A stretch of DNA of 64,000 nucleotides from Pseudomonas sp. GM78. GTDB taxonomy: Bacteria > Pseudomonadota > Gammaproteobacteria > Pseudomonadales > Pseudomonadaceae. Shown piece after piece: positions 1 to 64,000 of the stretch (position 1 is the stretch's first letter; each line of letters begins with the position of its first letter). The DNA lies in contig NZ_AKJF01000109.1 of NCBI RefSeq assembly GCF_000282475.1, forward strand, positions 16,627 through 80,626, in the 5' to 3' direction. The position numbers and the translations under genes were made by a program. The notes beneath the pieces were generated by a model. It made no database searches, was not told where the DNA came from, and saw nothing but the letters and a program-made list of their open reading frames with translations.

Positions 1-46
1 TGTCACCGGTGCGCATTTTGTCGTCGATGGCGGCGCCACTGCTTAA
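1..46 (+). CDS. Short-chain dehydrogenase/reductase, C-terminal end (partial)
   Basis: Only the last 14 codons are in the window, and they end in TAA at 44-46. The tail reads VTGAHFVVDGGATA, the usual C-terminal signature of classical SDR oxidoreductases (a TGxxxxVDGG motif). The next gene, an enoyl-CoA hydratase, follows after only 23 bases, so the two probably share a transcript. The substrate cannot be inferred from this tail. Confidence 0.75.
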   Translation, partial: VTGAHFVVDGGATA

Positions 47-69
47 TTCCCATGCCTGACGGAGGTTTC

Positions 70-858
70 ATGCACTACGCACATTACAAATTCATCGCAT
101 TTGAACTGGACACTGGCGTGTTGACCATGCGTCTGAACCGGCCCGAGGCGATGAACGCCATCAACGCCGGCCTGCACGAAGAGTTGTCCCGGGTGTTTGC
201 CGAGATCGCCAGCGACCGCGAGGTGCATGCCGTGGTCCTGACCGGCGAAGGACGCGGTTTCTGTGGCGGCGGCGACCTGAGCTGGTTCCGCGACATCACC
301 CCCGAAGGGGTCGACAAGTTGTTCCGTGAAGCACGCAAGCTGATCATCGACCTGCTGGAACTGCCGCAGCCGATCATTGCCGCCATCAACGGTCCTGCGG
401 CCGGGCTGGGTGCGACCCTTGCGTTGTTTTGCGACATCATCTATGCCGCCGAGTCAGCCAAAATCGCCGATCCGCATGTACGTATCGGTGTGGCCGCGGG
501 GGATGGCGGTGCTGCGATCTGGCCGTGGCTGGTTGGTCCGGCACGGGCCAAGCAGTACCTGTTCACCGGTGACAGCCTGACGGCCACCGAAGCCGAGCGC
601 ATTGGTCTGATCAACGAGGTAGTGCCTGGCGATGCTATGCTGGAACGCGCCACGGCCATGGCCCGTCGCATGGCCGACGGTCCGCGCCTGGCCATCGCTG
701 CCAGCAAGGCGTCGGTCAACAAGATCCTGCGCGATACGGTGAACCTGGTGCTGGACACCTCGCTGGCGCTGGAGAAGGAAAACTTCTACAGCGTCGATCA
801 CAAGGAAGCGATCAAGGCCTTCCTGGATAAACGTCCGCCGGTTTACCAGGGGCGCTGA
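70..858 (+). CDS. Enoyl-CoA hydratase/isomerase family protein
   Basis: This is a 262-aa crotonase-fold protein, full length for the family. ATG 70 is preferred over ATG 52 because a GGAGG ribosome site lies at 61-65, just upstream of 70. The oxyanion-hole segments are visible: GRGFCGGGDLSW near residue 65 and NGPAAGLGATLALFCD near 105. Family members hydrate or isomerise acyl-CoA thioesters in beta-oxidation-like pathways. The gene follows an SDR, and a LuxR regulator and an acyl-CoA dehydrogenase lie nearby, which suggests a catabolic acyl-CoA pathway. The substrate is unknown. Confidence 0.88.
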   Translation: MHYAHYKFIAFELDTGVLTMRLNRPEAMNAINAGLHEELSRVFAEIASDREVHAVVLTGEGRGFCGGGDLSWFRDITPEGVDKLFREARKLIIDLLELPQPIIAAINGPAAGLGATLALFCDIIYAAESAKIADPHVRIGVAAGDGGAAIWPWLVGPARAKQYLFTGDSLTATEAERIGLINEVVPGDAMLERATAMARRMADGPRLAIAASKASVNKILRDTVNLVLDTSLALEKENFYSVDHKEAIKAFLDKRPPVYQGR

Positions 859-889
859 GGTCATGCCCCGGTGGGGCTTGCCTTTCCAC

Positions 890-980
890 TGTGGGAGCGG
901 GCTTGCCCGCGAAAGCAATGTGTCAGTCACCGATGATGCTGAATCTGCCGACGCCATCGCGGGCAAGCTCGCTCCCACAG
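890..980. repeat. REPIN 1 (inverted pair of REP elements)
   Basis: The block opens with TGTGGGAGCGGGCTTGCCCG and closes with its near-exact reverse complement, ending GCTCCCACA. A central spacer contains CAGTCACCGATGATG. This is the arrangement of Pseudomonas REPINs, which are non-autonomous elements mobilised by RAYT transposases. The spacer is shared with the next block. Confidence 0.85.
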
Positions 981-1021
981 GTTTGGGTTTGGCCGCGATT
1001 TTTGTGTTTGGCACAAATTCA

Positions 1022-1112
1022 CTGTGGGAGCCAGCCTGCTGGCGAAAGCGGTGTGTCAGTCACCGATGATGTTGAATGTGCTGACGCCATCGCTGGCAGG
1101 CCAGCTCCCACA
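1022..1112. repeat. REPIN 2 (inverted pair of REP elements)
   Basis: This second REPIN lies about 40 bases after the first. It opens with TGTGGGAGCCAGCCTGCTGG and closes with the matching inverted arm. The spacer again contains GTGTCAGTCACCGATGATG, so the two are close relatives. They fill the gap between the enoyl-CoA hydratase and the 3' end of the LuxR-type regulator. Confidence 0.85.
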
Positions 1113-1126
1113 AGGTATTTCCTGCG

Positions 1127-3829
1127 TTATGAGGTTTCGGGTTTGTTAGAGCGCTTGCGGGCGATGATGATCGCTTCGTACCGGCTGGATACGCCGAACT
1201 TCATGAAGATATTGCGCAGGTTCCACTTGACCGTCTGATCGCTGATATTGAGCGTTCGGGCGATGCGTTTGTTGGGCATCGATTGCTCAAGCAAGGCGAG
1301 GATGTCTTCTTCTCGTTTGGTCAACGCGACCCCATCGGCGACAATGGTACCTGGCGCACCCGGACCCTCACAATCCGCAGATGTAAACTCCGTTTCCTGC
1401 ACCTGAGCACAAAGCTGCTTCTGATAGGCTTCGATGGCTTTGCTTTCGAATGTTTCGAGCTTCGCCAGCGCCAGGCACAGCACCTCACCTTCGTCCAGGA
1501 ACGTGCGCACCAGACCGAGACGGTAGCCCAGCGTCAGTGCTTCCTTAAGGCAGGACTGCGCTTGCGCTTCATCGTCAAGATCAATCAGCACCAATGCCTT
1601 GAGCAGGTGGGCCTTGACCAGCAGTTGACCGCGTCCCAGCAATTGCCCAACGCTGAATACCTCATCGAGCGCCTCAAGCGCCTGCTCGGGCAGGTGGCTG
1701 GCGCGTGTCATCCTTGCACGAGACATTGCCGCGATGGCACATATCTCTCGATCGCGAGCCTTTTCTCCCGAGTGCTGATCAGCGAGCTCATCGAGCTCCG
1801 CTTGCAGCATTTGCCCATGGCGCCAGTCACCCCGTTGCCAATCGTCGTTCATCAGTTCGATGCGAATCTGCTCCGCCAACATCAAGGCAATGCCACGATC
1901 GAGTTTGCGTGTGCGGAAGTGTTCGGCGCGCTTGCCCAGATAGTCCATGGCGGCGCGGGGTGTTTCCTGCAGCAACTGCAAGCGGGCGTAGATCACGGCG
2001 GCGCTGTAAGTGCATGCCGGTACGGAAAAGCTCAGGACGTCCAGTCGGTTGGCCAATGTTTCACGGGCATCATCAATGCGATCTTGCTCATATCGAACTT
2101 CTGCCATGAGCGCGGCACAGGTGCAGGCACTGATCGAGCGTCGGCCATAGGCGACTTCAGCTTGGGCGAGGAGGGGCGCCGCGTAGCGCTCGGTTTCCAG
2201 CACATTGCCTTCGAGCAACGTGGCGACGGCCATGGAACTGCGGGCGATCCACAGCGGTTCTTCAGTGCCGGTGAAATTGATCGACCTGTAGGTGGCGCGG
2301 GCCAGGGCATAGTTGCCGACCATGGCCTGGTTACCGATGATTAGGCCCAGGCGAAAGTGTTCCAGCAGCGGATTGCGCAAGGGCGAATCCATGATGGGCG
2401 CAATAGCTTGCAGGCTGCGCTCGGAATCGTCCTGCTGACCGGCGATCATGCCCTTCACCAGACAAATCTGCGCGGCGTACCGTTCCCCGCACGATGCTTC
2501 GAGCAGTTCGAGCCAGCGCACACTTTGATCGATACGAGCGGTCAATGCATAACCCCAGACACCGAACATCACCAGGCGCGGGTGGCGCATGAGCAAATCC
2601 TGCGGAACCTTTTCGATCCAGCGCAGGAATGTGCCGAGGTGGCTGATATTGCTCAACGGATGCAGAGAATGCTCCAACAACTGCACGACGGCGTCGAAAT
2701 CCTCGCTGAGCAGGGCATGGCGCAGAGCCTCCATGACCAGCTCCTGATCACCGAACCACTGCGCCGCACGATGATGAAGCTTGCGCACATCGGTGCCACT
2801 TTGCAGGAGTTGCTGGTTGAGGAACTCTGCGAACATGGGGTGCAGGCGGTACCACTGGTATCGATCCTCCATGTCTACGGGGAGCAAGAACAGGTTCAGC
2901 GACTCAATCGTTGAAATCAGCTGCGCCGCGTCAGGGCACTCGGTCAGATGGGCGGCCAACTCGGCATTAAAGCGCCGCAGGATGGAGACCTTTTGCAGGA
3001 AGTCGATCAGGCCTTCGGGCAAGTTGGCGATGACGTCCTCTGACAGATAGGCGCTCAGGTCGGCGCTGTTGGGTGCCAGTGCACTCAATCCCGTGCGTTT
3101 GCGCGGTGCGGACTTGAGCGAGATCGATACCAGCTGCAAGCCGATCGGCCAGCCATCGGTCTGGGCATGGATGGCATGGGCGGCGTCGAGGTCGATTTCT
3201 GCATCGAGGTGTGTCTTGAGAAAGGCCAAGGACTCCCTGAAGTTGAATGACAGTTCGTTGCCGCCGATTTCACACAATTGCCCCATGGCCCTCAGCCGGC
3301 CGAGCAGCAGGGCAGGAGCAACCCGCGAAGCAATGATGAAATGCAGGTGGGTCGGCGCACTGTCGATCAGTGTTTGCATGAGCTGGTTGATACGCGGATC
3401 AGCGACATGATGAAAGTCGTCGATGATCAGGTACAGCTCGGTGTTTAACCTGGCCAGGGAGTTTATCAGTGCCGAGCCGATGGCCAGCAGGCCCTCGCTG
3501 CCACCGCTGTCGCCCAACAGCAACAGATCGTCCTCGAGCGGCAGCCCTACCTGCTGGAGGGCGCCGACCAGGCTGGCGGAAAACAGCGTGAAGGCACCGT
3601 CGTCGGGCGTCAGAGACAACCAGCAGACAATCGCGCCTTTCTTGATCAAATCCAGGCGCCACTGCGCCAGCAAGGTGGTTTTGCCGAATCCGGCACTGCC
3701 GCAAATGATCGAAACCTTGCTGTTAAGGCTCTGGTGACGATGTGTGCCAAGGTCTTCGCGCACCACGTTTTGGGCGGAGAGCCGCGGCGGGGCGAACTTT
3801 GTAGTAACCAGCAGAGAAGTCGACTTCAT
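1127..3829 (-). CDS. ATP-dependent LuxR-family (LAL, MalT/AlkS-like) transcriptional regulator
   Basis: The protein has 900 residues, the usual size of large ATP-binding LuxR (LAL) regulators such as MalT and AlkS. A Walker A motif GSAGFGKTT lies at residues 44-52 and a Walker B motif LYLIIDDFHH at about 132-140. A long helical TPR-like region follows, and the last 70 residues form a LuxR helix-turn-helix (LTKREEDILALL, then NKRIARTLNISDQTVKWN). Such proteins are STAND ATPases that activate transcription when an inducer and ATP bind. The gene is divergent from the acyl-CoA dehydrogenase at 3968 across 138 bases. It probably controls the downstream DUF1302/DUF1329/MMPL genes, which is an inference from position. 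Confidence 0.92.
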   Translation of the reverse strand: MKSTSLLVTTKFAPPRLSAQNVVREDLGTHRHQSLNSKVSIICGSAGFGKTTLLAQWRLDLIKKGAIVCWLSLTPDDGAFTLFSASLVGALQQVGLPLEDDLLLLGDSGGSEGLLAIGSALINSLARLNTELYLIIDDFHHVADPRINQLMQTLIDSAPTHLHFIIASRVAPALLLGRLRAMGQLCEIGGNELSFNFRESLAFLKTHLDAEIDLDAAHAIHAQTDGWPIGLQLVSISLKSAPRKRTGLSALAPNSADLSAYLSEDVIANLPEGLIDFLQKVSILRRFNAELAAHLTECPDAAQLISTIESLNLFLLPVDMEDRYQWYRLHPMFAEFLNQQLLQSGTDVRKLHHRAAQWFGDQELVMEALRHALLSEDFDAVVQLLEHSLHPLSNISHLGTFLRWIEKVPQDLLMRHPRLVMFGVWGYALTARIDQSVRWLELLEASCGERYAAQICLVKGMIAGQQDDSERSLQAIAPIMDSPLRNPLLEHFRLGLIIGNQAMVGNYALARATYRSINFTGTEEPLWIARSSMAVATLLEGNVLETERYAAPLLAQAEVAYGRRSISACTCAALMAEVRYEQDRIDDARETLANRLDVLSFSVPACTYSAAVIYARLQLLQETPRAAMDYLGKRAEHFRTRKLDRGIALMLAEQIRIELMNDDWQRGDWRHGQMLQAELDELADQHSGEKARDREICAIAAMSRARMTRASHLPEQALEALDEVFSVGQLLGRGQLLVKAHLLKALVLIDLDDEAQAQSCLKEALTLGYRLGLVRTFLDEGEVLCLALAKLETFESKAIEAYQKQLCAQVQETEFTSADCEGPGAPGTIVADGVALTKREEDILALLEQSMPNKRIARTLNISDQTVKWNLRNIFMKFGVSSRYEAIIIARKRSNKPETS

Positions 3830-3967
3830 CTATTCAAGTATTCATTTGTTCTTGTTATCGGCAAGTATGGGGCACTGCCCCCCACCTTTCCCACCCCATT
3901 ACGGGCGGGTTTTTTTAGCTGTTATATCGGTTACTTTTGAGCTTTCATCGATGCTCAAGAGCCCAAG

Positions 3968-5062
3968 TTGAAGATCCCACAACTCACCGACATTCAGCGA
4001 CTGTCAATCGACAGCATGCGCACTTTTGTTCAGCAGGACGTCAAGCCGAACGAATCACTGCTTCGTTTTGGCACGCCTTCGCGCGAGCAGGTTCTGGAGC
4101 TGACCCAGGCGGTCGCCGAATTCGGACTGCCGGGGCTGGCCGTGCCCAAGGCGCTCGGCGGCTCGGGAATGGACTGGGTGATTCAGGCCAGGTTGTTCGA
4201 GGAACTGGTCAAAGGTAGTGTCGAACTGGCTACCGTGGTCCTGGTGAACATGGTTGCGGTGGAGCTGTTGCTGAGTCAGCCGGCGCTGTGCGGTCAGTAT
4301 TTGCCAGATCTGCTTGCAGGTCGCAGCATCGCCGGCCTCGGCTCTATCCTGTCCGACAGCGGGCATGGCAAGACTCTGCAAGCACAACGCAAGGGCGGGC
4401 ATCTGCTGCTCAACGGCAATATCGAAGCAGTGACCAATGGCCAATGGGCTGACTTCCTGTTCAGCGCCGTCGCGCTGGACAAGCACGAATCCTGCTTTGT
4501 CTTGCTGGACAGGCGCCGTGATCGTTATGAAACCCGCCATGTTTCCCGGGATAACGATGTGGTCAACGCGCGGGTTCAGGTGACCGGTACCCATCTGTCC
4601 GAGGATTTCCGTCTCGGGGAGGCCGGGGCCGGTTCGCAGTTGTCCCGCAGGTTGCTCGACTTTCTCAGGCTCCACGAGGGCATTGCCCGGGTCGCCCAAG
4701 GGCAGGCCATTCTGGACGCCGCACTGGCTGGACAGGCAAACCCGGTAACGGCGGCCAAACCCACCGCCGGTGAACAATTGATCAGCCTGCATCTGGCTGA
4801 AATGATCACCCAGTTGGAGTCAGCCCGTTTGATGTGTCATCACGGACTGGTCCTGGCCCAGGAGGGGCAAGACTGCGAAATGGAATCGAGCATGGCCAGG
4901 TTTCTGGCCCAGGGTGCGGTGGAGCGGGTCGAACGGCATGCCGCGTGGGTGCATGGCGGTGAAGGCGAGCGACGCCAAACGAGCCCCTTGCAGTTGCGTC
5001 CGCTGGCGTCCGACAGAGCCAGCGTGGATGTTCGCTCGATCGTAAGTCATTGGGTCCATTGA
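3968..5062 (+). CDS. Acyl-CoA dehydrogenase-like flavoprotein
   Basis: This 364-aa protein has the acyl-CoA dehydrogenase layout. The N-terminal helical part reads LTDIQRLSIDSMRTFVQQ and is followed by GLPGLAVPKALGGSG, typical of the family. The start is TTG 3968, because the frame has a stop at 3938-3940 and no ATG or GTG in between. The C-terminus is unusual: after AAWVHGGEGE it diverges, ends SIVSHWVH and lacks the YEGTSEIQ-like block that usually closes the domain. A frameshift was sought by eye but not found. The gene is divergent from the LuxR regulator and upstream of the DUF1302 operon. Catalytic competence is uncertain. Confidence 0.8.
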   Translation: MKIPQLTDIQRLSIDSMRTFVQQDVKPNESLLRFGTPSREQVLELTQAVAEFGLPGLAVPKALGGSGMDWVIQARLFEELVKGSVELATVVLVNMVAVELLLSQPALCGQYLPDLLAGRSIAGLGSILSDSGHGKTLQAQRKGGHLLLNGNIEAVTNGQWADFLFSAVALDKHESCFVLLDRRRDRYETRHVSRDNDVVNARVQVTGTHLSEDFRLGEAGAGSQLSRRLLDFLRLHEGIARVAQGQAILDAALAGQANPVTAAKPTAGEQLISLHLAEMITQLESARLMCHHGLVLAQEGQDCEMESSMARFLAQGAVERVERHAAWVHGGEGERRQTSPLQLRPLASDRASVDVRSIVSHWVH

Positions 5063-5090
5063 AACCTGCCTCGTAATACCGGTTTCTGAT

Positions 5091-5164
5091 CTGTAGGAGC
5101 CGGCTTGCTGGAGATTTGGACGATGGTGTGCCAGACATGCGGCCATCCTTGCCAGCCAGCTTCC
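5091..5164. repeat. Degenerate REPIN-like element
   Basis: The left arm CTGTAGGAGCCGGCTTGCTGG resembles the opening arm of the REPIN at 1022, and the right arm GCCAGCCAGCTTCC is a decayed inverted partner. It lies in the 354-base gap between the acyl-CoA dehydrogenase and the DUF1302 gene. No gene was recognised in the rest of that gap. Confidence 0.5.
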
Positions 5165-5416
5165 ATCATCATTGCGCTCAATTCAAAAACTCGTGTCGTT
5201 CAGCCGGCTCCCGTAGCGGCAGGACGCTTTGTGCTGCCTGCCGGTTTTGCATGGGTTGGGTGTCACACCACCCATTTCTGGCTGGGCCCCACCTGCCGCT
5301 AGTGGGTGGTTTCAGCGCTGCCCCAAGCCCTTAGGCTGGGTTCAAGGGGATTGTCCCCTTGGCAAGGCCATTCCACACAACGAATAAGAAAGTGCACTGC
5401 ACAACATGGAGGGGTA

Positions 5417-7084
5417 ATGAAGTCTGCTCACCTTTGGGTACGAGAAGGCCAATTCCAGAAGGCTGTCCTCGGTATCGCTGTCACCGCCATTTCCTCGGGC
5501 ATGCTGCAGAACGCCAGTGCGATTTCCATCGATACCGGCAACCCGGATATACAAGTGCGTTGGGATAACACCATCCGCTACAACCTCGGTTATCGGGTGG
5601 AATCCCAGGACGACACCATCATTGGCAACCCGAATTTCGATGACGGTGATCGCAATTTTGACAAAGGTCTGGTCAGCAATCGCCTGGACCTGTTGAGCGA
5701 AGCGGATATCGTCTTCAATCAGCGCTACGGTGCGCGCGTCAGCGCTGCAGCATGGTATGACCAAGCCTACGAGAACCTGGACAACGATAGCCTGGCGACC
5801 TCCAACCACATGACGTCCAACGGCCAGCCGGCGCTGGGCCTGAGTCGCTACGCAGATCGTTACTACCACGGTCCGTCGGGAGAAATCCTCGACGCCTTCG
5901 TGTTCGGCCAGTTCGATGTCAGCGACGTGCAGCTCAACGGCAAGCTGGGTCAACATTCCCTGGCCTGGGGTGAAGCACTGCTGACAGGCGGGGCGATCCA
6001 TGGCGTGTCCTATAGCCAGAACTCGCTGGACCTGGGCAAGGCGCAAGCATCACCGGGTATCGAGGCCAAGGAGTTGTATCGCCCGCAACCGCAGATTTCG
6101 ATGCAGGCGCAGTTGACTCCGGAATTCTCGCTGGCCGCACAGTACTTTTTTGACTGGGAACGCATGCAAATCCCGGAGGCCGGTACTTATTTCGGTGGTC
6201 AGGACATCGTCAACGAAGGCGCCGAAAGCCTGGTCGCCCGGACAGGTGTGCCGGGTGTGCGGCTGCTTCGTGGACCGGACATCATCAAGGAAGAGCATGG
6301 CGACTACGGCCTGGCCGCACGCTGGCGCCCCACGTGGCTGGACGGCACCCTGGGTTTCTACTACCGAAGTTTCACCGACAAATTGCCCCAGGTTTATCAG
6401 CAGGCCTCCACCCGCCGGTTCGGCCTGGCGTATGGCGACGATATCGATATGTATGGCCTGAGCCTGTCCACCGTGGTGGGTGGCCTGAGCATCGGTGCCG
6501 ATCTCAACTATCGCAAGAACATGCCGTTGGTCAGCGGCGTAGCGGCACTGCCGGGCGGGGCCTTGCCTGACGATACGCCAGGTGCGCGGGGCAATACCGT
6601 GCACGGCCTGGTCAACGCCGTCGGCACCTTGTCGAACACGCCGTTGTTCGACTCCGCTTCCTACGCCGGCGAACTGACCTGGAACACCTGGACGTCGGTC
6701 ACCGAGCACAAGGACCTGTTCAAAGGCAACGACGCCTACCACGCCGTCGACAAGCCAGACAAAAACGCCATCGCCATGGGACTGAACTTCACGCCGACCT
6801 GGTACCAGGTGTTCCCCGGCGGCGACCTTTCGCTGCCACTGAGCTATTCCCAGGGACTGCGTGGCAACTCGGTGGTGACTTTGGGCGGCAACGAAGGCAC
6901 CGGCAGCTATTCGGTGGGCCTGGGCCTGGACTACCTCTCACAGTACCGGTTCGATCTGAAATACGTCGACTTCTTCGGCGACGTCGACAAGGACGCCAAC
7001 AACGTGGTGTCCGTGGCCAATGGCACTTCGGCGATCCTCAAGGACCGCGGGCTCATCACTTTCACCTTCAAGACCACCATTTGA
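5417..7084 (+). CDS. DUF1302 family outer-membrane protein
   Basis: The protein has 555 residues from ATG 5417, which sits behind a GGAGGGG site. An in-frame TTG or GTG further upstream would put non-signal sequence first. The N-terminus carries a signal peptide ending near MLQNASA. The mature part has the DUF1302 features DNTIRYNLGYR, DAFVFGQFDV, WGEALLTGG and SLDLGKAQASPGIEAKELY, and it ends in a beta-strand terminating in FTFKTTI, as outer-membrane barrels do. The family recurs in Proteobacteria beside DUF1329, YCF48-like and MMPL genes, exactly as here. An outer-membrane channel for a hydrophobic substrate is the usual inference but is not proven. A fragment of a paralogue lies at 29.9-30.3 kb. 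Confidence 0.92.
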   Translation: MKSAHLWVREGQFQKAVLGIAVTAISSGMLQNASAISIDTGNPDIQVRWDNTIRYNLGYRVESQDDTIIGNPNFDDGDRNFDKGLVSNRLDLLSEADIVFNQRYGARVSAAAWYDQAYENLDNDSLATSNHMTSNGQPALGLSRYADRYYHGPSGEILDAFVFGQFDVSDVQLNGKLGQHSLAWGEALLTGGAIHGVSYSQNSLDLGKAQASPGIEAKELYRPQPQISMQAQLTPEFSLAAQYFFDWERMQIPEAGTYFGGQDIVNEGAESLVARTGVPGVRLLRGPDIIKEEHGDYGLAARWRPTWLDGTLGFYYRSFTDKLPQVYQQASTRRFGLAYGDDIDMYGLSLSTVVGGLSIGADLNYRKNMPLVSGVAALPGGALPDDTPGARGNTVHGLVNAVGTLSNTPLFDSASYAGELTWNTWTSVTEHKDLFKGNDAYHAVDKPDKNAIAMGLNFTPTWYQVFPGGDLSLPLSYSQGLRGNSVVTLGGNEGTGSYSVGLGLDYLSQYRFDLKYVDFFGDVDKDANNVVSVANGTSAILKDRGLITFTFKTTI

Positions 7085-7099
7085 AGCGAGATCAATGAC

Positions 7100-8443
7100 A
7101 TGAACACATCACATAAAGTGCTCGTTGCCAGCCTGCTGTCGCTGGTCGGTAGTGTCGCCCTGGCGGCGCCCGACTACAGCCAGCTGGGCAAGAGCCTGAC
7201 CGCCGTGGGCGCGCAACAAAGTGGAAATGCGGATGGCAGCATCCCGGCATACACCGGCGGCCTGACCAGCGCGCCTGCGGGCTTCGACAAAAACAGCTTC
7301 GTTCGCCCGGACCCCTTCGCCAACGAAAAGCCGCTGTTTTCGATCGATCAGAAGAACGTCAGCCAGTACGCCGACAAGCTCACGGCAGGCACGGTGGCCC
7401 TGATCAAGCGCTACCCGAGCTTCAGAATCGATATCTACCCGACTCACCGCACCGCAACGTCACCTCAGTGGGTGCTGGACAACACGATCAAGAACGCGGG
7501 GAAGGCGACGCTGGAGGCTGACGGAACGTCGGTGGCCGGAGTCCACGCGAGTATCCCGTTCCCGATTCCACAAAACGGCAACGAAGCCATGTGGAACCTG
7601 TTGATGCGATACAACGGCGACACGATGGACTTCCGCAATTTCAAGGCCTTCAACGTCAATTCCTCAGGCCAGATGAGCATGTCCACCCAAGGGCGGTTCC
7701 TGGTCGAGTCGGAGTATTACAACCCGGCCAAGGTTGACAGCAGTTTCCTGCAGCGTACCCGGCTGGATTACACCGGGCCGGCTCGCCGTGCAGGGGAGGT
7801 CGCCATGGTGCTCGAACCGGCCATGTACACCAAAACCGACCGCCGCGCCTTTCAGTACCTGCCCGGGCAGCGCAGAGTGAAGCTGGCTCCGGACCTTGCC
7901 TACGACACACCCAACACCTCCACGTCGGGCATGTCGACCATGGACGATGTCGGCCTGTTCAACGGCAAGCAGGATCGCTTCGACTTCAAGCTGGTGGGCA
8001 AGAAGGAAGTGTACGTGCCTTATAACGATTACCGCCTGGTGTATGCCGACAACCCGCAGGCGATATTCACGCCCAACCATATCAATCCTGACTATGTGCG
8101 CTGGGAGTTGCACCGGGTCTGGGTGGTCGAGGCGACACTCAAGCCGGGTGCACGACACATCTATAAAAAGCGTGAGTTCTATCTCGACGAAGACAGTTGG
8201 GCACCGTTGGCAGTGGACCAATACGATGCCCGCGACAGCCTGTGGCGTGTGGGTTTCAACTATCCGACCCAGAGCTACGATGCCTCGACGTTTTCCAGTT
8301 TCACCGTCGGGCACTATGACTTGATCGGCGGCAACTACTACATCCACCTCTGGCCGGGCACGCCTGGTTTGCGTATCGCTTCCGAACACCAGCCTGACAA
8401 CTACTGGTCGCCTGACTCCATGGCCGGCAGCGGCATTCGCTAA
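7100..8443 (+). CDS. DUF1329 family periplasmic/outer-membrane protein
   Basis: This 447-aa protein starts with a clear signal peptide (LVASLLSLVGSVALA, cleaved before APDYSQLGK). It continues with the DUF1329 signature GQQ-like start, DGSIPAYTGGL, and later IYKKREFYLDEDSW. It begins 15 bases after the DUF1302 stop, so the two are translationally close. DUF1329 proteins are thought to fold like LolA/LolB lipid-binding proteins and nearly always accompany DUF1302. A hairpin terminator follows the gene. Confidence 0.92.
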   Translation: MNTSHKVLVASLLSLVGSVALAAPDYSQLGKSLTAVGAQQSGNADGSIPAYTGGLTSAPAGFDKNSFVRPDPFANEKPLFSIDQKNVSQYADKLTAGTVALIKRYPSFRIDIYPTHRTATSPQWVLDNTIKNAGKATLEADGTSVAGVHASIPFPIPQNGNEAMWNLLMRYNGDTMDFRNFKAFNVNSSGQMSMSTQGRFLVESEYYNPAKVDSSFLQRTRLDYTGPARRAGEVAMVLEPAMYTKTDRRAFQYLPGQRRVKLAPDLAYDTPNTSTSGMSTMDDVGLFNGKQDRFDFKLVGKKEVYVPYNDYRLVYADNPQAIFTPNHINPDYVRWELHRVWVVEATLKPGARHIYKKREFYLDEDSWAPLAVDQYDARDSLWRVGFNYPTQSYDASTFSSFTVGHYDLIGGNYYIHLWPGTPGLRIASEHQPDNYWSPDSMAGSGIR

Positions 8444-8458
8444 GTCAACTGACTGCTG

Positions 8459-8500
8459 GACCGCGCGCAACCCCCAGGTGGCGCGCGGTCTGCCGATTTT
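8459..8500 (+). terminator. Hairpin terminator or attenuator after the DUF1329 gene
   Basis: A perfect 10-bp stem GACCGCGCGC / GCGCGCGGTC (8459-8468 with 8481-8490) has a 12-base loop and is followed by TGCCGATTTTT. It sits between two co-directional genes of one apparent operon. Partial termination, lowering expression of the YCF48 and MMPL genes, is therefore plausible. Confidence 0.7.
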
Positions 8501-8520
8501 TCCGAACGAGGATTTTCGCC

Positions 8521-9537
8521 ATGTTCCAACAATGGCTTCGGCCTGTGATGGCTCTGGCTGCACTCAGTTGTTTGCCTGCGCTTGCCGAACCGGTATTCCA
8601 GGACCCGTTGGATACGCCCGCGATGCATAGCGTTCTGGCCACGTCGGCGCCACTCAATGCGGTGGCCAGGGCCGGTGATCGACTGGTGGCGGTCGGGTTG
8701 CGCGGGGTGATTCTGTACAGCGACGATCAAGGTACGTCCTGGGCGCAAGCCGAATCTCCCAGCAGTGTGGACCTGACTTCTGTTTATTTCGTGAACGCCC
8801 TGCAAGGCTGGGCGGTGGGGCATCAGGGTTTAGTGCTGCACAGCACGGACGGTGGCCGTACCTGGCTACGTCAGCTCGACAGCCTGCGCATTGGCGCACT
8901 GTTGAACCAACACTCAAACCGTGAAGCAGGTCAGGTGCCAACCGAGGGCAGTACGGATTTCCCTCTGCTGGACGTCTGGTTTGAAGATGCACTGCATGGT
9001 TTCGTCATTGGTGCGTTCAACCTTGTTTTCTACACCGAGGACGGCGGGCAAAACTGGAGCCCGTGGTCGGCGCACATGGACAACCCGCAGGGGTTGCATC
9101 TGTACGCCATTCGCCCAGCGGGCGACACGTTGTTCGTGGCGGGTGAGCAAGGGTTGCTGCTGCGATTGAATCGTAAAAAACAACGCTTTGAAGCGCTACC
9201 CACGCCTTACAACGGCAGTTACTTCAACCTGATTGGTACTCCGCAACTGATCCTGGCGATCGGCCTGCGCGGCAACGCCTACCGCAGCACCGACAAGGGG
9301 CAGACCTGGCAAAAGGTTAATACCGGCCTGGCGGCGAGCCTGGCCAGCGGCACAGTCCGCGCCGACGGTTCGATTGCCTTGGTCAGCCTGGCAGGGGATG
9401 TGCTGGTCAGTGATGACCAGGCGCAGTCCTTCAAACGCCTGAAAGTCGAGCGGTCCGCGCCCTTTTTTGGCGTGGCCGATATGGGCTCGGCCGGGCTTAG
9501 CCTGGTCGGCATGCGTGGCGTACGCGTAGCCCGATAA
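8521..9537 (+). CDS. YCF48-like (photosystem II stability/BNR-repeat) exported protein
   Basis: The protein has 338 residues with a signal peptide ending LPALA and repeated beta-propeller blades of the BNR/YCF48 type: VILYSDDQGTSWAQA, LVLHSTDGGRTWLRQ, LVFYTEDGGQNWSPW and RSTDKGQTWQKV. It is probably periplasmic. Homologues typically sit next to MMPL transporters in DUF1302/DUF1329 clusters, which suggests an accessory role in transport across the envelope. The MMPL gene follows after 20 bases. Confidence 0.88.
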   Translation: MFQQWLRPVMALAALSCLPALAEPVFQDPLDTPAMHSVLATSAPLNAVARAGDRLVAVGLRGVILYSDDQGTSWAQAESPSSVDLTSVYFVNALQGWAVGHQGLVLHSTDGGRTWLRQLDSLRIGALLNQHSNREAGQVPTEGSTDFPLLDVWFEDALHGFVIGAFNLVFYTEDGGQNWSPWSAHMDNPQGLHLYAIRPAGDTLFVAGEQGLLLRLNRKKQRFEALPTPYNGSYFNLIGTPQLILAIGLRGNAYRSTDKGQTWQKVNTGLAASLASGTVRADGSIALVSLAGDVLVSDDQAQSFKRLKVERSAPFFGVADMGSAGLSLVGMRGVRVAR

Positions 9538-9557
9538 CAAGAAAAACGGAGACTGCT

Positions 9558-12014
9558 GTGGTTACTGGCAAGAACACCCTTGATGACATGCCTGTCGTGC
9601 AACGCCTCGACGATTTCAACACCCATTCCGGTAACCGGCTCGAACGGTTGATCTTCAACTACCGTTGGGCAGTGATTGTATTTTGCGCCGTGATCAGCCT
9701 TGTGCTGGCGTATTCGGCAACGCGGCTGGTGCTCAATGCCAGCTTCGAAAAAACCATCCCGCAAAGTCATTCCTACGTTCAAAACTATCTGGAGCACCGC
9801 AGCGAGCTGCGGGGCCTGGGCAACGCCATCCGCATCGTGGTCGAAAATCCACAGGGCGATATTTTCGATCCGCATTATCTGGCGACCCTGCGCAAAATCA
9901 ATGACGATCTGTTCCTGACCCCAGGCGTCGACCGCGCCTGGGTCAAGTCGTTGTGGATGCCGGCGGTGCGGTGGAACGAAGTCACTGAGGAAGGCTATTC
10001 GGGTGGTCCGGTGATGCCGGACTACTACGATGGCTCGGCCGCCAGCATCGACAGCCTGCGACAGAACATCGCCCGCGCGCAGCTGCAGGGCAACCTGGTG
10101 GCGGGCGATTTCAAGTCGAGCATGATTTTCCTGCCATTATTAGATAGGGATCCGGGCACTGGCCAGTCGCTGGATTACCGGCAGTTCTCCCGCGACCTGG
10201 AAAACCTGCGGGCCAAATACGAGCAGGGCGCGGAGACCGGCACGGTGCCGGTGCGCCTGCACATTGTCGGCTTCGCCAAAGTCATGGGCGAGCTGCTCGA
10301 TGGCGTGCTCAAGGTCATGAGTTATTTTGCCGCTGCGGCGCTGATTGCTGCCCTGATCATCTACGGCTATACGCGTTGCGTGCGCAGCACCGTGCTGGTG
10401 CTGAGCTGTTCGTTGATCGCCGTGCTCTGGCAATTGGGCCTGGTGCAGGCCCTGGGTTACGAACTCGATCCCTACTCGATTCTGGTGCCGTTTCTGATCT
10501 TTGCCATCGGCGTATCCCACGGTGCACAAAAGATGAACGGCATCATGCAGGACATAGGCCGTGGCACCCATAAACTGGTCGCCGCGCGCTATACCTTCCG
10601 CCGACTCTTTCTCGCCGGCTTGACCGCGCTGCTCGCGGATGCCGTGGGTTTCGCCGTTCTGATCTTCGTTGACATCCCGGTGATCAAGGACCTGGCGATC
10701 ACCGCCAGTATCGGTGTCGCGGTGTTGGTGTTCACCAACCTGATCCTGTTGCCGGTCATGCTGTCCTACTTCGGCGTGCGGTCTGCTGCGGCGCGGCGCG
10801 TATTGCGGCGCGAGGGTCGCGAATCGACGGTCTGGGCGCTGTTGGAGCGTTTTACCACCCGCCGCTGGGCCATCGTGACCATCGTGCTGTGGTTCGGCGT
10901 GGCCACGGTCGGCTTCGTCATCAGCCATCATTTGAAGATCGGCGACCTCGACCCCGGCGCACCCGAGCTGCGCCGGGATTCGCGCTACAACCTCGATAAC
11001 GGCTACATCACCGATCACTACACGCTGTCCAGCGATCAGTTCGCGATCATCGTCAAGGCAGGCCCGGATGGTTGCCTCAAATACCCGACCATGATCGATA
11101 TCGACCGACTCAGCTGGATGTTACAGAACACCCCTGGCGTTCAAACCACCAGTTCCTTCGCCGATGCCGCCCGGCGCATCACGGCGGGTTCTTTTGAGGG
11201 CAACAACAAGTGGCTGACTATTTCGCCGGTTCAGAACCTGCTCAACTACGCCGCGCGCTCCGCAGCGGCGAACAATCCTGATTTGTTCAACGAGGACTGC
11301 TCGGTGATCCCGGTGGTGGCTTATCTGACCGACCACAAGGCGGTGACCCTGGATGGCGTGGTCAAGGCCAGCGAGGAATTTGCCGCGGCACACAACAGCA
11401 ACGACCGTCAGTTCCTGTTGGCCGCCGGGAGCGCCGGCATTGAAGCGGCCACCAACATCGTGGTCCGGGAGGCCAACCGCAGCATGCTGTTTTTCGTCTA
11501 TGGCGCAGTCATCGTGCTTTGCTATGTGGCCTTTCGCAGCTGGCGAGCGGTGATCGTGGCGGTGGTGCCGCTGGTGATTACCTCGATCCTGTGCGAGGCG
11601 CTGATGGTGATTCTCGGCATGGGCGTGAAGGTGGCCACGCTTCCGGTCATCGCATTGGGCGTGGGCATTGGCGTCGACTACGCGCTGTATCTGCTCAGCG
11701 TGCAGCTGGGGCAACAACGGGCGGGTGCGACCTTGCGCGAAGCCTATCGGCATTCGGTGGATTTCACCGGCAGGGTGGTGGCATTGGTGGGCCTTACCCT
11801 GGCTGCGGGGGTTGTGACCTGGGCCTGGTCGCCGATCAAGTTCCAGGCTGACATGGGCATTCTGCTGACCTTCATGTTCGTGCTGAACATGGTGGGGGCC
11901 TTGGTGTTGATTCCGGCGATGTCGTATTTCCTGTTGCCGGATACCCGGTTTCATAAGGTTAGTCCGGTAAAGAACACGACTGGCTCGAAGGTTGAACAGA
12001 GCGCGTTGGTCTGA
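9558..12014 (+). CDS. RND/MMPL superfamily transporter
   Basis: This is an 818-aa inner-membrane protein starting at GTG 9558 behind ACGGAG. It has two similar halves, each with one TM helix, a large periplasmic domain (about residues 65-245 and 450-620) and a bundle of five TM helices. A sterol-sensing-like segment with the motif GVGIGVDYALYLLS lies in the second half. RND/MMPL proteins export lipids or hydrophobic compounds using the proton gradient. The gene is the fourth of the DUF1302-DUF1329-YCF48-MMPL series, and together these could form a trans-envelope route for a hydrophobic metabolite. Confidence 0.93.
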   Translation: MVTGKNTLDDMPVVQRLDDFNTHSGNRLERLIFNYRWAVIVFCAVISLVLAYSATRLVLNASFEKTIPQSHSYVQNYLEHRSELRGLGNAIRIVVENPQGDIFDPHYLATLRKINDDLFLTPGVDRAWVKSLWMPAVRWNEVTEEGYSGGPVMPDYYDGSAASIDSLRQNIARAQLQGNLVAGDFKSSMIFLPLLDRDPGTGQSLDYRQFSRDLENLRAKYEQGAETGTVPVRLHIVGFAKVMGELLDGVLKVMSYFAAAALIAALIIYGYTRCVRSTVLVLSCSLIAVLWQLGLVQALGYELDPYSILVPFLIFAIGVSHGAQKMNGIMQDIGRGTHKLVAARYTFRRLFLAGLTALLADAVGFAVLIFVDIPVIKDLAITASIGVAVLVFTNLILLPVMLSYFGVRSAAARRVLRREGRESTVWALLERFTTRRWAIVTIVLWFGVATVGFVISHHLKIGDLDPGAPELRRDSRYNLDNGYITDHYTLSSDQFAIIVKAGPDGCLKYPTMIDIDRLSWMLQNTPGVQTTSSFADAARRITAGSFEGNNKWLTISPVQNLLNYAARSAAANNPDLFNEDCSVIPVVAYLTDHKAVTLDGVVKASEEFAAAHNSNDRQFLLAAGSAGIEAATNIVVREANRSMLFFVYGAVIVLCYVAFRSWRAVIVAVVPLVITSILCEALMVILGMGVKVATLPVIALGVGIGVDYALYLLSVQLGQQRAGATLREAYRHSVDFTGRVVALVGLTLAAGVVTWAWSPIKFQADMGILLTFMFVLNMVGALVLIPAMSYFLLPDTRFHKVSPVKNTTGSKVEQSALV

Positions 12015-12050
12015 ACTTCTGGAAAACAATGAAAACAAGAGGAGAGTTCG

Positions 12051-13715
12051 ATGAATACACGGCGTGAATTTTTGCTGGGCAGCTTTACCGTTCTAGCGGC
12101 CGCGGTCGCGCTACCGTTGCTCCCCGGTGCAAGGGTGTTCGCGCAGTCCGCGATCCCACACATGCCTGGGCTCAACCCGTTCCTGGCAAAAGGCGCGTTT
12201 CCCATTTCACACAGCAACCCTGGGGCAACCGAGGCAGTGCCGCACGCTGGGCCGACCAAGGGGCGGCAGCTAACCGCGGCTGACGTGAAGACAATTCCCA
12301 ATGTCTTCACCTCCCATCCGACTGTCAAGAACGTCGGTGGCCAGCGGATCATCATCGCATCGGGCGTCGACGGTATTCGCAAGATCCTGGCGACCGGCGA
12401 CGCCTTTGAACTGATCGATTTCATTGCTTATCCGGGGCATGAGGACTATGTGGCGAAAGCCACGCCCGCCGCCATCGAAGCCGCCCTTGAGAAAGCCGAT
12501 GCGGCCTACCGGGAGAAGGACGATACCGCCATCATGGCCCTGTCCGGACCGATGTCGGACATTGGCTTCAACCGGCGGCAAATAGCCGGGGGCGCTTACA
12601 ACATGATCGACAAGGATGGTTTCCACTACGCGCCGTCCGGCGGGTTGACGATCGTCAAATCCACTGACGACAACCAGCCACGGGGCAAGCTGCGAATAGT
12701 GAAATCCAAGGATCTGGCTGCAGACGTACCTGCTGAGCTGAAAGCCAGCGTGACCTACATCGTCGGCATCACCATGAGCTATGCGGGGGATGTGATAGTG
12801 GCCGCCCACGGTGCAGTGTTCCTGCTTGACCGCGAGCTGGAGTTCAAAGCCCTGCTGCCGATTCCCGGCGAGGCTATTGAGAACAGTATTTGCGCGGATG
12901 AAAAGGGCATCTATGTCGTCACATCCAGGCGAATGCTCAAGGTTGTATGGACCGGTACCAAGCTTTCGTTCGACGAAACGGACGGCGGCTGGCAGTCGCC
13001 CTACAACACCATGAGCCCGGAAAAGGCGAAAGCCGCGGGCGCCCTGACGGTATCCGGTGGTTCGGGCACTACGCCTTCGCTGATGGGGTTTGGTGACGAT
13101 CCGGACAAGCTCGTGGTTATTTCTGATGCCGATCCCGAGGGCGCACAGGTCGTAGCCTTCTGGCGCGATGAGATACCGGCCGATTTCAAGCAGCAACCCG
13201 GCACCCAATCGCGCCGTATCGCGGGCCAGATCAGGACCGATATTTCCAAGGTCACGATTGAACCCTCGTTCTCGGTACTTGGTTATGGGGTCGTGGTGCA
13301 GAACGGCGCCTATCCGCAACCCGTCCCCGACATCTGGAGCAACGCCTTCACTGCCGGTGTCACCCGGCCTGCGCCACAGGGCATACAAAAATTCACCTGG
13401 AACACTCAGACGCGAGCATTCGAGAAAAACTGGATCAATCAGGAAGTCGATAACACGGACGTGATGGTGCCCGTCATTGCCGCCGCCAATCGCATGATTT
13501 ATCTGGCAAGCAAAAAGGATGGTATCTACGAATACCTCGGCGTCGATTGGGACACTGGCGAGACCAAAGCGCGCTGGCCGTTCCCCGACGACAGCCGCAA
13601 GTGGAACGCCTGGGGCGGCATCACAGCGCTGCTGGAAGACGGCGATCTGTTGATAGCCGGTGTATTCGCTATCAAGCGAGTCAACATCGGCGGTAATGGG
13701 CAATCGATCGCATAA
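12051..13715 (+). CDS. Tat-exported beta-propeller-like protein of unknown function
   Basis: This 554-aa protein begins MNTRREFLLGSFTVLAAAVA, a twin-arginine signal with the RR-x-F-L core, cleaved after RVFAQ. It should therefore be exported folded to the periplasm. The body has propeller-like repeats (VIVAAHGAVFLLDRELEFKAL, GIYVVTSRRMLKVVWTG, MIYLASKKDGIYEYLGVDWD). No cofactor motif was recognised, although quinoprotein-like enzymes share such folds. It starts 36 bases after the MMPL gene, so it is probably the last gene of that operon and may act on the transported compound. No specific function can be named. Confidence 0.8.
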   Translation: MNTRREFLLGSFTVLAAAVALPLLPGARVFAQSAIPHMPGLNPFLAKGAFPISHSNPGATEAVPHAGPTKGRQLTAADVKTIPNVFTSHPTVKNVGGQRIIIASGVDGIRKILATGDAFELIDFIAYPGHEDYVAKATPAAIEAALEKADAAYREKDDTAIMALSGPMSDIGFNRRQIAGGAYNMIDKDGFHYAPSGGLTIVKSTDDNQPRGKLRIVKSKDLAADVPAELKASVTYIVGITMSYAGDVIVAAHGAVFLLDRELEFKALLPIPGEAIENSICADEKGIYVVTSRRMLKVVWTGTKLSFDETDGGWQSPYNTMSPEKAKAAGALTVSGGSGTTPSLMGFGDDPDKLVVISDADPEGAQVVAFWRDEIPADFKQQPGTQSRRIAGQIRTDISKVTIEPSFSVLGYGVVVQNGAYPQPVPDIWSNAFTAGVTRPAPQGIQKFTWNTQTRAFEKNWINQEVDNTDVMVPVIAAANRMIYLASKKDGIYEYLGVDWDTGETKARWPFPDDSRKWNAWGGITALLEDGDLLIAGVFAIKRVNIGGNGQSIA

Positions 13716-13728
13716 GGAAGGAAATCAA

Positions 13729-13760
13729 TGTACCGGGCAACTGAAGCATCGCCCGGTACA
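13729..13760 (+). terminator. Hairpin at the end of the DUF1302-MMPL operon
   Basis: A perfect 10-bp stem TGTACCGGGC / GCCCGGTACA with a 12-base loop starts 14 bases after the stop at 13715. There is no strong T-run after it, so it could be a weak terminator or a 3' stabilising hairpin. Confidence 0.5.
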
Positions 13761-13778
13761 TGATGTTCACCGTGACAC

Positions 13779-14003
13779 TCAACACGACATCGCGTAGACA
13801 GGACGCGCAGCGACGTCCTTTGAAATCCTCCTCAACGATTCGGCCTCGTTCAACAACACCTCAATGATCCCGAGCACATTTTTACCCTCCGCAAGCGTCA
13901 GTTGATGAACGATACCCATCAAATCGAATGCGCAGTTTTTGTTGAGTGAAGCCGATCTGATGAGCTTCAGTTGCAGTTGTTGACTTTGAAGCAAGGCGTC
14001 CAT
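13779..14003 (-). CDS. Small hypothetical protein (74 aa)
   Basis: The product is a 74-residue, largely helical protein containing GIVHQLTLAEGKNVLGIIEVLLNEA, written here in part only: IVHQLTLAEGKNVLGIIEVL. ATG 14003 has a GAGGAAA site upstream, and the start lies 3 bases after the stop of the preceding small ORF, so the two are co-translated. No family was recognised. An in-frame operon partner and a good ribosome site support it as a real gene. Confidence 0.6.
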   Translation of the reverse strand: MDALLQSQQLQLKLIRSASLNKNCAFDLMGIVHQLTLAEGKNVLGIIEVLLNEAESLRRISKDVAARPVYAMSC

Positions 14004-14006
14004 CGA

Positions 14007-14204
14007 TCATTTCCTCGTTAACGCGCCATAGGTTGTAGCCGTCTGGTTGTGCATCTGCACCACCCAGGCGAGGTTCTTTTCCTCTTCCTCTTCCACAGCT
14101 CGGGCAAGCGCCTCGCTGGCGCTACGCCGGCTCGCTCTCGTCGAGCTTGCTGCGCAGAAACTGCGACGGCGGTTGTGCCGGATCACTCGAACAAAAGGGT
14201 TCAT
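14007..14204 (-). CDS. Small basic hypothetical protein (65 aa)
   Basis: This 65-residue protein has an Arg/Ser-rich N-terminal half (RVIRHNRRRSF), an acidic EEEEEK stretch and a C-terminal NLAWVVQMHNQTATTYGAL segment. A purine-rich AGAGA lies upstream of ATG 14204. About 125 bases upstream sits a palindrome nearly identical to one in the autotransporter promoter (see 14329), suggesting shared control. The family was not recognised. Confidence 0.55.
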   Translation of the reverse strand: MNPFVRVIRHNRRRSFCAASSTRASRRSASEALARAVEEEEEKNLAWVVQMHNQTATTYGALTRK

Positions 14205-14328
14205 GGTTTATCTCTGCGAAGGGGGCGGTGACGGCCTGAGAATTCAGGAAGATGCGCCCCTTTACCTGATGTTTGAACCATGTTCTCACTCAGCGGTGGC
14301 AGCGAGGTATCGGGGAATCACGAAAGTG

Positions 14329-14348
14329 CTGTAGTGCAATAACTACAA
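14329..14348 (-). promoter_or_regulatory. Palindromic site upstream of the small-ORF pair
   Basis: The sequence CTGTAGTGCAATAACTACAA matches 17 of 20 positions of the site at 18416. The arms TGTAG and CTACA flank an 8-base centre, so the whole fits the 18-bp NarL/LuxR-type palindrome format (compare the GacA site, TGTAAG-N6-CTTACA). The response-regulator gene at 18450 is the natural candidate to bind it, which is an inference. Confidence 0.5.
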
Positions 14349-14351
14349 AAA

Positions 14352-14378
14352 CGAGCCCCGATACTGGATCGGGGCTCG
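14352..14378 (-). terminator. Rho-independent terminator of the autotransporter gene
   Basis: An 11-bp perfect stem CGAGCCCCGAT / ATCGGGGCTCG has a 5-base loop. On the minus strand it is followed by TTTTTGTAGTT. It lies 8 bases beyond the autotransporter stop codon. Confidence 0.85.
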
Positions 14379-14385
14379 CGTCAGT

Positions 14386-17300
14386 TCAGAACTTGACCTT
14401 GATGCCAAGGATGCCTTCGTAGCTTCGGCTATCGCCTTCGAAAGCCTTCTGGTACCCCACCGACCCGGTCACGGAAGTGCGGTCGTTGATCTGGTAGTCG
14501 ACACCGAGGTTGAGTTCACCCCAGGTACCGCGCATGTCATTGGTGAAGGGTACGTATCCGGCGGCCGAGGAGAATTCGGTTTTCGGCTGGCCCTTGAACT
14601 CATGCCAGACGCTTGGGCGCACCCAGGCGTTGATGCGTTGCAGCTCGCCTTTGTCGTCTTCACGGAACCAGTCCTTGTCGACCCGCACGCCCAGGCGGCC
14701 AGTCAGCGAGTCGACATCGTTGAAACGGACCTCGGCAGCACCGTCTTGGGCATTCTTGATGTTGGACTTCGAGTAGACCACTTGCGCCTGGGGTTCGATG
14801 TACATCTCCTTGTCGGCGTCGAGGATGAACGGCCGGCCGACTTCCACCGAAGCGGTCACGCCATGGCCACGGGTTTTCAGCTTGTCCGCGTCGCCGGGTT
14901 TGGCCTCGGCTTTGAACCGGTGCAACTGCAATACGCTGTCGACGTAGCTGCCCGTCGGGGTGTAGTGGGTCCAGTAGCCACCCAGACTGATGGCGCGCAG
15001 GCCATCAGAGCCGGCGAACTTGCCATCCGTACGATCGACGCTGCCGTCGATGCTGCCGATGCCAAGGGACAGGCCAGCCTGATTGGTGCGACCAAAGGCG
15101 TCCTCGCTGTGATAGAGGTCGATACCGACCTGGAAGGCGCGCACCGAGTAGTCGTGGTTGAAGCTGGCAGAGGAATCCTTGCCGTTGCTGTAGATCACTC
15201 GACCCCAACCCAGCGATGGGCCGGCAGTGCGTTCGTCTTCGTAGAGCAACGGGTCGACGGTGGCCCGGCGGCGTTCTTCGCCAACCCGTTCGTGCAGCGT
15301 GTCGACCATGGCCCGGCTGTAGTGCAGCGCCATGGCCGGGATGCCTTGGTACAGCGATGTTTCGGCGCGGTAGTTGGGCGCCTGTGGAAATACCGGCGCA
15401 GGGGAGACCGGCACCTCAGGATCAGTGGGTGTAATCGGATTTACAGGATCGGTCGGTATGATCGGATTTACCGGGTCAGTCGGTACGTCCCTGGTCGAGC
15501 GCAGATACCAGGCCTGTTCGTTGCTGTCGTCCTGGCTGGCGCGGTGCAGGGTGTACTCGTATGGGCCGGCCTTGACCTGGCTGAGCAGACGAAATGCTTC
15601 AGGTTGGGTGGTACCGCCGTTGACCGCATCGACCACCATGATGCCGTTGCCTGTGGTCAATGCACCGGCGCCGCCGGCGTTCTTGATCTGCAGGTTGGTG
15701 CTGCCGCTGGCCTGGCCACCGTCCACCACCAGCCGATCCGAGGGCGAGCCGTCATCGAACAGATAAGTGTTCAGAGCAATGGTGCCATTTTCGCCGTGAT
15801 AGTTGTTCACGGTCAGTTGTTTGAAGGTGTTGCCCACGGGTGCACTGAAGTCGATCAGGCTGGCGTTGTTGCGCAGGTGGCTCAGGTTCGAAGGCCCTGT
15901 GAGTTGCCATATGCTGATATCACGCAGGGTCACATCGGACTGACTGCCCGCGGCCGTGGTGGCCGCGCCACTCACGACCGAGCCGGAGAGGTCGATGTGC
16001 GCGTTGCCGGCGGCGGTCGGCGAGGCCGCCGTGTCGAGCCACAGGCGGCTGCCGCCAACGCTTGAGTCAGTCAATTGCAGGGAGGCGGGTCCACGAGTGC
16101 TGATGGTGCCGCCATCGATGTTGCGCAGAATGCCGTTGTTGACGCTGGCTTGCGGCGTATAAAAATCGCTGCCGCTTAGCGCCAGGGCTGCCGAGCCTGC
16201 ACCCGAGGCGCTCAGGGTGACGCGGTCGGCATCGATGCGTGCATCGTTTTCCGCCATTGCCGCGTGTGCTTTTGCGCCGGAGGTGGTCGTGCTGACATTT
16301 TCAAGGGCAATGACACTGGGAACGCCTGCGGTAAATTCACCGTTGCTCAGGCTGTACGCACCATGAGCGCTGGCGCCGGTGGTGTTGATCACGCTGTTGG
16401 TAGCGGCCAGCACACCACCGTTGACGGCATTCAGGCCTGGGGCATTGCTGCCGCTTGTGGAAACTGAAGCGTTGTTGAGTGTCAGGGTCGCCTTGCGTTC
16501 GCCGTGCGCCACGCTGTCTTGCTTGACCATGGCACCGGCCGCGCTGGCGCCGAAGGTGCGGACATTGACATTGTCGGCAAACAGACCCGCGACAATATGG
16601 TCCCCTGGCCATTCGACCAGCGAATACAAACCGTGGGCCGATTGGCCTTCAGTCGTGACCGACAGATTGTTCAGATAGGCCATACTGCCGTCATCCACGC
16701 CGACACCATGGGCCATGCGACCAAAGGTGTGGACGGCGGTACCGTCGGCCCACAACGTAGTGGGTTTGCTGGCGTCCCCGCTGGGTTTCAAGGCGATCCC
16801 GATGGCGCGGGTACCCGCGAGCAGATCCGCGTCGCCATGGGTGGTCACCGAGCCGCCTTCCAGCCGAGCATGCGCGCCGGTACTGAGCACCAGGCCTTCC
16901 GACTCACCTTTACCGAACGTCTCGATTTGCATATTGCGGGCGTTCAATGTGCTTGGCGGCAGGCCAGCATCCTGAACGACGCCATTGATGCGCACGCCTT
17001 GGGTGTTGTCCTTGAGTGCGGTGATCGAGCTATTGGTGACGTTCACTTCAGCCTGGGATTGAGCCAGGATGCCGTGCGCGCCGGCTTTCTCGGAAACAAT
17101 TTCCGACTGGTCCAGGGTGAATCTGGCCCCGGCATCGTTAACGTTCACGCCCTTGCTGCCATTCCAGACATCTTCCTTGATGGTCAAACGGCTGTCGGAC
17201 AGGCTGGCTGCAGCACCGCCACTGACCACCACACCGTGGGAGAGCCCGTTGACCGTACCGCCGGCCAGTCCGTGCATGACGATATCGGTGTTTTCCACGT

Positions 17301-18336
17301 CGATGTTCGAACCGGCGCCTTTGGCGAACAGGCCGTACATGCCGGCACCGGTGACATCCAGCGTGCTGTGTGCACCGCCTACTGACACGGAACCGCCGGA
17401 CTCGGCATGCACGACACCCATGCCGAGGCTCTTCACGTTGTTTGGATTGCTATAGGTCAGCTCGCTGTTTTTCAGGGCGACGGCCGCACCGGACTCGACA
17501 CGTACCGCGCTGGTGTTGGTTGCGGTCATATCCACTTTGACGCCGTTGCCATCGATGCGGCTGCCGTCATCCAATGCCAGCAGCCCGTGGCTGCCTGACC
17601 CGGTAGTAGCGACTTGAACATTGTTCAGTTGCACCTGGCCGCCGTCCAGGGCCACCGCGCCACGGGAGCCCTTGGCAACCGTGCTGACGTCGCCGCCCTT
17701 GAAGTCGATCCGACTACCGGCGCCGCGGGCGATCAGGCCGGTGTTGTTGCTGCCTGAGGCGCCACCCATGCTGATGGAAGCGTTGGTCAAGTCGATTTGG
17801 CCGCCATTCTCGGCAATGACGCCGGTCATGTTGCTGACATTGAGCGGTACGTTCGCCGTGTTCTTCGGAATCAGAATCACGTTGGCATTCCGCGCTTCGA
17901 TACGGCCACCGTCGGCGGCGTGCAAACCACGCTGACCGTTGGCCGAGACCGTGCTGGTGGAGCCACTGTCCACCTTGCCGCGATCGAAGTTGATTGCGAT
18001 GCCTGACAGCGCTTGCACGCCGGTGGCGTTCGCGGCACGTAGCGTGACCGATTCGTCGCTGTGGTCACCGTCAGTGGCGATGCCAACACCGCCGGCCGTG
18101 GTCACGGTGGCACCGAGCAGGAAAACCTGAGGCGCGTTGCGCAGCGCCTCCATGGCGATTGCAAGGTAGAAGGGTGGAGTGTCAGGGGTGCCGGGGATCG
18201 TCGCCCAATCTGCGGTTTGCGCCTCGGTGATATTGATGTTGAAAAGGCCGGCCAGGATCAGGCTCAGTGCAGTAGCCAGCTTGTTGCGACGCAGGTGGGT
18301 AAGGGCACCATGCGTGGTATTTGTGTAAGTAGTCAT
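14386..18336 (-). CDS. Autotransporter (type Va) with pertactin-like passenger
   Basis: This 1316-aa protein has three parts. An extended N-terminus with a signal (RRNKLATALSLILAGLFNI) comes first. The passenger then runs to about residue 1000 and is built of short glycine-, asparagine- and serine-rich beta-helix repeats such as ARGAGSRIDFKGGDVST and GLFAKGAGSNIDVENTDI. A Pro/Asp/Val linker (TDPVNPI repeats) and a roughly 270-residue beta-barrel ending GILGIKVKF close it. Type V proteins place the passenger on the cell surface, often for adhesion or biofilm formation. The adjacent response regulator and a palindrome at 18416 suggest dedicated regulation. Confidence 0.93.
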   Translation of the reverse strand: MTTYTNTTHGALTHLRRNKLATALSLILAGLFNINITEAQTADWATIPGTPDTPPFYLAIAMEALRNAPQVFLLGATVTTAGGVGIATDGDHSDESVTLRAANATGVQALSGIAINFDRGKVDSGSTSTVSANGQRGLHAADGGRIEARNANVILIPKNTANVPLNVSNMTGVIAENGGQIDLTNASISMGGASGSNNTGLIARGAGSRIDFKGGDVSTVAKGSRGAVALDGGQVQLNNVQVATTGSGSHGLLALDDGSRIDGNGVKVDMTATNTSAVRVESGAAVALKNSELTYSNPNNVKSLGMGVVHAESGGSVSVGGAHSTLDVTGAGMYGLFAKGAGSNIDVENTDIVMHGLAGGTVNGLSHGVVVSGGAAASLSDSRLTIKEDVWNGSKGVNVNDAGARFTLDQSEIVSEKAGAHGILAQSQAEVNVTNSSITALKDNTQGVRINGVVQDAGLPPSTLNARNMQIETFGKGESEGLVLSTGAHARLEGGSVTTHGDADLLAGTRAIGIALKPSGDASKPTTLWADGTAVHTFGRMAHGVGVDDGSMAYLNNLSVTTEGQSAHGLYSLVEWPGDHIVAGLFADNVNVRTFGASAAGAMVKQDSVAHGERKATLTLNNASVSTSGSNAPGLNAVNGGVLAATNSVINTTGASAHGAYSLSNGEFTAGVPSVIALENVSTTTSGAKAHAAMAENDARIDADRVTLSASGAGSAALALSGSDFYTPQASVNNGILRNIDGGTISTRGPASLQLTDSSVGGSRLWLDTAASPTAAGNAHIDLSGSVVSGAATTAAGSQSDVTLRDISIWQLTGPSNLSHLRNNASLIDFSAPVGNTFKQLTVNNYHGENGTIALNTYLFDDGSPSDRLVVDGGQASGSTNLQIKNAGGAGALTTGNGIMVVDAVNGGTTQPEAFRLLSQVKAGPYEYTLHRASQDDSNEQAWYLRSTRDVPTDPVNPIIPTDPVNPITPTDPEVPVSPAPVFPQAPNYRAETSLYQGIPAMALHYSRAMVDTLHERVGEERRRATVDPLLYEDERTAGPSLGWGRVIYSNGKDSSASFNHDYSVRAFQVGIDLYHSEDAFGRTNQAGLSLGIGSIDGSVDRTDGKFAGSDGLRAISLGGYWTHYTPTGSYVDSVLQLHRFKAEAKPGDADKLKTRGHGVTASVEVGRPFILDADKEMYIEPQAQVVYSKSNIKNAQDGAAEVRFNDVDSLTGRLGVRVDKDWFREDDKGELQRINAWVRPSVWHEFKGQPKTEFSSAAGYVPFTNDMRGTWGELNLGVDYQINDRTSVTGSVGYQKAFEGDSRSYEGILGIKVKF

Positions 18337-18415
18337 GGCGAAATCTCTGATGAATGGTGTTGCTCAGAGTTTTCGCCTCAGGGGTATTAGGGTCTGTCGT
18401 AGCTTCCTGTGTCTT

Positions 18416-18435
18416 CTGTAGTGCAATCCCTACAG
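18416..18435 (-). promoter_or_regulatory. Palindromic operator-like site in the autotransporter promoter
   Basis: CTGTAGTGCAATCCCTACAG has perfect 6-base arms CTGTAG/CTACAG and lies about 80 bases upstream of the autotransporter start. It matches 17 of 20 positions of the site at 14329, upstream of the small-ORF pair. It lies in the 113-base gap between the regulator stop and the autotransporter start. Confidence 0.55.
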
Positions 18436-18449
18436 GAATATCTTGCGCG

Positions 18450-20153
18450 TCAACCCGACTGGGTGAACCGCAGGGAGAGGAGGGCGAGCGGGAGCTCAGT
18501 CGCTGGCTGTTCGAGTTCCAGAGAACCGCCCATGAGTGCCGCAAGGTGGGAGCACAGCGCGCGTCGCGGGTTGATCGCATCCAGGTCCAGACCGTCGGCG
18601 AGTCCCTCGGCTCGCGACGTTGGGCCTGGTTCCACGCTCAACTCCCAGAGTAATTCGGCCTGGGTGGATGCAGTCATCCGACACACTACCGTGAGTTCCG
18701 GTAGTCCCAGGTCAATGCAATATTCCAGCAGCGCCCGCAGTAATTGCCGGTAACGGGACGCGTCAACCCAACACCTGGCGGGCGATGGAGCCAGGGTCAA
18801 AAGAACTGACCCCGGATACCGGCTGTTGAAGTCGGCGATTTCGAGATCGGTCTGTCGACCCAGCTCAGCGGCGCGGGGCATCAGCACGAGGGTTCCCCGT
18901 TCGATGCGCACCAGATCCAGCAACACCTCAAATTGTTCGTGCAGTGTCTGCAGTTGGGCCTGAGCCTTGATCACATTTTCGTTATCAGGCCATTGAACGG
19001 CCAGCGGGCGTACGGACTTCTGAATCGATCGGATCATGGTCAGCAGGTGCTCACCGGTATCGTGTAGGAACTGAGTGCGGGTGCGGCTGATTGCCTTGCC
19101 TGACTCGCGGGCCTGGGTCAGGGCGGTGATTTGCTGGTCCTGCTCGGAGAGATCTACCGTCGAGCAGAGCATGCCGATCAGGGTTCCCTGGTCGTCACGA
19201 AAAGGTACCTGCCAAGTTCGAATGGCAATACGTCGGCCTTGGTAGTCCAGGATTTCATCAGAACAGTAAGGTTGCTCCAGCGCTATGTTCTGCAAGTAAC
19301 GGGTGTGGAGTTTGAGTGCTTGTTCCGGCGGCAGCATATCGCTGTCGATAATGCGCATACCCGTGGCCTGTTCCGGGCTGATGTCATGGAACTCCAGGAA
19401 CCGGCCATTGCAGGCCAGCAAGTAGCCTTCGGTATCGCGTAGGGCAACAGGGAAGGGCATGGCATCAAACATGTGATGAAATTGCGCGTTATCCAGCCCG
19501 CCGGTTTCTGACTGCGTTGCAATACCCCCCAACAGGCCTTGTCGCCACGCGATCTCCAACAGTTGGGCCAGGGAGTCGACATTCAGCTTTTGCTGAAGGC
19601 GTGTCTTATAGGTACTGACCGTGCGATCACTGAGGGCCAGCTCATCGGCGATTTCCTTATTGCTACGGCCATTGGCCAGGTAGCGCAGCACAGTCAACTC
19701 GCGGGCGGACAGGCTGCGCAATTGCTCTGCTTCGGCCTTGAGACCAATCTGCGGCGCGACGCTGCCCACCCAGTGACTGGGGAAATAACTGTGACCGCGC
19801 AGCAGCGTGCGTACCGCTTCGCCCAGCTCATCGAAGTCATCCTGTTTGCTGATGAACCCGGTGCCGCCGGCCTGCAAGGTCAGCCCGGCGAAGTGTTCGC
19901 TGCTTTGCGCCGTCAGCACCAGGACGGGCACTTTGCTACCTTGCTGGCGCAAGCGCTGAATCACTTCCAGCCCGCCGAGGCGTGGCAGCACCAGGTCGAG
20001 GATCAGCAAGGACGGCTCAAGCCGCAATGTTTGTCGTAAGGCATCCGCGCCGTCATCCAGCTCGGCAACAATCGAATGCCCTTGTGCCTCCAGTACCTGG
20101 CGTATGGCGTGACGAATCAGCGGCTGTTCGTCGGCGATCACAATGTTGCTCAT
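18450..20153 (-). CDS. Hybrid response regulator: REC - LuxR HTH - PAS - degenerate histidine kinase
   Basis: The protein has 567 residues. Residues 1-120 form a receiver domain with phospho-acceptor D53 and conserved K103. Residues 147-200 form a LuxR/FixJ helix-turn-helix (LSARELTVLRYLANGRSNKEI). About 225-340 is a PAS domain, and 350-567 resembles a histidine kinase core. In that core the H-box is poor (QFLHDTGEH), the N-box asparagine is absent (LLEYCID), and the G1 and G2 boxes are replaced (EPGPTS, NPRRALCSHLAALMGG). It is therefore probably an inactive kinase-like sensor fused behind a response regulator, reversing the usual order. It lies just upstream of the autotransporter and probably controls it. 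Confidence 0.85.
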   Translation of the reverse strand: MSNIVIADEQPLIRHAIRQVLEAQGHSIVAELDDGADALRQTLRLEPSLLILDLVLPRLGGLEVIQRLRQQGSKVPVLVLTAQSSEHFAGLTLQAGGTGFISKQDDFDELGEAVRTLLRGHSYFPSHWVGSVAPQIGLKAEAEQLRSLSARELTVLRYLANGRSNKEIADELALSDRTVSTYKTRLQQKLNVDSLAQLLEIAWRQGLLGGIATQSETGGLDNAQFHHMFDAMPFPVALRDTEGYLLACNGRFLEFHDISPEQATGMRIIDSDMLPPEQALKLHTRYLQNIALEQPYCSDEILDYQGRRIAIRTWQVPFRDDQGTLIGMLCSTVDLSEQDQQITALTQARESGKAISRTRTQFLHDTGEHLLTMIRSIQKSVRPLAVQWPDNENVIKAQAQLQTLHEQFEVLLDLVRIERGTLVLMPRAAELGRQTDLEIADFNSRYPGSVLLTLAPSPARCWVDASRYRQLLRALLEYCIDLGLPELTVVCRMTASTQAELLWELSVEPGPTSRAEGLADGLDLDAINPRRALCSHLAALMGGSLELEQPATELPLALLSLRFTQSG

Positions 20154-20269
20154 TCCGGGCCCTCCTGGCTGGAGTCTGGTCAGTTTAGTCGCAACCTTTG
20201 ATCCGGCAATCGGGCAAACCCCGGATTTGGTGCTGAACTCAATCGCAGCACTGATCAGGAGGGATCACC

Positions 20270-21343
20270 ATGGCGACCATGAAAGCTGCAATATTCGTCG
20301 AGAAAAACCGGATTGTTCTCGACGACAAACCCATTCCCGAAGTCGGGCCCCTGGATGCACTGGTGCGCATTACCACCACCACGATCTGTGGCACCGACGT
20401 GCACATCCTGCGCGGCGAATACACAGTGGCCAAGGGCCTAACTGTGGGCCACGAACCGGTGGGCGTGATCGAACGCTTGGGCTCGCAGGTACGCGGCTTT
20501 GTCGAAGGCCAGCGCGTGATTGCGGGTGCGATCACCCCCAGCGGCCAGAGTTACGCCTGCCTGTGCGGTTGTGGTTCGCAGGATGGCCCAGACACCCGCC
20601 ATGGCTTCCGGGCCACCGGCGGCTGGAAGTTCGGCAACATCATCGATGGTTGCCAGGCTGAATACGTGTTGGTGCCGGATGCGCTGGCCAATCTGTGTCC
20701 GATTCCGGATGGTCTGAGCGACGAACAGGTGCTGATGTGCCCGGACATCATGTCCACCGGATTCTCCGGGGCCGAGCGAGGCGGGGTGGAGATCGGCGAT
20801 ACCGTCGCGGTGTTTGCCCTGGGGCCGATCGGGCTCTGTGCGGTGGCCGGTGCACGGCTTAAAGGCGCGACTACGATCATTGGCGTTGATGCTGTGGGTG
20901 AACGCATGAGCGTCGCCAAACAACTGGGAGCCACCCATGTCGTCAATTTCAAGGACGGCGACGTGGTTGAACAAATCATGGCCCTGACGGATGGGCGCGG
21001 CGTGGATGTGTCCATCGAGGCGCTGGGCACTCAGGGGACTTTCGAGTCGGCGCTGCGGATTCTGCGCCCCGGTGGCCGGCTCTCCAGCCTCGGCGTGTAC
21101 TCTAGCGACCTGCGCATTCCTCTGGACGCATTTGCTGCCGGGTTGGGAGATTACAGCATCATCACGACGTTGTGCCCGGGTGGGAAAGAACGCATGCGAA
21201 GGTTGATGGCGGTGGTGGAGAGTGGCGGGGTGGATTTGTCGCCGTTGGTGACTCATCGGTACAAGCTGGATGACATAGAAGCGGCGTATGAGCTGTTTGC
21301 TCACCAAAGGGATGGCGTCATGAAGGTTGCAATTGCCCCATGA
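20270..21343 (+). CDS. Zinc-dependent alcohol dehydrogenase (MDR superfamily)
   Basis: The 357-aa protein starts at ATG 20270 behind an AGGAGG site. The catalytic zinc motif ICGTDVH includes C40, GHEPVGVIE holds the His-Glu pair, and VFALGPIGLCAVAGA is the nucleotide-binding Rossmann loop. The sequence resembles NAD(P)-dependent secondary alcohol dehydrogenases, which oxidise alcohols or reduce ketones in the cytoplasm. It is monocistronic, reads away from the regulator at 20153, and marks the left edge of the accessory island. Confidence 0.88.
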   Translation: MATMKAAIFVEKNRIVLDDKPIPEVGPLDALVRITTTTICGTDVHILRGEYTVAKGLTVGHEPVGVIERLGSQVRGFVEGQRVIAGAITPSGQSYACLCGCGSQDGPDTRHGFRATGGWKFGNIIDGCQAEYVLVPDALANLCPIPDGLSDEQVLMCPDIMSTGFSGAERGGVEIGDTVAVFALGPIGLCAVAGARLKGATTIIGVDAVGERMSVAKQLGATHVVNFKDGDVVEQIMALTDGRGVDVSIEALGTQGTFESALRILRPGGRLSSLGVYSSDLRIPLDAFAAGLGDYSIITTLCPGGKERMRRLMAVVESGGVDLSPLVTHRYKLDDIEAAYELFAHQRDGVMKVAIAP

Positions 21344-21762
21344 GGTTTTATGAAAAAATGAGACTCCATGTGGTTGGCTCTACTGGTCTTATATTCACCG
21401 GCTTGCAGTTGGGCTACTTACCGGTTTTGACCGATAGTTATCCTTCATGAAGGGTTTCTATTCCATGACTTGTCGACCGCCAGTCTGGATTCACTACGTA
21501 CTCATCAAATTCAAGCCGCTTGCGCCCACCGATGCGTTTGAACCGTTGCCGGCATACGACTTATGGACACTCCGCACAACCAAGTATCTTTCAACTGCGC
21601 GGCAGCTGTCCTCAAAACTCTAAAACCGAAGTTTGCAGGGGCAAAACTGAATCTGTAATGCACCTGTGCCGTACCCAAGTCGCTTGCACAAGCCTGGGAT
21701 AGGTACATTGCGGGACCGGCAAGCACAAATTGAACCGTTAGCTGGGGGCCGTCGACTGCAAG
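21344..21762. other. Non-coding stretch before the motif array
   Basis: No convincing gene is present. The short open frames here lack ribosome sites and recognisable sequence. This stretch may contain the left boundary of the island. Confidence 0.5.
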
Positions 21763-21857
21763 AGTTTCAGATTTGCAGATCTCTTTGCACGACAGTTTCA
21801 AATTTATCTTTCATTTGGGGGGCGTTACCGGCATTTCTGATGGAAAAGTTTCAAATT
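21763..21857 (+). repeat. Three-motif array upstream of the KfrA-like gene (copy A)
   Basis: Three direct copies of an AGTTTCAAATT-like 11-mer start at 21763 (AGTTTCAGATT), 21794 (exact) and 21847 (exact), giving spacings of 31 and 53 bases. The same three motifs with the same spacings occur inverted at 61320-61414. The last motif ends 23 bases before the GTG start of the KfrA-like gene. The array could be its operator or a recombination/resolution site. Confidence 0.65.
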
Positions 21858-21880
21858 CATGAAGTCGCAAGGCAGTAGGG

Positions 21881-22735
21881 GTGCCGGAAAACGACGTGTT
21901 TGCCGCCGCGGATGCGGTGTTGGCCCGTGGGGAACGGCCAACGGTGGAACGTGTCCGCCTGGAACTGGGGCGCGGCAGTCCGGCGCGGGTCGGTGGCCTG
22001 CTCGATCAGTGGTGGGCACGCTTGGCCGAACGCCTGAGTGGCGAGATCCGCTTGCCGGCATTACCGAACGAGGTGTCACAAGCTTTTGTTGCGGTGTGGC
22101 AACAGGCAATCCTTCTCGCGCAAGGTGTCGCCGAACAGGCATTGGACAAACAACGACAGGTAGTCGCCGCAGAGCGTGAGCGGGTCGCTGCCGTCGAGGA
22201 GCAGGCGCGTCAGGATGCGGCGCAGTTTCGGCAGCAAACGGTGGAGGCAGTGGCGGGACGCCTAACCGTCGAGACGCGACTGGCTGACCTCGAGTTGTTG
22301 CTGGCGCAGCGTCAGACTCAGATCGAGGACCTGCAGCAACAGCGTGAAGACCTGTTGCGCGAGCGCGGCGAGGCTCAGCAACAAAGTCAGACACTCCAGC
22401 AGGAAATGCAGGCGCTGCGGCTAAAGATGGAGCAGGAGCGCATCGCCCAGGAAAGCTACGTCCGTGGCGTCGAAAATCGCGCTTACCGCGAGGTCGATCA
22501 CGCTAGGGAGGAGGGCAAAGCGATGATGATCCAACTCAAAGCCACCGGGCGGCAGGTCGAGCAGTTACAACGGCGGCTGGAGTCGACTCAAAACGAGCTC
22601 AGTCAATCTAGGCAATTGACTGCGGCACAGCAGGCCCGCGCCGAAGCCCTAGAACAACAATTGACGAAGGTGCGTCAGGTTCCCGCCGTCAAGCGTAAGC
22701 CCAAATCCCGAAAATCCGTAGTATCGACCGATTGA
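21881..22735 (+). CDS. KfrA-like/TnpT-like DNA-binding coiled-coil protein
   Basis: This 284-aa protein starts at GTG 21881; an in-frame stop closes the frame just upstream. Residues 1-60 form a KfrA-type DNA-binding domain (VFAAADAVLARGERPTVERV, then LGRGSPARVGGLLDQWW). Residues 110-265 are a long Gln/Glu/Arg-rich coiled coil (EEQARQDAAQFRQQ, LLAQRQTQIEDLQQQ), and the tail is basic (KRKPKSRKS). The architecture matches plasmid KfrA regulators and the TnpT co-resolvase of Tn4651-type transposons. No transposase or recombinase is adjacent, so it may be a transposon relic or an autonomous nucleoid-binding protein. The upstream motif array is its likely binding site. Confidence 0.75.
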   Translation: MPENDVFAAADAVLARGERPTVERVRLELGRGSPARVGGLLDQWWARLAERLSGEIRLPALPNEVSQAFVAVWQQAILLAQGVAEQALDKQRQVVAAERERVAAVEEQARQDAAQFRQQTVEAVAGRLTVETRLADLELLLAQRQTQIEDLQQQREDLLRERGEAQQQSQTLQQEMQALRLKMEQERIAQESYVRGVENRAYREVDHAREEGKAMMIQLKATGRQVEQLQRRLESTQNELSQSRQLTAAQQARAEALEQQLTKVRQVPAVKRKPKSRKSVVSTD

Positions 22736-23573
22736 ATCCACAGCCATCAGCGGCCATTCCACACTCCGGCTTGCAGCCTGCGATCCCGATGCAGCAATCA
22801 GCTGAACTGAACCTGAGGTTCAGCTTCAGTCCATGAGCGACTGAATTGCCTTAACGGCCTCATTCCTTATTGGATAGGCATACGGATTATGCCAGTTGAG
22901 CCGCACCGACTGGATCAAGCCATGATCGCCGCAGCCCGTTTTCCGCTTCGTAGCGATCCGGCGAAGAGCCAGTTCTGCGGCTAAGAGCCCTCGGAACCGG
23001 GGGCTGAGGGATGATCGGGGGTGAATCTAGGTGGTGACAGCAGGATTGACACAGCGATTATGGATTGACTATTGTTCATCTGCGCCTAGGCGTGAACCAC
23101 AGGGTGGTTACAGGGATCTTCGGATCGCACCCCTCTTCTGATGAAAGTCAGATGGCCCAGTGCCAGGTAACAGCGTCCTGCCCCGTCGAACGCATGCAAT
23201 CGACGGCTGAGAATCCCGCCTAAAGCGGGATTCGTCGTTTCTGGCCTTTCAACTACCCGGAAGTAAATATCGAAATTTCTGGCATGTAAATATCCAAAAC
23301 CGTGTAGCTCCTTCCGGTTTTGGATATTTACTTCCAACACGTCGCTGTGTGAAAACTGCATAAGCGTCCGGTAGCCGGACGCTTACGATCTTTCCAGTAA
23401 TCCACGACCTTGAGGGCCATGCCAATTCTCCGGGGTGAGCTGCCGCTCGCTGGCGAAATCATCGAAGGATGGCGTGTCGATGAACCCTTCATGGGCGAAG
23501 GAAGACTGCACGCATAGGAGATCGGCCGACCATTTGAGTGGCGGCCACGATACCGGGCCGGCCCTCTGGATCC
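22736..23573. other. Gene-free 838-bp stretch rich in inverted repeats
   Basis: No gene is supported. The stretch contains a 9-bp hairpin GAATCCCGC/GCGGGATTC at 23211-23233, the 17-bp inverted repeat at 23286-23331 and a perfect 11-bp hairpin TAAGCGTCCGG/CCGGACGCTTA with a 3-base loop at 23361-23385. A 34-codon ORF near 23417-23521 (ending EGWRVDEPFMGEGRLHA) looks coding-like and may be the tail of a lost gene. The stretch separates the KfrA-like gene from the NTPase-nuclease gene. Confidence 0.6.
23259..23334. repeat. 17-bp inverted repeat with an extra direct half-site
   Basis: GTAAATATCCAAAACCG (23286-23302) pairs perfectly with CGGTTTTGGATATTTAC (23315-23331) around a 12-base loop. GGAAGTAAATATC also occurs at 23259-23271, and its complement GGATATTTACTTCC closes the right arm. 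Three related half-sites in about 75 bases suggest a protein-binding or recombination site. A structured RNA is also possible. Confidence 0.6.
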
Positions 23574-25883
23574 TCAGGCGTCCCGAAAGCTTCTCGGCGG
23601 TGTCGCGTCGATCCCGATCACTCGAATAAATCGCCTGCGATCCTGCCCTTCTAATTCAAGAGCCCGGGTCTGAAGCAATTTAATGAGCTCACTGAATGTC
23701 ATTCGATCGGAACCTGTAGGGTAATGCCATTTTCGATCTTTCTCCTGCAGCACAATGACTAGGAAGCCTGTCGTTGCATTGCGGTTGCGCATGTACTGCC
23801 CCACCAACTGGTGCTCGAGTGCTTCCAAATACTGGGGCACGGTCCAGCGCATGGACATCTTGAGTTCGATGGAGGCGTAGTCTGAACCTTTCCGACAAAG
23901 CACATCCCGTCGCGTGGCCTCTGCTGTCTCGGACTCCCGAGTGACGGTATAACGAGCCCCCGCGAGGTGATTCATTTCACTCCCAAGCAAGGCCTGAAAA
24001 TCGGCTTCCAACGCGAGGCCTTCCTTGTCGGTACTGATGCGAGAAAAGTTCACGGCGCTGAAGAACCGACGAAGACTGAACTCACCTTTTTCAATGCTGT
24101 ACTTCACGGCCAGAAGGTCTTCCTGGACCGCCAGCGCCAGCGAAAGTGTGCCGGCGACTGGCTGCCTGAAGTCGTCATCGAACTTGTCAAAATCCCGTTG
24201 CAATACTGGCGAACGACTGAAGCGTGCTTCCTGCATGTCGAATAAAACACTGCTCAGGTACTGTACTTGCTCGTCGCCCGCAACCTTGCGAATTGCCTCA
24301 AGGGCTTCATAGGCTCTTGTCGACCCTGCTGCAGCAATGGCGGGTATGAGCGCATCACGCAGTTGCTCGGCAGCATCCCGATTACCTGGCGTATACACAC
24401 TTCCTTCAGGATGCTCGATGTCGTTCTCAGGTCGGACGATACCGAAGGTCCATCTATAAAGGGCGGCCAGTGTGTCAACCCCGTCGTCACTCTGTTTGGC
24501 GAGCCCGATCACTTTCGACCCATAGTCCTTTCCGAGGTAGGCCGCCAGTTCGAAAACAAAACTCTGTGCTTGGGGACGGGCGTCAACCAGCCACCGCTCA
24601 AGATGGGATTTGAAGGAATCTGGATGGGTAGTAAGCCAGAAAGCCCCCCACATGACACTTTGTGCCACTGTTTCCAGTAGAGCGGGCTGAATGACGCTCT
24701 CGCCTGATTCAGTAAGCATGGCCGTGCTGAATGTCGCCTGAAGTCGGCTCGACGCCTGCGCCTCAATCACGTCTTGAGTTGTTGTGCCAGGAACATTGCT
24801 TACCAGATTGAGGAGCGACTCGGTCGTGTGATTTCTGCACCGTGGCTGTTTAAGAAGAAAGGACCAGGCCGCCGGCGCCAACGCTGTCTGAATGCTCTCC
24901 GGTGCGTTTTTTAATTCAACAAGCAACTCTTCTGCGTGTTCGAAGGAGGTTGGCCCCCGATCCGCGCGCGCGATCAGCTGCTGTAACTCGACAATCGCCA
25001 CAGCCTGGTGTGCGTCGACCAATGGCCAGAACCATTTAGGAAATCCGTTGATTTCAAAGCAAGCGTATTGAATGGCCTGTCCTACCTGGCTCCCCGACAA
25101 GGTCGGCAAATCGGTGCCGTCGCGAAGCTCTTGGCATAGGCCCAGCAAGCCAGCCACGGTGATGTGGTACGTAGACCTTGGTTCATCCTCCTTAAACATT
25201 GGCAGTTGATCGCGCCAAAGCGTGGACAGCCCGGCCTTGAATGCGGTTGCCAGGTCAGCGCCAGCGACCGCCGCCACGGGCTCGATGCTAACGTCGCTGT
25301 AGCGGGACGACGTGTTTGCCTGCAAAAGCCAGCTAACCAACCAGGCAATTGTCTGACGTCCAGAGCCGTCACGGATCAGCTCAATCTCTTTGTGCAGGGT
25401 TGCCAGTGATGTGGCGTCCATGGTCAAGCGACTCTGTCGAATTTCCTTGGCCGTCGGCCGGGGCTTTTTGCCAGCCGTGGTGTTAGCTTGAGATTTCAGA
25501 ATCGCGGACCGCAGCGGGTCTGACATGAGCGTCGTGGCGTCCTCCAAGGTGGGTTCACAGATAAAGCCAAAGCCAAAAATTGCTTGCATGAGCAATTCAG
25601 CATTTGGGACTGTTAGCTGTAGGATTTTCCGAAGGAGTTCCAAGCGTACCGCCGGGTTCTGGCCAAGCGCTGTGCGCAGAGCTGAAAAATCACTCGAACC
25701 ATAAAAGCATTCGCGGAAAAACCGACGGATGATGAGGCAAAGGAGAACTACGCGGGCTTCATAGCGGATCCCTAAACGAGTGATAAGCGAGGCCAGTACA
25801 TCGATCACAAAACTGATCCTACGATCGGAGAAGTCCGAATAGACTTTCTTTCGGGCGTCGGGCAGATGACGGTCCCGGACCAA
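23574..25883 (-). CDS. C-terminal half of the interrupted gene: helical domain plus PD-(D/E)XK nuclease-like domain
   Basis: This is a 769-codon open frame in the same reading frame as the NTPase upstream, separated from it by one TAG (25908-25910) and 8 sense codons. The first possible start is TTG 25883, which has no convincing ribosome site, so independent translation is doubtful. The region is mostly alpha-helical. Near the end it carries a PD-(D/E)XK-like nuclease core: an acidic EADFQALLG helix, D660 in RRDVLC, the E673-L-K675 motif in ASIELKMS, and a following QLVGQYM resembling the QxxxY of RecB/Cas4 nucleases. It is inferred to be the effector end of a NACHT-NTPase defence-like protein. 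Confidence 0.7.
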   Translation of the reverse strand: MVRDRHLPDARKKVYSDFSDRRISFVIDVLASLITRLGIRYEARVVLLCLIIRRFFRECFYGSSDFSALRTALGQNPAVRLELLRKILQLTVPNAELLMQAIFGFGFICEPTLEDATTLMSDPLRSAILKSQANTTAGKKPRPTAKEIRQSRLTMDATSLATLHKEIELIRDGSGRQTIAWLVSWLLQANTSSRYSDVSIEPVAAVAGADLATAFKAGLSTLWRDQLPMFKEDEPRSTYHITVAGLLGLCQELRDGTDLPTLSGSQVGQAIQYACFEINGFPKWFWPLVDAHQAVAIVELQQLIARADRGPTSFEHAEELLVELKNAPESIQTALAPAAWSFLLKQPRCRNHTTESLLNLVSNVPGTTTQDVIEAQASSRLQATFSTAMLTESGESVIQPALLETVAQSVMWGAFWLTTHPDSFKSHLERWLVDARPQAQSFVFELAAYLGKDYGSKVIGLAKQSDDGVDTLAALYRWTFGIVRPENDIEHPEGSVYTPGNRDAAEQLRDALIPAIAAAGSTRAYEALEAIRKVAGDEQVQYLSSVLFDMQEARFSRSPVLQRDFDKFDDDFRQPVAGTLSLALAVQEDLLAVKYSIEKGEFSLRRFFSAVNFSRISTDKEGLALEADFQALLGSEMNHLAGARYTVTRESETAEATRRDVLCRKGSDYASIELKMSMRWTVPQYLEALEHQLVGQYMRNRNATTGFLVIVLQEKDRKWHYPTGSDRMTFSELIKLLQTRALELEGQDRRRFIRVIGIDATPPRSFRDA

Positions 25884-25907
25884 GCGAATTACCAGCGAAC
25901 GCGCCAG

Positions 25908-27797
25908 CTAATAGGCCTGCTGATCATCCGCAGCGTCGAGAACCGGACCAGTGATAGTGGAGGTCAGGCGGTAAGCTCCTTGACCCCGGTCAAACTGTCG
26001 TTCGACCAAGGTAACGATCTGGGCCACCGTCAGGTGCGACCAGGCCAGGCGGATAATCGAGGCGGAGATCAGGCTTTCATGTAGATCAGTTTCCTCCATC
26101 AGCGCGGTTGCGATGCCTTGAAGGTCCTCGTTGACGCCAAGGTCCAGCAGGTAATACAGGTCGAGGCCCTGTCGTTGTTTCATGAGCAGGGCGAGGTCAC
26201 ACTGACACGCCTTCAGCACCTGCTGGCGCAGAATGTCTGATTGGCTGTAGGTCGCAATATTGATCAGCGCACTTCGGGCGCGATGATTTGAACCATATTG
26301 CTCGAACAGCTCGCTGATCAATGGCAGGTTGCAGTCTGCGCCAACCTGCCAGTAGTTTTCGGGTGTGAGATCGTAATGTTTGCGCCCAAGGCGATCCCCT
26401 TGTGTGGCCACGAGTTGAATACTTCGCCTGATCGCCTCGTGGGCATCAGCCATAGGGATGTCCCGGTTACGTAAGTCACCAAAAAAGGCGACCACTTGCG
26501 GGTCGCGCGGCAAAAGTTCTGCCCGGCAGTAGGCGCTCAACGTCGCCAGCCAACCCAAAATCGGCAGCAGCCGACGCTGTACGCCACGCTCACCAGTAGG
26601 GGCGTCCCAGGAAAACGCATCGACCAGGCGTTTGGCATCTTCGGGTGATTGAACCCGCGAGGCGAAATGTTGCGCGGCAAGAAATGGAACAAGTTCCTCA
26701 GGGTAGAGCTTGACCTGGTGGTGGCCAGCATCAATGAATAGTTGCGATGTCAGCAATTGCTGCAAGCCCGACTCGGAGAGTTGGGTACCCGCAATCAGTC
26801 GCGCGGAAAGCACAGCGTCATCCACGCCGAACTGTTCCGAGGGCATCTCGATGTTTATCCGCTGACAAACCATTGAGGCTGCCGCAATTCTGCTTACAAC
26901 CGCCACCTGTGCAGAGGGAGTGCCAGCAGTTGAAAGGCGATCGTCGCGTCCTTGTTGGAGTTCGACAGCCTGGACCACCCCCTTGTAGACGTCCGTTAGA
27001 CACTCTGGTTGGCGGTTTGCCAGATCGAGGTGGGCAAGGATCGCAAGTCCGCCAGGGCTCTTCGTGAACCCAGGCAGGCCCTTGTTGTGGGCTACCTCGA
27101 GGAGTGTGGCTGCATCATCAACCCCTTGTACACGCTGTAGGTAGGTTTTGGCTTGGGTTGAGGTTAGCGAAGCAAGGGAGAAAATGGACAAGGCGGCCTG
27201 GCTGCTGCTTAGACGGGTGGTTATGGCCTTGTTCGCTTCATCATCAAACAGCCCTCCCAAGTCGGCCTCCTCCTTGGAGGTGACCTCAAGGGGAACATCC
27301 AGAATCTCTGAGAGCTGGCTCAAAACATCCTGAGAGAGTACGGCCGGGCGTGTAGAGATGATCCACTGGGTGTTACTGTTTGGCCATTGAACCGCCTTGA
27401 GGACCTTCTTCAGGGCATGATGCAGGTCGGCCCGCTGCTTGGGCGAAGCCTCATCCAAGGAATCGATGAACAGGGTGACTGGCGCATCAGGAACCTGCTG
27501 CCAGGCCTCGAAGGCATCGACCTCAGACGGGATCAGTGAGTCCTCAAAGGCACCCCGGTCAAGCACTTTGCGCAGTTCGATAAACACCGCGTATTTCCCC
27601 GCCGCGCGTTCACTCTTTGCCTGCTCTTTGAGTTCAGTGGTTTTCCCGAAGTTAGCCGGCGCGACGATAATCGCATAACGGCTTGCCAGAACCTCACCCC
27701 ATGACAATTTACGACCGTTGAGGTCTGACCGCAGTAACTCCTCCTGGTCGTATTTCCTCCGTTGGACGAAGCGTCGGTCTAGATTGAGGTACGGCAT
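25908..27797 (-). CDS. N-terminal half of the interrupted gene: NACHT/STAND-type NTPase
   Basis: The frame gives 629 residues from ATG 27797, which has GGAG 9 bases upstream; GTG 27812 is an alternative start. It opens MPYLNLDRRFVQRRKYDQEE. A Walker A motif APANFGKTTE lies near residues 46-55 and a NACHT-style Walker B VTLFIDSLDEAS near 107-118, with a possible arginine sensor in IISTRP. The remainder is helical-repeat-like. NACHT/STAND NTPases in bacteria are often anti-phage sensors that activate a linked effector. The frame ends at TAG 25908, and reading through it continues directly into the nuclease-like half at 23574-25883. A full-length product would have about 1407 residues. Confidence 0.78.
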   Translation of the reverse strand: MPYLNLDRRFVQRRKYDQEELLRSDLNGRKLSWGEVLASRYAIIVAPANFGKTTELKEQAKSERAAGKYAVFIELRKVLDRGAFEDSLIPSEVDAFEAWQQVPDAPVTLFIDSLDEASPKQRADLHHALKKVLKAVQWPNSNTQWIISTRPAVLSQDVLSQLSEILDVPLEVTSKEEADLGGLFDDEANKAITTRLSSSQAALSIFSLASLTSTQAKTYLQRVQGVDDAATLLEVAHNKGLPGFTKSPGGLAILAHLDLANRQPECLTDVYKGVVQAVELQQGRDDRLSTAGTPSAQVAVVSRIAAASMVCQRINIEMPSEQFGVDDAVLSARLIAGTQLSESGLQQLLTSQLFIDAGHHQVKLYPEELVPFLAAQHFASRVQSPEDAKRLVDAFSWDAPTGERGVQRRLLPILGWLATLSAYCRAELLPRDPQVVAFFGDLRNRDIPMADAHEAIRRSIQLVATQGDRLGRKHYDLTPENYWQVGADCNLPLISELFEQYGSNHRARSALINIATYSQSDILRQQVLKACQCDLALLMKQRQGLDLYYLLDLGVNEDLQGIATALMEETDLHESLISASIIRLAWSHLTVAQIVTLVERQFDRGQGAYRLTSTITGPVLDAADDQQAY

Positions 27798-28166
27798 AGG
27801 CAGGCGCTCCACGAAAACGGTGCGATACGTTAACCTCCAGGGCCCGGAGTTGAAAGCTCGCGATCAGAGGCTTGCTTGATATGAAACTACACTTGCAAGC
27901 CTGCGGGGGCACTCCATGATATGCGTGTGATGCTCAGGTTTGCGCCGAAACGGGCCGGCACGGTGATGTAAAGCGGCATGGGGTCCGATGTTCGGGCTCG
28001 GCAAGAAAGGTTGATTAGCCGTGGATGACGCCGGCCCCTCATCCACGGCCGCTTCCACAACGCATATTGGCGCATCGATAAGTAGGTCTTGCGGTCGCTT
28101 GCCACCAAGGTGGCTGTTCACTGATTGCAGCAATCCGCCAGAAGTGTGGGTTGGGGGAGAGGTGCA
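27798..28166. other. Unassigned stretch between the NTPase gene and the MFS remnant
   Basis: No supported gene is present. It holds the upstream region of the NTPase gene on the minus strand. Minus-strand open frames of 73 and 89 codons overlap each other in different frames and match no family I can name. The inverted sequence GATGACGCCGGCCCC...CCACGGCC is weak. Confidence 0.4.
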
Positions 28167-29076
28167 TCAGTCAATCCGGCGTTGCCACAGTGCAAATATC
28201 GCGGCCCCTGTCGACAGGATCGCTATGAACTGAAACCCATCGAGATAACTCATGAAGATAGATTGGTCGGCAACCAGCTTCAAGATCTGCGAAAGCGCCA
28301 AATCATGGGCAGCCGATAGACTTTGGCCCGCCTGCTCGAAGTGATGGGTCAACTTCTCCATCGCGTGACCAAATACTGGATTGTTGGCGCTGACATTTGT
28401 CGACAGGTTGGTCTGATGAATAGCCACGCGATGTTGTTCGAAGACGATGATCGTGGCTGTCGAAAACGAGTAGGCCATTTGCTTGACGATATTTTTGATG
28501 CGATAGCTGTGGGGGTACAGCTCCATTGCGAAGCTCTGAAAGGCGATATTGGCCACCGGCAAGGCAACAAACATCAGCAGCAGACCGCGCAGGGTCAGAG
28601 GCAGCAATAGCCAGGAAGTACTGGCATACGGCGGCATGCTTGCCATCCATCCGCCGATAAAAGCGGTAAGCAGAAAACCTGGGACGAAGATCCATTTCTT
28701 GTGGCTGACAAGACCGGCGTAACGGAAATAGATCAGGGCTCCGCCGAGAGATGCGAGGGACGTCATACCCACCAGGTGTCCCGCATTTTCCACGGGATAT
28801 CCAAGCCCTCCTTGCAGGAATCGGGAGATCAGGTACCCGAGGGCGTTGTTGATAAAATAATAAAGTGCATACAGCATCAAGCCGGTGCGAAAGGTCGCCT
28901 CTTTCAATCCGTGAAAACGCAACAACGGTCGCGGATGATTCCACTGCTGCCATACGAATACGCCGAGCAACAATAGGCCGCATGCGGTAAGCCCCTCCAG
29001 CAGGGGGGAATCGCTGAATTGGGCAAAGTTCAGTTGCTGCACCACGACTTGCAAGGCCCCGAGTGCCAATGCCGCT
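28167..29076 (-). pseudogene. MFS (DHA2/EmrB-like) transporter, 5'-truncated
   Basis: About 300 residues remain, corresponding to the C-terminal two-thirds of a 14-TM drug:proton antiporter. At least six hydrophobic helices can be read (LLLLGVFVW, LMLYALYYFINNALGYLI, WLLLPLTLRGLLLMFVAL, FIAILSTGAAIFALW). The gene is cut at 29076, where a 79-bp piece of the GGDEF gene begins, so the N-terminal helices and the normal start are missing. The apparent ATG at 29093 falls inside that foreign piece. It is inferred to be non-functional. Confidence 0.8.
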
Positions 29077-29155
29077 ACGATTCGACCGGGCACTACTTCG
29101 GCGATCAGGTGCTGATCGAGGTGGCGCAGCGTATGACCCAGCAGGTTCGTCCCGG
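29077..29155 (+). repeat. 79-bp exact copy of part of the GGDEF domain
   Basis: Bases 29077-29155 are identical to 32169-32247, inside the diguanylate cyclase domain of the GGDEF-EAL gene, in the same orientation. The piece starts exactly where the MFS gene breaks off and ends where the 42-bp repeat starts. Perfect identity implies a recent copy or rearrangement. Confidence 0.9.
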
Positions 29156-29196
29156 CGCTGTCTTGCTGGCGAATGATGGGGATCTAATCGCGAGCC
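29155..29196 (+). repeat. 42-bp direct repeat, copy 1
   Basis: The sequence GCGCTGTCTTGCTGGCGAAT... is identical for 42 bases to 30456-30497. It sits at the junction between the GGDEF fragment and the remnant starting at 29197. The pieces TTGCTGGCGA and ATCGCGAGCC resemble parts of REP arms. Confidence 0.85.
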
Positions 29197-29604
29197 TCGC
29201 CAGAACCGCACACCCTGCGACTTCTACAGGCGATCAGTGACAACATAGAGCATGCACCTCCGCCCAGTGAACCGTACGTTGTTGAGCGTTTGGGAGACCT
29301 ACTTCCTCGCCATGCGGTTCTTGTGGCTCGAATTGCTACTCAACTTATTCAGCTGTGGCGAGACCGTCTTACAAATGTGGGATCTGCGCTCGTCTTTGCA
29401 GGAAGAGAAATCATGGACCTTGCAATCACGCTCCACCGAACGGAAGGAACAAAGCTTGAAGGTTTGCAGATGTTCGAGCAGCTTATCGAGATGGATGCCT
29501 ATCAGGCTCGCGAAGTTCTGAACGAACTTGATCATCGTGTCAAATTGGGTGCCAATCCGCTGCGTCCTCGCTTGCCACGTAGAGTACGTCGAGGCGCTGC
29601 TTGA
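29197..29604 (+). pseudogene. C-terminal remnant of a large helical protein
   Basis: About 135 codons read SPEPHTLRLLQAISDNIEHA, then RLGDLLPRHAVLVARIATQL, then a helical tail ending RPRLPRRVRRGAA and a stop. The frame is blocked upstream by TAA inside the 42-bp repeat, so only the end of the original gene survives. The style, with long amphipathic helices and an IDAY-like EMDAYQAREVLNELDHR block, resembles the tails of large HEAT-repeat proteins found in defence islands. That is an impression, not a family assignment. Confidence 0.55.
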
Positions 29605-29661
29605 ATGATCTGACTATCGAACTGCCAATCACCTGGTACGAAGCCGATTTCGCCCGGTGTC

Positions 29662-29925
29662 TCAATAGATCGCCCCCACGTTGTGGCAGTCATTCTTGAA
29701 CGTGATGTCCAGTATCGCCGTGAGCAGGGGCGGGATGCCGTTTTGCTTTCGGGTGTCGGGATCCAGAAGGGGTGGATTCGACAAAGCAGCCACTTCACTT
29801 ATAGGATCTTCTGCCGCCCCGCCCGTGATCCGCACCCGCTTCCCACAACTGCCTCTCGCCAAAGGACTGTCGACTTCGTTCCCATTCGTGGTTACCGCAT
29901 CTATAAAGATTTCACCCAGGGCCGT
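29662..29925 (-). pseudogene. C-terminal remnant of an unrecognised protein
   Basis: The frame reads FIDAVTTNGNEVDSPLARGS, then GGAAEDPISEVAALSNPPLL, and stops after NDCHNVGAIY. The composition looks coding, but upstream it runs straight into the DUF1302 fragment in another frame. It therefore has no start of its own. The family was not recognised. Confidence 0.4.
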
Positions 29926-30265
29926 TGAGCAGATAATCACTGGCTGCCAGGTAGGTGCCACCCTCCGCGTAGCGGGACGCTTCCCAATCCAGATAATACT
30001 GAGCCTGCAATGCAAGGTTGCTGTTGAGGTCTATCTGGGTCGAGATTTGTGACAGCGGCAGATAGAGCTCCTTGGCCTCAGTACCAGGGTTGGCCTGCGC
30101 TTTTGCCAGGTCCATGGGGCCCTGGGAGTAGGCAATGCCGTTGGTAGCATTAAAAAGCGACTCACCCCAATAGACGTTATGGCGGCCCGCTTTAACGCTC
30201 ACAGTGATCTCGCCGGCATTGAATTGGTAAAACGCGAAAGCGTCGAGCAGTTCTCCGCGACTGAG
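29912..30265 (-). pseudogene. Internal fragment of a DUF1302 gene
   Basis: About 115 codons encode LSRGELLDAFAFYQFN, VYWGESLFNATNGIAYSQ, MDLAKAQANPGTEAKELYLP, ALQAQYYLDWE and YAEGGTYL. Each aligns by eye with the intact DUF1302 protein at 5417-7084 (WGEALLTGGAIHGVSYSQ, SLDLGKAQASPGIEAKELY, AAQYFFDWE, PEAGTYF). Both ends are broken, at about 29925 and 30260. It came from a diverged paralogue, not a recent copy of the intact gene. Confidence 0.8.
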
Positions 30266-30455
30266 CTTCCGAGGGAGCCTGCACCTATCAATAGATCTCT
30301 ACGCCCGCACATCTCGTTCTCGGCAGCCCCCCTCGTTCGTAGTTGGTCGGAGGCCCAGTTGGCTGTTCGCTGCCACTTCAAGGGTTCCTTGGACGTAGCA
30401 ATCTCAGCATCCCAGTAGCGATGGTTGCGCTCGCAGGACCTGAAACCCTTTCGCC
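30256..30455 (-). pseudogene. ThiF/E1-like domain fragment
   Basis: The minus strand reads YWDAEIATSKEPLKWQRTAN, then WASDQLRTRGAAENEM, then RRDLLIGAGSLGSSVAE. The last piece matches the glycine-rich nucleotide-binding loop of ThiF/E1 adenylyltransferases (GAGSLGS). It then breaks into the DUF1302 fragment through the shared bases AGCTCAGTCGCGGAG. ThiF/E1 genes occur in CBASS and other ubiquitin-like anti-phage operons, and this piece may be the relic of one. It is too short to be certain. Confidence 0.5.
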
Positions 30456-30497
30456 GCGCTGTCTTGCTGGCGAATGATGGGGATCTAATCGCGAGCC
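30456..30497 (+). repeat. 42-bp direct repeat, copy 2
   Basis: This is identical to 29155-29196. It borders the ThiF-like fragment, so both copies sit at breakpoints of the scrambled region. This is consistent with recombination between repeats. Confidence 0.85.
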
Positions 30498-31111
30498 AAT
30501 GCCCCCGGGATGGTGCTAACCCGACCATTCCGCGATCGGGAACCCGAGAAGTAATACCCAGGGAGGGGCTCACCGAAGACTTCGCCTATACAAGTGGGCC
30601 ATGTCATATGTTCATAGGCAGGCCGTTACTATGTTCTGCGGCACGTCCGAAGGCTATTGGCATGGAAATGTTCATCGGTCCAAGTTCATGGAAACCGGGC
30701 AGCAGCCTGCGAACTGTGCGGCTCAGCAGAACATCGAAACGGCCGTACACCCCAACCATTCACCCGTGCCCGAGTCACTTGGATTTGTGCGTCGGGCACA
30801 ACGTGATCCTGTAGTTTCTCGAAAGCCTGCGGGCGGTCGGTGTCAACCATGTGGGTTTGAATTTCCAGTACAGCGAACGCGATGCTGTACAGGAGGTGGA
30901 GAATTGGTCGAGAAATTGCCGCGAGTCGAGAAAGCGAAGTCAGGCAAACGGCGGCCATCTGATACTGTTTTTTATGTTGGATCTGAGCCTTTTTTTGGTT
31001 AGTCAGTGCTCTATAGAGTGCGCGTCCGACGCACTAGCGGACAGTGATCGGCCGCCCACTTTTTCAGGCTCTCTGAAGACCGGACGACCTCGAGAGTCTT
31101 CAGGAATCACC
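30498..31111. other. Unassigned remnant DNA upstream of the GGDEF-EAL gene
   Basis: There is no intact gene. A minus-strand frame (30686-30958) with VLEIQTHMVDTDRPQAFEKL and a plus-strand frame (30601-31002) overlap here. The former looks more coding-like but has no recognised family. The final 100 bases should contain the promoter of the GGDEF-EAL gene. Confidence 0.45.
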
Positions 31112-33352
31112 GTGAATACTCGTCCCAGCTTTCACAGCAAGGCACTCCCCGAGTCTCAACGTGACATTCTCGGCATGATCGCGACCGACCATCATCTGAG
31201 CGAAATACTCAGCGCCATCTGCCAGATGCTTGACGATCAGGCCCCCGAAACCTTCTGCTCTATCCTGCTCACAGATGCCGAGGGCAAACGCTTGCTGAGC
31301 GGCGCGGCGCCCAGCCTGCCGGTGGAATACAGCGAGGCGATTCATGGCATGGCCATTGGTCCACACGAAGGAACCTGCGGCACCGCAGCGTTCCGGCGCG
31401 AACTGGTGGTCACCGAAGACATCGCCCGGGATCCGAACTGGGAGCGTTTCCGCAGCCTGGCGCTGGGGCATAACCTGCGTTCCTGCTGGTCGGTGCCGTT
31501 GCTCTCCCATCAAGGAAACGTGTTGGGCACATTTGCCCTGTACCAGAACCGCGCCCATGCGCCGGACGAGGCGCAGATTCAACGGCTGGCCTGCGCAGCA
31601 CAACTGGCAGTCATCGCGATCCGCCATGAGCGTGACGGCCAACGTCTGGAGGAAAGCGAGCAACGTTTTCGTTCGTTGTTCACCTACAACCCCCACCCTG
31701 TGTTCGCTCTCGATCTAGGCGGCAACATCCAGAGTGTGAATCCAGCAGGCCTGAAGCTGAAACCGCACACCGCAACCGATTTCATTGGTCATCACTTTTC
31801 CCATCTGGTGCTTGAAGAAGACCTGCAACGGGTCAGTCAGCATTTTTCCGCAGCCCGCGCCGGAGAGCCTCAGCGCTTCGAGGCGCGGGTTCGCGACGAG
31901 AGTGAAAAGCTGTTGACCATGGACATCTCTAACCTGCCGATCATGGTCAACGGAGAGATCGTCGGGGTATTTGGCATTGCCCGGGACATCAGCGAGCAAA
32001 AGCATTTCGAGCGCCAATTGAGCTTCAACGCCAGCCATGACCGTCTGACCGGTTTGCTCAACCGTGTCTCGCTTGAAGACCGGCTTGTTCTGGATTGTCA
32101 CATCAGTCGTCGGCGTAAGCGTCGTCTGGCGGTGATGTGCATAGATCTGGATGGATTCAAATCCATCAACGATTCGACCGGGCACTACTTCGGCGATCAG
32201 GTGCTGATCGAGGTGGCGCAGCGTATGACCCAGCAGGTTCGTCCCGGGGATACCATCGTGCGCATGGGCGGTGACGAATTTATCGTGCTATTGCCGGACC
32301 TGCTTCGTGATGAGGACGTTGTACCGGTGGCCGAGCGCTTGATGGCCAGCATTGCCAGACCCTACTGTGTCCAGGGCATTGACTTGCACGTGAGTGCCAG
32401 TATCGGCATCACCCTGAGCGATGGTCACATCGAGCAGCCGATGCAGCTGATCCAGCAGGCTGACATGGCCATGTACAAAGCCAAGCAGCAAGGGCGCAAC
32501 AACTTTCAGTGGTACACCAGCGATCTTAATCAGCGCGTTTGTGAGCACGCGAGCCTGCGCAATGACCTGCAAAAGGCTATCGAAACTCAATCGTTACAGC
32601 TGCATTATCAACCGCAGATAGACGCGCGCACGGGGCGGGTGGTCGGGATCGAAGCGTTGCTGCGCTGGGAGCATCCGGAAAAAGGATTCATCTCTCCGGC
32701 GGTGTTTGTGCCAGTGGCAGAGGACAGTGGTCAGATCATCCCGCTAAGCCTTTGGGTTCTTGATACGGCTTGCGCGCAGTTGCGCCAGCTAGGCGAGCAG
32801 GGCATCACCGGCATCTCAATGGCCGTGAATATTTCGCCGATGCATTTTCAGCGTGGCCATTTCGTCCAGTGTATCCAGGCTACCCTGGACAAACATGGTC
32901 TGCTGGGTGAGCAGTTGGAGCTGGAGATCACCGAGTCGCTTCTGCTGCATAACGCTGAACAGGCGATCGACACGTTGCACCGGCTCAAGGCGTTGGGGGT
33001 GCGCATTGCTCTCGATGATTTCGGCACCGGTTTTTCCAGCCTCAGCTATCTCAAGCGTTTGCCCATCGACAAGATCAAGATTGACCGCTCGTTCATCCAG
33101 GAAATCGCCACCGACCATCACGATGCAGCGATCACCCAAGGCATCATTTCCATGGCCCATCACCTCAGCCTGACGGTGGTCGCCGAAGGCGTGGAAACGG
33201 CTGCCCAGGTGGATTTTCTGGAGGTCAGTCGCTGCGATATTTTTCAGGGGTATTACTTTGCCAAACCGATGCCCTTTGCAGAAATCGAAGCGTTCCTGAG
33301 CCATCCTGTTTCCCTCTCCCTGACCGGCAATTGTGTCGGGTCCCAGACCTGA
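31112..33352 (+). CDS. GAF-PAS-GGDEF-EAL cyclic-di-GMP signalling protein
   Basis: The protein has 746 residues from GTG 31112, with CAGGAA upstream. The open frame continues 87 codons further upstream, but that part reads like remnant DNA. Domains in order are GAF (about 24-170), PAS (about 185-300), GGDEF (about 310-470, intact motif MGGDEF near 386) and EAL (about 485-735, intact EALLRW near 514 with DDFGTGFSSLSYL). Both catalytic motifs look competent, so it may make and break cyclic di-GMP under sensory control. It has no membrane helix and is cytoplasmic. Part of its GGDEF sequence and its 3' end are copied elsewhere in the window (29077 and 50003). Confidence 0.92.
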   Translation: MNTRPSFHSKALPESQRDILGMIATDHHLSEILSAICQMLDDQAPETFCSILLTDAEGKRLLSGAAPSLPVEYSEAIHGMAIGPHEGTCGTAAFRRELVVTEDIARDPNWERFRSLALGHNLRSCWSVPLLSHQGNVLGTFALYQNRAHAPDEAQIQRLACAAQLAVIAIRHERDGQRLEESEQRFRSLFTYNPHPVFALDLGGNIQSVNPAGLKLKPHTATDFIGHHFSHLVLEEDLQRVSQHFSAARAGEPQRFEARVRDESEKLLTMDISNLPIMVNGEIVGVFGIARDISEQKHFERQLSFNASHDRLTGLLNRVSLEDRLVLDCHISRRRKRRLAVMCIDLDGFKSINDSTGHYFGDQVLIEVAQRMTQQVRPGDTIVRMGGDEFIVLLPDLLRDEDVVPVAERLMASIARPYCVQGIDLHVSASIGITLSDGHIEQPMQLIQQADMAMYKAKQQGRNNFQWYTSDLNQRVCEHASLRNDLQKAIETQSLQLHYQPQIDARTGRVVGIEALLRWEHPEKGFISPAVFVPVAEDSGQIIPLSLWVLDTACAQLRQLGEQGITGISMAVNISPMHFQRGHFVQCIQATLDKHGLLGEQLELEITESLLLHNAEQAIDTLHRLKALGVRIALDDFGTGFSSLSYLKRLPIDKIKIDRSFIQEIATDHHDAAITQGIISMAHHLSLTVVAEGVETAAQVDFLEVSRCDIFQGYYFAKPMPFAEIEAFLSHPVSLSLTGNCVGSQT

Positions 33353-33468
33353 AAATCAGACGCTAAGGCAAATTTTCAGACCCCAGCGCAGAACTCCCTC
33401 TCCCCAGGCAAGGCGCTCCATGCGCCTTTCTCACACACTCGGCTCTAACGCTATCGCGCTGCAAAACA
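33322..33468 (+). repeat. 3'-end/downstream block, copy 1
   Basis: The block covers the last codons of the GGDEF-EAL gene and its downstream leader up to just before the molybdenum hydroxylase gene. It is about 88% identical by eye to 50003-50149, including CGCTCTAACGCTATCGCGCTGC-like text near the end (GGCTCTAACGCTATCGCGCT here). Confidence 0.8.
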
Positions 33469-33484
33469 ACAAGAGCCGCGAAAA

Positions 33485-36484
33485 ATGACTAGTTTCCAAC
33501 CTGCTACCGAAAGCCAGACCGGCCACATCGGCGCCCGTCAGACCCGTGTCGAGGACGCCGCATTGTTGCGCGGCCTTGGCTGCTATGCCGATGACGCTGC
33601 GATCCCGCCGGGTACGCTACACGCGGCGATCATCCGTTCACCCCACGCTCATGCGCGGATCACCTCGGTGGACTTTTCCAAAGCGCTGCTGATGAAAGGC
33701 GTGCACGGCGTACTGGTCGGCGAAGACGTCAAACGCTGGGCGCTACCGTTCCCGGTGGGGGTGCGGCAGCCCATGGAGCACTGGTGCGTCGCCGTCGACA
33801 AGGTGCGTTACGTCGGAGAGCCTGTGGCCGTGGTGATCGCCGAGAGCCGCTATCTGGCCGAGGACGCCATCGAAGGTGTGCGCGTTGAATACGTGCCGCT
33901 GCCCCCGATCATCGACCCCGAACTGGCCACCGCCGAACAGGCGCCGATCCTGCACGAAGCCGTCGGCAGCAACGTGGTCAACGAACGGCGCTTTCGTTAT
34001 GGCGAGCCGGAGCAGGCTTTCGAGCAGGCGCCGCACAAGGTCTCGCTCAAAGTGAAATTTCCGCGCAGTTCCTGCACACCCATTGAATGCTATGTGGTGC
34101 TGGCTCAGTACGAGCGCGCCACCGGCATTTATGACGTGTTGGCCAATTTCCAGGGTCCCTACGCGTTGCACACGGTCATGGCCCGTGCACTGAATGTGCC
34201 CGGCAACCGCTTGCGTTTGCGCACACCGAAAGATTCCGGCGGCAGCTTTGGCATCAAGCAAGGGGTTTTCCCTTACGTGGTGATGATGGGCCTGGCGTCA
34301 CGCAAGGTCGGCGCACCGGTAAAGTGGGTCGAGGACCGTCTGGAACATTTGCAGGGGGCTTCTTCGGCGACCAATCGGGTGACCGAAATTGAAGCGGCGG
34401 TGGAAGCGGATGGCCGCATCACCGCTTTGCGTTATGACCAGATCGACGATTGTGGTGCCTACCTGAGAGCGCCTGAACCGGCGACGTTCTACCGCATGCA
34501 CGGCAACCTGACGGGCGCCTACGCGATCCGCAATTTGCAAGTGCGCAACCGAGTGGTGCTGACCAACAAAACCCCATCCGGCCTGAACCGTGGTTTCGGT
34601 GGCCCGCAGGTGTATTTCGCCCTGGAGCGGCTGCTGCAACACATTGCCGTGCAATTGAACCTTGATCCGTTGGACGTGATCCGCCGCAACCTGGTGCCGG
34701 CCGATGCCTTCCCTTATCGCGCGGCCGCCGGTGCGTTGCTCGATTCCGGCAATTACCAGGCAGGCATTGCCTTGGCGGCGGCTGACGGTGGACTCGACGA
34801 GTTGCTCAAACGTCGTGATCAGGCCCGTGCCGAAGGCCGGATCTATGGCATTGGCTATGCCGCTGTCATCGAGCCTTCGATTTCCAACATGGGTTACATC
34901 ACCACCGCGATGACGCCCGAAGAGCGGCGCAAGGCCGGTCCGAAAAACGGCGCTGTCGCAACCGCCACCATCAACGTCGGCCCGTTGGGTGACGTCAGTG
35001 TGCACGTGTCCTCGGCGCCGCAAGGGCAGGGCCATCAAACCACCGTCGCTCAGGTCGTCGCCGAAGTGCTAGGCGTCGCGCTGGAATCCATCGTGGTCAA
35101 CGTCGAGCTGGATACCCAGAAGGACGCCTGGTCGATTGCCTCTGGCAACTATTCCAGCCGCTTCGCGGGCGCTGTGGCCGGTGCCGTCTATAAGGCCGCG
35201 CTGAAGATCCGCGATCGCCTCGCCGCGATTGCCGCCGAGCAATTGCAGGCCAGTCCCGAAGATATTCGTTTCGCCGGTGGCAAGATTTTTGTGGTCAATG
35301 GCGGGGCGGTGGCGCCATTCCATCGGATTGCTGGTGCGACCCACTGGTCGCCGGGCTTGCTGCCGGAAGGTGAAAGTGGCGGACTGCGCGAAACCGCCTT
35401 CTGGAGCCCGCCGCAATTGGTGGCCCCGGACGACCAGGATCAGGTCAACAGCTCGCTGTGCTACGGCTTTGTCTTCGACATCTGTGGTCTGGAAATCGAC
35501 CGCATGACCGGCGAGATCCACATTGATCGCTACGTCACCTGCCATGACGCCGGCCGCCTGCTCAACCCGGCGCTGGTCGATGGCCAGATTCGTGGTGGCT
35601 TCACCCAAGGCCTCGGCGCGGCGCTGATGGAAGAGTTCGCCTATGGCGAGGACGGCAGTTTCCTCTCCGGGACCTTCGCCGATTATCTGGTGCCGACCGC
35701 ACCGGAAGTGATCGAACCGGTGATCCTGCACATGGAAACGCCATCGCCATTCACCCCACTGGGCGCCAAGGGTGTGGGCGAGGGCAACAATATGAGCACG
35801 CCGGTGTGCATCGCCAACGCGGTGGCCGACGCCCTTGGCCGCTCGGACATCCGTCTGCCACTGACGCCATCGAAAGTACGCACGCTCATCGGGATCGACG
35901 AGCCGCCACGGCCCGCCGGTATGGAGCCCGATGAAAACCTGGACGCGGCAGCTGCCGGTGGACCGGCACTGCGGGCCAACGACTCGGTGGTGATTCCTGC
36001 TGCGCCGCAACAGGTCTTCGATACCTTGCTCGACCCGCAGACGCTGGCGGCAATCATTCCCGGTTGCCACGACCTCGTGCTTGAAGGCGAAAACCGTTAC
36101 CGCGCAGACGTCACCGTCGGCGTCGGCATGATCCGTGCGCGCTTCGAGGCCAAGGTTGCCCTGAGTGATCTGGACCCGCCGCATTCATTGCGTCTGTCCG
36201 GTTCCGGCAGCAGCTCGATGGGTTCGGCCCAGGGTCAGGCCAAGGTTCGTTTCGTCCAACTGGAAAATGGCCACACACGTCTGGAATACCAATACCAGGT
36301 GGCGGTCAGCGGCAAAGTCGCTGCGGTCGGCGGCCGAATGTTGCAAGGGGCCTCGAAAGTGATCATCGGACAAATCTTTACTCGCCTGTCGCAACGGGTC
36401 AGCGGCCAAGCCATCTCCACCGGCTGGTGGGCGCGACTGCGGGCCTCGCTTGGCGCGCTGTTTGGCAAGGGAGGTGCGCAATGA
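33485..36484 (+). CDS. Molybdenum hydroxylase large subunit (CoxL/XdhB-like) fused to a CoxG-like SRPBCC domain
   Basis: This is a 999-aa protein. Residues 15-810 form the molybdopterin-binding large subunit of the xanthine dehydrogenase/CO dehydrogenase family, with GQT-like HARITSVDF, GGSFGIKQG, GFGGPQVYFALE, SSAPQGQGHQTT and the active-site glutamate in AKGVGEGNN (about 764). Residues 828-975 are a separate CoxG/SRPBCC domain (VVIPAAPQQVFDTLLDPQTL, GCHDLVLEGENRYRADV), normally encoded by its own gene. The CODH-specific VAYRCSFR loop is absent, so CO is not the substrate. It forms one enzyme with the FAD and 2Fe-2S subunits that follow and hydroxylates an unknown compound. Confidence 0.9.
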   Translation: MTSFQPATESQTGHIGARQTRVEDAALLRGLGCYADDAAIPPGTLHAAIIRSPHAHARITSVDFSKALLMKGVHGVLVGEDVKRWALPFPVGVRQPMEHWCVAVDKVRYVGEPVAVVIAESRYLAEDAIEGVRVEYVPLPPIIDPELATAEQAPILHEAVGSNVVNERRFRYGEPEQAFEQAPHKVSLKVKFPRSSCTPIECYVVLAQYERATGIYDVLANFQGPYALHTVMARALNVPGNRLRLRTPKDSGGSFGIKQGVFPYVVMMGLASRKVGAPVKWVEDRLEHLQGASSATNRVTEIEAAVEADGRITALRYDQIDDCGAYLRAPEPATFYRMHGNLTGAYAIRNLQVRNRVVLTNKTPSGLNRGFGGPQVYFALERLLQHIAVQLNLDPLDVIRRNLVPADAFPYRAAAGALLDSGNYQAGIALAAADGGLDELLKRRDQARAEGRIYGIGYAAVIEPSISNMGYITTAMTPEERRKAGPKNGAVATATINVGPLGDVSVHVSSAPQGQGHQTTVAQVVAEVLGVALESIVVNVELDTQKDAWSIASGNYSSRFAGAVAGAVYKAALKIRDRLAAIAAEQLQASPEDIRFAGGKIFVVNGGAVAPFHRIAGATHWSPGLLPEGESGGLRETAFWSPPQLVAPDDQDQVNSSLCYGFVFDICGLEIDRMTGEIHIDRYVTCHDAGRLLNPALVDGQIRGGFTQGLGAALMEEFAYGEDGSFLSGTFADYLVPTAPEVIEPVILHMETPSPFTPLGAKGVGEGNNMSTPVCIANAVADALGRSDIRLPLTPSKVRTLIGIDEPPRPAGMEPDENLDAAAAGGPALRANDSVVIPAAPQQVFDTLLDPQTLAAIIPGCHDLVLEGENRYRADVTVGVGMIRARFEAKVALSDLDPPHSLRLSGSGSSSMGSAQGQAKVRFVQLENGHTRLEYQYQVAVSGKVAAVGGRMLQGASKVIIGQIFTRLSQRVSGQAISTGWWARLRASLGALFGKGGAQ

Positions 36485-37287
36485 AACCGGCTGCTTTCGA
36501 TTACGTTCGGGCTGACACCCGTCGTCAGGTGGTTGAGTTGCTCGCCGAGTACGGCCAGGACGCTCGCATCATTGCCGGTGGCCAGTCGCTGATGGCGGTG
36601 CTGAACATGCGCCTGGCTCAACCCAAGTTGCTGATCGATATCAATCATGTGGCTGAGCTGACCTATATCGAACTGCGCAAGGATTGCCTGGCGGTAGGCG
36701 CTGGGGTACGCCAGGCGCAGCTGCTGGCGCGTTCGACCCTGATGGACGAGGTTCCTCTGTTGGCACTGGCGATGCCCTGGATCGGTCACTTCCAGACGCG
36801 CAATCGCGGCACCGTCTGCGGTTCGGTGGCTCACGCCGACCCCAGCGCCGAGTTGCCGCTGTGCCTGGTGACGCTGGGCGGCGAGATCGTTCTCGAGTCG
36901 AAAAAAGGCAAGCGCATCGTCAAGGCTGCCGACTTCTTCCAAGGCATTCTCACCACCGACAAGCGTGCCGATGAACTGGTCGTCGAGGTGCGTTTTCCGC
37001 TCAAGCGCGAAGGCATCACCTATCGCTTCCGCGAAATCGCCATGCGCCACGGCGACTTTGCCATTGTCTCCCTGGCCGCGGCCATCGGCGCGGACCAGGT
37101 CGAACTCGGCATCGGCGGGGTCGCCGACCGTCCGCAACGTCGCAGCCTGCCACGTGGTGCGGCGCTGCCGGACGCGCTCAATCAAACCGCCTGGTCGCTC
37201 GACGCTCAAGACGACGTGCAGGCCAGCGCTGCCTATCGCCGCCAACTGATTCGCGAGCTGGGTCATCAGCTGATCGAAGGAGTCTGA
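36481..37287 (+). CDS. Molybdenum hydroxylase FAD-binding medium subunit (CoxM-like)
   Basis: The protein has 268 residues from ATG 36481, which overlaps the preceding stop codon by 4 bases (ATGA), indicating translational coupling. FAD-binding motifs are IIAGGQSLM near residue 31 and QTRNRGTVCGSVAHADPSAE near 103-122. The subunit passes electrons from the 2Fe-2S centres to the acceptor. The open frame begins earlier at GTG 36427, but the conserved FDYVRADTRRQVVELL start supports 36481. Confidence 0.92.
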   Translation: MKPAAFDYVRADTRRQVVELLAEYGQDARIIAGGQSLMAVLNMRLAQPKLLIDINHVAELTYIELRKDCLAVGAGVRQAQLLARSTLMDEVPLLALAMPWIGHFQTRNRGTVCGSVAHADPSAELPLCLVTLGGEIVLESKKGKRIVKAADFFQGILTTDKRADELVVEVRFPLKREGITYRFREIAMRHGDFAIVSLAAAIGADQVELGIGGVADRPQRRSLPRGAALPDALNQTAWSLDAQDDVQASAAYRRQLIRELGHQLIEGV

Positions 37288-37289
37288 AC

Positions 37290-37790
37290 ATGCGTGTAAC
37301 TGCCGACCAAACCTTTCCGATTCGCCTGGAACTCAATGGCCGCTCCCGCGAAGCGCTAGCCGAACCGCGGACCCAACTCTGCGACTTCCTGCGCCACGAC
37401 CTCGGTGCCACCGGTGTCCATGTCGGATGCGAACACGGTGTCTGCGGTGCCTGCACGGTGCTGGTGGACGGAGTCGCCATGCGTTCCTGCCTGATGCTCG
37501 CAGTACAGGGACACGAGCGGCGTATCGAGACCGTCGAGTCCCTGGCCGACGACGACACTCTGAGCGACCTGCAACAAGCCTTTCGCCGTCATCACGCCTT
37601 GCAGTGCGGCTTTTGCACTGCGGGCATTCTCATGTCCTGCGTGGATTTCCTGGAACGGGTACCCAACCCGGACGAGACCCAGGTACGCGACATGCTTTCG
37701 GGGCATCTATGTCGCTGCACGGGCTACACCGGCATCGTCCAGGCCGTGCTCGAAGTCGCTGCCCAGCGCCAAACGAACAAAGGGGTATAA
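37290..37790 (+). CDS. Molybdenum hydroxylase 2Fe-2S small subunit (CoxS-like)
   Basis: This 166-aa protein has two 2Fe-2S clusters. The N-terminal plant-type cluster uses C47, C52, C55 and C67 (GCEHGVCGACTVLVDG). The C-terminal cluster uses C106, C109, C141 and C143 (CGFCTAGI, CRCTGYTGI). All eight ligands are present. It starts 2 bases after the FAD subunit stop, and the three-gene L-M-S order is typical of such operons. Confidence 0.95.
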   Translation: MRVTADQTFPIRLELNGRSREALAEPRTQLCDFLRHDLGATGVHVGCEHGVCGACTVLVDGVAMRSCLMLAVQGHERRIETVESLADDDTLSDLQQAFRRHHALQCGFCTAGILMSCVDFLERVPNPDETQVRDMLSGHLCRCTGYTGIVQAVLEVAAQRQTNKGV

Positions 37791-37795
37791 CAATA

Positions 37796-39334
37796 ATGTT
37801 CGATCTCGGACGCAGTTTCCTCGCTGCTGTTGAACGCCGGCCGCACGCCGTGGCGGTCAGTGACGGTGCGTTGAAGAAAACCTATGAAGACTGGTTCGTC
37901 GATATCCAGAGCGCCGCTTGGGGCATGCAATGCCTTGGGCTGCAACGCGGTGATCGACTGCTGGTAGCAATGCAAAACCGCTGGCAGATGGCAACCTTGC
38001 ATTGGGCCTGTCAGTTTACGGGCATCGTCATGACCCCTTTGAACTGGCGTTCGACGGCCGATGAACTGGGTTACTGCATCGAAGATGCGCAAATCCGGGC
38101 AGTGGCTTACGACGACGCTACCGTGACCGCCGTGGCCGGTTGCAGCGCCGCCACAAGGCTGCCTCGGATCGCCGCCGGACTTCGTGCCGCCAACACCGAC
38201 CTGAGTTTCGAGGAACTGTGTTCGCAGACCCCCTCCGGCATCATTTTGCAGGCCGACGCCGAAGACTATTCACTGCTGCTTTACACCTCCGGAACCACCA
38301 GCAAGCCCAAGGGCGTGCCCCGTCGGCACCGTTGCGAACGCGCCGCGGCGGTTGCCCACGTGGCGCAAAACCTCTACCGCCAGAGCGAGTGCACGCTGGG
38401 TGTCATGCCGCTTTACCACACCATGGGCGTGCGTTCGTTGCTGTCCATGGCGCTGATTGACGGACATTTCGTCTGTGTGCCGAAGTTCGACGTGGAAGCC
38501 ACGCTGCAGGCCATCGAGCGGGAAAAAGTCAGCAACCTTTACCTGGTGCCGACGCTCTACCACATGCTCATCGAACACCCGGCCTTTGCTCGCGAGCGAG
38601 TTGCCAGTGTGGAGAAAATCGGCTTTGCCGGTGCGCCGATGAGCGACGGCTTGATGCGTCGTGTCGAGCAGGCGTTCCAGCCGCAATTGTTCGTCAATCA
38701 TTACGGCAGCTCGGAGATCTACACCTTCACCATCGACCAGCAAGCCAACCGCAAACCCGGTTCGTCAGGGCGCAGTGCAATGAACCAGCGCGTGCGCGTG
38801 GTGCCGATCGATGCTGAAACGGCGGATGTGCAGGTCAACCCATTGGAGGAGGGCCAGATCATCGCCGACCTGGCGAGTGACGAGGCGTTCGAAGGCTACC
38901 TGAACCGCCCCGAAGCGACCGCCAAGGCATTACGTGACGGATGGTATTTCACCGGTGACATCGGCTACTTCGATCTGGAGGGCGATCTGTTCGTCACGGG
39001 GCGTGTCGATGACTTGATCATCACCGGCGGCGAAAACGTCAGCCCGGCGGAAATCGAAAACATGCTCTCTCTGCACCCGGCAGTGGAAGAAGTGGTGGTG
39101 GTCGGTCTGCCCGACGAGCAGTGGGGCAAGATCATTGCCGCGTTTATCAAGCCGCGCGCCGAGGTCTCGGAAGGAGACCTCGATGCCCATTGCATCGCTT
39201 CGGGCCTGGCCAAATTCAAGCGGCCACGGCGTTACCAGTTCATCGATCAGATTCCCAAGTCTCCAGTGGGCAAGGTGCTGCGGCGCGTGCTGCTCGCCCA
39301 ATTCCAGGAACAGGCCTTGAAGGCCATCAGCTAA
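37796..39334 (+). CDS. Acyl/aryl-CoA ligase (AMP-binding family)
   Basis: The protein has 512 residues from ATG 37796, beginning MFDLGRSFLAAVERRPHA 5 bases after the CoxS stop. A longer open frame runs upstream through the CoxS gene but is not the gene. Adenylate-forming motifs are LLLYTSGTTSKPKGVPRRH, NHYGSSEIYTF and GWYFTGDIGYFD, with the C-terminal lysine in KSPVGKVLRR. It activates a carboxylic acid to its CoA thioester using ATP. The placement suggests activation before or after hydroxylation by the Mo enzyme. The similarity is to benzoate/cinnamate-type ligases, but the substrate is unknown. Confidence 0.9.
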   Translation: MFDLGRSFLAAVERRPHAVAVSDGALKKTYEDWFVDIQSAAWGMQCLGLQRGDRLLVAMQNRWQMATLHWACQFTGIVMTPLNWRSTADELGYCIEDAQIRAVAYDDATVTAVAGCSAATRLPRIAAGLRAANTDLSFEELCSQTPSGIILQADAEDYSLLLYTSGTTSKPKGVPRRHRCERAAAVAHVAQNLYRQSECTLGVMPLYHTMGVRSLLSMALIDGHFVCVPKFDVEATLQAIEREKVSNLYLVPTLYHMLIEHPAFARERVASVEKIGFAGAPMSDGLMRRVEQAFQPQLFVNHYGSSEIYTFTIDQQANRKPGSSGRSAMNQRVRVVPIDAETADVQVNPLEEGQIIADLASDEAFEGYLNRPEATAKALRDGWYFTGDIGYFDLEGDLFVTGRVDDLIITGGENVSPAEIENMLSLHPAVEEVVVVGLPDEQWGKIIAAFIKPRAEVSEGDLDAHCIASGLAKFKRPRRYQFIDQIPKSPVGKVLRRVLLAQFQEQALKAIS

Positions 39335-39353
39335 TCATCCAGAGGACACTCTC

Positions 39354-40157
39354 ATGCAACAACAAGCGATCCAGCAATTTCTCGACACTCAGTTCGATGG
39401 CTTCCAGGTTGAAGTCGATGTGTCCCGCGAGCGCGCCGACATCATCCTCAACCGGGCGCCATTGAACGTCATTTCCATGGGGCAGCGCGATCAATTGCGC
39501 CTGGTCTTCGAAGCCCTCGATGCACACAAAGACGTGCGCGTCATCGTGCTGCGCTCGGTGGGTGAACACTTCTCCAGCGGCGGCGACATCAAGGGTTTCC
39601 TCGAAGCCTCGCCCGAGCACGTTTCGAAGCTGGCCTGGAACGTCGCGGCACCGGCACGTTGCGAAAAACCGGTGATCGTCGCCAACCGTGGTTACACCTT
39701 CGGCGTCGGTTTCGAACTGTCCCTGGCCTGCGATTTCCGTATTGCTTCGCAAACCACTCGCTACGCCTTGCCTGAGCAGAACCTGGGTCAGATCCCGGGC
39801 TCGGGTGGCTCCGCGCGCTTGCAGAAAATCATCGGCATCACCCGCACCAAGCACATGGTGATGCGCGCCAAACGCATCACCGGCGACCAGGCCTATGCCT
39901 GGGGTATCGCTACCGAGGTCGTGCCGGATGCCGAACTGGAAAGCACCGTCGATGCATTGGTCGATGAACTGCGGCGATTCTCGCCGCTGGCTCAGCGCAC
40001 GGCGAAAAAACTGATCAACGACAACGAAGATGCGCCGCTGACCGTCGCGATCGAAATGGAAGGTCACTGCTATAGCCGTCTGCGCAGTTCCAAGGACTTC
40101 AAGGAAGGCGTCGAAGCGTTTCACAGCAAGCGTGAAGCCGTGTTTATCGGCGAGTAA
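39354..40157 (+). CDS. Enoyl-CoA hydratase/isomerase family protein
   Basis: This 267-aa crotonase-family protein has oxyanion-hole segments HFSSGGDIKGF and YTFGVGFELSLACDFRIA and a catalytic-type glutamate in PEQNLGQIPGSGGSARL. It starts 19 bases after the ligase and should act on the CoA thioester formed by it. It completes a hydroxylase-ligase-hydratase set in one operon. Confidence 0.9.
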   Translation: MQQQAIQQFLDTQFDGFQVEVDVSRERADIILNRAPLNVISMGQRDQLRLVFEALDAHKDVRVIVLRSVGEHFSSGGDIKGFLEASPEHVSKLAWNVAAPARCEKPVIVANRGYTFGVGFELSLACDFRIASQTTRYALPEQNLGQIPGSGGSARLQKIIGITRTKHMVMRAKRITGDQAYAWGIATEVVPDAELESTVDALVDELRRFSPLAQRTAKKLINDNEDAPLTVAIEMEGHCYSRLRSSKDFKEGVEAFHSKREAVFIGE

Positions 40158-40258
40158 ATCGTACCGGCGAACAGGCCCGGGAGTATGTTGGTAACGGCGT
40201 ACGCCTTACGGAGCAGGGCCTGCCGCTCCTTTTGATTCACCGCTTGTGTGAGGCAACC

Positions 40259-41611
40259 ATGACTACGACAACAACAATAACTGCATCACCCACCAGCGCC
40301 GCTATCGATACACCGCAGATTCCACCGGGTAAGGCTTTGCTCGCGGCATTTGCCTCGACATTCGGCTGGGCGCTGGATTTGTTTGACCTGTTCATTCTGC
40401 TCTATGTGGCGCCGATCATTGGCCGCCTGTTCTTCCCCTCGGACACCCCGACACTGTCGCTGGCCGCCGTGTACGCCTCGTTCGCCGTGGCCTTGCTGGT
40501 GCGTCCACTGGGCTCGGCGATCTTTGGCGCGTATGCCGACAAACACGGTCGCAAGCGTGCGCTGATGGTATCGATGGTCGGCGTCGGTATTTCCACGGCA
40601 CTGTTTGGCGTGTTGCCAACCATTCACCAGGTCGGGGTGTTGGCCCCGATACTGTTTTTGGTATTGCGGGTGATTCAGGGCATTTTCGTTGGCGGCATCG
40701 TCGCTTCCACTCACACCATCGGCACCGAATCCATCTCGCCGCGCTATCGCGGCTTGATGTCCGGGTTGATCGGTGGCGCCGGTGCCGGCATGGGCGCGTT
40801 GTTGGCGTCAGCCACTTATCTGGTGTTGTCGCAGATCTTTCCCGGAGGTGAATTTGATGTCTGGGGCTGGCGCTGCATGTTCTTCTGCGGTCTGCTCAGC
40901 ACCTTTTTCGGGCTGGTGATGTTCCGTTACCTGGAAGAAACCCCGGTCTGGCAGCAACTGCAACAAGCGCGTAAAAACAAGGGGCCGACGGTCGTGGTCG
41001 TGTCGCCACTCAAGCGTCTGTTCGGTCGTGAGTACCGCGCCGTGATGCTGGTCAATCTGCTCATTACCTTCGGCGGCGGTGCCACGTATTACCTGGCCTG
41101 CGGTTATCTGCCGACATTGCTCAACGTGGTCGCCAAAGTGCCTCATACCCAGACTTCGCAGCTGCTCATGTATGGGTCGGTGGCAACCATTGTCGGAGCA
41201 CTGGCCTTCGGTTACCTGAGTGACCTGATCGGTCGCAAGAAGACCTTCATGCTGCTGGGTGTGATCAACCTGGTGGGCCTGCCCATGATGTTCCTTGGGG
41301 TCGCCGAACCGGGTTCGCTGACCCGCACTGCGCTGTATTGCATGGGCATAGGCTTCATGGGCGGGGCGATCATCGCGCCTATCCTGATCTTCCTCAACGA
41401 ACGCTTTGCCACCGAGCTGCGAGCCAGCGGCACCGGATTGTCCTGGAACATCGGTTTCGCCCTCGGCGGAACCATGCCGACCTTTGTGTCTCTGGTCAGC
41501 AGCAGCCCCGCGCAGATCCCCATGGTACTGGCGTTTTTTGCCGTCGGTCTGTCTGTGATCTACCTGATTGGCAGTGTGGTGATTCCAGAAACCCAAGGCA
41601 ATTTCAAATAA
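40259..41611 (+). CDS. MFS transporter, aromatic/metabolite:H+ symporter-like
   Basis: The 450-aa protein has 12 predicted TM helices. It starts at ATG 40259 (GAGG upstream), giving MTTTTTITASPTSAA. Family motifs are present: GAYADKHGRKRALM after TM2, GTESISPRYRGLMSG, and RFATELRASGTGLSWN between TM10 and TM11. This is the layout of AAHS/MHS-type organic acid importers. It follows the catabolic genes and is likely to import the pathway substrate. Its stop overlaps the convergent hydrolase by 8 bases. Confidence 0.88.
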   Translation: MTTTTTITASPTSAAIDTPQIPPGKALLAAFASTFGWALDLFDLFILLYVAPIIGRLFFPSDTPTLSLAAVYASFAVALLVRPLGSAIFGAYADKHGRKRALMVSMVGVGISTALFGVLPTIHQVGVLAPILFLVLRVIQGIFVGGIVASTHTIGTESISPRYRGLMSGLIGGAGAGMGALLASATYLVLSQIFPGGEFDVWGWRCMFFCGLLSTFFGLVMFRYLEETPVWQQLQQARKNKGPTVVVVSPLKRLFGREYRAVMLVNLLITFGGGATYYLACGYLPTLLNVVAKVPHTQTSQLLMYGSVATIVGALAFGYLSDLIGRKKTFMLLGVINLVGLPMMFLGVAEPGSLTRTALYCMGIGFMGGAIIAPILIFLNERFATELRASGTGLSWNIGFALGGTMPTFVSLVSSSPAQIPMVLAFFAVGLSVIYLIGSVVIPETQGNFK

Positions 41612-42389
41612 AGGCGGGGAGGTGCTCCAGGAATTCGCAGATCAGCTGCAAGGTCTGCTCGGACGCTTCGGTCTGGGGAAAGTGCCGACAGTTATCCAGT
41701 AACACACATCGGCAGGGTCCAGGCACCTGCCGCTGGATGACCACCAGTTGCTCGGGCGTCGCGTAGTGGTCTTCGCGACCCTGGATGACCAGCAGCGGTT
41801 TTTCGATATAAGCCAACTGCGTTTCGAGATCGTCCAGGGAAAAGTCCGGGTGCAACCAACTGTCGCTCCAGCCGTGAAAAGCACCGTCGACATTGCTCCC
41901 ATGGTGGCGCGCCAGGCGTTCGCGCAATTCGCCCTGATGCCAAGCCTCAGTGGTATGGCGAATGCCATCGAGGCTTTCGGTCTCGACAATCACGTGAGGC
42001 GCCAATGCAATGCTGCCCAACACGCGCGGAACGTTGGCGGCGGCATAGGCCAGGACGATGGATGCGCCGTCACTGTGACCGAGCAAGACCACTTGCGGCA
42101 GTTGCAAGGCATCGAGCAGTTGCCGCAGTTCACGAGGCCCGTCGCTGCTCAGGTAGTTCAGCGGACGCGGCAGGGTTACCGGGCTCGATTGCCCATAACC
42201 CTGACGGCTGTAAGTGACTACACCGTAACCGCTGGCCTGGGCCAGGCGCTGGGGAAAGTCTTTCCATTGATCGGCGCTTCCGAGGCCTTCGTGCAGCAGC
42301 ACAAGCGTCGGTCGCGATGGGTCAGCCGCAGGGATTTGGCGATATTCCAGGCGCAGCGGCCCAAGTTGCAAAAATTGTTGTGGCGACAT
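41604..42389 (-). CDS. Alpha/beta hydrolase
   Basis: This 261-aa protein has a complete catalytic triad: nucleophile S106 in GHSDGAS, D207 in GREDHYAT and H236 in CRHFPQ. LLHEGLGSADQW supplies the oxyanion hole. No signal peptide was seen, so it is cytoplasmic. It is convergent with the MFS gene and divergent from the XdhC-like gene. It could hydrolyse an ester or thioester of the pathway compound. Confidence 0.88.
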   Translation of the reverse strand: MSPQQFLQLGPLRLEYRQIPAADPSRPTLVLLHEGLGSADQWKDFPQRLAQASGYGVVTYSRQGYGQSSPVTLPRPLNYLSSDGPRELRQLLDALQLPQVVLLGHSDGASIVLAYAAANVPRVLGSIALAPHVIVETESLDGIRHTTEAWHQGELRERLARHHGSNVDGAFHGWSDSWLHPDFSLDDLETQLAYIEKPLLVIQGREDHYATPEQLVVIQRQVPGPCRCVLLDNCRHFPQTEASEQTLQLICEFLEHLPAFI

Positions 42390-42479
42390 GTTGAATCAAC
42401 GATTGAACAAGGTTGCTCGCAGGTTACCGTAAACGTAACCCTGCATGCAGCACCACGCTTTGCTTGAGGTACAGAAAAC

Positions 42480-43451
42480 ATGCGTCATCTCGATGTTCAG
42501 GTGATCGACCAGGCACTGCAATGGGCTCGCGCTGGGCAGGCACAGTGGCTGTGCACGGTGCTCTCCACCTATGGCTCGGCGCCGCGTGCGCCGGGTGCGA
42601 TGCTGGTGACCAACGGCTCGGGCGAACACGTCGGCTCGCTGTCGGGTGGCTGCGTCGAAGAGGAGTTTCTCGAAAGTCTGGCGCGCGGCGAATTACGCGA
42701 ACCGGCACAGATCGTCAGTTATGGCGACAGCGTCGAGCAACGCCACCGCCTGAGGTTGCCCTGTGGTGGCGTGCTGATAGTGCTGGTCGAACACCGCGCT
42801 GCCAGCCTTGAATGGATCGCACACCTGGAGAGTCTGCAAGCGGCGTTACTCGGTCAGCGACGTCTGCAGCGCCATATCGAGCTGAGCAGCGGTGCCTTGC
42901 GCCTGGATCCGGACGCGGGCCACGGCAGCGAACGGGTACAAGTCGACGACGAAAGGGTGCGCATCAGCGTTGGCCCGGCGTTACGCCTGATTCTGGCAGG
43001 GCTCTCGCCGGTCGCTGAAGTTTGCGCCAGTTTCGCCCGAGCCATCGGCTGCGAAGTTATCGCCTGCGACCCCCGGGAAGAGATGCTGCATGTACATCTT
43101 GAAGGCGTGGAGATGCAACGTGTGCTGCCCTCAATGTTCATTGCCGCCGGAGGTTGCCACGCGGCGACCGCGGTAGTGGCGCTGACTCACGATCCGCGAA
43201 TCGACGATCTGGCACTGATGGAAGCGGTGCACACGCCGGCGTTTTACATCGGCGCCATGGGGTCCCTGGCAACCTCGGACAAACGCGCCGAGCGGCTCAA
43301 GCGCATCGGTGGTCTCACGGATGAACAGATTGCCCGTTTGCACATGCCCATCGGCCTCGACCTGGGCAGCAAAGCCCCGGCGGAAATCGCCCTGGCGGTG
43401 GTGGCCGATATCCTGCGCGTGTATCACGGCAAAGAGCGTCATGCCTTGTAA
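42480..43451 (+). CDS. XdhC/CoxF-family molybdenum-enzyme maturation factor
   Basis: The protein has 323 residues. The N-terminal XdhC domain (LCTVLSTYGSAPRAPGAML, SLSGGCVEEEFLE) and the C-terminal Rossmann-like domain (YIGAMGSLATSDKRAERL, IGLDLGSKAPAEIALAVVAD) match XdhC proteins. These sulfurate the Mo cofactor and insert it into xanthine dehydrogenase-type enzymes. The hydroxylase encoded at 33485-37790 is the likely client. Confidence 0.92.
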   Translation: MRHLDVQVIDQALQWARAGQAQWLCTVLSTYGSAPRAPGAMLVTNGSGEHVGSLSGGCVEEEFLESLARGELREPAQIVSYGDSVEQRHRLRLPCGGVLIVLVEHRAASLEWIAHLESLQAALLGQRRLQRHIELSSGALRLDPDAGHGSERVQVDDERVRISVGPALRLILAGLSPVAEVCASFARAIGCEVIACDPREEMLHVHLEGVEMQRVLPSMFIAAGGCHAATAVVALTHDPRIDDLALMEAVHTPAFYIGAMGSLATSDKRAERLKRIGGLTDEQIARLHMPIGLDLGSKAPAEIALAVVADILRVYHGKERHAL

Positions 43452-43629
43452 GACGGTTTTTCCGACGAGTGTGGGGGCTGCGAAAGTCGAGGTAGACGCT
43501 CGGTCATTCGCGCGCGATAGTGGTTTGCTGAACCATAGAGCGATCGCCGGTGTTGAGAAATAGATAGACGCCCCGATGATATGCATTGAGGTCGATAACG
43601 ATATCGCTTCATGCGAGCGGAGAAATCTG

Positions 43630-44484
43630 ATGTCCATTGCCCAACGGGTTTTCCACGGCAGGTTTGGACGGGTCGCCTTGTTGAATATGGATCGTTCGCT
43701 GGTCACCCACACCCATTCCGAATGCCATGTGCTGGTCAAAGTGTCTGGCGAAGACACTTACTTCAACGTTAACGGTCGGCGGGTACCGCTCAGCGATCGC
43801 ACGGCGGTGCTGGTCAACGCCTGGGAGCCGCATTTCTACGATCCGCAGCCGGATGCCGGTGCCACCCTGATCCTGGCGCTCTACATCGAGCCCGCCTGGC
43901 TGGCCACTGCCCAGCAGTCGCTGGCGCTCAGCGGTCGGCCGGACTTTTTTGCCCAGTCGTGCATCGAGCTGTCGAGTCGTAATCGCACCTTGGCTGACAT
44001 CCTGGTTGCCGAAGCGCATGGCTGCGGGATTGTTCCGAAAGAGCGCATGGAATTCATGCTGTTTGATTTCCTGATCGAGCTGATCGAGGACTTTTCCAGC
44101 TGGCGGCATTTGTCGCTACTGGGTGCGCCGAACTCAGGTGAGTTCCGGGACGCACGCGTGCGCCGTGGCACCGCCTGGTTGCTTGAGCACCTCGATGATC
44201 CGAACCCGATCGACAACGCCGCACGGGCTTGTGGTCTGTCGCGGGCGCACTTTTTTGCGCTGTTCAAGAAAGATACCGGCATGACGCCGACCCTGCTGCT
44301 TAACGACGCGCGCATGCGCCGGGCTTTTGCCTGGCTTGAGCGTGAGCGCAGTGGAACATTGGGCCTGTTGTCGGAGAACCTCGGGTTCTCCGAGCAAGGT
44401 CATTTCACACGGTTTTTCCGTCAGCACATCGGAGCTTCACCCAGCCAGTATCGGCGAGTAGTGGATTGTTATCCGACGGTTTGA
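43630..44484 (+). CDS. AraC-family transcriptional regulator
   Basis: The protein has 284 residues from ATG 43630 with GGAGA upstream; an earlier in-frame start at 43576 lacks a good site. The N-terminal cupin-like sensor (THTHSECHVLVKVSGEDTYF) is followed by two C-terminal helix-turn-helix segments (DNAARACGLSRAHFFALFKK, SENLGFSEQGHFTRFFRQH). It is probably the regulator of the molybdenum hydroxylase/CoA ligase operon, responding to its substrate (inferred from position). An imperfect hairpin at about 44503-44520 follows. Confidence 0.9.
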   Translation: MSIAQRVFHGRFGRVALLNMDRSLVTHTHSECHVLVKVSGEDTYFNVNGRRVPLSDRTAVLVNAWEPHFYDPQPDAGATLILALYIEPAWLATAQQSLALSGRPDFFAQSCIELSSRNRTLADILVAEAHGCGIVPKERMEFMLFDFLIELIEDFSSWRHLSLLGAPNSGEFRDARVRRGTAWLLEHLDDPNPIDNAARACGLSRAHFFALFKKDTGMTPTLLLNDARMRRAFAWLERERSGTLGLLSENLGFSEQGHFTRFFRQHIGASPSQYRRVVDCYPTV

Positions 44485-44587
44485 ATCGAGAGAAGGGCGG
44501 GGTATTGGGCAATACTCCCGTCGGTGAAGTTAGTCGTTTATCTACAGCATTGGAGGCGTGTATAGGCTACGAAAGTTATAGAGTGGA

Positions 44588-44878
44588 CTAATCGTCCAGA
44601 AACTCATAAATCTCTTTCATGCGTTCTTCACGCATCAACTCAAGCTCTTCATTAGTGTTGGCTACCCATTGGAGAGTGAAGTCCCAACAATCGCAGTCAT
44701 GAGCGTCTGCTTCTGTTTCAAATGCTTCTTGCAGGAATTTCTGGCGATATTCTTGGGGCGACAGCCCGCAACTTTCAGCGAGGCTGTAGTTCAACTCGCT
44801 GAGTTCAAGCTGGAGCCATAAGTTGGCGTCCAGGAATTTCTTCAGAGCGTGTTCGGCTCTGAATTCTTTTGCGATCAT
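44588..44878 (-). CDS. Small acidic hypothetical protein (96 aa)
   Basis: This 96-residue protein is rich in Glu, Asp and Leu and is mostly helical (LKKFLDANLWLQLELSELNY, EELELMREERMKEIYEFLDD). The start at 44878 has AAGAGAA upstream. Two cysteines sit in a CDCWD motif. No family was recognised. It is monocistronic and reads away from the membrane protein gene on the same strand. Confidence 0.65.
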   Translation of the reverse strand: MIAKEFRAEHALKKFLDANLWLQLELSELNYSLAESCGLSPQEYRQKFLQEAFETEADAHDCDCWDFTLQWVANTNEELELMREERMKEIYEFLDD

Positions 44879-44949
44879 GAAATATTCTCTTGTGGCATGA
44901 AAAATGTGGCGGGTTGTACGAGGTCGGCCCAGCGCTAAATCGGACTATG

Positions 44950-45693
44950 TCAATTTCCTGCCATCATCCATCCTCGAACGCCATGACTCTCACTCAACTC
45001 TTTCACGACTCGAGCTGCGTCTTGTTTTTGTCTATACGGGCCGATGACGACAAAGTTGTTTTCTTTACGCGCTACCGGTAATTCCAGTTGCTTAATGGCA
45101 TTTGTGGCGCGATGACGGCTGGGTGTGTTCAACGCTATTTCGATCACCCACAAGCCGGATGAAGGCGTGGTTGAAGCTTCTTTTTTAGCGTGGAGAATAT
45201 AGCTACCGCACGTTAAGCACGGGCTTTCCAGCGTGATTAACGACCCAGGAACGGAGCGAAAGACGTGCCATTGCGGATCAGAGGTTTTTTTGCGGGCGAA
45301 GAGCACCAGGAGCAGGCCGGTAGAAGCAATCAGGCCGCTAAGGATAATTGTCCAATTGCGTGCTTGTGTGGGCAGTGAAGGCAGCGAAAAAACTGGCGAT
45401 TCGTCTGGATTTTCGATCAAAAACTGTGCGGCGTGAGCCTCCGTTGAGTCGGGTATGGGGGATTCGTTTTCCGCAAGGGGCGTGAGCCCGTCGGAATATT
45501 TCGTAGTGAGGTTTGTTACAACTTCATTAGCGGTGTCATCGATGAGCTGTTTTAGCTTTGTCACGTTTTTCTGGATGTATGAATTGTCGACATTGTTTTC
45601 ACAAAGTGGTCCTATGGCTGTGTACGTCCATAATAATGCTGATAGTTGCCCTACAACGCCCGTTACCAGGAAACCCAAGCCAAGCTTTCGCAC
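44950..45693 (-). CDS. Two-TM membrane protein with a C-terminal SPOR-like domain
   Basis: This 247-aa protein has a TM helix at about 5-27 (LGFLVTGVVGQLSALLW), a 85-residue middle region, a second TM at about 112-134 (TIILSGLIASTGLLLVLF) and a C-terminal segment at about 178-245 (LWVIEIALNTPSRHRATNAI, FVVIGPYRQKQDAARVVKEL). The last segment has the SPOR pattern of alternating beta and alpha elements that binds denuded peptidoglycan. The base composition is more AT-rich than its neighbours. The topology leaves the side of the SPOR-like domain uncertain. No specific function can be given. Confidence 0.6.
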   Translation of the reverse strand: MRKLGLGFLVTGVVGQLSALLWTYTAIGPLCENNVDNSYIQKNVTKLKQLIDDTANEVVTNLTTKYSDGLTPLAENESPIPDSTEAHAAQFLIENPDESPVFSLPSLPTQARNWTIILSGLIASTGLLLVLFARKKTSDPQWHVFRSVPGSLITLESPCLTCGSYILHAKKEASTTPSSGLWVIEIALNTPSRHRATNAIKQLELPVARKENNFVVIGPYRQKQDAARVVKELSESHGVRGWMMAGN

Positions 45694-46138
45694 GGCACCA
45701 TCTCCAAATCAAATGAATAGTTATTTGTCCCATTTCTTTCTGATAAAGCATGGTTCTATTGTTTATCCTGGGATGGTCTGGATTCTTGAGCGCGTCAGTG
45801 TGCCCAAGCGCCAAAATAAGTTGGCTTCTTTTTTGTTGTTTTAAAGAACATCGGGCTTGCACTTTATAGAATGCTGGTTGACGAAAAAGGCTCAGGTGAG
45901 CGAAAAAAAATGGTATCAGATGGGTTGTTATGCTGGCCTATTGAAACACTTGTATTTGAGGTGAATTTTGTGGCCGAAGTAACTGGCCAAAGATTTAGGT
46001 CATACCTATGCACTTGCTATAAAGGAAAGGACTGTTAGCCGGCCCTTTACGGTACGGACAGGGAGAAGCTATTGAATTTTTTGTCACCCTTTCAAACGAT
46101 GCCGGTGCCCAGCGCTACATCAATTGTCGTCATTCGGT
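45694..46138. other. AT-rich intergenic stretch of 445 bp
   Basis: No gene is supported. It is notably AT-rich around 45830-45990 and contains the upstream region of the SPOR-like gene. No clear terminator for the LysR gene was seen. Confidence 0.5.
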
Positions 46139-47029
46139 TCAACTGCGCTTCAGCGCAGAAAACTGACCACTCAACCACGTATAAAGCTGGGAAACCGCAG
46201 GGCTGATCTGCTTGCGATGCGGGCACACCAGACTCAACGGCGAAGCTTCGCCAGGAAAATCCGGCAGCAGCACAAGCAGGCGCCCAGTGGCGATATCGGC
46301 ACTGACATCCAGCCAGGATTTGTAGGCGATACCTTCACCGTCCAACGACCAGCGTCGCACGACATCGGCGTCATCGCTGAACAGTGGCCCTGAAACCTGC
46401 ACGGTTTGCCCGCCCAGGTTCCACTTGTCGTAGACCCGGCCATTTTGCAGATAGAGCAGGCAGTGATGCTTGCTCAAGTCATCCGGCGTTTGGGGAGAAC
46501 CGCAGCGTTGCACATACTCTGGCGAGGCAACAAGCACCCGCTGGTTCCACGGTGCAAGCGGCAGTGCCACGTAGTTGGCGTCTTCATTCGGGCCGTATCG
46601 AATCGCCACGTCCACCGGGTCGCGAAACAGATTGGCCATCTGGTCTGACAGGAAAAAACGCAACGTCAATTCTGGATGCTGACGGCGGAACAGCGTCAGC
46701 CACGGCAGCAGTATGTTGCGCCCCAGATCGGAGGGTGCTGTCACCTGCAGGACGCCCCGCAGCGTGGCGTTCTTACCACGCAAATTTTCCTTGCCTTGCT
46801 GCAGGGTCTCAAGCACTGAGTGGGCGGTGGGCAGATATTGCTCGCCTTCGGCAGTCAATCGCAGGCTGCGAGTGGTGCGGGCGAACAGGCGTACGTCCAG
46901 CTCGCGCTCCAGACGTTTGATGGCGGCGGCGACCTGACCAGGCAATAGATCAGCCTCCAGCGCCGCTGCGGTGAAACTGCCCAGCGCGGCGCTGCGGATG
47001 AATAAACCGAGATCATCGATGCGGATCAT
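46139..47029 (-). CDS. LysR-family transcriptional regulator
   Basis: The protein has 296 residues from ATG 47029 with GGAG upstream; the frame extends upstream without a plausible start. The N-terminal winged helix-turn-helix is clear (DDLGLFIRSAALGSFTAAAL, then VAAAIKRLERELDVRLFART), followed by a LysR substrate-binding domain. It is divergent from the quinone reductase-like gene at 47139 with 109 bases between them, the classical LysR-target arrangement. It probably regulates that gene. Confidence 0.92.
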   Translation of the reverse strand: MIRIDDLGLFIRSAALGSFTAAALEADLLPGQVAAAIKRLERELDVRLFARTTRSLRLTAEGEQYLPTAHSVLETLQQGKENLRGKNATLRGVLQVTAPSDLGRNILLPWLTLFRRQHPELTLRFFLSDQMANLFRDPVDVAIRYGPNEDANYVALPLAPWNQRVLVASPEYVQRCGSPQTPDDLSKHHCLLYLQNGRVYDKWNLGGQTVQVSGPLFSDDADVVRRWSLDGEGIAYKSWLDVSADIATGRLLVLLPDFPGEASPLSLVCPHRKQISPAVSQLYTWLSGQFSALKRS

Positions 47030-47138
47030 TTTCACTCCTGCAGTGAAAGTGTTGGCGCATTCTGCTTGTTTTTCTTTGTACTTGGGAAGTCGAAGATGGC
47101 TGCAAACGAGTGCATCACCCTTCAGACAGCGAGTGTTT

Positions 47139-48146
47139 ATGAAAGCCATCACCTTTACCGAACACGCTTTGCCCATCGACAATCCACACGCATTGATCGA
47201 CATCAGCCTCCCGGTGCCCACGCCTGGTCCACGGGATCTGCTGGTCGAAGTTCGCGCGGTGTCAGTGAATCCGGTCGATACCAAGGTGCGCGCCGGAACT
47301 TTCACAAAAGAACCGAAAATCCTCGGCTGGGATGCCACAGGCATTGTCCGCGAGATCGGCTCTGAAGTGACGTTGTTTCAGCCGGGCGATGAAGTGTTCT
47401 ATGCCGGCTCGATTGCCCGCACCGGCAGCTACAGCGAATTCCATCTGGTCGATGAGCGGATCGTCGGGCACAAGCCTCGGTCATTGAGTGCCGCCGATGC
47501 GGCAGCGTTGCCGTTGACCTCGATCACTGCCTGGGAATTGTTGTTTGACCGGCTCGGTGTCGTCGAGGCTTCGGGGGAGGGCAAGTACCTGTTGATCACC
47601 GGAGCGGCTGGGGGCGTCGGTTCGATGCTGGTGCAACTGGCACGACAGCTGACCCGCCTTACCGTCATCGGAACTGCCTCACGCCAGGAAACCGCTGATT
47701 GGGTGCGGCAGTTGGGCGCGCATCACGTGATTGATCATAGCCAGCCACTGCTCGCACAGTTGCAAGCGCTCGGCGTGCCGGAGATCGACTATGTCGCCAG
47801 CCTGACTCACACCGAACAGCACTTTGCACAACTGATCGACGTTCTCAAGCCGCAAGGGCGTCTGGGTGTGATTGACGATCCCGACAGCCTCGACGTGATG
47901 CCGCTCAAGCGCAAGTCGCTGTCGTTGCATTGGGAGCTGATGTTCACCCGCTCGCTGTACGAAACCCCGGACATGATCAACCAGCATCACCTGCTCAATC
48001 GGGTCAGCGCTCTGATTGACCAAGGTGTTCTGCAAACCACTGTGGGCGAGCACTTCGGTGCAATCAATGCGGCAAACATGCGTCGTGCCCATGCGCTAGT
48101 CGAGAGCGGCAAGGCCCGGGGCAAGATCGTTCTCGAAGGTTTCTGA
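47139..48146 (+). CDS. Zinc-type alcohol dehydrogenase-like/quinone oxidoreductase
   Basis: This 335-aa MDR-superfamily protein starts at ATG 47139. It has VRAVSVNPVDTKVRAG, GWDATGIVREIG, the NADPH-binding ITGAAGGVGSMLVQLARQL and a closing GKARGKIVLEGF. Catalytic zinc ligands are absent, as in the NADPH:quinone reductase branch (the ZADH/adhesion-type group). It probably reduces quinones or reactive enones. The ABM-domain gene follows co-directionally, so the two may form a LysR-controlled detoxification unit. Confidence 0.9.
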   Translation: MKAITFTEHALPIDNPHALIDISLPVPTPGPRDLLVEVRAVSVNPVDTKVRAGTFTKEPKILGWDATGIVREIGSEVTLFQPGDEVFYAGSIARTGSYSEFHLVDERIVGHKPRSLSAADAAALPLTSITAWELLFDRLGVVEASGEGKYLLITGAAGGVGSMLVQLARQLTRLTVIGTASRQETADWVRQLGAHHVIDHSQPLLAQLQALGVPEIDYVASLTHTEQHFAQLIDVLKPQGRLGVIDDPDSLDVMPLKRKSLSLHWELMFTRSLYETPDMINQHHLLNRVSALIDQGVLQTTVGEHFGAINAANMRRAHALVESGKARGKIVLEGF

Positions 48147-48228
48147 TTTCACTTAAGGCGGGTCGCTTGCGGGCCCGCTGAACCGCCTGCGGCATCACTT
48201 GCCATTTTTCAATGTTGGAGCGTTGACG

Positions 48229-48537
48229 ATGAATTCGTCCAGTAACGTGTTGGTATCGATTGCCGTGCTAAAGGCCAAGGCAGGCAAAGAGCTGGCATTG
48301 AAACAAGAACTGCTGGCGTTGGTAGAGCCGACCCGAGCAGAGCCGGGCAATCTCGATTATGTGTTGTTCAAGCTGCGCGACGAGCAGGACACGTTCTACA
48401 TGCGCGAGGCTTTCAGGGATCAGACGGCGCTGGATGCGCATTTTTCGATGCCTTACTTTCAGCGCTTTGCCGCCACGGCACATGACCTGCTCGAAGAGCC
48501 GTTGCAACTGATATTCCTTGAGCAGGTATCGGCCTGA
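48229..48537 (+). CDS. Antibiotic biosynthesis monooxygenase (ABM) domain protein
   Basis: This 102-aa single-domain protein starts at ATG 48229 behind GGAG. The ferredoxin-like ABM signature is visible in VSIAVLKAKAGKELALKQEL, TRAEPGNLDYVLFKLRDE and FYMREAFRDQTALDAHFSMP. Such proteins are small cofactor-independent quinol monooxygenases or structural relatives (the YgiN type). The gene lies behind a quinone reductase-like gene, supporting a quinone/quinol role. Confidence 0.88.
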   Translation: MNSSSNVLVSIAVLKAKAGKELALKQELLALVEPTRAEPGNLDYVLFKLRDEQDTFYMREAFRDQTALDAHFSMPYFQRFAATAHDLLEEPLQLIFLEQVSA

Positions 48538-48591
48538 TGATTCAACCAGTTGAACCGCACCACCTCGGCCGGCGTGGAGGCGGCCGGCGGA

Positions 48592-49581
48592 TCAATTCGC
48601 TTCAGGACGCGGCTGTACTCCGAATTGCGGAACGATGTGAGTGCCCAGCTCCTCAATGACTTGCGCAGCAGGGCGCTTTCCGTATTTGAGATTCAGGATA
48701 ACGTGGTCCACTCCGATTTCCTCAAGCGACTCCAGCAAAAACCGGAGATGGTAGTGTCCAAGTTTGAACCCCAAATGAATGCGAGTGGGCGGCGTGGACG
48801 GGTTCTCATCGAGGTCGATGTAAAGCGACTGAGTGAAGGGCTTATAGACTGAACCACATTGCTTCATGACCTCCAGCCGCCAATCTTCCACGATCAGTCG
48901 CTGCATTTTCGGTTGGCGTGGATAGTTGATCCATCCGGTGCTTTCGCGCGCGATCCAATCCAGTGACTGGCGACTATTCCCGGTCACGAGCATTGGAATA
49001 ACTTGGGTCGTGGGTTTCGGAATGAGGTCTGCGCCCTGCATCTCACCATCGCTCCAGCGAATGGGCTCGAAGCTGGTGCTGTGGGCTTTGCGAATCACCT
49101 CGTAATGCTCCCGAAAGATTTCTGCGCGCCTTTCGGGATCAACGCCAAAAGCCGAAAACTCAACAGGGCGATCGCCGGAAGCTACACCCAGAATCAAGCG
49201 ACCTGCGCTCAACTGATCGACGCTGGCTGATGCCTTGGCCGTGTGCAGAGGATGGTGTAACGGGATGGCAATGGATGCGGTGCCAAGCGCTATCTCCGAC
49301 GTATGAGCGGCCATATAGCCCAGGTATACCCAGGGGTCGAAGACTTGGCCGACATCACCGAAATTAGGGTCCCGAAGAGGCACATCGCGAAACCAGAGCG
49401 CGCAGAAGCCCAGCGCCTCTGCTCGTTTGGCCAATGCGACCTGGTTGAGCATACTCGGAGTGTCCCCATCGAAGGCCTCCAAAGGAAAGAACAATCCCAG
49501 GCTCAAATGACCCGGAGTGAAGGTTCGGCTGAACCCTCGATGCTCCTGATAAGGAGTCGTGCTCGGCCGATACATACTCAT
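48592..49581 (-). CDS. LLM-class flavin-dependent oxidoreductase
   Basis: The protein has 329 residues from ATG 49581 with TGAGGAAG upstream; the frame continues 66 codons further but without a start signal. It is a luciferase-like TIM-barrel flavoprotein (LSLGLFFPLEAFDGDTPSM, LAKRAEALGFCALWFRDVP, SAGRLILGVASGDRPVEF). These enzymes use reduced FMN or F420 for oxidations. A decayed fragment of a second copy lies at 52855-52982. Confidence 0.9.
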   Translation of the reverse strand: MSMYRPSTTPYQEHRGFSRTFTPGHLSLGLFFPLEAFDGDTPSMLNQVALAKRAEALGFCALWFRDVPLRDPNFGDVGQVFDPWVYLGYMAAHTSEIALGTASIAIPLHHPLHTAKASASVDQLSAGRLILGVASGDRPVEFSAFGVDPERRAEIFREHYEVIRKAHSTSFEPIRWSDGEMQGADLIPKPTTQVIPMLVTGNSRQSLDWIARESTGWINYPRQPKMQRLIVEDWRLEVMKQCGSVYKPFTQSLYIDLDENPSTPPTRIHLGFKLGHYHLRFLLESLEEIGVDHVILNLKYGKRPAAQVIEELGTHIVPQFGVQPRPEAN

Positions 49582-49957
49582 CTTCCTCAATGGGGAGAAC
49601 GTGAACAGCGCCCCTGTTTCCAGAGGTGCTGCGGCATCGGTCGCTTGGGAACGACAGGTGGGGTAGTGGGTGCAATCTTTGCCCGTTGCGCCGTACATGC
49701 TGATCGGGTCGACCGGGTGAGGGACAGTTGCTGGCAAAACGCGCGGGCAGGCCCGGATTGGCGATGAACGGACGGTCAAAATAAATTAGATCGTTCCGGC
49801 CCGATACATCGCCTGAGCAAAAGCATGGGGACCATCCAACAAGCGTAGGCGGCATTGCGGGGAACCGCCATGTTCGTCGTCCGTCTCGGTACCTGTTGCA
49901 GATGATTACACCGCAGTCTGGGCCTTGGACGTCGTGATCGCCGCGCCGCGGGTTGCT
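49582..49957. other. Intergenic stretch without a supported gene
   Basis: It contains the promoter region of the LLM gene on the minus strand. Otherwise there are only open frames antisense to or overlapping that gene's upstream extension. Confidence 0.45.
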
Positions 49958-50027
49958 AGAGAGGACAGTCGTCAGGTCAGCCCGCTGAGCCTTTGGATAC
50001 TCGACCGACAATTGTGTCCGGCCCCAG
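49958..50027 (+). pseudogene. Remnant of an EAL-domain gene
   Basis: The translation REDSRQVSPLSLWILD matches the EAL domain of the intact protein (AEDSGQIIPLSLWVLD, near 32720-32765). It then jumps directly to bases equivalent to the end of that gene (GACCGACAATTGTGTC). About 560 bases of the EAL domain are missing, so this is an internally deleted, diverged paralogue. Confidence 0.7.
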
Positions 50028-50149
50028 TCCTGAAATTCAGACGATAAGATAAATTTTCAGACCGCAACGCAGAACTCCATTTCCCCAGGCAAGGCACTCC
50101 CTGCGCCTTTCTCACACAATCCGCTCTAACGCTATCGCGCTGCATAACA
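50003..50149 (+). repeat. 3'-end/downstream block, copy 2
   Basis: It is about 88% identical by eye over 147 bases to 33322-33468, and now forms the distal part of the region upstream of the OprD-like gene. In copy 1 the same block precedes the molybdenum hydroxylase operon. The 178 bases from 50150 to the OprD start are AT-rich and probably hold its promoter. Confidence 0.8.
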
Positions 50150-50327
50150 GAAACAGGTGCGATGAGCGACTTTGGAACTTGCATTAACAATATTAACTTG
50201 ATGCAGGAGGGGCGAGGCATCGTCGATTTCTCGTTTTCAGCAGGATATTAAGAATAATAAAAAACGCGCACCTGAAAATCTTGCGTTGCTTCTATTACTT
50301 TAAAATAACAAATGGAGCGCTATATAA

Positions 50328-51635
50328 ATGAGTGGAAAAACAATAACTGCAAGTTCGGTGTTTCTTAGTATTACCCTGAGTGCCCAGGTGCATGCGGACT
50401 TCCTGAGTGACAGCAAAGCCACCTTGGGAATGAGAAACTTCTACTTCAATAACGACAACCGCGATGGCGTTGCCGCACCTTCCAAAACCGAAGAATGGGC
50501 GCAGGGTTTCATGCTGGACTTCAAATCGGGCTATACCGATGGAATTGTTGGCTTTGGTGTCGATGGCCTGGGGTTGCTGGGAGTTACCTTGGACAGTGGC
50601 AAAGGACGGCATGTCGGTAGCAGCATGATGCCTTCTGACGGTGACAACCGTGCCGTCGAAGAGTGGAGCCGGCTGGGGCTGACCGTAAAAGGCAAAATGT
50701 CGAAAACTGAACTTCGCTACGGCACTTTGATTCCGAAACTCCCAATTCTGGTCGCCAACGATGGGCGCGTACTTCCACAAACCTTCGAGGGCGGTCAAAT
50801 CACCTCGAGCGAGTTCAAAGGGCTGACCTTGACTGGAGGTCGTATCGAACATGCAACAGGACGTGGTTCGAGCGATCAGACGGGGTTGGCCGTTGCCGGT
50901 GGTACGCGGGAAAGCAATCAGTTTGACTTCGCCGGGGGCGATTGGAACATCACCAAGGCTCTGACAGCTCAGTACTACTACGCCAGCCTCGACAACTACT
51001 ATACGCAGCATTTTATGGGATTAATTCACACCCTTGCCCTCTCGGACAATCAGTCCCTAAAAACCGACCTGCGCTATTTCAAAACTGACTCGTCAGGGGC
51101 AAATAGCTCCGGTACGTCAGGCTACAGAATGAGTGGCTACACCAAAGACGGTAGTGGAGAGATCGACAACCGCACCTGGAGTGCCGCGTTGATTTATACA
51201 CTGGGTGGCCACGCGATTACTGCGGGGTACCAAAGTGTGTCGGATGGCAGCAACTTCACTCAACTCAGCCAGGGTAGCCTGGTAGACAAGGGCGCCGGTG
51301 GAGCAAGCCTGTACTTGTATACAGACCGCCTTATCCAAACTTTCACCCGCGCAGGGGAGCGCACAGCTTTCGGTCAGTATGCTTACGACTTCGCCGCTCT
51401 GGGTGTCCCTGGCCTGAAAGGCTCTGTCATGTACCTCTCCGGTGATAATATTAAAACTACCTCAGGCAACAACCAAAAGGAATGGGAAAGAGACATTAGT
51501 CTGGACTACGTCCTTCAATCCGGAGCGCTCAAAGGCGTAGGGTTCGGCTGGCGTAACGGCAAGTCCAACAGCGAAGCATCTCGTAACGTAGATCAGAATC
51601 GTGTTTTTGTGAGTTATAGCATTCCGCTTTTCTAG
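50328..51635 (+). CDS. OprD-family outer-membrane porin
   Basis: This 435-aa protein has a signal peptide (SVFLSITLSAQVHA, cleaved before DFLSDSKAT). OprD landmarks are LGMRNFYFNNDNRDG, EWAQGFMLDFKSGYTDG, FGVDGLGLLGVTLDSGKGR and the terminal barrel strand NRVFVSYSIPLF, which ends in phenylalanine. OprD porins take up specific small organic substrates such as amino acids or aromatic acids. GGAG 9 bases before ATG 50328 supports the start. The neighbouring catabolic genes suggest uptake of a related organic compound. Confidence 0.92.
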   Translation: MSGKTITASSVFLSITLSAQVHADFLSDSKATLGMRNFYFNNDNRDGVAAPSKTEEWAQGFMLDFKSGYTDGIVGFGVDGLGLLGVTLDSGKGRHVGSSMMPSDGDNRAVEEWSRLGLTVKGKMSKTELRYGTLIPKLPILVANDGRVLPQTFEGGQITSSEFKGLTLTGGRIEHATGRGSSDQTGLAVAGGTRESNQFDFAGGDWNITKALTAQYYYASLDNYYTQHFMGLIHTLALSDNQSLKTDLRYFKTDSSGANSSGTSGYRMSGYTKDGSGEIDNRTWSAALIYTLGGHAITAGYQSVSDGSNFTQLSQGSLVDKGAGGASLYLYTDRLIQTFTRAGERTAFGQYAYDFAALGVPGLKGSVMYLSGDNIKTTSGNNQKEWERDISLDYVLQSGALKGVGFGWRNGKSNSEASRNVDQNRVFVSYSIPLF

Positions 51636-51954
51636 ATAGTCGTGCGGGAAGTTTGATTCAACCAACGTCCGAACCCGTCATGGCAGACAAACGAATGTAA
51701 AGGGCGGGCCGGGATATCGGATGCTCATGATCGGCGCAGACCCGGAGTGCGACGCGCCAGTCATGGTCAAGCTGGTCGTCGATGCCGAGGTAACAGTGGT
51801 CCTTTTTTACCAGTCGGGAGCCATGCACCTCGGGCTAAATTTGATAGTGTCCATTCGAAGGCATACGATTGAGCGGGAAGGTGCCTACGTACAAGTTACA
51901 GCTCCGCCACGGTGACACCACGCCTGAAGCGGTCAGCAGACTGGGAGGTGTTAC
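51636..51954. other. Intergenic stretch of 319 bp
   Basis: No gene or terminator was recognised. The last 15 bases hold the GGGAGGTG ribosome site of the next gene. Confidence 0.45.
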
Positions 51955-52770
51955 TTGAAGCACACAACTGATACGCCCGCTAGCGTCATTACGACACTTA
52001 CCTACCTGGTCAAGCACGATGCGAAGCCCTATGTGCATACCGAGGCGCTGACCGGTAACAGTGAACCGCACTATTTTGCTGAGCAGGAGGAGCGCGAGGT
52101 CACGATACACAACGGTCGTCCGTTGGCAGACAGCCTGTCTCTGGACAAGCAGGGGTTTGAACTCCATCGGCGGGATACGGTGGTCGACGATCTCTACGAC
52201 GATACCTCAGTGGAAAGCATCTACTATGACGAGGTCAAGGCCTTGATCAAGGAGTTGACGGGCGCGAGCCGGGTCGTCATCTTCGACCACACTAGGCGCA
52301 GCGACGCCGAGCGGCGGGATATTCGCGGTCCAGCCAGCCGTGTGCATAATGACTACACCGACCGCTCGGGGCCTGAGCGTATTCGCGACGTGCTGGGTCA
52401 GGATCAAGCCGCCACACTGGTGTCGGTGGCCCAGATTAACCTCTGGCGCCCGATGAGCGGGCCCGTCAAGCGCTCACCGCTGGCCGTATTGGACGCCTCG
52501 ACACTCAACTCCAATGACCTGCTGGCCACCGACTTGGTCTATCCGGATCGTATCGGTGAGATCTACCACCTGGCCTACAATCCGCAACAGCGCTGGTACT
52601 ATTTTCCGGACATGCGCCGTGACGAAGTCTTGCTGATCAAGGGGTATGACTCACGTCACGACGGCCGTGCCCGCTTCACGCCCCATACCGCCTTCAAAGA
52701 CCCCAATACGCCGCCGGGAGCCCCGCCGCGCGAGAGTATCGAAGTTCGCACCCTGGCCTTCTTTGATTAG
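51955..52770 (+). CDS. CmcJ/NvfI-family oxidoreductase
   Basis: The protein has 271 residues from TTG 51955, chosen because of a strong GGGAGGTG site 6 bases upstream. Family features are TGASRVVIFDHTRR, SRVHNDYTDRSGPERI, QINLWRPMSGPVKRSPLAV and WYYFPDMRRDEVLLIKGYDS. These resemble the CmcJ/NvfI group of 2-oxoglutarate/Fe(II)-like hydroxylases and methyl-transfer-associated proteins, with a likely metal-binding H-x-D in HNDYTD. The substrate is unknown. The gene stands alone. Confidence 0.8.
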   Translation: MKHTTDTPASVITTLTYLVKHDAKPYVHTEALTGNSEPHYFAEQEEREVTIHNGRPLADSLSLDKQGFELHRRDTVVDDLYDDTSVESIYYDEVKALIKELTGASRVVIFDHTRRSDAERRDIRGPASRVHNDYTDRSGPERIRDVLGQDQAATLVSVAQINLWRPMSGPVKRSPLAVLDASTLNSNDLLATDLVYPDRIGEIYHLAYNPQQRWYYFPDMRRDEVLLIKGYDSRHDGRARFTPHTAFKDPNTPPGAPPRESIEVRTLAFFD

Positions 52771-52854
52771 GTTTTTGCCGCTTGGCGCGGGCCTCCCGCC
52801 GCGCGGTGTTTCCCCCCGTGCTTTACCATGCGACCACCCGCTTCTCGTTGGTAG

Positions 52855-52982
52855 GGATGTATAGCGACTGGGCGAAGGGTTTGAACAGCTAACCACATTC
52901 AGCACGATCCGCAGTGCGTCAGTCCTCGACAATCAGCTGCTGAGTCTTTGGTGCGCGCGGATAGCTGATCCACCCGTGATAT
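52855..52982 (-). pseudogene. Fragment of an LLM-class oxidoreductase gene
   Basis: The minus strand reads GWISYPRAPKTQQLIVED, a stop, then LFKPFAQSLYI. These align with GWINYPRQPKMQRLIVEDW and VYKPFTQSLYI of the intact protein at 48592-49581. In-frame stops and the missing remainder show it is dead. Confidence 0.75.
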
Positions 52983-52999
52983 GGCCCAACTTTAAAGAT

Positions 53000-54100
53000 T
53001 CAACGATACCTGAAGTTTAATAAAACATAACAGATCATGGTTACTGTCAGGCCGACCAATATGTACTCGACGCGGGGTAGGAATATAACCAAACCACCTA
53101 GAGAAAACACGATCAAGGTGTTTTGTAGTATGTATTTCCTTATTTTAGGTACCGCTATGAAGTAGCCATATTGCTTGCCTAAGAAAAATAAGGCCATGCC
53201 GATGATTGACGTAATCTGGAAATCGCGCATTGCAATGTCATTTAGGATCGCATGCCTGATCAAATTTGCGAGAAGTGCTAGCCCCATAAATAGAAAAAGG
53301 TGCGAGTAGATTAATGAGTGTCCACTCATACTACTTTCATTTTTGCTCAGTAGGTAAAAGCTATCAAAATAGATCCACCAGATACTGCAAATCATGATAA
53401 ATCCGGTGATTGCCGCCATCACATTATAACGATCCCATTGGATGTCAGATAACCCTCCAGAAAGGCTAATTACCGACTCGCCCAATAAGATAAGGGTGAG
53501 TAAACCTAGTCGTTCAACCAAGTGTTCTGTATGTGCGGGTAATGGCTTTAGCTTACCCCAAGAAAATAAAGGGAGCAGAATGTCGAGAAAAATCCCAATG
53601 TAAGCGACAAGGTAACGCATAGGTGGGTCAAAAAGAATGGATGAAAGACTAATCACTGCGCTAACTAACAGGGCGAAGCCAAGCCTGGAGGAGAATTCGC
53701 TACGGTGATCAAATTTATTTATGGACGAAATGTACATAATGCTGATGATGGCACGTATACCAAAATAGCAGGCAATAACAAGCGCATAGTTTACTTCCAA
53801 TTCTTCCCCAATCCGTGCAGACAGCACAATGAGCAGCAACATTAAAAATAATGTTGCCAAGCGGTGAAGACTACTGTCTGTATCAAACCTATTTGAGTAA
53901 ATCGTGTGGCTGGACCAGATCCACCATAATGGAACAAAAAGCAGTAAAAATGTCCATAATTGCTCCTGTTCAAAGTGGCCGTGATGAAGATGTCCGAGAG
54001 TATGAGTAACCTTGCCAATTGCTACAACAAAAATCAGGTCAAAAAACAACTCTAACCATGTGGCGTGTCGATTTTTTTCATAATACTTCAAAGATTTCAT
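53000..54100 (-). CDS. Low-temperature-requirement A (LtrA) family membrane protein
   Basis: This 366-aa protein has about ten TM helices and the LtrA opening ATWLELFFDLIFVVAIGKVT. Conserved pieces are WWIWSSHTIYSNRFDTD, ERLGLLTLILLGESVISLSG and SIWWIYFDSFY. The role of LtrA proteins is poorly known. The gene is clearly more AT-rich than the surrounding catabolic genes, which suggests acquisition from elsewhere. Confidence 0.9.
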   Translation of the reverse strand: MKSLKYYEKNRHATWLELFFDLIFVVAIGKVTHTLGHLHHGHFEQEQLWTFLLLFVPLWWIWSSHTIYSNRFDTDSSLHRLATLFLMLLLIVLSARIGEELEVNYALVIACYFGIRAIISIMYISSINKFDHRSEFSSRLGFALLVSAVISLSSILFDPPMRYLVAYIGIFLDILLPLFSWGKLKPLPAHTEHLVERLGLLTLILLGESVISLSGGLSDIQWDRYNVMAAITGFIMICSIWWIYFDSFYLLSKNESSMSGHSLIYSHLFLFMGLALLANLIRHAILNDIAMRDFQITSIIGMALFFLGKQYGYFIAVPKIRKYILQNTLIVFSLGGLVIFLPRVEYILVGLTVTMICYVLLNFRYR

Positions 54101-54220
54101 TCGCTGCTGGCTCCGTGTGCACCTCTTTAATGTAGAAGGAAACTAACGGATAAGCGAACGGGTGGACGGGTATAGGCGTCAACCTTGCGGCGGTCGCAAA
54201 AACTGAGTGCAACACCTGAC

Positions 54221-54415
54221 CTAGTCCACCACCACGTCTGTTAGTACGGTCAATACAGAATCCAGCGTGCCATCGGGCCGATAGCAACATTGCGCACGGG
54301 CGGACCTTAACGGGCAACTGGGCTGCTGTTCCGCCAACCATTCATTCAGCGCCTCGACCAGGACACGCGCCTCGACTATGGAATCTTCCGAGTTGTCAAA
54401 AATTAACATCGCCAT
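54221..54415 (-). CDS. Small hypothetical protein (64 aa)
   Basis: This 64-residue protein starts at 54415 with GAGGA upstream (MAMLIFDNSEDSIVEARVLV), and contains two cysteines in tandem (QCCYRPDG). The family was not recognised. It lies 120 bases upstream of ltrA on the same strand. It is moderately supported by its start signal. Confidence 0.45.
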   Translation of the reverse strand: MAMLIFDNSEDSIVEARVLVEALNEWLAEQQPSCPLRSARAQCCYRPDGTLDSVLTVLTDVVVD

Positions 54416-54617
54416 TTTTTATGTCCTCGGTTCGCTGGGCTGATATTTTCGTGCCGCTGCTTTATGAGCGATGCTTATCGTTGGCAGCACCGTGGATTCT
54501 TCAATCTCCCGTATTGAAATATTATCGAATGCACACCTGGTGCGCTGCGCAATGGGGCACGTTCGCCCTCGGCTACGGTGTGGGTGATGCCAAGCGATTC
54601 ACTATCTAGCGATTTCG

Positions 54618-55145
54618 TCAACTCACTAACGAAAGCTCAATCATCTGACTCATCTCGGTGAACTCTGGAGCCCCGTCATAGCGAAGCCCGTCAATGTAAA
54701 ACGCTGGGGTGCCATTCACGCCGCTCCGTACGCCGCCATTAAAATCGGATTTTATTTTGGGTACGTAGGTACCGTCTTGCATGGCAAGATAGAGTTCTTC
54801 GTCGGAGAGGCCATGTTTTAGAGCGATGGCCCGAAACAGCGGCAGGCCCAATCGATCCTGATTTTCATACAATTCGTCGTGAGCCTCCCAGAAGAATCCT
54901 CGACTCCCGGCATACTCAGCGGTGACGGCTGCACCCATCGCATGCGGGTGAGCGGTGGTCAGTGGAAAGTTACGGAACACAAACTGCAGATCATCGCGAA
55001 AATGCTGCTGTAGCTTTTTGACGACCCAATACGCTAAACCGCAGTAGGGACATTCATAGTCGCCAAATTCCACCAAGGTGACTTTGGCATGCCCACTTCC
55101 TTGGCGATGGTCGTTGGCACTTACCGGGACTTTGAGAGTGGCCAT
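54618..55145 (-). CDS. DsbA-family thioredoxin-fold protein
   Basis: This 175-aa protein has the active site C32-P-Y-C35 in FGDYECPYCGLAYW and the cis-proline loop GVNGTPAFYIDG. There is no signal peptide, so it would act in the cytoplasm, unlike classical DsbA. It starts 11 bases downstream of the peroxiredoxin stop, with an AGGTG ribosome site. The pair is probably one redox operon. Confidence 0.9.
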   Translation of the reverse strand: MATLKVPVSANDHRQGSGHAKVTLVEFGDYECPYCGLAYWVVKKLQQHFRDDLQFVFRNFPLTTAHPHAMGAAVTAEYAGSRGFFWEAHDELYENQDRLGLPLFRAIALKHGLSDEELYLAMQDGTYVPKIKSDFNGGVRSGVNGTPAFYIDGLRYDGAPEFTEMSQMIELSLVS

Positions 55146-55156
55146 GTGATCACCTG

Positions 55157-55699
55157 CTAATTTTTGGTTGGCGCGCTTTGGGGCGAACTCGCCAGAGCAT
55201 CCAGCGCATCCAGAATGCCGTCCGCCCCAGGGTTGATTGCCATCGGTGAGATGTAGCTCCAGGCGATCACTCCCTCCTTGTCAATCACGAACAGCGCCCG
55301 CTTACAAACTCCCAGGTGGGAGTCGTACGCTCCATACTGTCGAGCCACAGCCCCTTTGGGCTCAAAATCGGCGAGCAGGCTGAAGTGAAAATTCCGATCT
55401 TTGGAAAAGGCCTGATGACACCAAGCGCTGTCAACCGAGATACCCAGTAGCGTCGCACCGTATTCTCTGAATGTGGGTAGCAACTGGTTGTACAAGGTCA
55501 GTTGGTCGCCACAAACCGAAGTCCAGTCTGCGGGATAAAACGCCAGTATCACGGGATTTCCCTTTAGCTCGCGTAGCGACAACTGCTGATCAGGGGTTGC
55601 GTACAGAGTGAAGTCGGGCGCGACAGTGCCGGCTGACAGCGGTCCCTGAACCAGGTCGTCATTCGTTTCTTTTGCAACATCCAATTCTGAAGTGTTCAT
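55157..55699 (-). CDS. Peroxiredoxin (AhpC/TSA family)
   Basis: This 180-aa protein has the peroxidatic cysteine C63 in FYPADWTSVCGDQ and a possible resolving cysteine in GVCKRALFVID. It reduces peroxides with thiols and may be recycled by the DsbA-like protein encoded next. It is placed near the ClpG and PsiE genes in a stress-response block. Confidence 0.92.
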   Translation of the reverse strand: MNTSELDVAKETNDDLVQGPLSAGTVAPDFTLYATPDQQLSLRELKGNPVILAFYPADWTSVCGDQLTLYNQLLPTFREYGATLLGISVDSAWCHQAFSKDRNFHFSLLADFEPKGAVARQYGAYDSHLGVCKRALFVIDKEGVIAWSYISPMAINPGADGILDALDALASSPQSAPTKN

Positions 55700-56430
55700 T
55701 GCTTGAGCCCTGATAGATAGGTGGGTGGGATCTACTCAGGGGGGATACGACTTTCCCGGCGGGATAACTCCATCCACCATCAAGGGATTTATTAAGGCAA
55801 CGATGCCTCGATCTCAGCCTGAGCCTGAGTGTTTTCGGCAGCGAAACGTTCACGATCCGCGTCAAGAAGCACGACGACGTTCGCCGTGTTTTCGCGGTAT
55901 TTGGATTGAGGGCCATGTGGGTAGCGCAACGGCAGGATTCGCTCTGGCTCACCAATGACTATAGTCGCTATTGTCGCTTGCCGTAGTCGCTGAACGCATT
56001 TTCGGTTTCCACAGCAAGGCCTCGCGCTAATTCTGTTGCCCATCCGCCTTCACCGTAATCGCCCGGTCCTCTCATTGCTGATCGATTCCCCCCGCGAATC
56101 CCGACATCGAAGCGTTGCTCGATCACTGGTGATTCCCTAGCCTCATTTGCTGATGAGTTGGTGGTTTACGACTGGCGGTATTTTTGAGCACGAATTTATC
56201 AGACGTCGTTCGTCGGTATCCTGGGTCGCCCATAGCGTGTTTTGATGAGATCCGACTATCTTTAATGGATGGCGTCGTCTGCCGAGTCTGCCATTCCCTC
56301 CCACGTAATCGTCTTCCTGACCAAGGTCAGCGTACTGCGGATCTCATGCCCCTATTTCTTGAGCACCGTTTGCGGGTACGTAGATCCATCTGAATGAGTC
56401 CGTGTTATCCATCTTTGGAGACAACTCATC
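55700..56430. other. 731-bp gap upstream of clpG with a possible gene remnant
   Basis: It holds the divergent upstream regions of the peroxiredoxin gene (minus) and clpG (plus). A minus-strand frame at 55792-56043 reads IGEPERILPLRYPHGPQSKY, then VVVLLDADRERFAAENTQAQ, and looks coding. It has no convincing start and no recognised family, so it may be the end of a lost stress-locus gene. The GGAG site of clpG is at 56414-56417. Confidence 0.4.
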
Positions 56431-59193
56431 ATGGCTACTCTCTGTGAAATATGTAATGCGAGACCAGCGGTCGCGCGAGTGACCGTATCGCAAAATGGCC
56501 AAGCCAGGACAATGTCGATTTGCGACCACGATTACCGTCAACTCTTACGCCATCAAAGCATGTTGAATCCATTCGATTCTCTGCTGGGCGGGGGAGTGTC
56601 TCGCTTTTTCGACAGCATGGGCGGAGCAAAGGATCAGGGGGGCGATGACCTCAGGCTCTCTGCGCAAGTGCCTCGTGAATCTGTCGATGCAACCGATGCA
56701 TTCAGTTCCCAGACGCTGGAAATCCTGCAACGCGCGGGTGAGAAAGCCCATGAGCTCAACCGTAGCGAGCTCGATACCGAGCACTTGTTGTATGTGCTGG
56801 CGGATACCGATGTGGGTACGGCGTTGCTCAAGGAGCTGAAGCTTTCTGCGGACGAGATCAAAGGCTACATCGATCAACATGCTCAGAAAGGCACGGCGCA
56901 GGACCAGTCACCGGTGGACCGGATGAGCATTTCGCCCCGGTTGAAGAAAGTGTTCAATTCTGCGTTCCAGGCGTCTCGTGATTTAGGACATTCGTACGTT
57001 GGCCCGGAGCATCTGTTGATCGGGCTTGCCTCTGTACCAGACAGTATTGCCGGGACATTGCTTAAAAAATACGGCGTAACGCCTGAAGCCTTGCGGCAGA
57101 AGGTGGTCAAGGTAGTGGGTAAGGGCGCTGAGGATGGGCGAGTCGATACCCCGACGGGAACACCGACACTCGACAAGTTCGGTCGCGACCTGACGTCACT
57201 GGCTCGTGAGGGCAAACTCGATCCCGTACTGGGGCGCGCGCAGGAAATCGAAAATACCATTGAGGTGCTGGCGCGGCGCAGAAAGAACAATCCAGTTCTT
57301 ATCGGCGAACCTGGCGTCGGTAAAACCGCCATCGTCGAAGGGCTTGCACAACGAATAGTGAAGGGCGATGTCCCTGAGATCTTGCGTGGCAGACGGCTTG
57401 TTGAAGTCAATCTGAACTCAATGGTTGCAGGCTCCAAATATCGTGGTGAATTTGAGGAGCGAGCCAAGCAATTGCTTGATGAAGTCGCCGCAAAAAGCTC
57501 GGAGCTTATTCTGTTCATCGATGAGTTACATACGATCGTCGGTGCGGGGCAGGGTGGTGAGGAGGGCGGCCTGGACATTGCCAACGTGCTGAAACCCGCA
57601 TTGGCGCGCGGGGAGCTCAGTTTGATCGGTGCGACGACACTCAATGAGTATCAAAAGCACATCGAAAAAGACGCAGCGCTTGAACGACGTTTTCAGCCTG
57701 TGCTGATAGCCGAGCCCACCGTCGAACAGACCATCATTATCCTGCGTGGGCTGCGCGACAAACTTGAGGCTCACCATCAGGTCACATTCGCCGATGAAGC
57801 ATTTGTGGCGGCAGCAGAGCTGTCGGATCGTTACATCACCTCGCGCTATCTGCCGGATAAGGCCATTGACCTCATCGATCAGGCAGCGGCCCGCGTTCGA
57901 ATCAGTTCCTCCTCGAGGCCGGCTGGCATTCAGGAGCTGGAAGCCGAAATCACCCAACTCAAACGTGAACAGGACTATGCATCCTCCCGTAAACGTTTTG
58001 ATGAATCCAAAGGCTTCGAAGAGCGCATTGGTCAAAAACAAGCGCAACTGGGAGAGGAAACAGAAGCCTGGGAGCGCAAGACAGGTTCCGAAACCCTTGA
58101 GGTGACCCTCGAGTCGATTGCCGAGGTGCTGTCCCGTCTCACCGGTATTCCTGTGACCGAGCTTACGCAGGAGGAGCGTCAAAAGCTGATGAATATGGAA
58201 GACACGCTGCGTGATCGGCTGGTCGGGCAGGAAGATGCTGTTCGCGCGGTCAGCGATGCCGTTCGTTTGTCTCGAGCCGGCCTTGGCCAGGCCAACAGAC
58301 CGATTGCCACGTTTCTCTTTCTTGGCCCTACGGGCGTCGGCAAAACCGAACTTGCCAAAGCGTTGGCAGAAACGGTGTTCGGTGACGAGCAATCGATCAT
58401 TCGTATTGATATGTCGGAGTACATGGAGCGTCATGCGGTTGCCCGGTTGATCGGTGCGCCACCCGGTTACGTGGGATACGACGAAGGCGGGCAGTTGACA
58501 GAGCGTGTCCGCCGCAAGCCCTACAGTGTGATTCTGCTCGACGAGATCGAGAAGGCGCATCCCGACGTGAACAACGTATTGCTGCAGGTATTCGACGATG
58601 GGCGTCTCACGGACGGCAAGGGACGTGTCGTGGATTTCAGCAATACGATCATCATTGCCACCAGCAACCTGGGCTCTCCCGTGATCATGGAGAATCTTGA
58701 GCGCCCAGAAGATGAACGCCTTACGGATAAAGCGTTACGTGATGAATTGATGGGAGTCCTGAAAGGGCATTTTCGTCCCGAATTCCTGAACCGTATTGAT
58801 GACATCATCGTGTTCCATGCCCTTACCCGTGACAACATCCGATCGATTGTGAGTATTCAGCTTGATCGGGTCATTCGAACCGCATCTGCACAGAACATCA
58901 CAGTGAAAATTGCTGACTCACTCATTGATCATCTGGCGGATGTTGGTTATCAGCCTGAGTTTGGCGCGCGTGAGTTGAAACGTCAGATTCGCCAGGCCGT
59001 CGAAACGCGGCTTGCGAAGGAAATGCTCGCTGACAAGCTGCAAGCCGGCGACAGCGTTGAGTTGGGTTACGACAAGGAGCGTAGCGAAGTGGTCTTCAAT
59101 AAGGTGGAGGTGGATGCGCCAAAGACCGCCGAAAAGGGTAGTCCTCCAGACCAGCCAGATGATCTGGCACCTGTTGCGGAGACTGGGACTTAG
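56431..59193 (+). CDS. clpG: ClpG/ClpK-type AAA+ disaggregase
   Basis: The 920-aa protein has an N-terminal zinc-finger-like segment (C5, C8, C31 and H33 in LCEICNARP and SICDHDYR), a double Clp_N domain (about 90-210) and two AAA+ modules. The Walker A motifs are GEPGVGKT (about 292) and GPTGVGKT (about 632), with an arginine-finger-bearing ERRFQPV. The zinc-finger N-terminus distinguishes ClpG/ClpK from ClpB and ClpC, and no ClpP-docking loop was seen. ClpG proteins are stand-alone disaggregases that give strong heat tolerance and are often carried on a transmissible stress locus. PsiE follows, as in that locus. Confidence 0.88.
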
Positions 59194-59313
59194 CCTCAAC
59201 ACACTCACGTAACCTGGGAGCGGGCCTGTTGATCACGACGTGCAATGATCTACTGGATCCTCAAATGCCTGGATGAGCCCGGCAGACTGAAGACGCAAGT
59301 GTGGAGGATTATC

Positions 59314-59820
59314 GTGCCAAAGCCTGATTCTGAAGGGCGTGAGTGCAACTCGACGCTGAAAAATTTCAGACTTCAGTGGGCGCTGATGAATGCGTACGAA
59401 CGTTTCGAACAATTGGTTGTTCTTGCGCTCAGTCTCATCATCGCGTCTGTGATCATGATGGCGCTACTGCAGCTCTGTCGCAGGGTTGTGCCGTTGGTGA
59501 TCGGTGGTGCGATTGACCCTCTAGATCACGATGTTTTCCAGGCCCTCTTTGGTTCAATCTTCACCGTGCTGATAGCCCTGGAGTTTAAGCATTCGATTGT
59601 ACGCCCGGCCCTACGACGCAACAGCATCGTTCAGGTTCGCACAGTGCTGTTGATCGCCTTGCTGGCGCTCAGCCGGAAGTTCGTTATTCTCGATTCTGCC
59701 GCTACTCCTGCGCTCACCATTGCCGCACTAGGATTTGCCACCCTGGTGCTCGGCATCGTCTGCTGGCTCTTACGAGAGCGTGATAAGGATGACTTGCGAG
59801 AGAGTGATAAGGATGAATAG
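59314..59820 (+). CDS. psiE: PsiE-family (phosphate-starvation-inducible) membrane protein
   Basis: The protein has 168 residues from GTG 59314, preferred because GGAGG lies 6 bases upstream; the open frame itself begins at 59245. It has four TM helices (LVVLALSLIIASVIMMALL, LFGSIFTVLIALEF, VRTVLLIALLALSRKFVIL, LTIAALGFATLVLGIVCWLL). The C-terminus is charged with repeated RESDKDE/RERDKDD units. It lies 120 bases downstream of clpG on the same strand. PsiE is part of the transmissible stress-tolerance locus in other bacteria. Confidence 0.82.
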   Translation: MPKPDSEGRECNSTLKNFRLQWALMNAYERFEQLVVLALSLIIASVIMMALLQLCRRVVPLVIGGAIDPLDHDVFQALFGSIFTVLIALEFKHSIVRPALRRNSIVQVRTVLLIALLALSRKFVILDSAATPALTIAALGFATLVLGIVCWLLRERDKDDLRESDKDE

Positions 59821-59875
59821 CTACAAGGGTTACGCAATGCCGACATTTTTTTAGCGAGAGCACCCCGGTATAGCC

Positions 59876-60067
59876 GTGCCGTACGCATTATCAGTGACAC
59901 TGTGTGGCGGAACCGCACCGTATCTTATGGCCGCGATGGCCGCGATGGCCGCGATGGCCGGATGGGGCTATGGGCACTTGTTCTGGATCTACCTGACGGT
60001 GATCAGCGCCATCAGTGCCGGGGTCTATTTGCGCATGCCAGAAACCAAGGACCTGCCACTGCGCTAA
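59876..60067 (+). pseudogene. C-terminal fragment of an MHS-type MFS transporter with a 9-bp tandem repeat
   Basis: The 63 codons read VPYALSVTLCGGTAPYLMAA, then GWGYGHLFWIYLTVISAISA, ending LRMPETKDLPLR. This matches the last two TM helices of metabolite:H+ symporters. Three copies of ATGGCCGCG (59927-59953) followed by ATGGCCGGA insert Met-Ala-Ala repeats in the loop. The rest of the gene is missing. Confidence 0.75.
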
Positions 60068-60091
60068 TTGTTTAGAGTTACACCGATACAA

Positions 60092-60124
60092 CCAAACGCC
60101 TGATGCACCGCATCGGGCGTTTGG
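60092..60124 (+). terminator. Hairpin terminator after the MFS fragment
   Basis: A 15-bp stem CCAAACGCCTGATGC / GCATCGGGCGTTTGG has one G-T wobble and a 3-base loop. It is followed by TATTTCAG and lies 24 bases after the fragment's stop codon. Confidence 0.7.
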
Positions 60125-61319
60125 TATTTCAGTAATGAATAAGAAGGGCGAGGGCGGTTTTCGCTGTTGCACAATGCTTCAATGCGATTAAAATCTATCC
60201 AAACTTAGCTCAACTAAATAGATGTTTAGTTGAGTTGTAGTTTTCGAGTTACCAATTTGCGCCTTGAAGAGACCTAAAGTACCGGTTTGCAATCGATGGT
60301 TTCGAAAGCACACGTATCACCAGCATGGAGCTCTCAGCTAAGAGCTTTCTTGCTGGCTTGAAAAGCGTAGATCTCTAGCATCCTGTAAACCTGTTTTTTG
60401 ATCTGTTAACTACAGTGGTTAACAGATCAAAAAACAGGTTTACAACGGCAACCGCGCTTCTGGGCCTACGTGATGAGGCCGGACATGTGGATGCGGTTTT
60501 GGGTCGGGGACAGGCCGAGGACCAGTGCACGTTATTGAGCTTTTCAATAAACCAAATCCTGGAGCAGCTCCCAGGGAAGCTGGTGGCCACAGTAGCTCTA
60601 CGGACTATCGGAATGTAAATCAGCCGGGACTGTTCATTTCCGCGAATGGCAGGCCTTGAAATCCGTGCACCAACTCCATGCTGAACGCTGCAGATTTCAC
60701 ACAGCGTCGTGCTAGTAAGTGGGCGCTGCAATGTCAGTAATACCGTAAACGAACAAGCTGTCTCCAAAAAATTACTCAAATCAAACGAATAGGCGAATTC
60801 GCATACGGTGCATGATCAGCCGATCAAGGGTGACATTTCTGGATTCGCTGCTCATGACGTAAAATCGGGCACGATAGCGGCCGCAAAGGCTGTGCCAGAG
60901 CCTGTAGCGCGCAGATGATTGCCGGACAGTTATCTGTAAGCATCCGTGAACATGAGGCGAATGGCTCGATTTACACAATTACTTCCCATTTTTTTACACG
61001 TTACTTCTGCGAACTGATGGCTTGATCTCCAGCACAAGTATTTCTGCGCAGTAGAAGGTTCAGGAACAAAAGGTCGCATGGGCCGCACGGAATGAGCTCT
61101 GAAGCCTGCAGAAGTAAAGTCTTTTCATGGCAGCGAAGCACCCACGCTAGGGATTTAGTTCTCAAAATGAAAAGAGATTACTTCCGAGAGCTGTTCTGGC
61201 AGGATTAAATCTGGCCGGCAGACGCTCCCACGTCAGGATAGATCACTACGCATAATGTATATTATGTTAAATAGCACATCCTCTCCGTTTCCCTACCGTC
61301 CACTTCTTGCGACTCCGCC
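60125..61319. other. Gene-poor stretch of about 1.2 kb
   Basis: No gene is supported. It contains the 27-bp inverted repeat at 60384-60444. Short frames such as 60415-60618 (TLLSFSINQILEQLPGKLVA) might be relics but match no family I know. The 3' part (61250-61320) is AT-rich and lies downstream of array copy B on its own strand. There the text GTCGCAAG is shared with copy A, but no KfrA-like frame follows. Confidence 0.45.
60384..60444. repeat. Perfect 27-bp inverted repeat with a 7-base loop
   Basis: TGTAAACCTGTTTTTTGATC (then TGTTAAC) at 60384-60410 is exactly complementary to GTTAACAGATCAAAAAACAG (then GTTTACA) at 60418-60444. Possible roles are a terminator-like RNA hairpin, a site for a symmetric DNA-binding protein, or paired ends of a small mobile element. 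Confidence 0.85.
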
Positions 61320-61414
61320 AATTTGAAACTTTTCGTGCTGAGTTCGACCTCCGCTGACCCTTCTGTGATCAAAATTTGAAACTCAAACGGATGGCATTCG
61401 GTAAAAGTGAAACT
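61320..61414 (-). repeat. Three-motif array, copy B (inverted)
   Basis: Read on the minus strand, the motifs are AGTTTCACTTT (61404-61414), AGTTTCAAATT (61373-61383) and AGTTTCAAATT (61320-61330), with spacings of 31 and 53 bases. These equal the spacings of copy A at 21763-21857. GAAAAGTTTCAAATT (61319-61333) and GTCGCAAG downstream of the last motif are also conserved between copies. Confidence 0.65.
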
Positions 61415-61929
61415 CTCCAGCACGCAAGAAGAACTGATTCTTCAGATAAATCCAAGCGCAATCGTTTGATAAGCATCGTCAGAGACTAATCACTCGTTTG
61501 GTTTCACGGTGCTAGGCCAATCTCAGTCACCAGAAAAAATGGTCTTGCCCGGCGTTGCGTTGCAGATGGACGGCGTGCCGCTTTGGGTGAGACTGCCTGT
61601 GTGCCTTCTCCTGTGTGTGCTACTTTATGACAAATACTCAGGGAGCGTTCTCGTGCGATCCCGTAGACGCGTAAGCTTTCAATTGCAATTTCTGACAAAG
61701 CGCTGCTCGATCGACTGCGATCTGATGCTAAACACTTACTACGTCATTTTCCTACGGTTAATGACATGATCCTAGCCGGGAGAATTGAGGAGGACCGAGA
61801 ACTGCTCTCGAGGGATCTTGTCGAACCGGTTTTCAGCTCAATGATTGACGACTAAAATGCTGCAATTGATTTGTTATCCGCTGAGTCAGTCGTACATACA
61901 TATCTAACTATGAAGGTTTCGAGATAAGC
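61415..61929. other. Intergenic stretch of about 515 bp
   Basis: No well-supported gene is present. A minus-strand frame of 64 codons (61504-61698, ending RRPSATQRRARPFFLVTEIG) reads like a low-complexity mobile-associated ORF, but no function can be given. The promoter of the small gene at 61930 should lie at the end. Confidence 0.4.
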
Positions 61930-62190
61930 ATGAGCAAGAAATCTCCGTCACTCTCTGTCTCTGACATCTACGATAGCCGCGGTGAGCTGTGGCGTCTCCA
62001 GGAAGAATACCTGGCTCCCTACCATGATGCAGAACTTACCTACTTCGCCGGTGAGGCCACCTACGACTTGATTGCTGGACGTTATGCGGTCAACAACATC
62101 AGCAATGGTACCAAAACCAAATGGATCTGGAACGAGCAATTGTCCAAGTCAAACTTCACGCCAGCGGAACTCAAGCGCATCGGTAAGTAA
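61930..62190 (+). CDS. Small hypothetical protein (86 aa)
   Basis: This 86-residue protein contains SDIYDSRGELWRLQEEYLAP, DLIAGRYAVNNISNG and WIWNEQLSKSNFTPAELKRI. The family was not recognised. A strong terminator directly after the stop and a purine-rich GAGATAAG before ATG 61930 support a real, separately transcribed gene. Confidence 0.65.
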   Translation: MSKKSPSLSVSDIYDSRGELWRLQEEYLAPYHDAELTYFAGEATYDLIAGRYAVNNISNGTKTKWIWNEQLSKSNFTPAELKRIGK

Positions 62191-62223
62191 AAAAAAGGGG
62201 AGCCTTGAGGCTCCCCTTTTTTT
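62191..62223. terminator. Bidirectional rho-independent terminator
   Basis: GGGGAGCC / GGCTCCCC (62197-62204 with 62209-62216) has a TTGA loop. It is flanked by AAAAAA on the left and TTTTTTT on the right, so it can serve the small gene on the plus strand and the thiolase on the minus strand. Confidence 0.93.
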
Positions 62224-62320
62224 GGATAGTTTTCCTGCTTCACCGCTAGCGTTACATCCCCATTACTACGTACGGCTAATAGGTGGAAATGCGCGCCATC
62301 ACGGGCGCGCAGTTGACGCG

Positions 62321-63511
62321 TCAGTTGCGCCCGTACAACGTGACAACACAGGTGCCACCCAGGCCCAGGTTGTGCTGCAGGGCAATGTTAACGCCCTCAA
62401 CCTGACGTGCGTTGGCGGTACCGCGCAGCTGATGTGTCAGTTCATAACATTGCGCCAGGCCCGTAGCGCCAAGCGGGTGCCCTTTGGACAGCAGACCGCC
62501 GGACGGGTTCGTCACTACCTGGCCACCATAGGTGTTCTGGCCATCCAGAATGAATTGCTCTGCACCACCTACACTACACAATCCCAGTGCCTCGTAGGTG
62601 AGCAATTCATTGTGCGCAAAGCAGTCATGCAGTTCTACAACACGGATATCCGCCGGATCGACCCCGGACTTCTCATAGACTTCAGCAGCGGCGCGTTGCG
62701 CCATATTGAAACCTACGACTTCGATCATCGACCGTGCCTCAAAGCATACTGGACGATCAGTGGTCTGAGCCTGCGCCAGAATCACGACATCAGTACGAAG
62801 CCCGTGTTTGCGTGCAAACTCCTCAGAGCAGATGATCGCCGCGGCGCCACCACAAGTCGGCGGACACGCCATAAGGCGAGTCATGACGCCGGGCCACATC
62901 ATTTTGTCGTTCATCACATCTTCAGTCGTGACGACCTTGCGGAACAGGGCCAACGGATTGTTCGCTGCGTGACGGCTCGCCTTGGCGCGAATCGCCGCGA
63001 AAGTGGACAGCTGGGTGCCGTATTTTTGCATGTGTTCACGACCCGCCCCCCCAAAGGCCACGAGGGCGCCCGGCACGCCGACGGCGTCACTGGTCAACTC
63101 ATCAATCAGATCCTGGGTCATGTGGGTCGAAGCTCGGGGACGATCATCCCAATGACCTTTCAAGGCGCCGGCCTGCATTTGCTCAAAGCCAAAAGCCAGC
63201 ACGCAATCGGCAGCGCCGCTTTCGACGGCCTGACGCGCAAGAAACAGGGCGCTGGAACCCGTAGCGCAGTTGTTGTTGACGTTGAAGATCGGGATTCCTG
63301 ACATACCGACGTGGTAGAGGGCTGCCTGGCCGCAGGTCGAATCACCATAGACATAACCGGCATAGGCCTGCTGAACAAGGCCGTAGTCAAGGCCAGCATC
63401 CTTCAGGGCCAATTTTACGGCCTCAGCGCCCATCTCGATGTAAGTGCCACTGGCACCCGGTTTGGCGAACGGAATCATACCAACACCAGCAACGTAAACT
63501 TTTCTCGACAT
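62321..63511 (-). CDS. SCPx-type thiolase (acetyl-CoA acetyltransferase family)
   Basis: The 396-aa protein starts at ATG 63511; ATG 63514 is immediately upstream, but GGAG is better spaced for 63511. The nucleophilic cysteine is C82 in NNNCATGSSALFLARQAV. The acid/base residues lie in ELHDCFAHNE and GGLLSKGHPLGATGLAQ. This is the layout of sterol-carrier-protein X/lipid-transfer thiolases, which cleave branched or steroid-like 3-ketoacyl-CoAs. It may serve side-chain degradation. It is monocistronic between two other transcription units. Confidence 0.92.
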   Translation of the reverse strand: MSRKVYVAGVGMIPFAKPGASGTYIEMGAEAVKLALKDAGLDYGLVQQAYAGYVYGDSTCGQAALYHVGMSGIPIFNVNNNCATGSSALFLARQAVESGAADCVLAFGFEQMQAGALKGHWDDRPRASTHMTQDLIDELTSDAVGVPGALVAFGGAGREHMQKYGTQLSTFAAIRAKASRHAANNPLALFRKVVTTEDVMNDKMMWPGVMTRLMACPPTCGGAAAIICSEEFARKHGLRTDVVILAQAQTTDRPVCFEARSMIEVVGFNMAQRAAAEVYEKSGVDPADIRVVELHDCFAHNELLTYEALGLCSVGGAEQFILDGQNTYGGQVVTNPSGGLLSKGHPLGATGLAQCYELTHQLRGTANARQVEGVNIALQHNLGLGGTCVVTLYGRN

Positions 63512-63514
63512 CAT

Positions 63515-63894
63515 GTTCTCCGCAGTTATAGAGGTTGCTGCTCGCCTTTTTCGCGAGTGAATTGCAACCGGTTCATTACCAGCTTTTATCGTTACGAAGT
63601 GACTGGGTCCGCGTCCCTGCCCACTATGGGTGGGTGAGCGGGACTAACCGATCTGGAAAGCGCTGACCCACCCACAAAAGGTGGTGTTTTCTGATGTCGT
63701 GGAAGCCAACACTTGGCAGCTGTCGATTTGGTTTCTCCCGCTGGGTGACCGGATTCGCTTCCTACAGTTTTCGTAGGAGCAGCCTCATTTTCGACGTTGC
63801 GGGCGGTCACCCTCCTCTGTCGGAAAAAGAATCTGCTCCTACTTTTTTATTTCCATTCTGGGCTCCCCCATTCACTCCAACAGGAGACTCCCCA
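63515..63894. other. Intergenic region with probable acnB promoter
   Basis: This 380-bp stretch lies between the thiolase start and the acnB start. It contains a small inverted repeat TCCTACAGTTTTCGTAGGA at about 63759-63777 and degraded REP-like pieces (TCGTAGGAGCAGCC). CAGGAGA lies just before ATG 63895. Confidence 0.45.
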
Positions 63895-64000
63895 ATGCTC
63901 GAAGCCTATGTTCGACACGTACATGCACGCGCCGAGGAAGGCCTGCCGCCTCTGGCGCTGAATGCCGATCAAACCGGCGGCCTGGTCGAGCTGCTGAAAA
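63895..64000 (+). CDS. acnB: Aconitate hydratase B, N-terminal start (partial)
   Basis: The first 35 codons read MLEAYVRHVHARAEEGLPPL, then NADQTGGLVELLK, matching the conserved N-terminus of AcnB (MLEAYxxHVxERAAxG, LNAxQTAxLVELLK). The gene continues beyond the window. CAGGAGA lies 7 bases upstream. It is a TCA-cycle enzyme and marks core chromosome at this edge. Confidence 0.8.
   Translation, partial: MLEAYVRHVHARAEEGLPPLALNADQTGGLVELLK

Follow-up and report, generated by a model that had tools for sequence, protein, structure and literature searches.

A HyoA-like NACHT gene of Pseudomonas sp. GM78 interrupted by a single in-frame amber codon

The interrupted reading frame and its motifs

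The window analysed here (the whole stretch of 64,000 nucleotides from Pseudomonas sp. GM78, the source strain) contains on its minus strand, from 27797 to 23574, a single reading frame interrupted once, by a TAG at 25910-25908 (codon 630). Frame translation showed that the next stop past this TAG is the gene end at 23574, with exactly two stops in the frame, no frame change across the TAG and a joined product of 1407 codons. The start codon is an ATG at 27797, and an in-frame GTG is also present at 27812. The N-terminal half (25908..27797, minus strand, 629 codons followed by the TAG) includes the NACHT NTPase and the first part of a middle region; the C-terminal part (23574..25907, minus strand, 777 codons plus stop) includes the remaining middle region and a nuclease-type end. 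The interrupted codon (25908..25910, minus strand) is a sense codon in the three nearest relatives, encoding Lys in Pseudomonas sp. GM41, Gln in Pseudomonas sp. GM49 and Trp in Ramlibacter alkalitolerans.

Both halves match the NCBIfam profile NF058534 (HyoA) collinearly, the first half over profile positions 1-602 (E 2.7e-56, 191 bits) and the second half over positions 841-1429 (E 4.4e-88, 296.3 bits). The split gene is more than chance, because the halves match one profile in order and another assembly carries the gene uninterrupted. The preliminary description had proposed one gene broken by a single in-frame amber codon, and this is borne out by the single frame with one TAG, the ordered profile matches and the uninterrupted relatives. 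A second copy of the gene was not found in the source genome.

The N-terminal half carries the hallmarks of a NACHT / STAND NTPase: a Walker A motif with GKT (APANFGKTT, residues 46-54, 27636..27662, minus strand), the acidic residues of a DxxDE-type Walker B (FIDSLDEA, residues 110-117, 27447..27470, minus strand) and the later conserved Arg of NACHT (R150). G51, K52, D112, D115, E116 and R150 are identical in 19/19 of the alignment rows covering them, and T53 in 18/19. The Pfam NACHT model matches two of 12 family members (best E 0.0034), the window half being unmatched.

The C-terminal end (residues 1264-1397, 23607..24008, minus strand) is probably a PD-(D/E)XK-type nuclease, as suggested by its invariant motifs. 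E1264, E1288, D1298, E1311 (in E1311-L-K1313), K1313, Q1330 and Y1335 are conserved in 24/24 rows of an alignment of 23 relatives plus the window, and in 14/14 rows of a second alignment. The order of an acidic residue in a helix, D, E-L-K and Q-x4-Y is that of PD-(D/E)XK nucleases. The NACHT and nuclease motifs quoted earlier are present, D660, E673 and K675 (counted from TTG 25883) being D1298, E1311 and K1313 in the joined numbering; the Q and Y of the "QxxxY-like" motif are also there, with the spacing Q-x4-Y and not QxxxY. Identification of the nuclease with a known solved structure or Pfam family was rejected: no Pfam family scored above its cut-off against the window halves, a PDB sequence search gave five weak matches, of which the best was to a synthetic fusion protein and fell in the middle region (E 0.004), while a second PDB search gave six matches at E 0.34-1.7, no nuclease among them. 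PADLOC families matched neither the window halves nor the 12 family members. The middle region is probably helical, judging from weak HEAT-repeat and designed-repeat matches, and codon 630 falls in it, at a variable place in the 24-row alignment.

Relatives of the gene and its place among known families

The gene is open in Pseudomonas sp. GM41 (NZ_AKJN02000006.1, 1412 codons from GTG) and in Pseudomonas sp. GM49 (1429 codons stop-to-stop, 94% identity over the second half), and is whole in R. alkalitolerans (44% identity). The 24 alignment rows were chosen as the longest stop-free frames and are stop-free by construction (5/24 are partial); the independent evidence for an uninterrupted frame comes from the GM41 and GM49 frames and from the genus and class genome samples. 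The second half was matched in 9/398 genomes of the genus sample at E 1e-20 or better, the source genome included; in six of the eight other genomes the match lies within a single frame of 1429-1466 codons, and two hold remnants without the N-terminal part. The HyoA model matches 12/369 genomes of the class sample, again including the source, with 5/12 above the cut-off; the partial matches G430, G490, G649 and G665 were left out of the frame inspection. The C-terminal end domain alone, used as query, was found in 8/369 class genomes and always within the HyoA-like family (six matches in frames of 1434-1472 codons, one in the window and one in the frame-broken G632). Each of nine annotated intact records has one CDS. 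The preliminary description had called for a check on homologues, and the full-length relatives are indeed single genes of about 1,400-1,470 codons running through codon 630.

Organisation of the family as two genes was considered and rejected, no clean two-gene pair having been found among the relatives examined; the G632 copy, pair-like at first, has frame changes that break it into three frames. Breakage is not rare in the HyoA-like family: besides G632, 17 of 40 listed plasmid matches (48 records in total), all 17 from B. glumae, extend across an ISNCY transposase gene, and inspection of the B. glumae BGR1 record showed the gene broken by an IS, another inspected strain being intact. Two records of the phage collection were matched, covering 8% of the query, and relatives were present at three loci of viral contigs, two of which were used.

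The window/GM41 protein is HyoA-like and not HyoA by the curated rule. HyoA (NF058534, 'NACHT domain-containing antiphage protein HyoA') resembles it in collinearity over most of the length, NACHT motifs, invariant C-terminal residues and similar size; the antiphage role of the family is taken here from this NCBIfam name. The nearly full profile is matched in order within a single gene in GM41 and GM49, the window frame being interrupted, but the intact GM41 protein scores 484.3 bits against a curated cut-off of 1200 bits, which a B. glumae protein and a P. aeruginosa plasmid protein exceed. In a tree of 25 full-length proteins, GM41, GM49 and Ramlibacter formed a long, deep branch of their own, separated from the remaining 22 with support 100/100. 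The window branch also differs from HyoA in showing 17-22% identity to nine more distant alignment rows, and the stop codon was seen only in the window copy among the HyoA relatives.

EruA (NF058535) matches the first half partially (best stretch residues 199-443, E 5.4e-14) and also the Ramlibacter relative (E 3.2e-16), but the second half is unmatched at E 1, the intact GM41 protein is unmatched at 0.001, and all scores lie far under the EruA cut-off of 1000 bits. The available text of PMC12169576 describes bNACHT25 and bNACHT32, clade 6 bacterial NACHT proteins combining NACHT with a PD-(D/E)XK DNase for phage-triggered DNA degradation, the DNase being N-terminal and the C-terminus sensing. 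The window protein likewise combines NACHT with a predicted PD-(D/E)XK-type nuclease; relative to that description the order is reversed, NACHT standing first and the nuclease last in the window protein and in HyoA relatives. No paper on HyoA was found in the literature search, and the portions of PMC13092281 and PMC13236601 available do not describe a HyoA-like family.

The shared 39-kb segment and its surroundings

The gene lies in a segment shared with Pseudomonas sp. GM41 (21867..61192), which aligns over 39,326 bp without gaps and with 11 mismatches. One of the mismatches is at the very edge, and the 10 inside are scattered across the 39 kb. The left edge of the segment contains a KfrA_N gene (21881..22735, plus strand; PF11740, E 1.9e-20), whose GM41 start codon is absent from the window; beyond this gene GM41 has a tyrosine recombinase gene (PF00589, E 3e-18) and an AAA ATPase gene, a layout which we take to resemble the tnpS/tnpT arrangement of Tn4651-type transposons. 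No near-identical match was found in GM41 for the window DNA left of 21867, and the source strain and GM41 are therefore different strains.

Five mismatches fall in listed frames (three synonymous, one missense and one stop). Apart from codon 630 the gene has a single differing site, where the window and GM49 share the same base. All three Pseudomonas copies have different first bases at codon 630, which therefore points to none of them as the older state. Comparison of GM41 with GM49 gave dN 0.030 and dS 0.123 for the whole gene, and dN 0.028 and dS 0.092 after the stop position, indicating that purifying selection acted on the entire second half until recently; over the last 146 codons, where changes are very few, dN (0.015) does not fall under dS (0.010).

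The window neighbours, assessed with Pfam over 10 frames, are the KfrA_N gene on one side and, further on the other side, mostly metabolic genes. The window showed no recognisable defence neighbour: nine of the 10 neighbouring frames lack a PADLOC match, and a Clp-type neighbour gene is matched by its AAA parts only. The Ramlibacter relative adjoins Drt1a (1343 bits), PD-Lambda-3_B (358 bits) and an HsdR-type type I restriction subunit (533 bits), a fourth neighbour frame giving no match; a HerA-type gene (558 bits) is found near a Rhizobium relative, and a P. aeruginosa neighbour was unmatched. The PADLOC result on the neighbouring frames speaks against a defence context in the window, but it leaves the odds of the readings unchanged, since the family match is independent of that context.

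Origin and consequences of the stop codon

The locus is most probably one gene for a HyoA-like, bacterial NLR-type defence protein, with NACHT, middle region and a predicted C-terminal PD-(D/E)XK-type nuclease, and a recent nonsense mutation has probably inactivated the source copy. If the protein works as bacterial NACHT proteins do, infection would cause a switch or oligomerisation of the NACHT NTPase, whereupon the C-terminal nuclease would cleave DNA and thereby halt either the phage or the cell. In the source strain the nonsense codon 630 would part the NTPase from the nuclease, and the source copy is therefore most likely dead.

A base-calling or assembly error, or a contig mixing two samples, would leave the gene intact in the living strain. 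The source is a draft assembly of 235 contigs and the nearly identical GM41 segment has a sense codon at 630, both of which are in keeping with an error; we nevertheless regard it as unlikely. The 10 inner mismatches are dispersed over 39 kb, and that many exceed the consensus errors expected from short reads. A random single change in the gene is synonymous in 24% of cases and creates a stop in 3.7% (for two changes, the chance of one or more stops is 7%), but three of the four other mismatches are synonymous (P 0.047; P 0.097 for three among all five, with the stop counted), a weak argument against error. The agreement with GM49 at the other differing site of the gene also speaks against it. 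True divergence thus fits the mismatches between window and GM41 weakly better than random error. Ordinary recent gene loss by nonsense mutation is the most likely origin of the stop. It is unlikely that this mobile segment had the stop as its older state and that GM41 reverted naturally, in which case a costly defence gene would be toggled by point mutation as it moves between strains.

Two further readings, which would leave the source copy working, are each highly improbable. Programmed readthrough or amber suppression would give a low level of full-length protein, and the preserved frame on either side of the TAG, without a further stop in 1407 codons, is compatible with this; an open second frame would, however, also follow from a very recent mutation. 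Readthrough, raised in the preliminary description, was rejected: the stop is not conserved, the nearest relatives having sense codons there, and no tRNA with a CUA anticodon was found among those read from the draft genome (57 tRNA places, covered by 50 scanned loci with overlaps counted repeatedly), a draft that may lack some tRNAs. Alternatively, the second half could start by itself at TTG 25883 or further in, yielding two functional proteins as a split NTPase/nuclease pair. A 769-codon frame from this TTG exists and two Pseudomonas genomes retain only the C-terminal part, but the 24 bases preceding the TTG lack GGAG, GAGG and AGGA, in agreement with the earlier remark that no ribosome site is present there, no promoter-like site was found in 25700-28200 (1.1 expected by chance), and the close relatives are fused.

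The two frames are settled as one defence-type gene. The order had been put forward earlier as a possibly uncommon architecture; this is not supported, since the named HyoA family shares the order of NACHT first and predicted nuclease last. The gene provides a natural allele pair, whole in GM41 and stopped in the source strain, within an almost identical 39-kb setting, and it draws attention to a HyoA-like side branch in which the predicted nuclease stands at the opposite end from that of the bNACHT effectors, as these are described in the available text of PMC12169576.

Edges of the segment shared with Pseudomonas sp. GM41

Sequence comparison revealed a 39,326-bp segment (window 21867-61192), including the HyoA-like gene cut by one TAG, with 99.97% identity to Pseudomonas sp. 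GM41, a strain carrying this gene uninterrupted. The left edge of the segment corresponds to the start of a KfrA_N gene; in GM41 this gene is adjoined by a tyrosine recombinase gene, which the left flank of the window lacks. Past the right edge, a 20-base motif, TAATGTATATTATGTTAAAT (window 61253-61272), is common to both strains, 60 bases beyond the edge in the window and 57 in GM41; the DNA around it is otherwise dissimilar between them. This motif is perhaps a recombination site.

Other genes of the window

Within the shared segment, a PsiE-family gene (59245-59820) comes after a gene for a Clp-type AAA chaperone (56431-59193). A single frame (33485-36484) combines molybdopterin-binding dehydrogenase domains with a C-terminal CoxG domain. 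Outside the segment, there is an autotransporter gene of 1316 codons (14386-18336) with autochaperone and beta domains.

Broken or partial HyoA relatives

An ISNCY transposase gene splits the HyoA-family gene on the B. glumae BGR1 plasmid (locus L089, 2893-8919), whereas in strain BGR39S this gene is one CDS. In two Pseudomonas genomes (loci L155 and L156), a HyoA relative was found with its C-terminal part alone, which starts at about residue 756 in one and 1004 in the other, by the numbering of the B. glumae protein; this may represent either decay or a rearranged protein.
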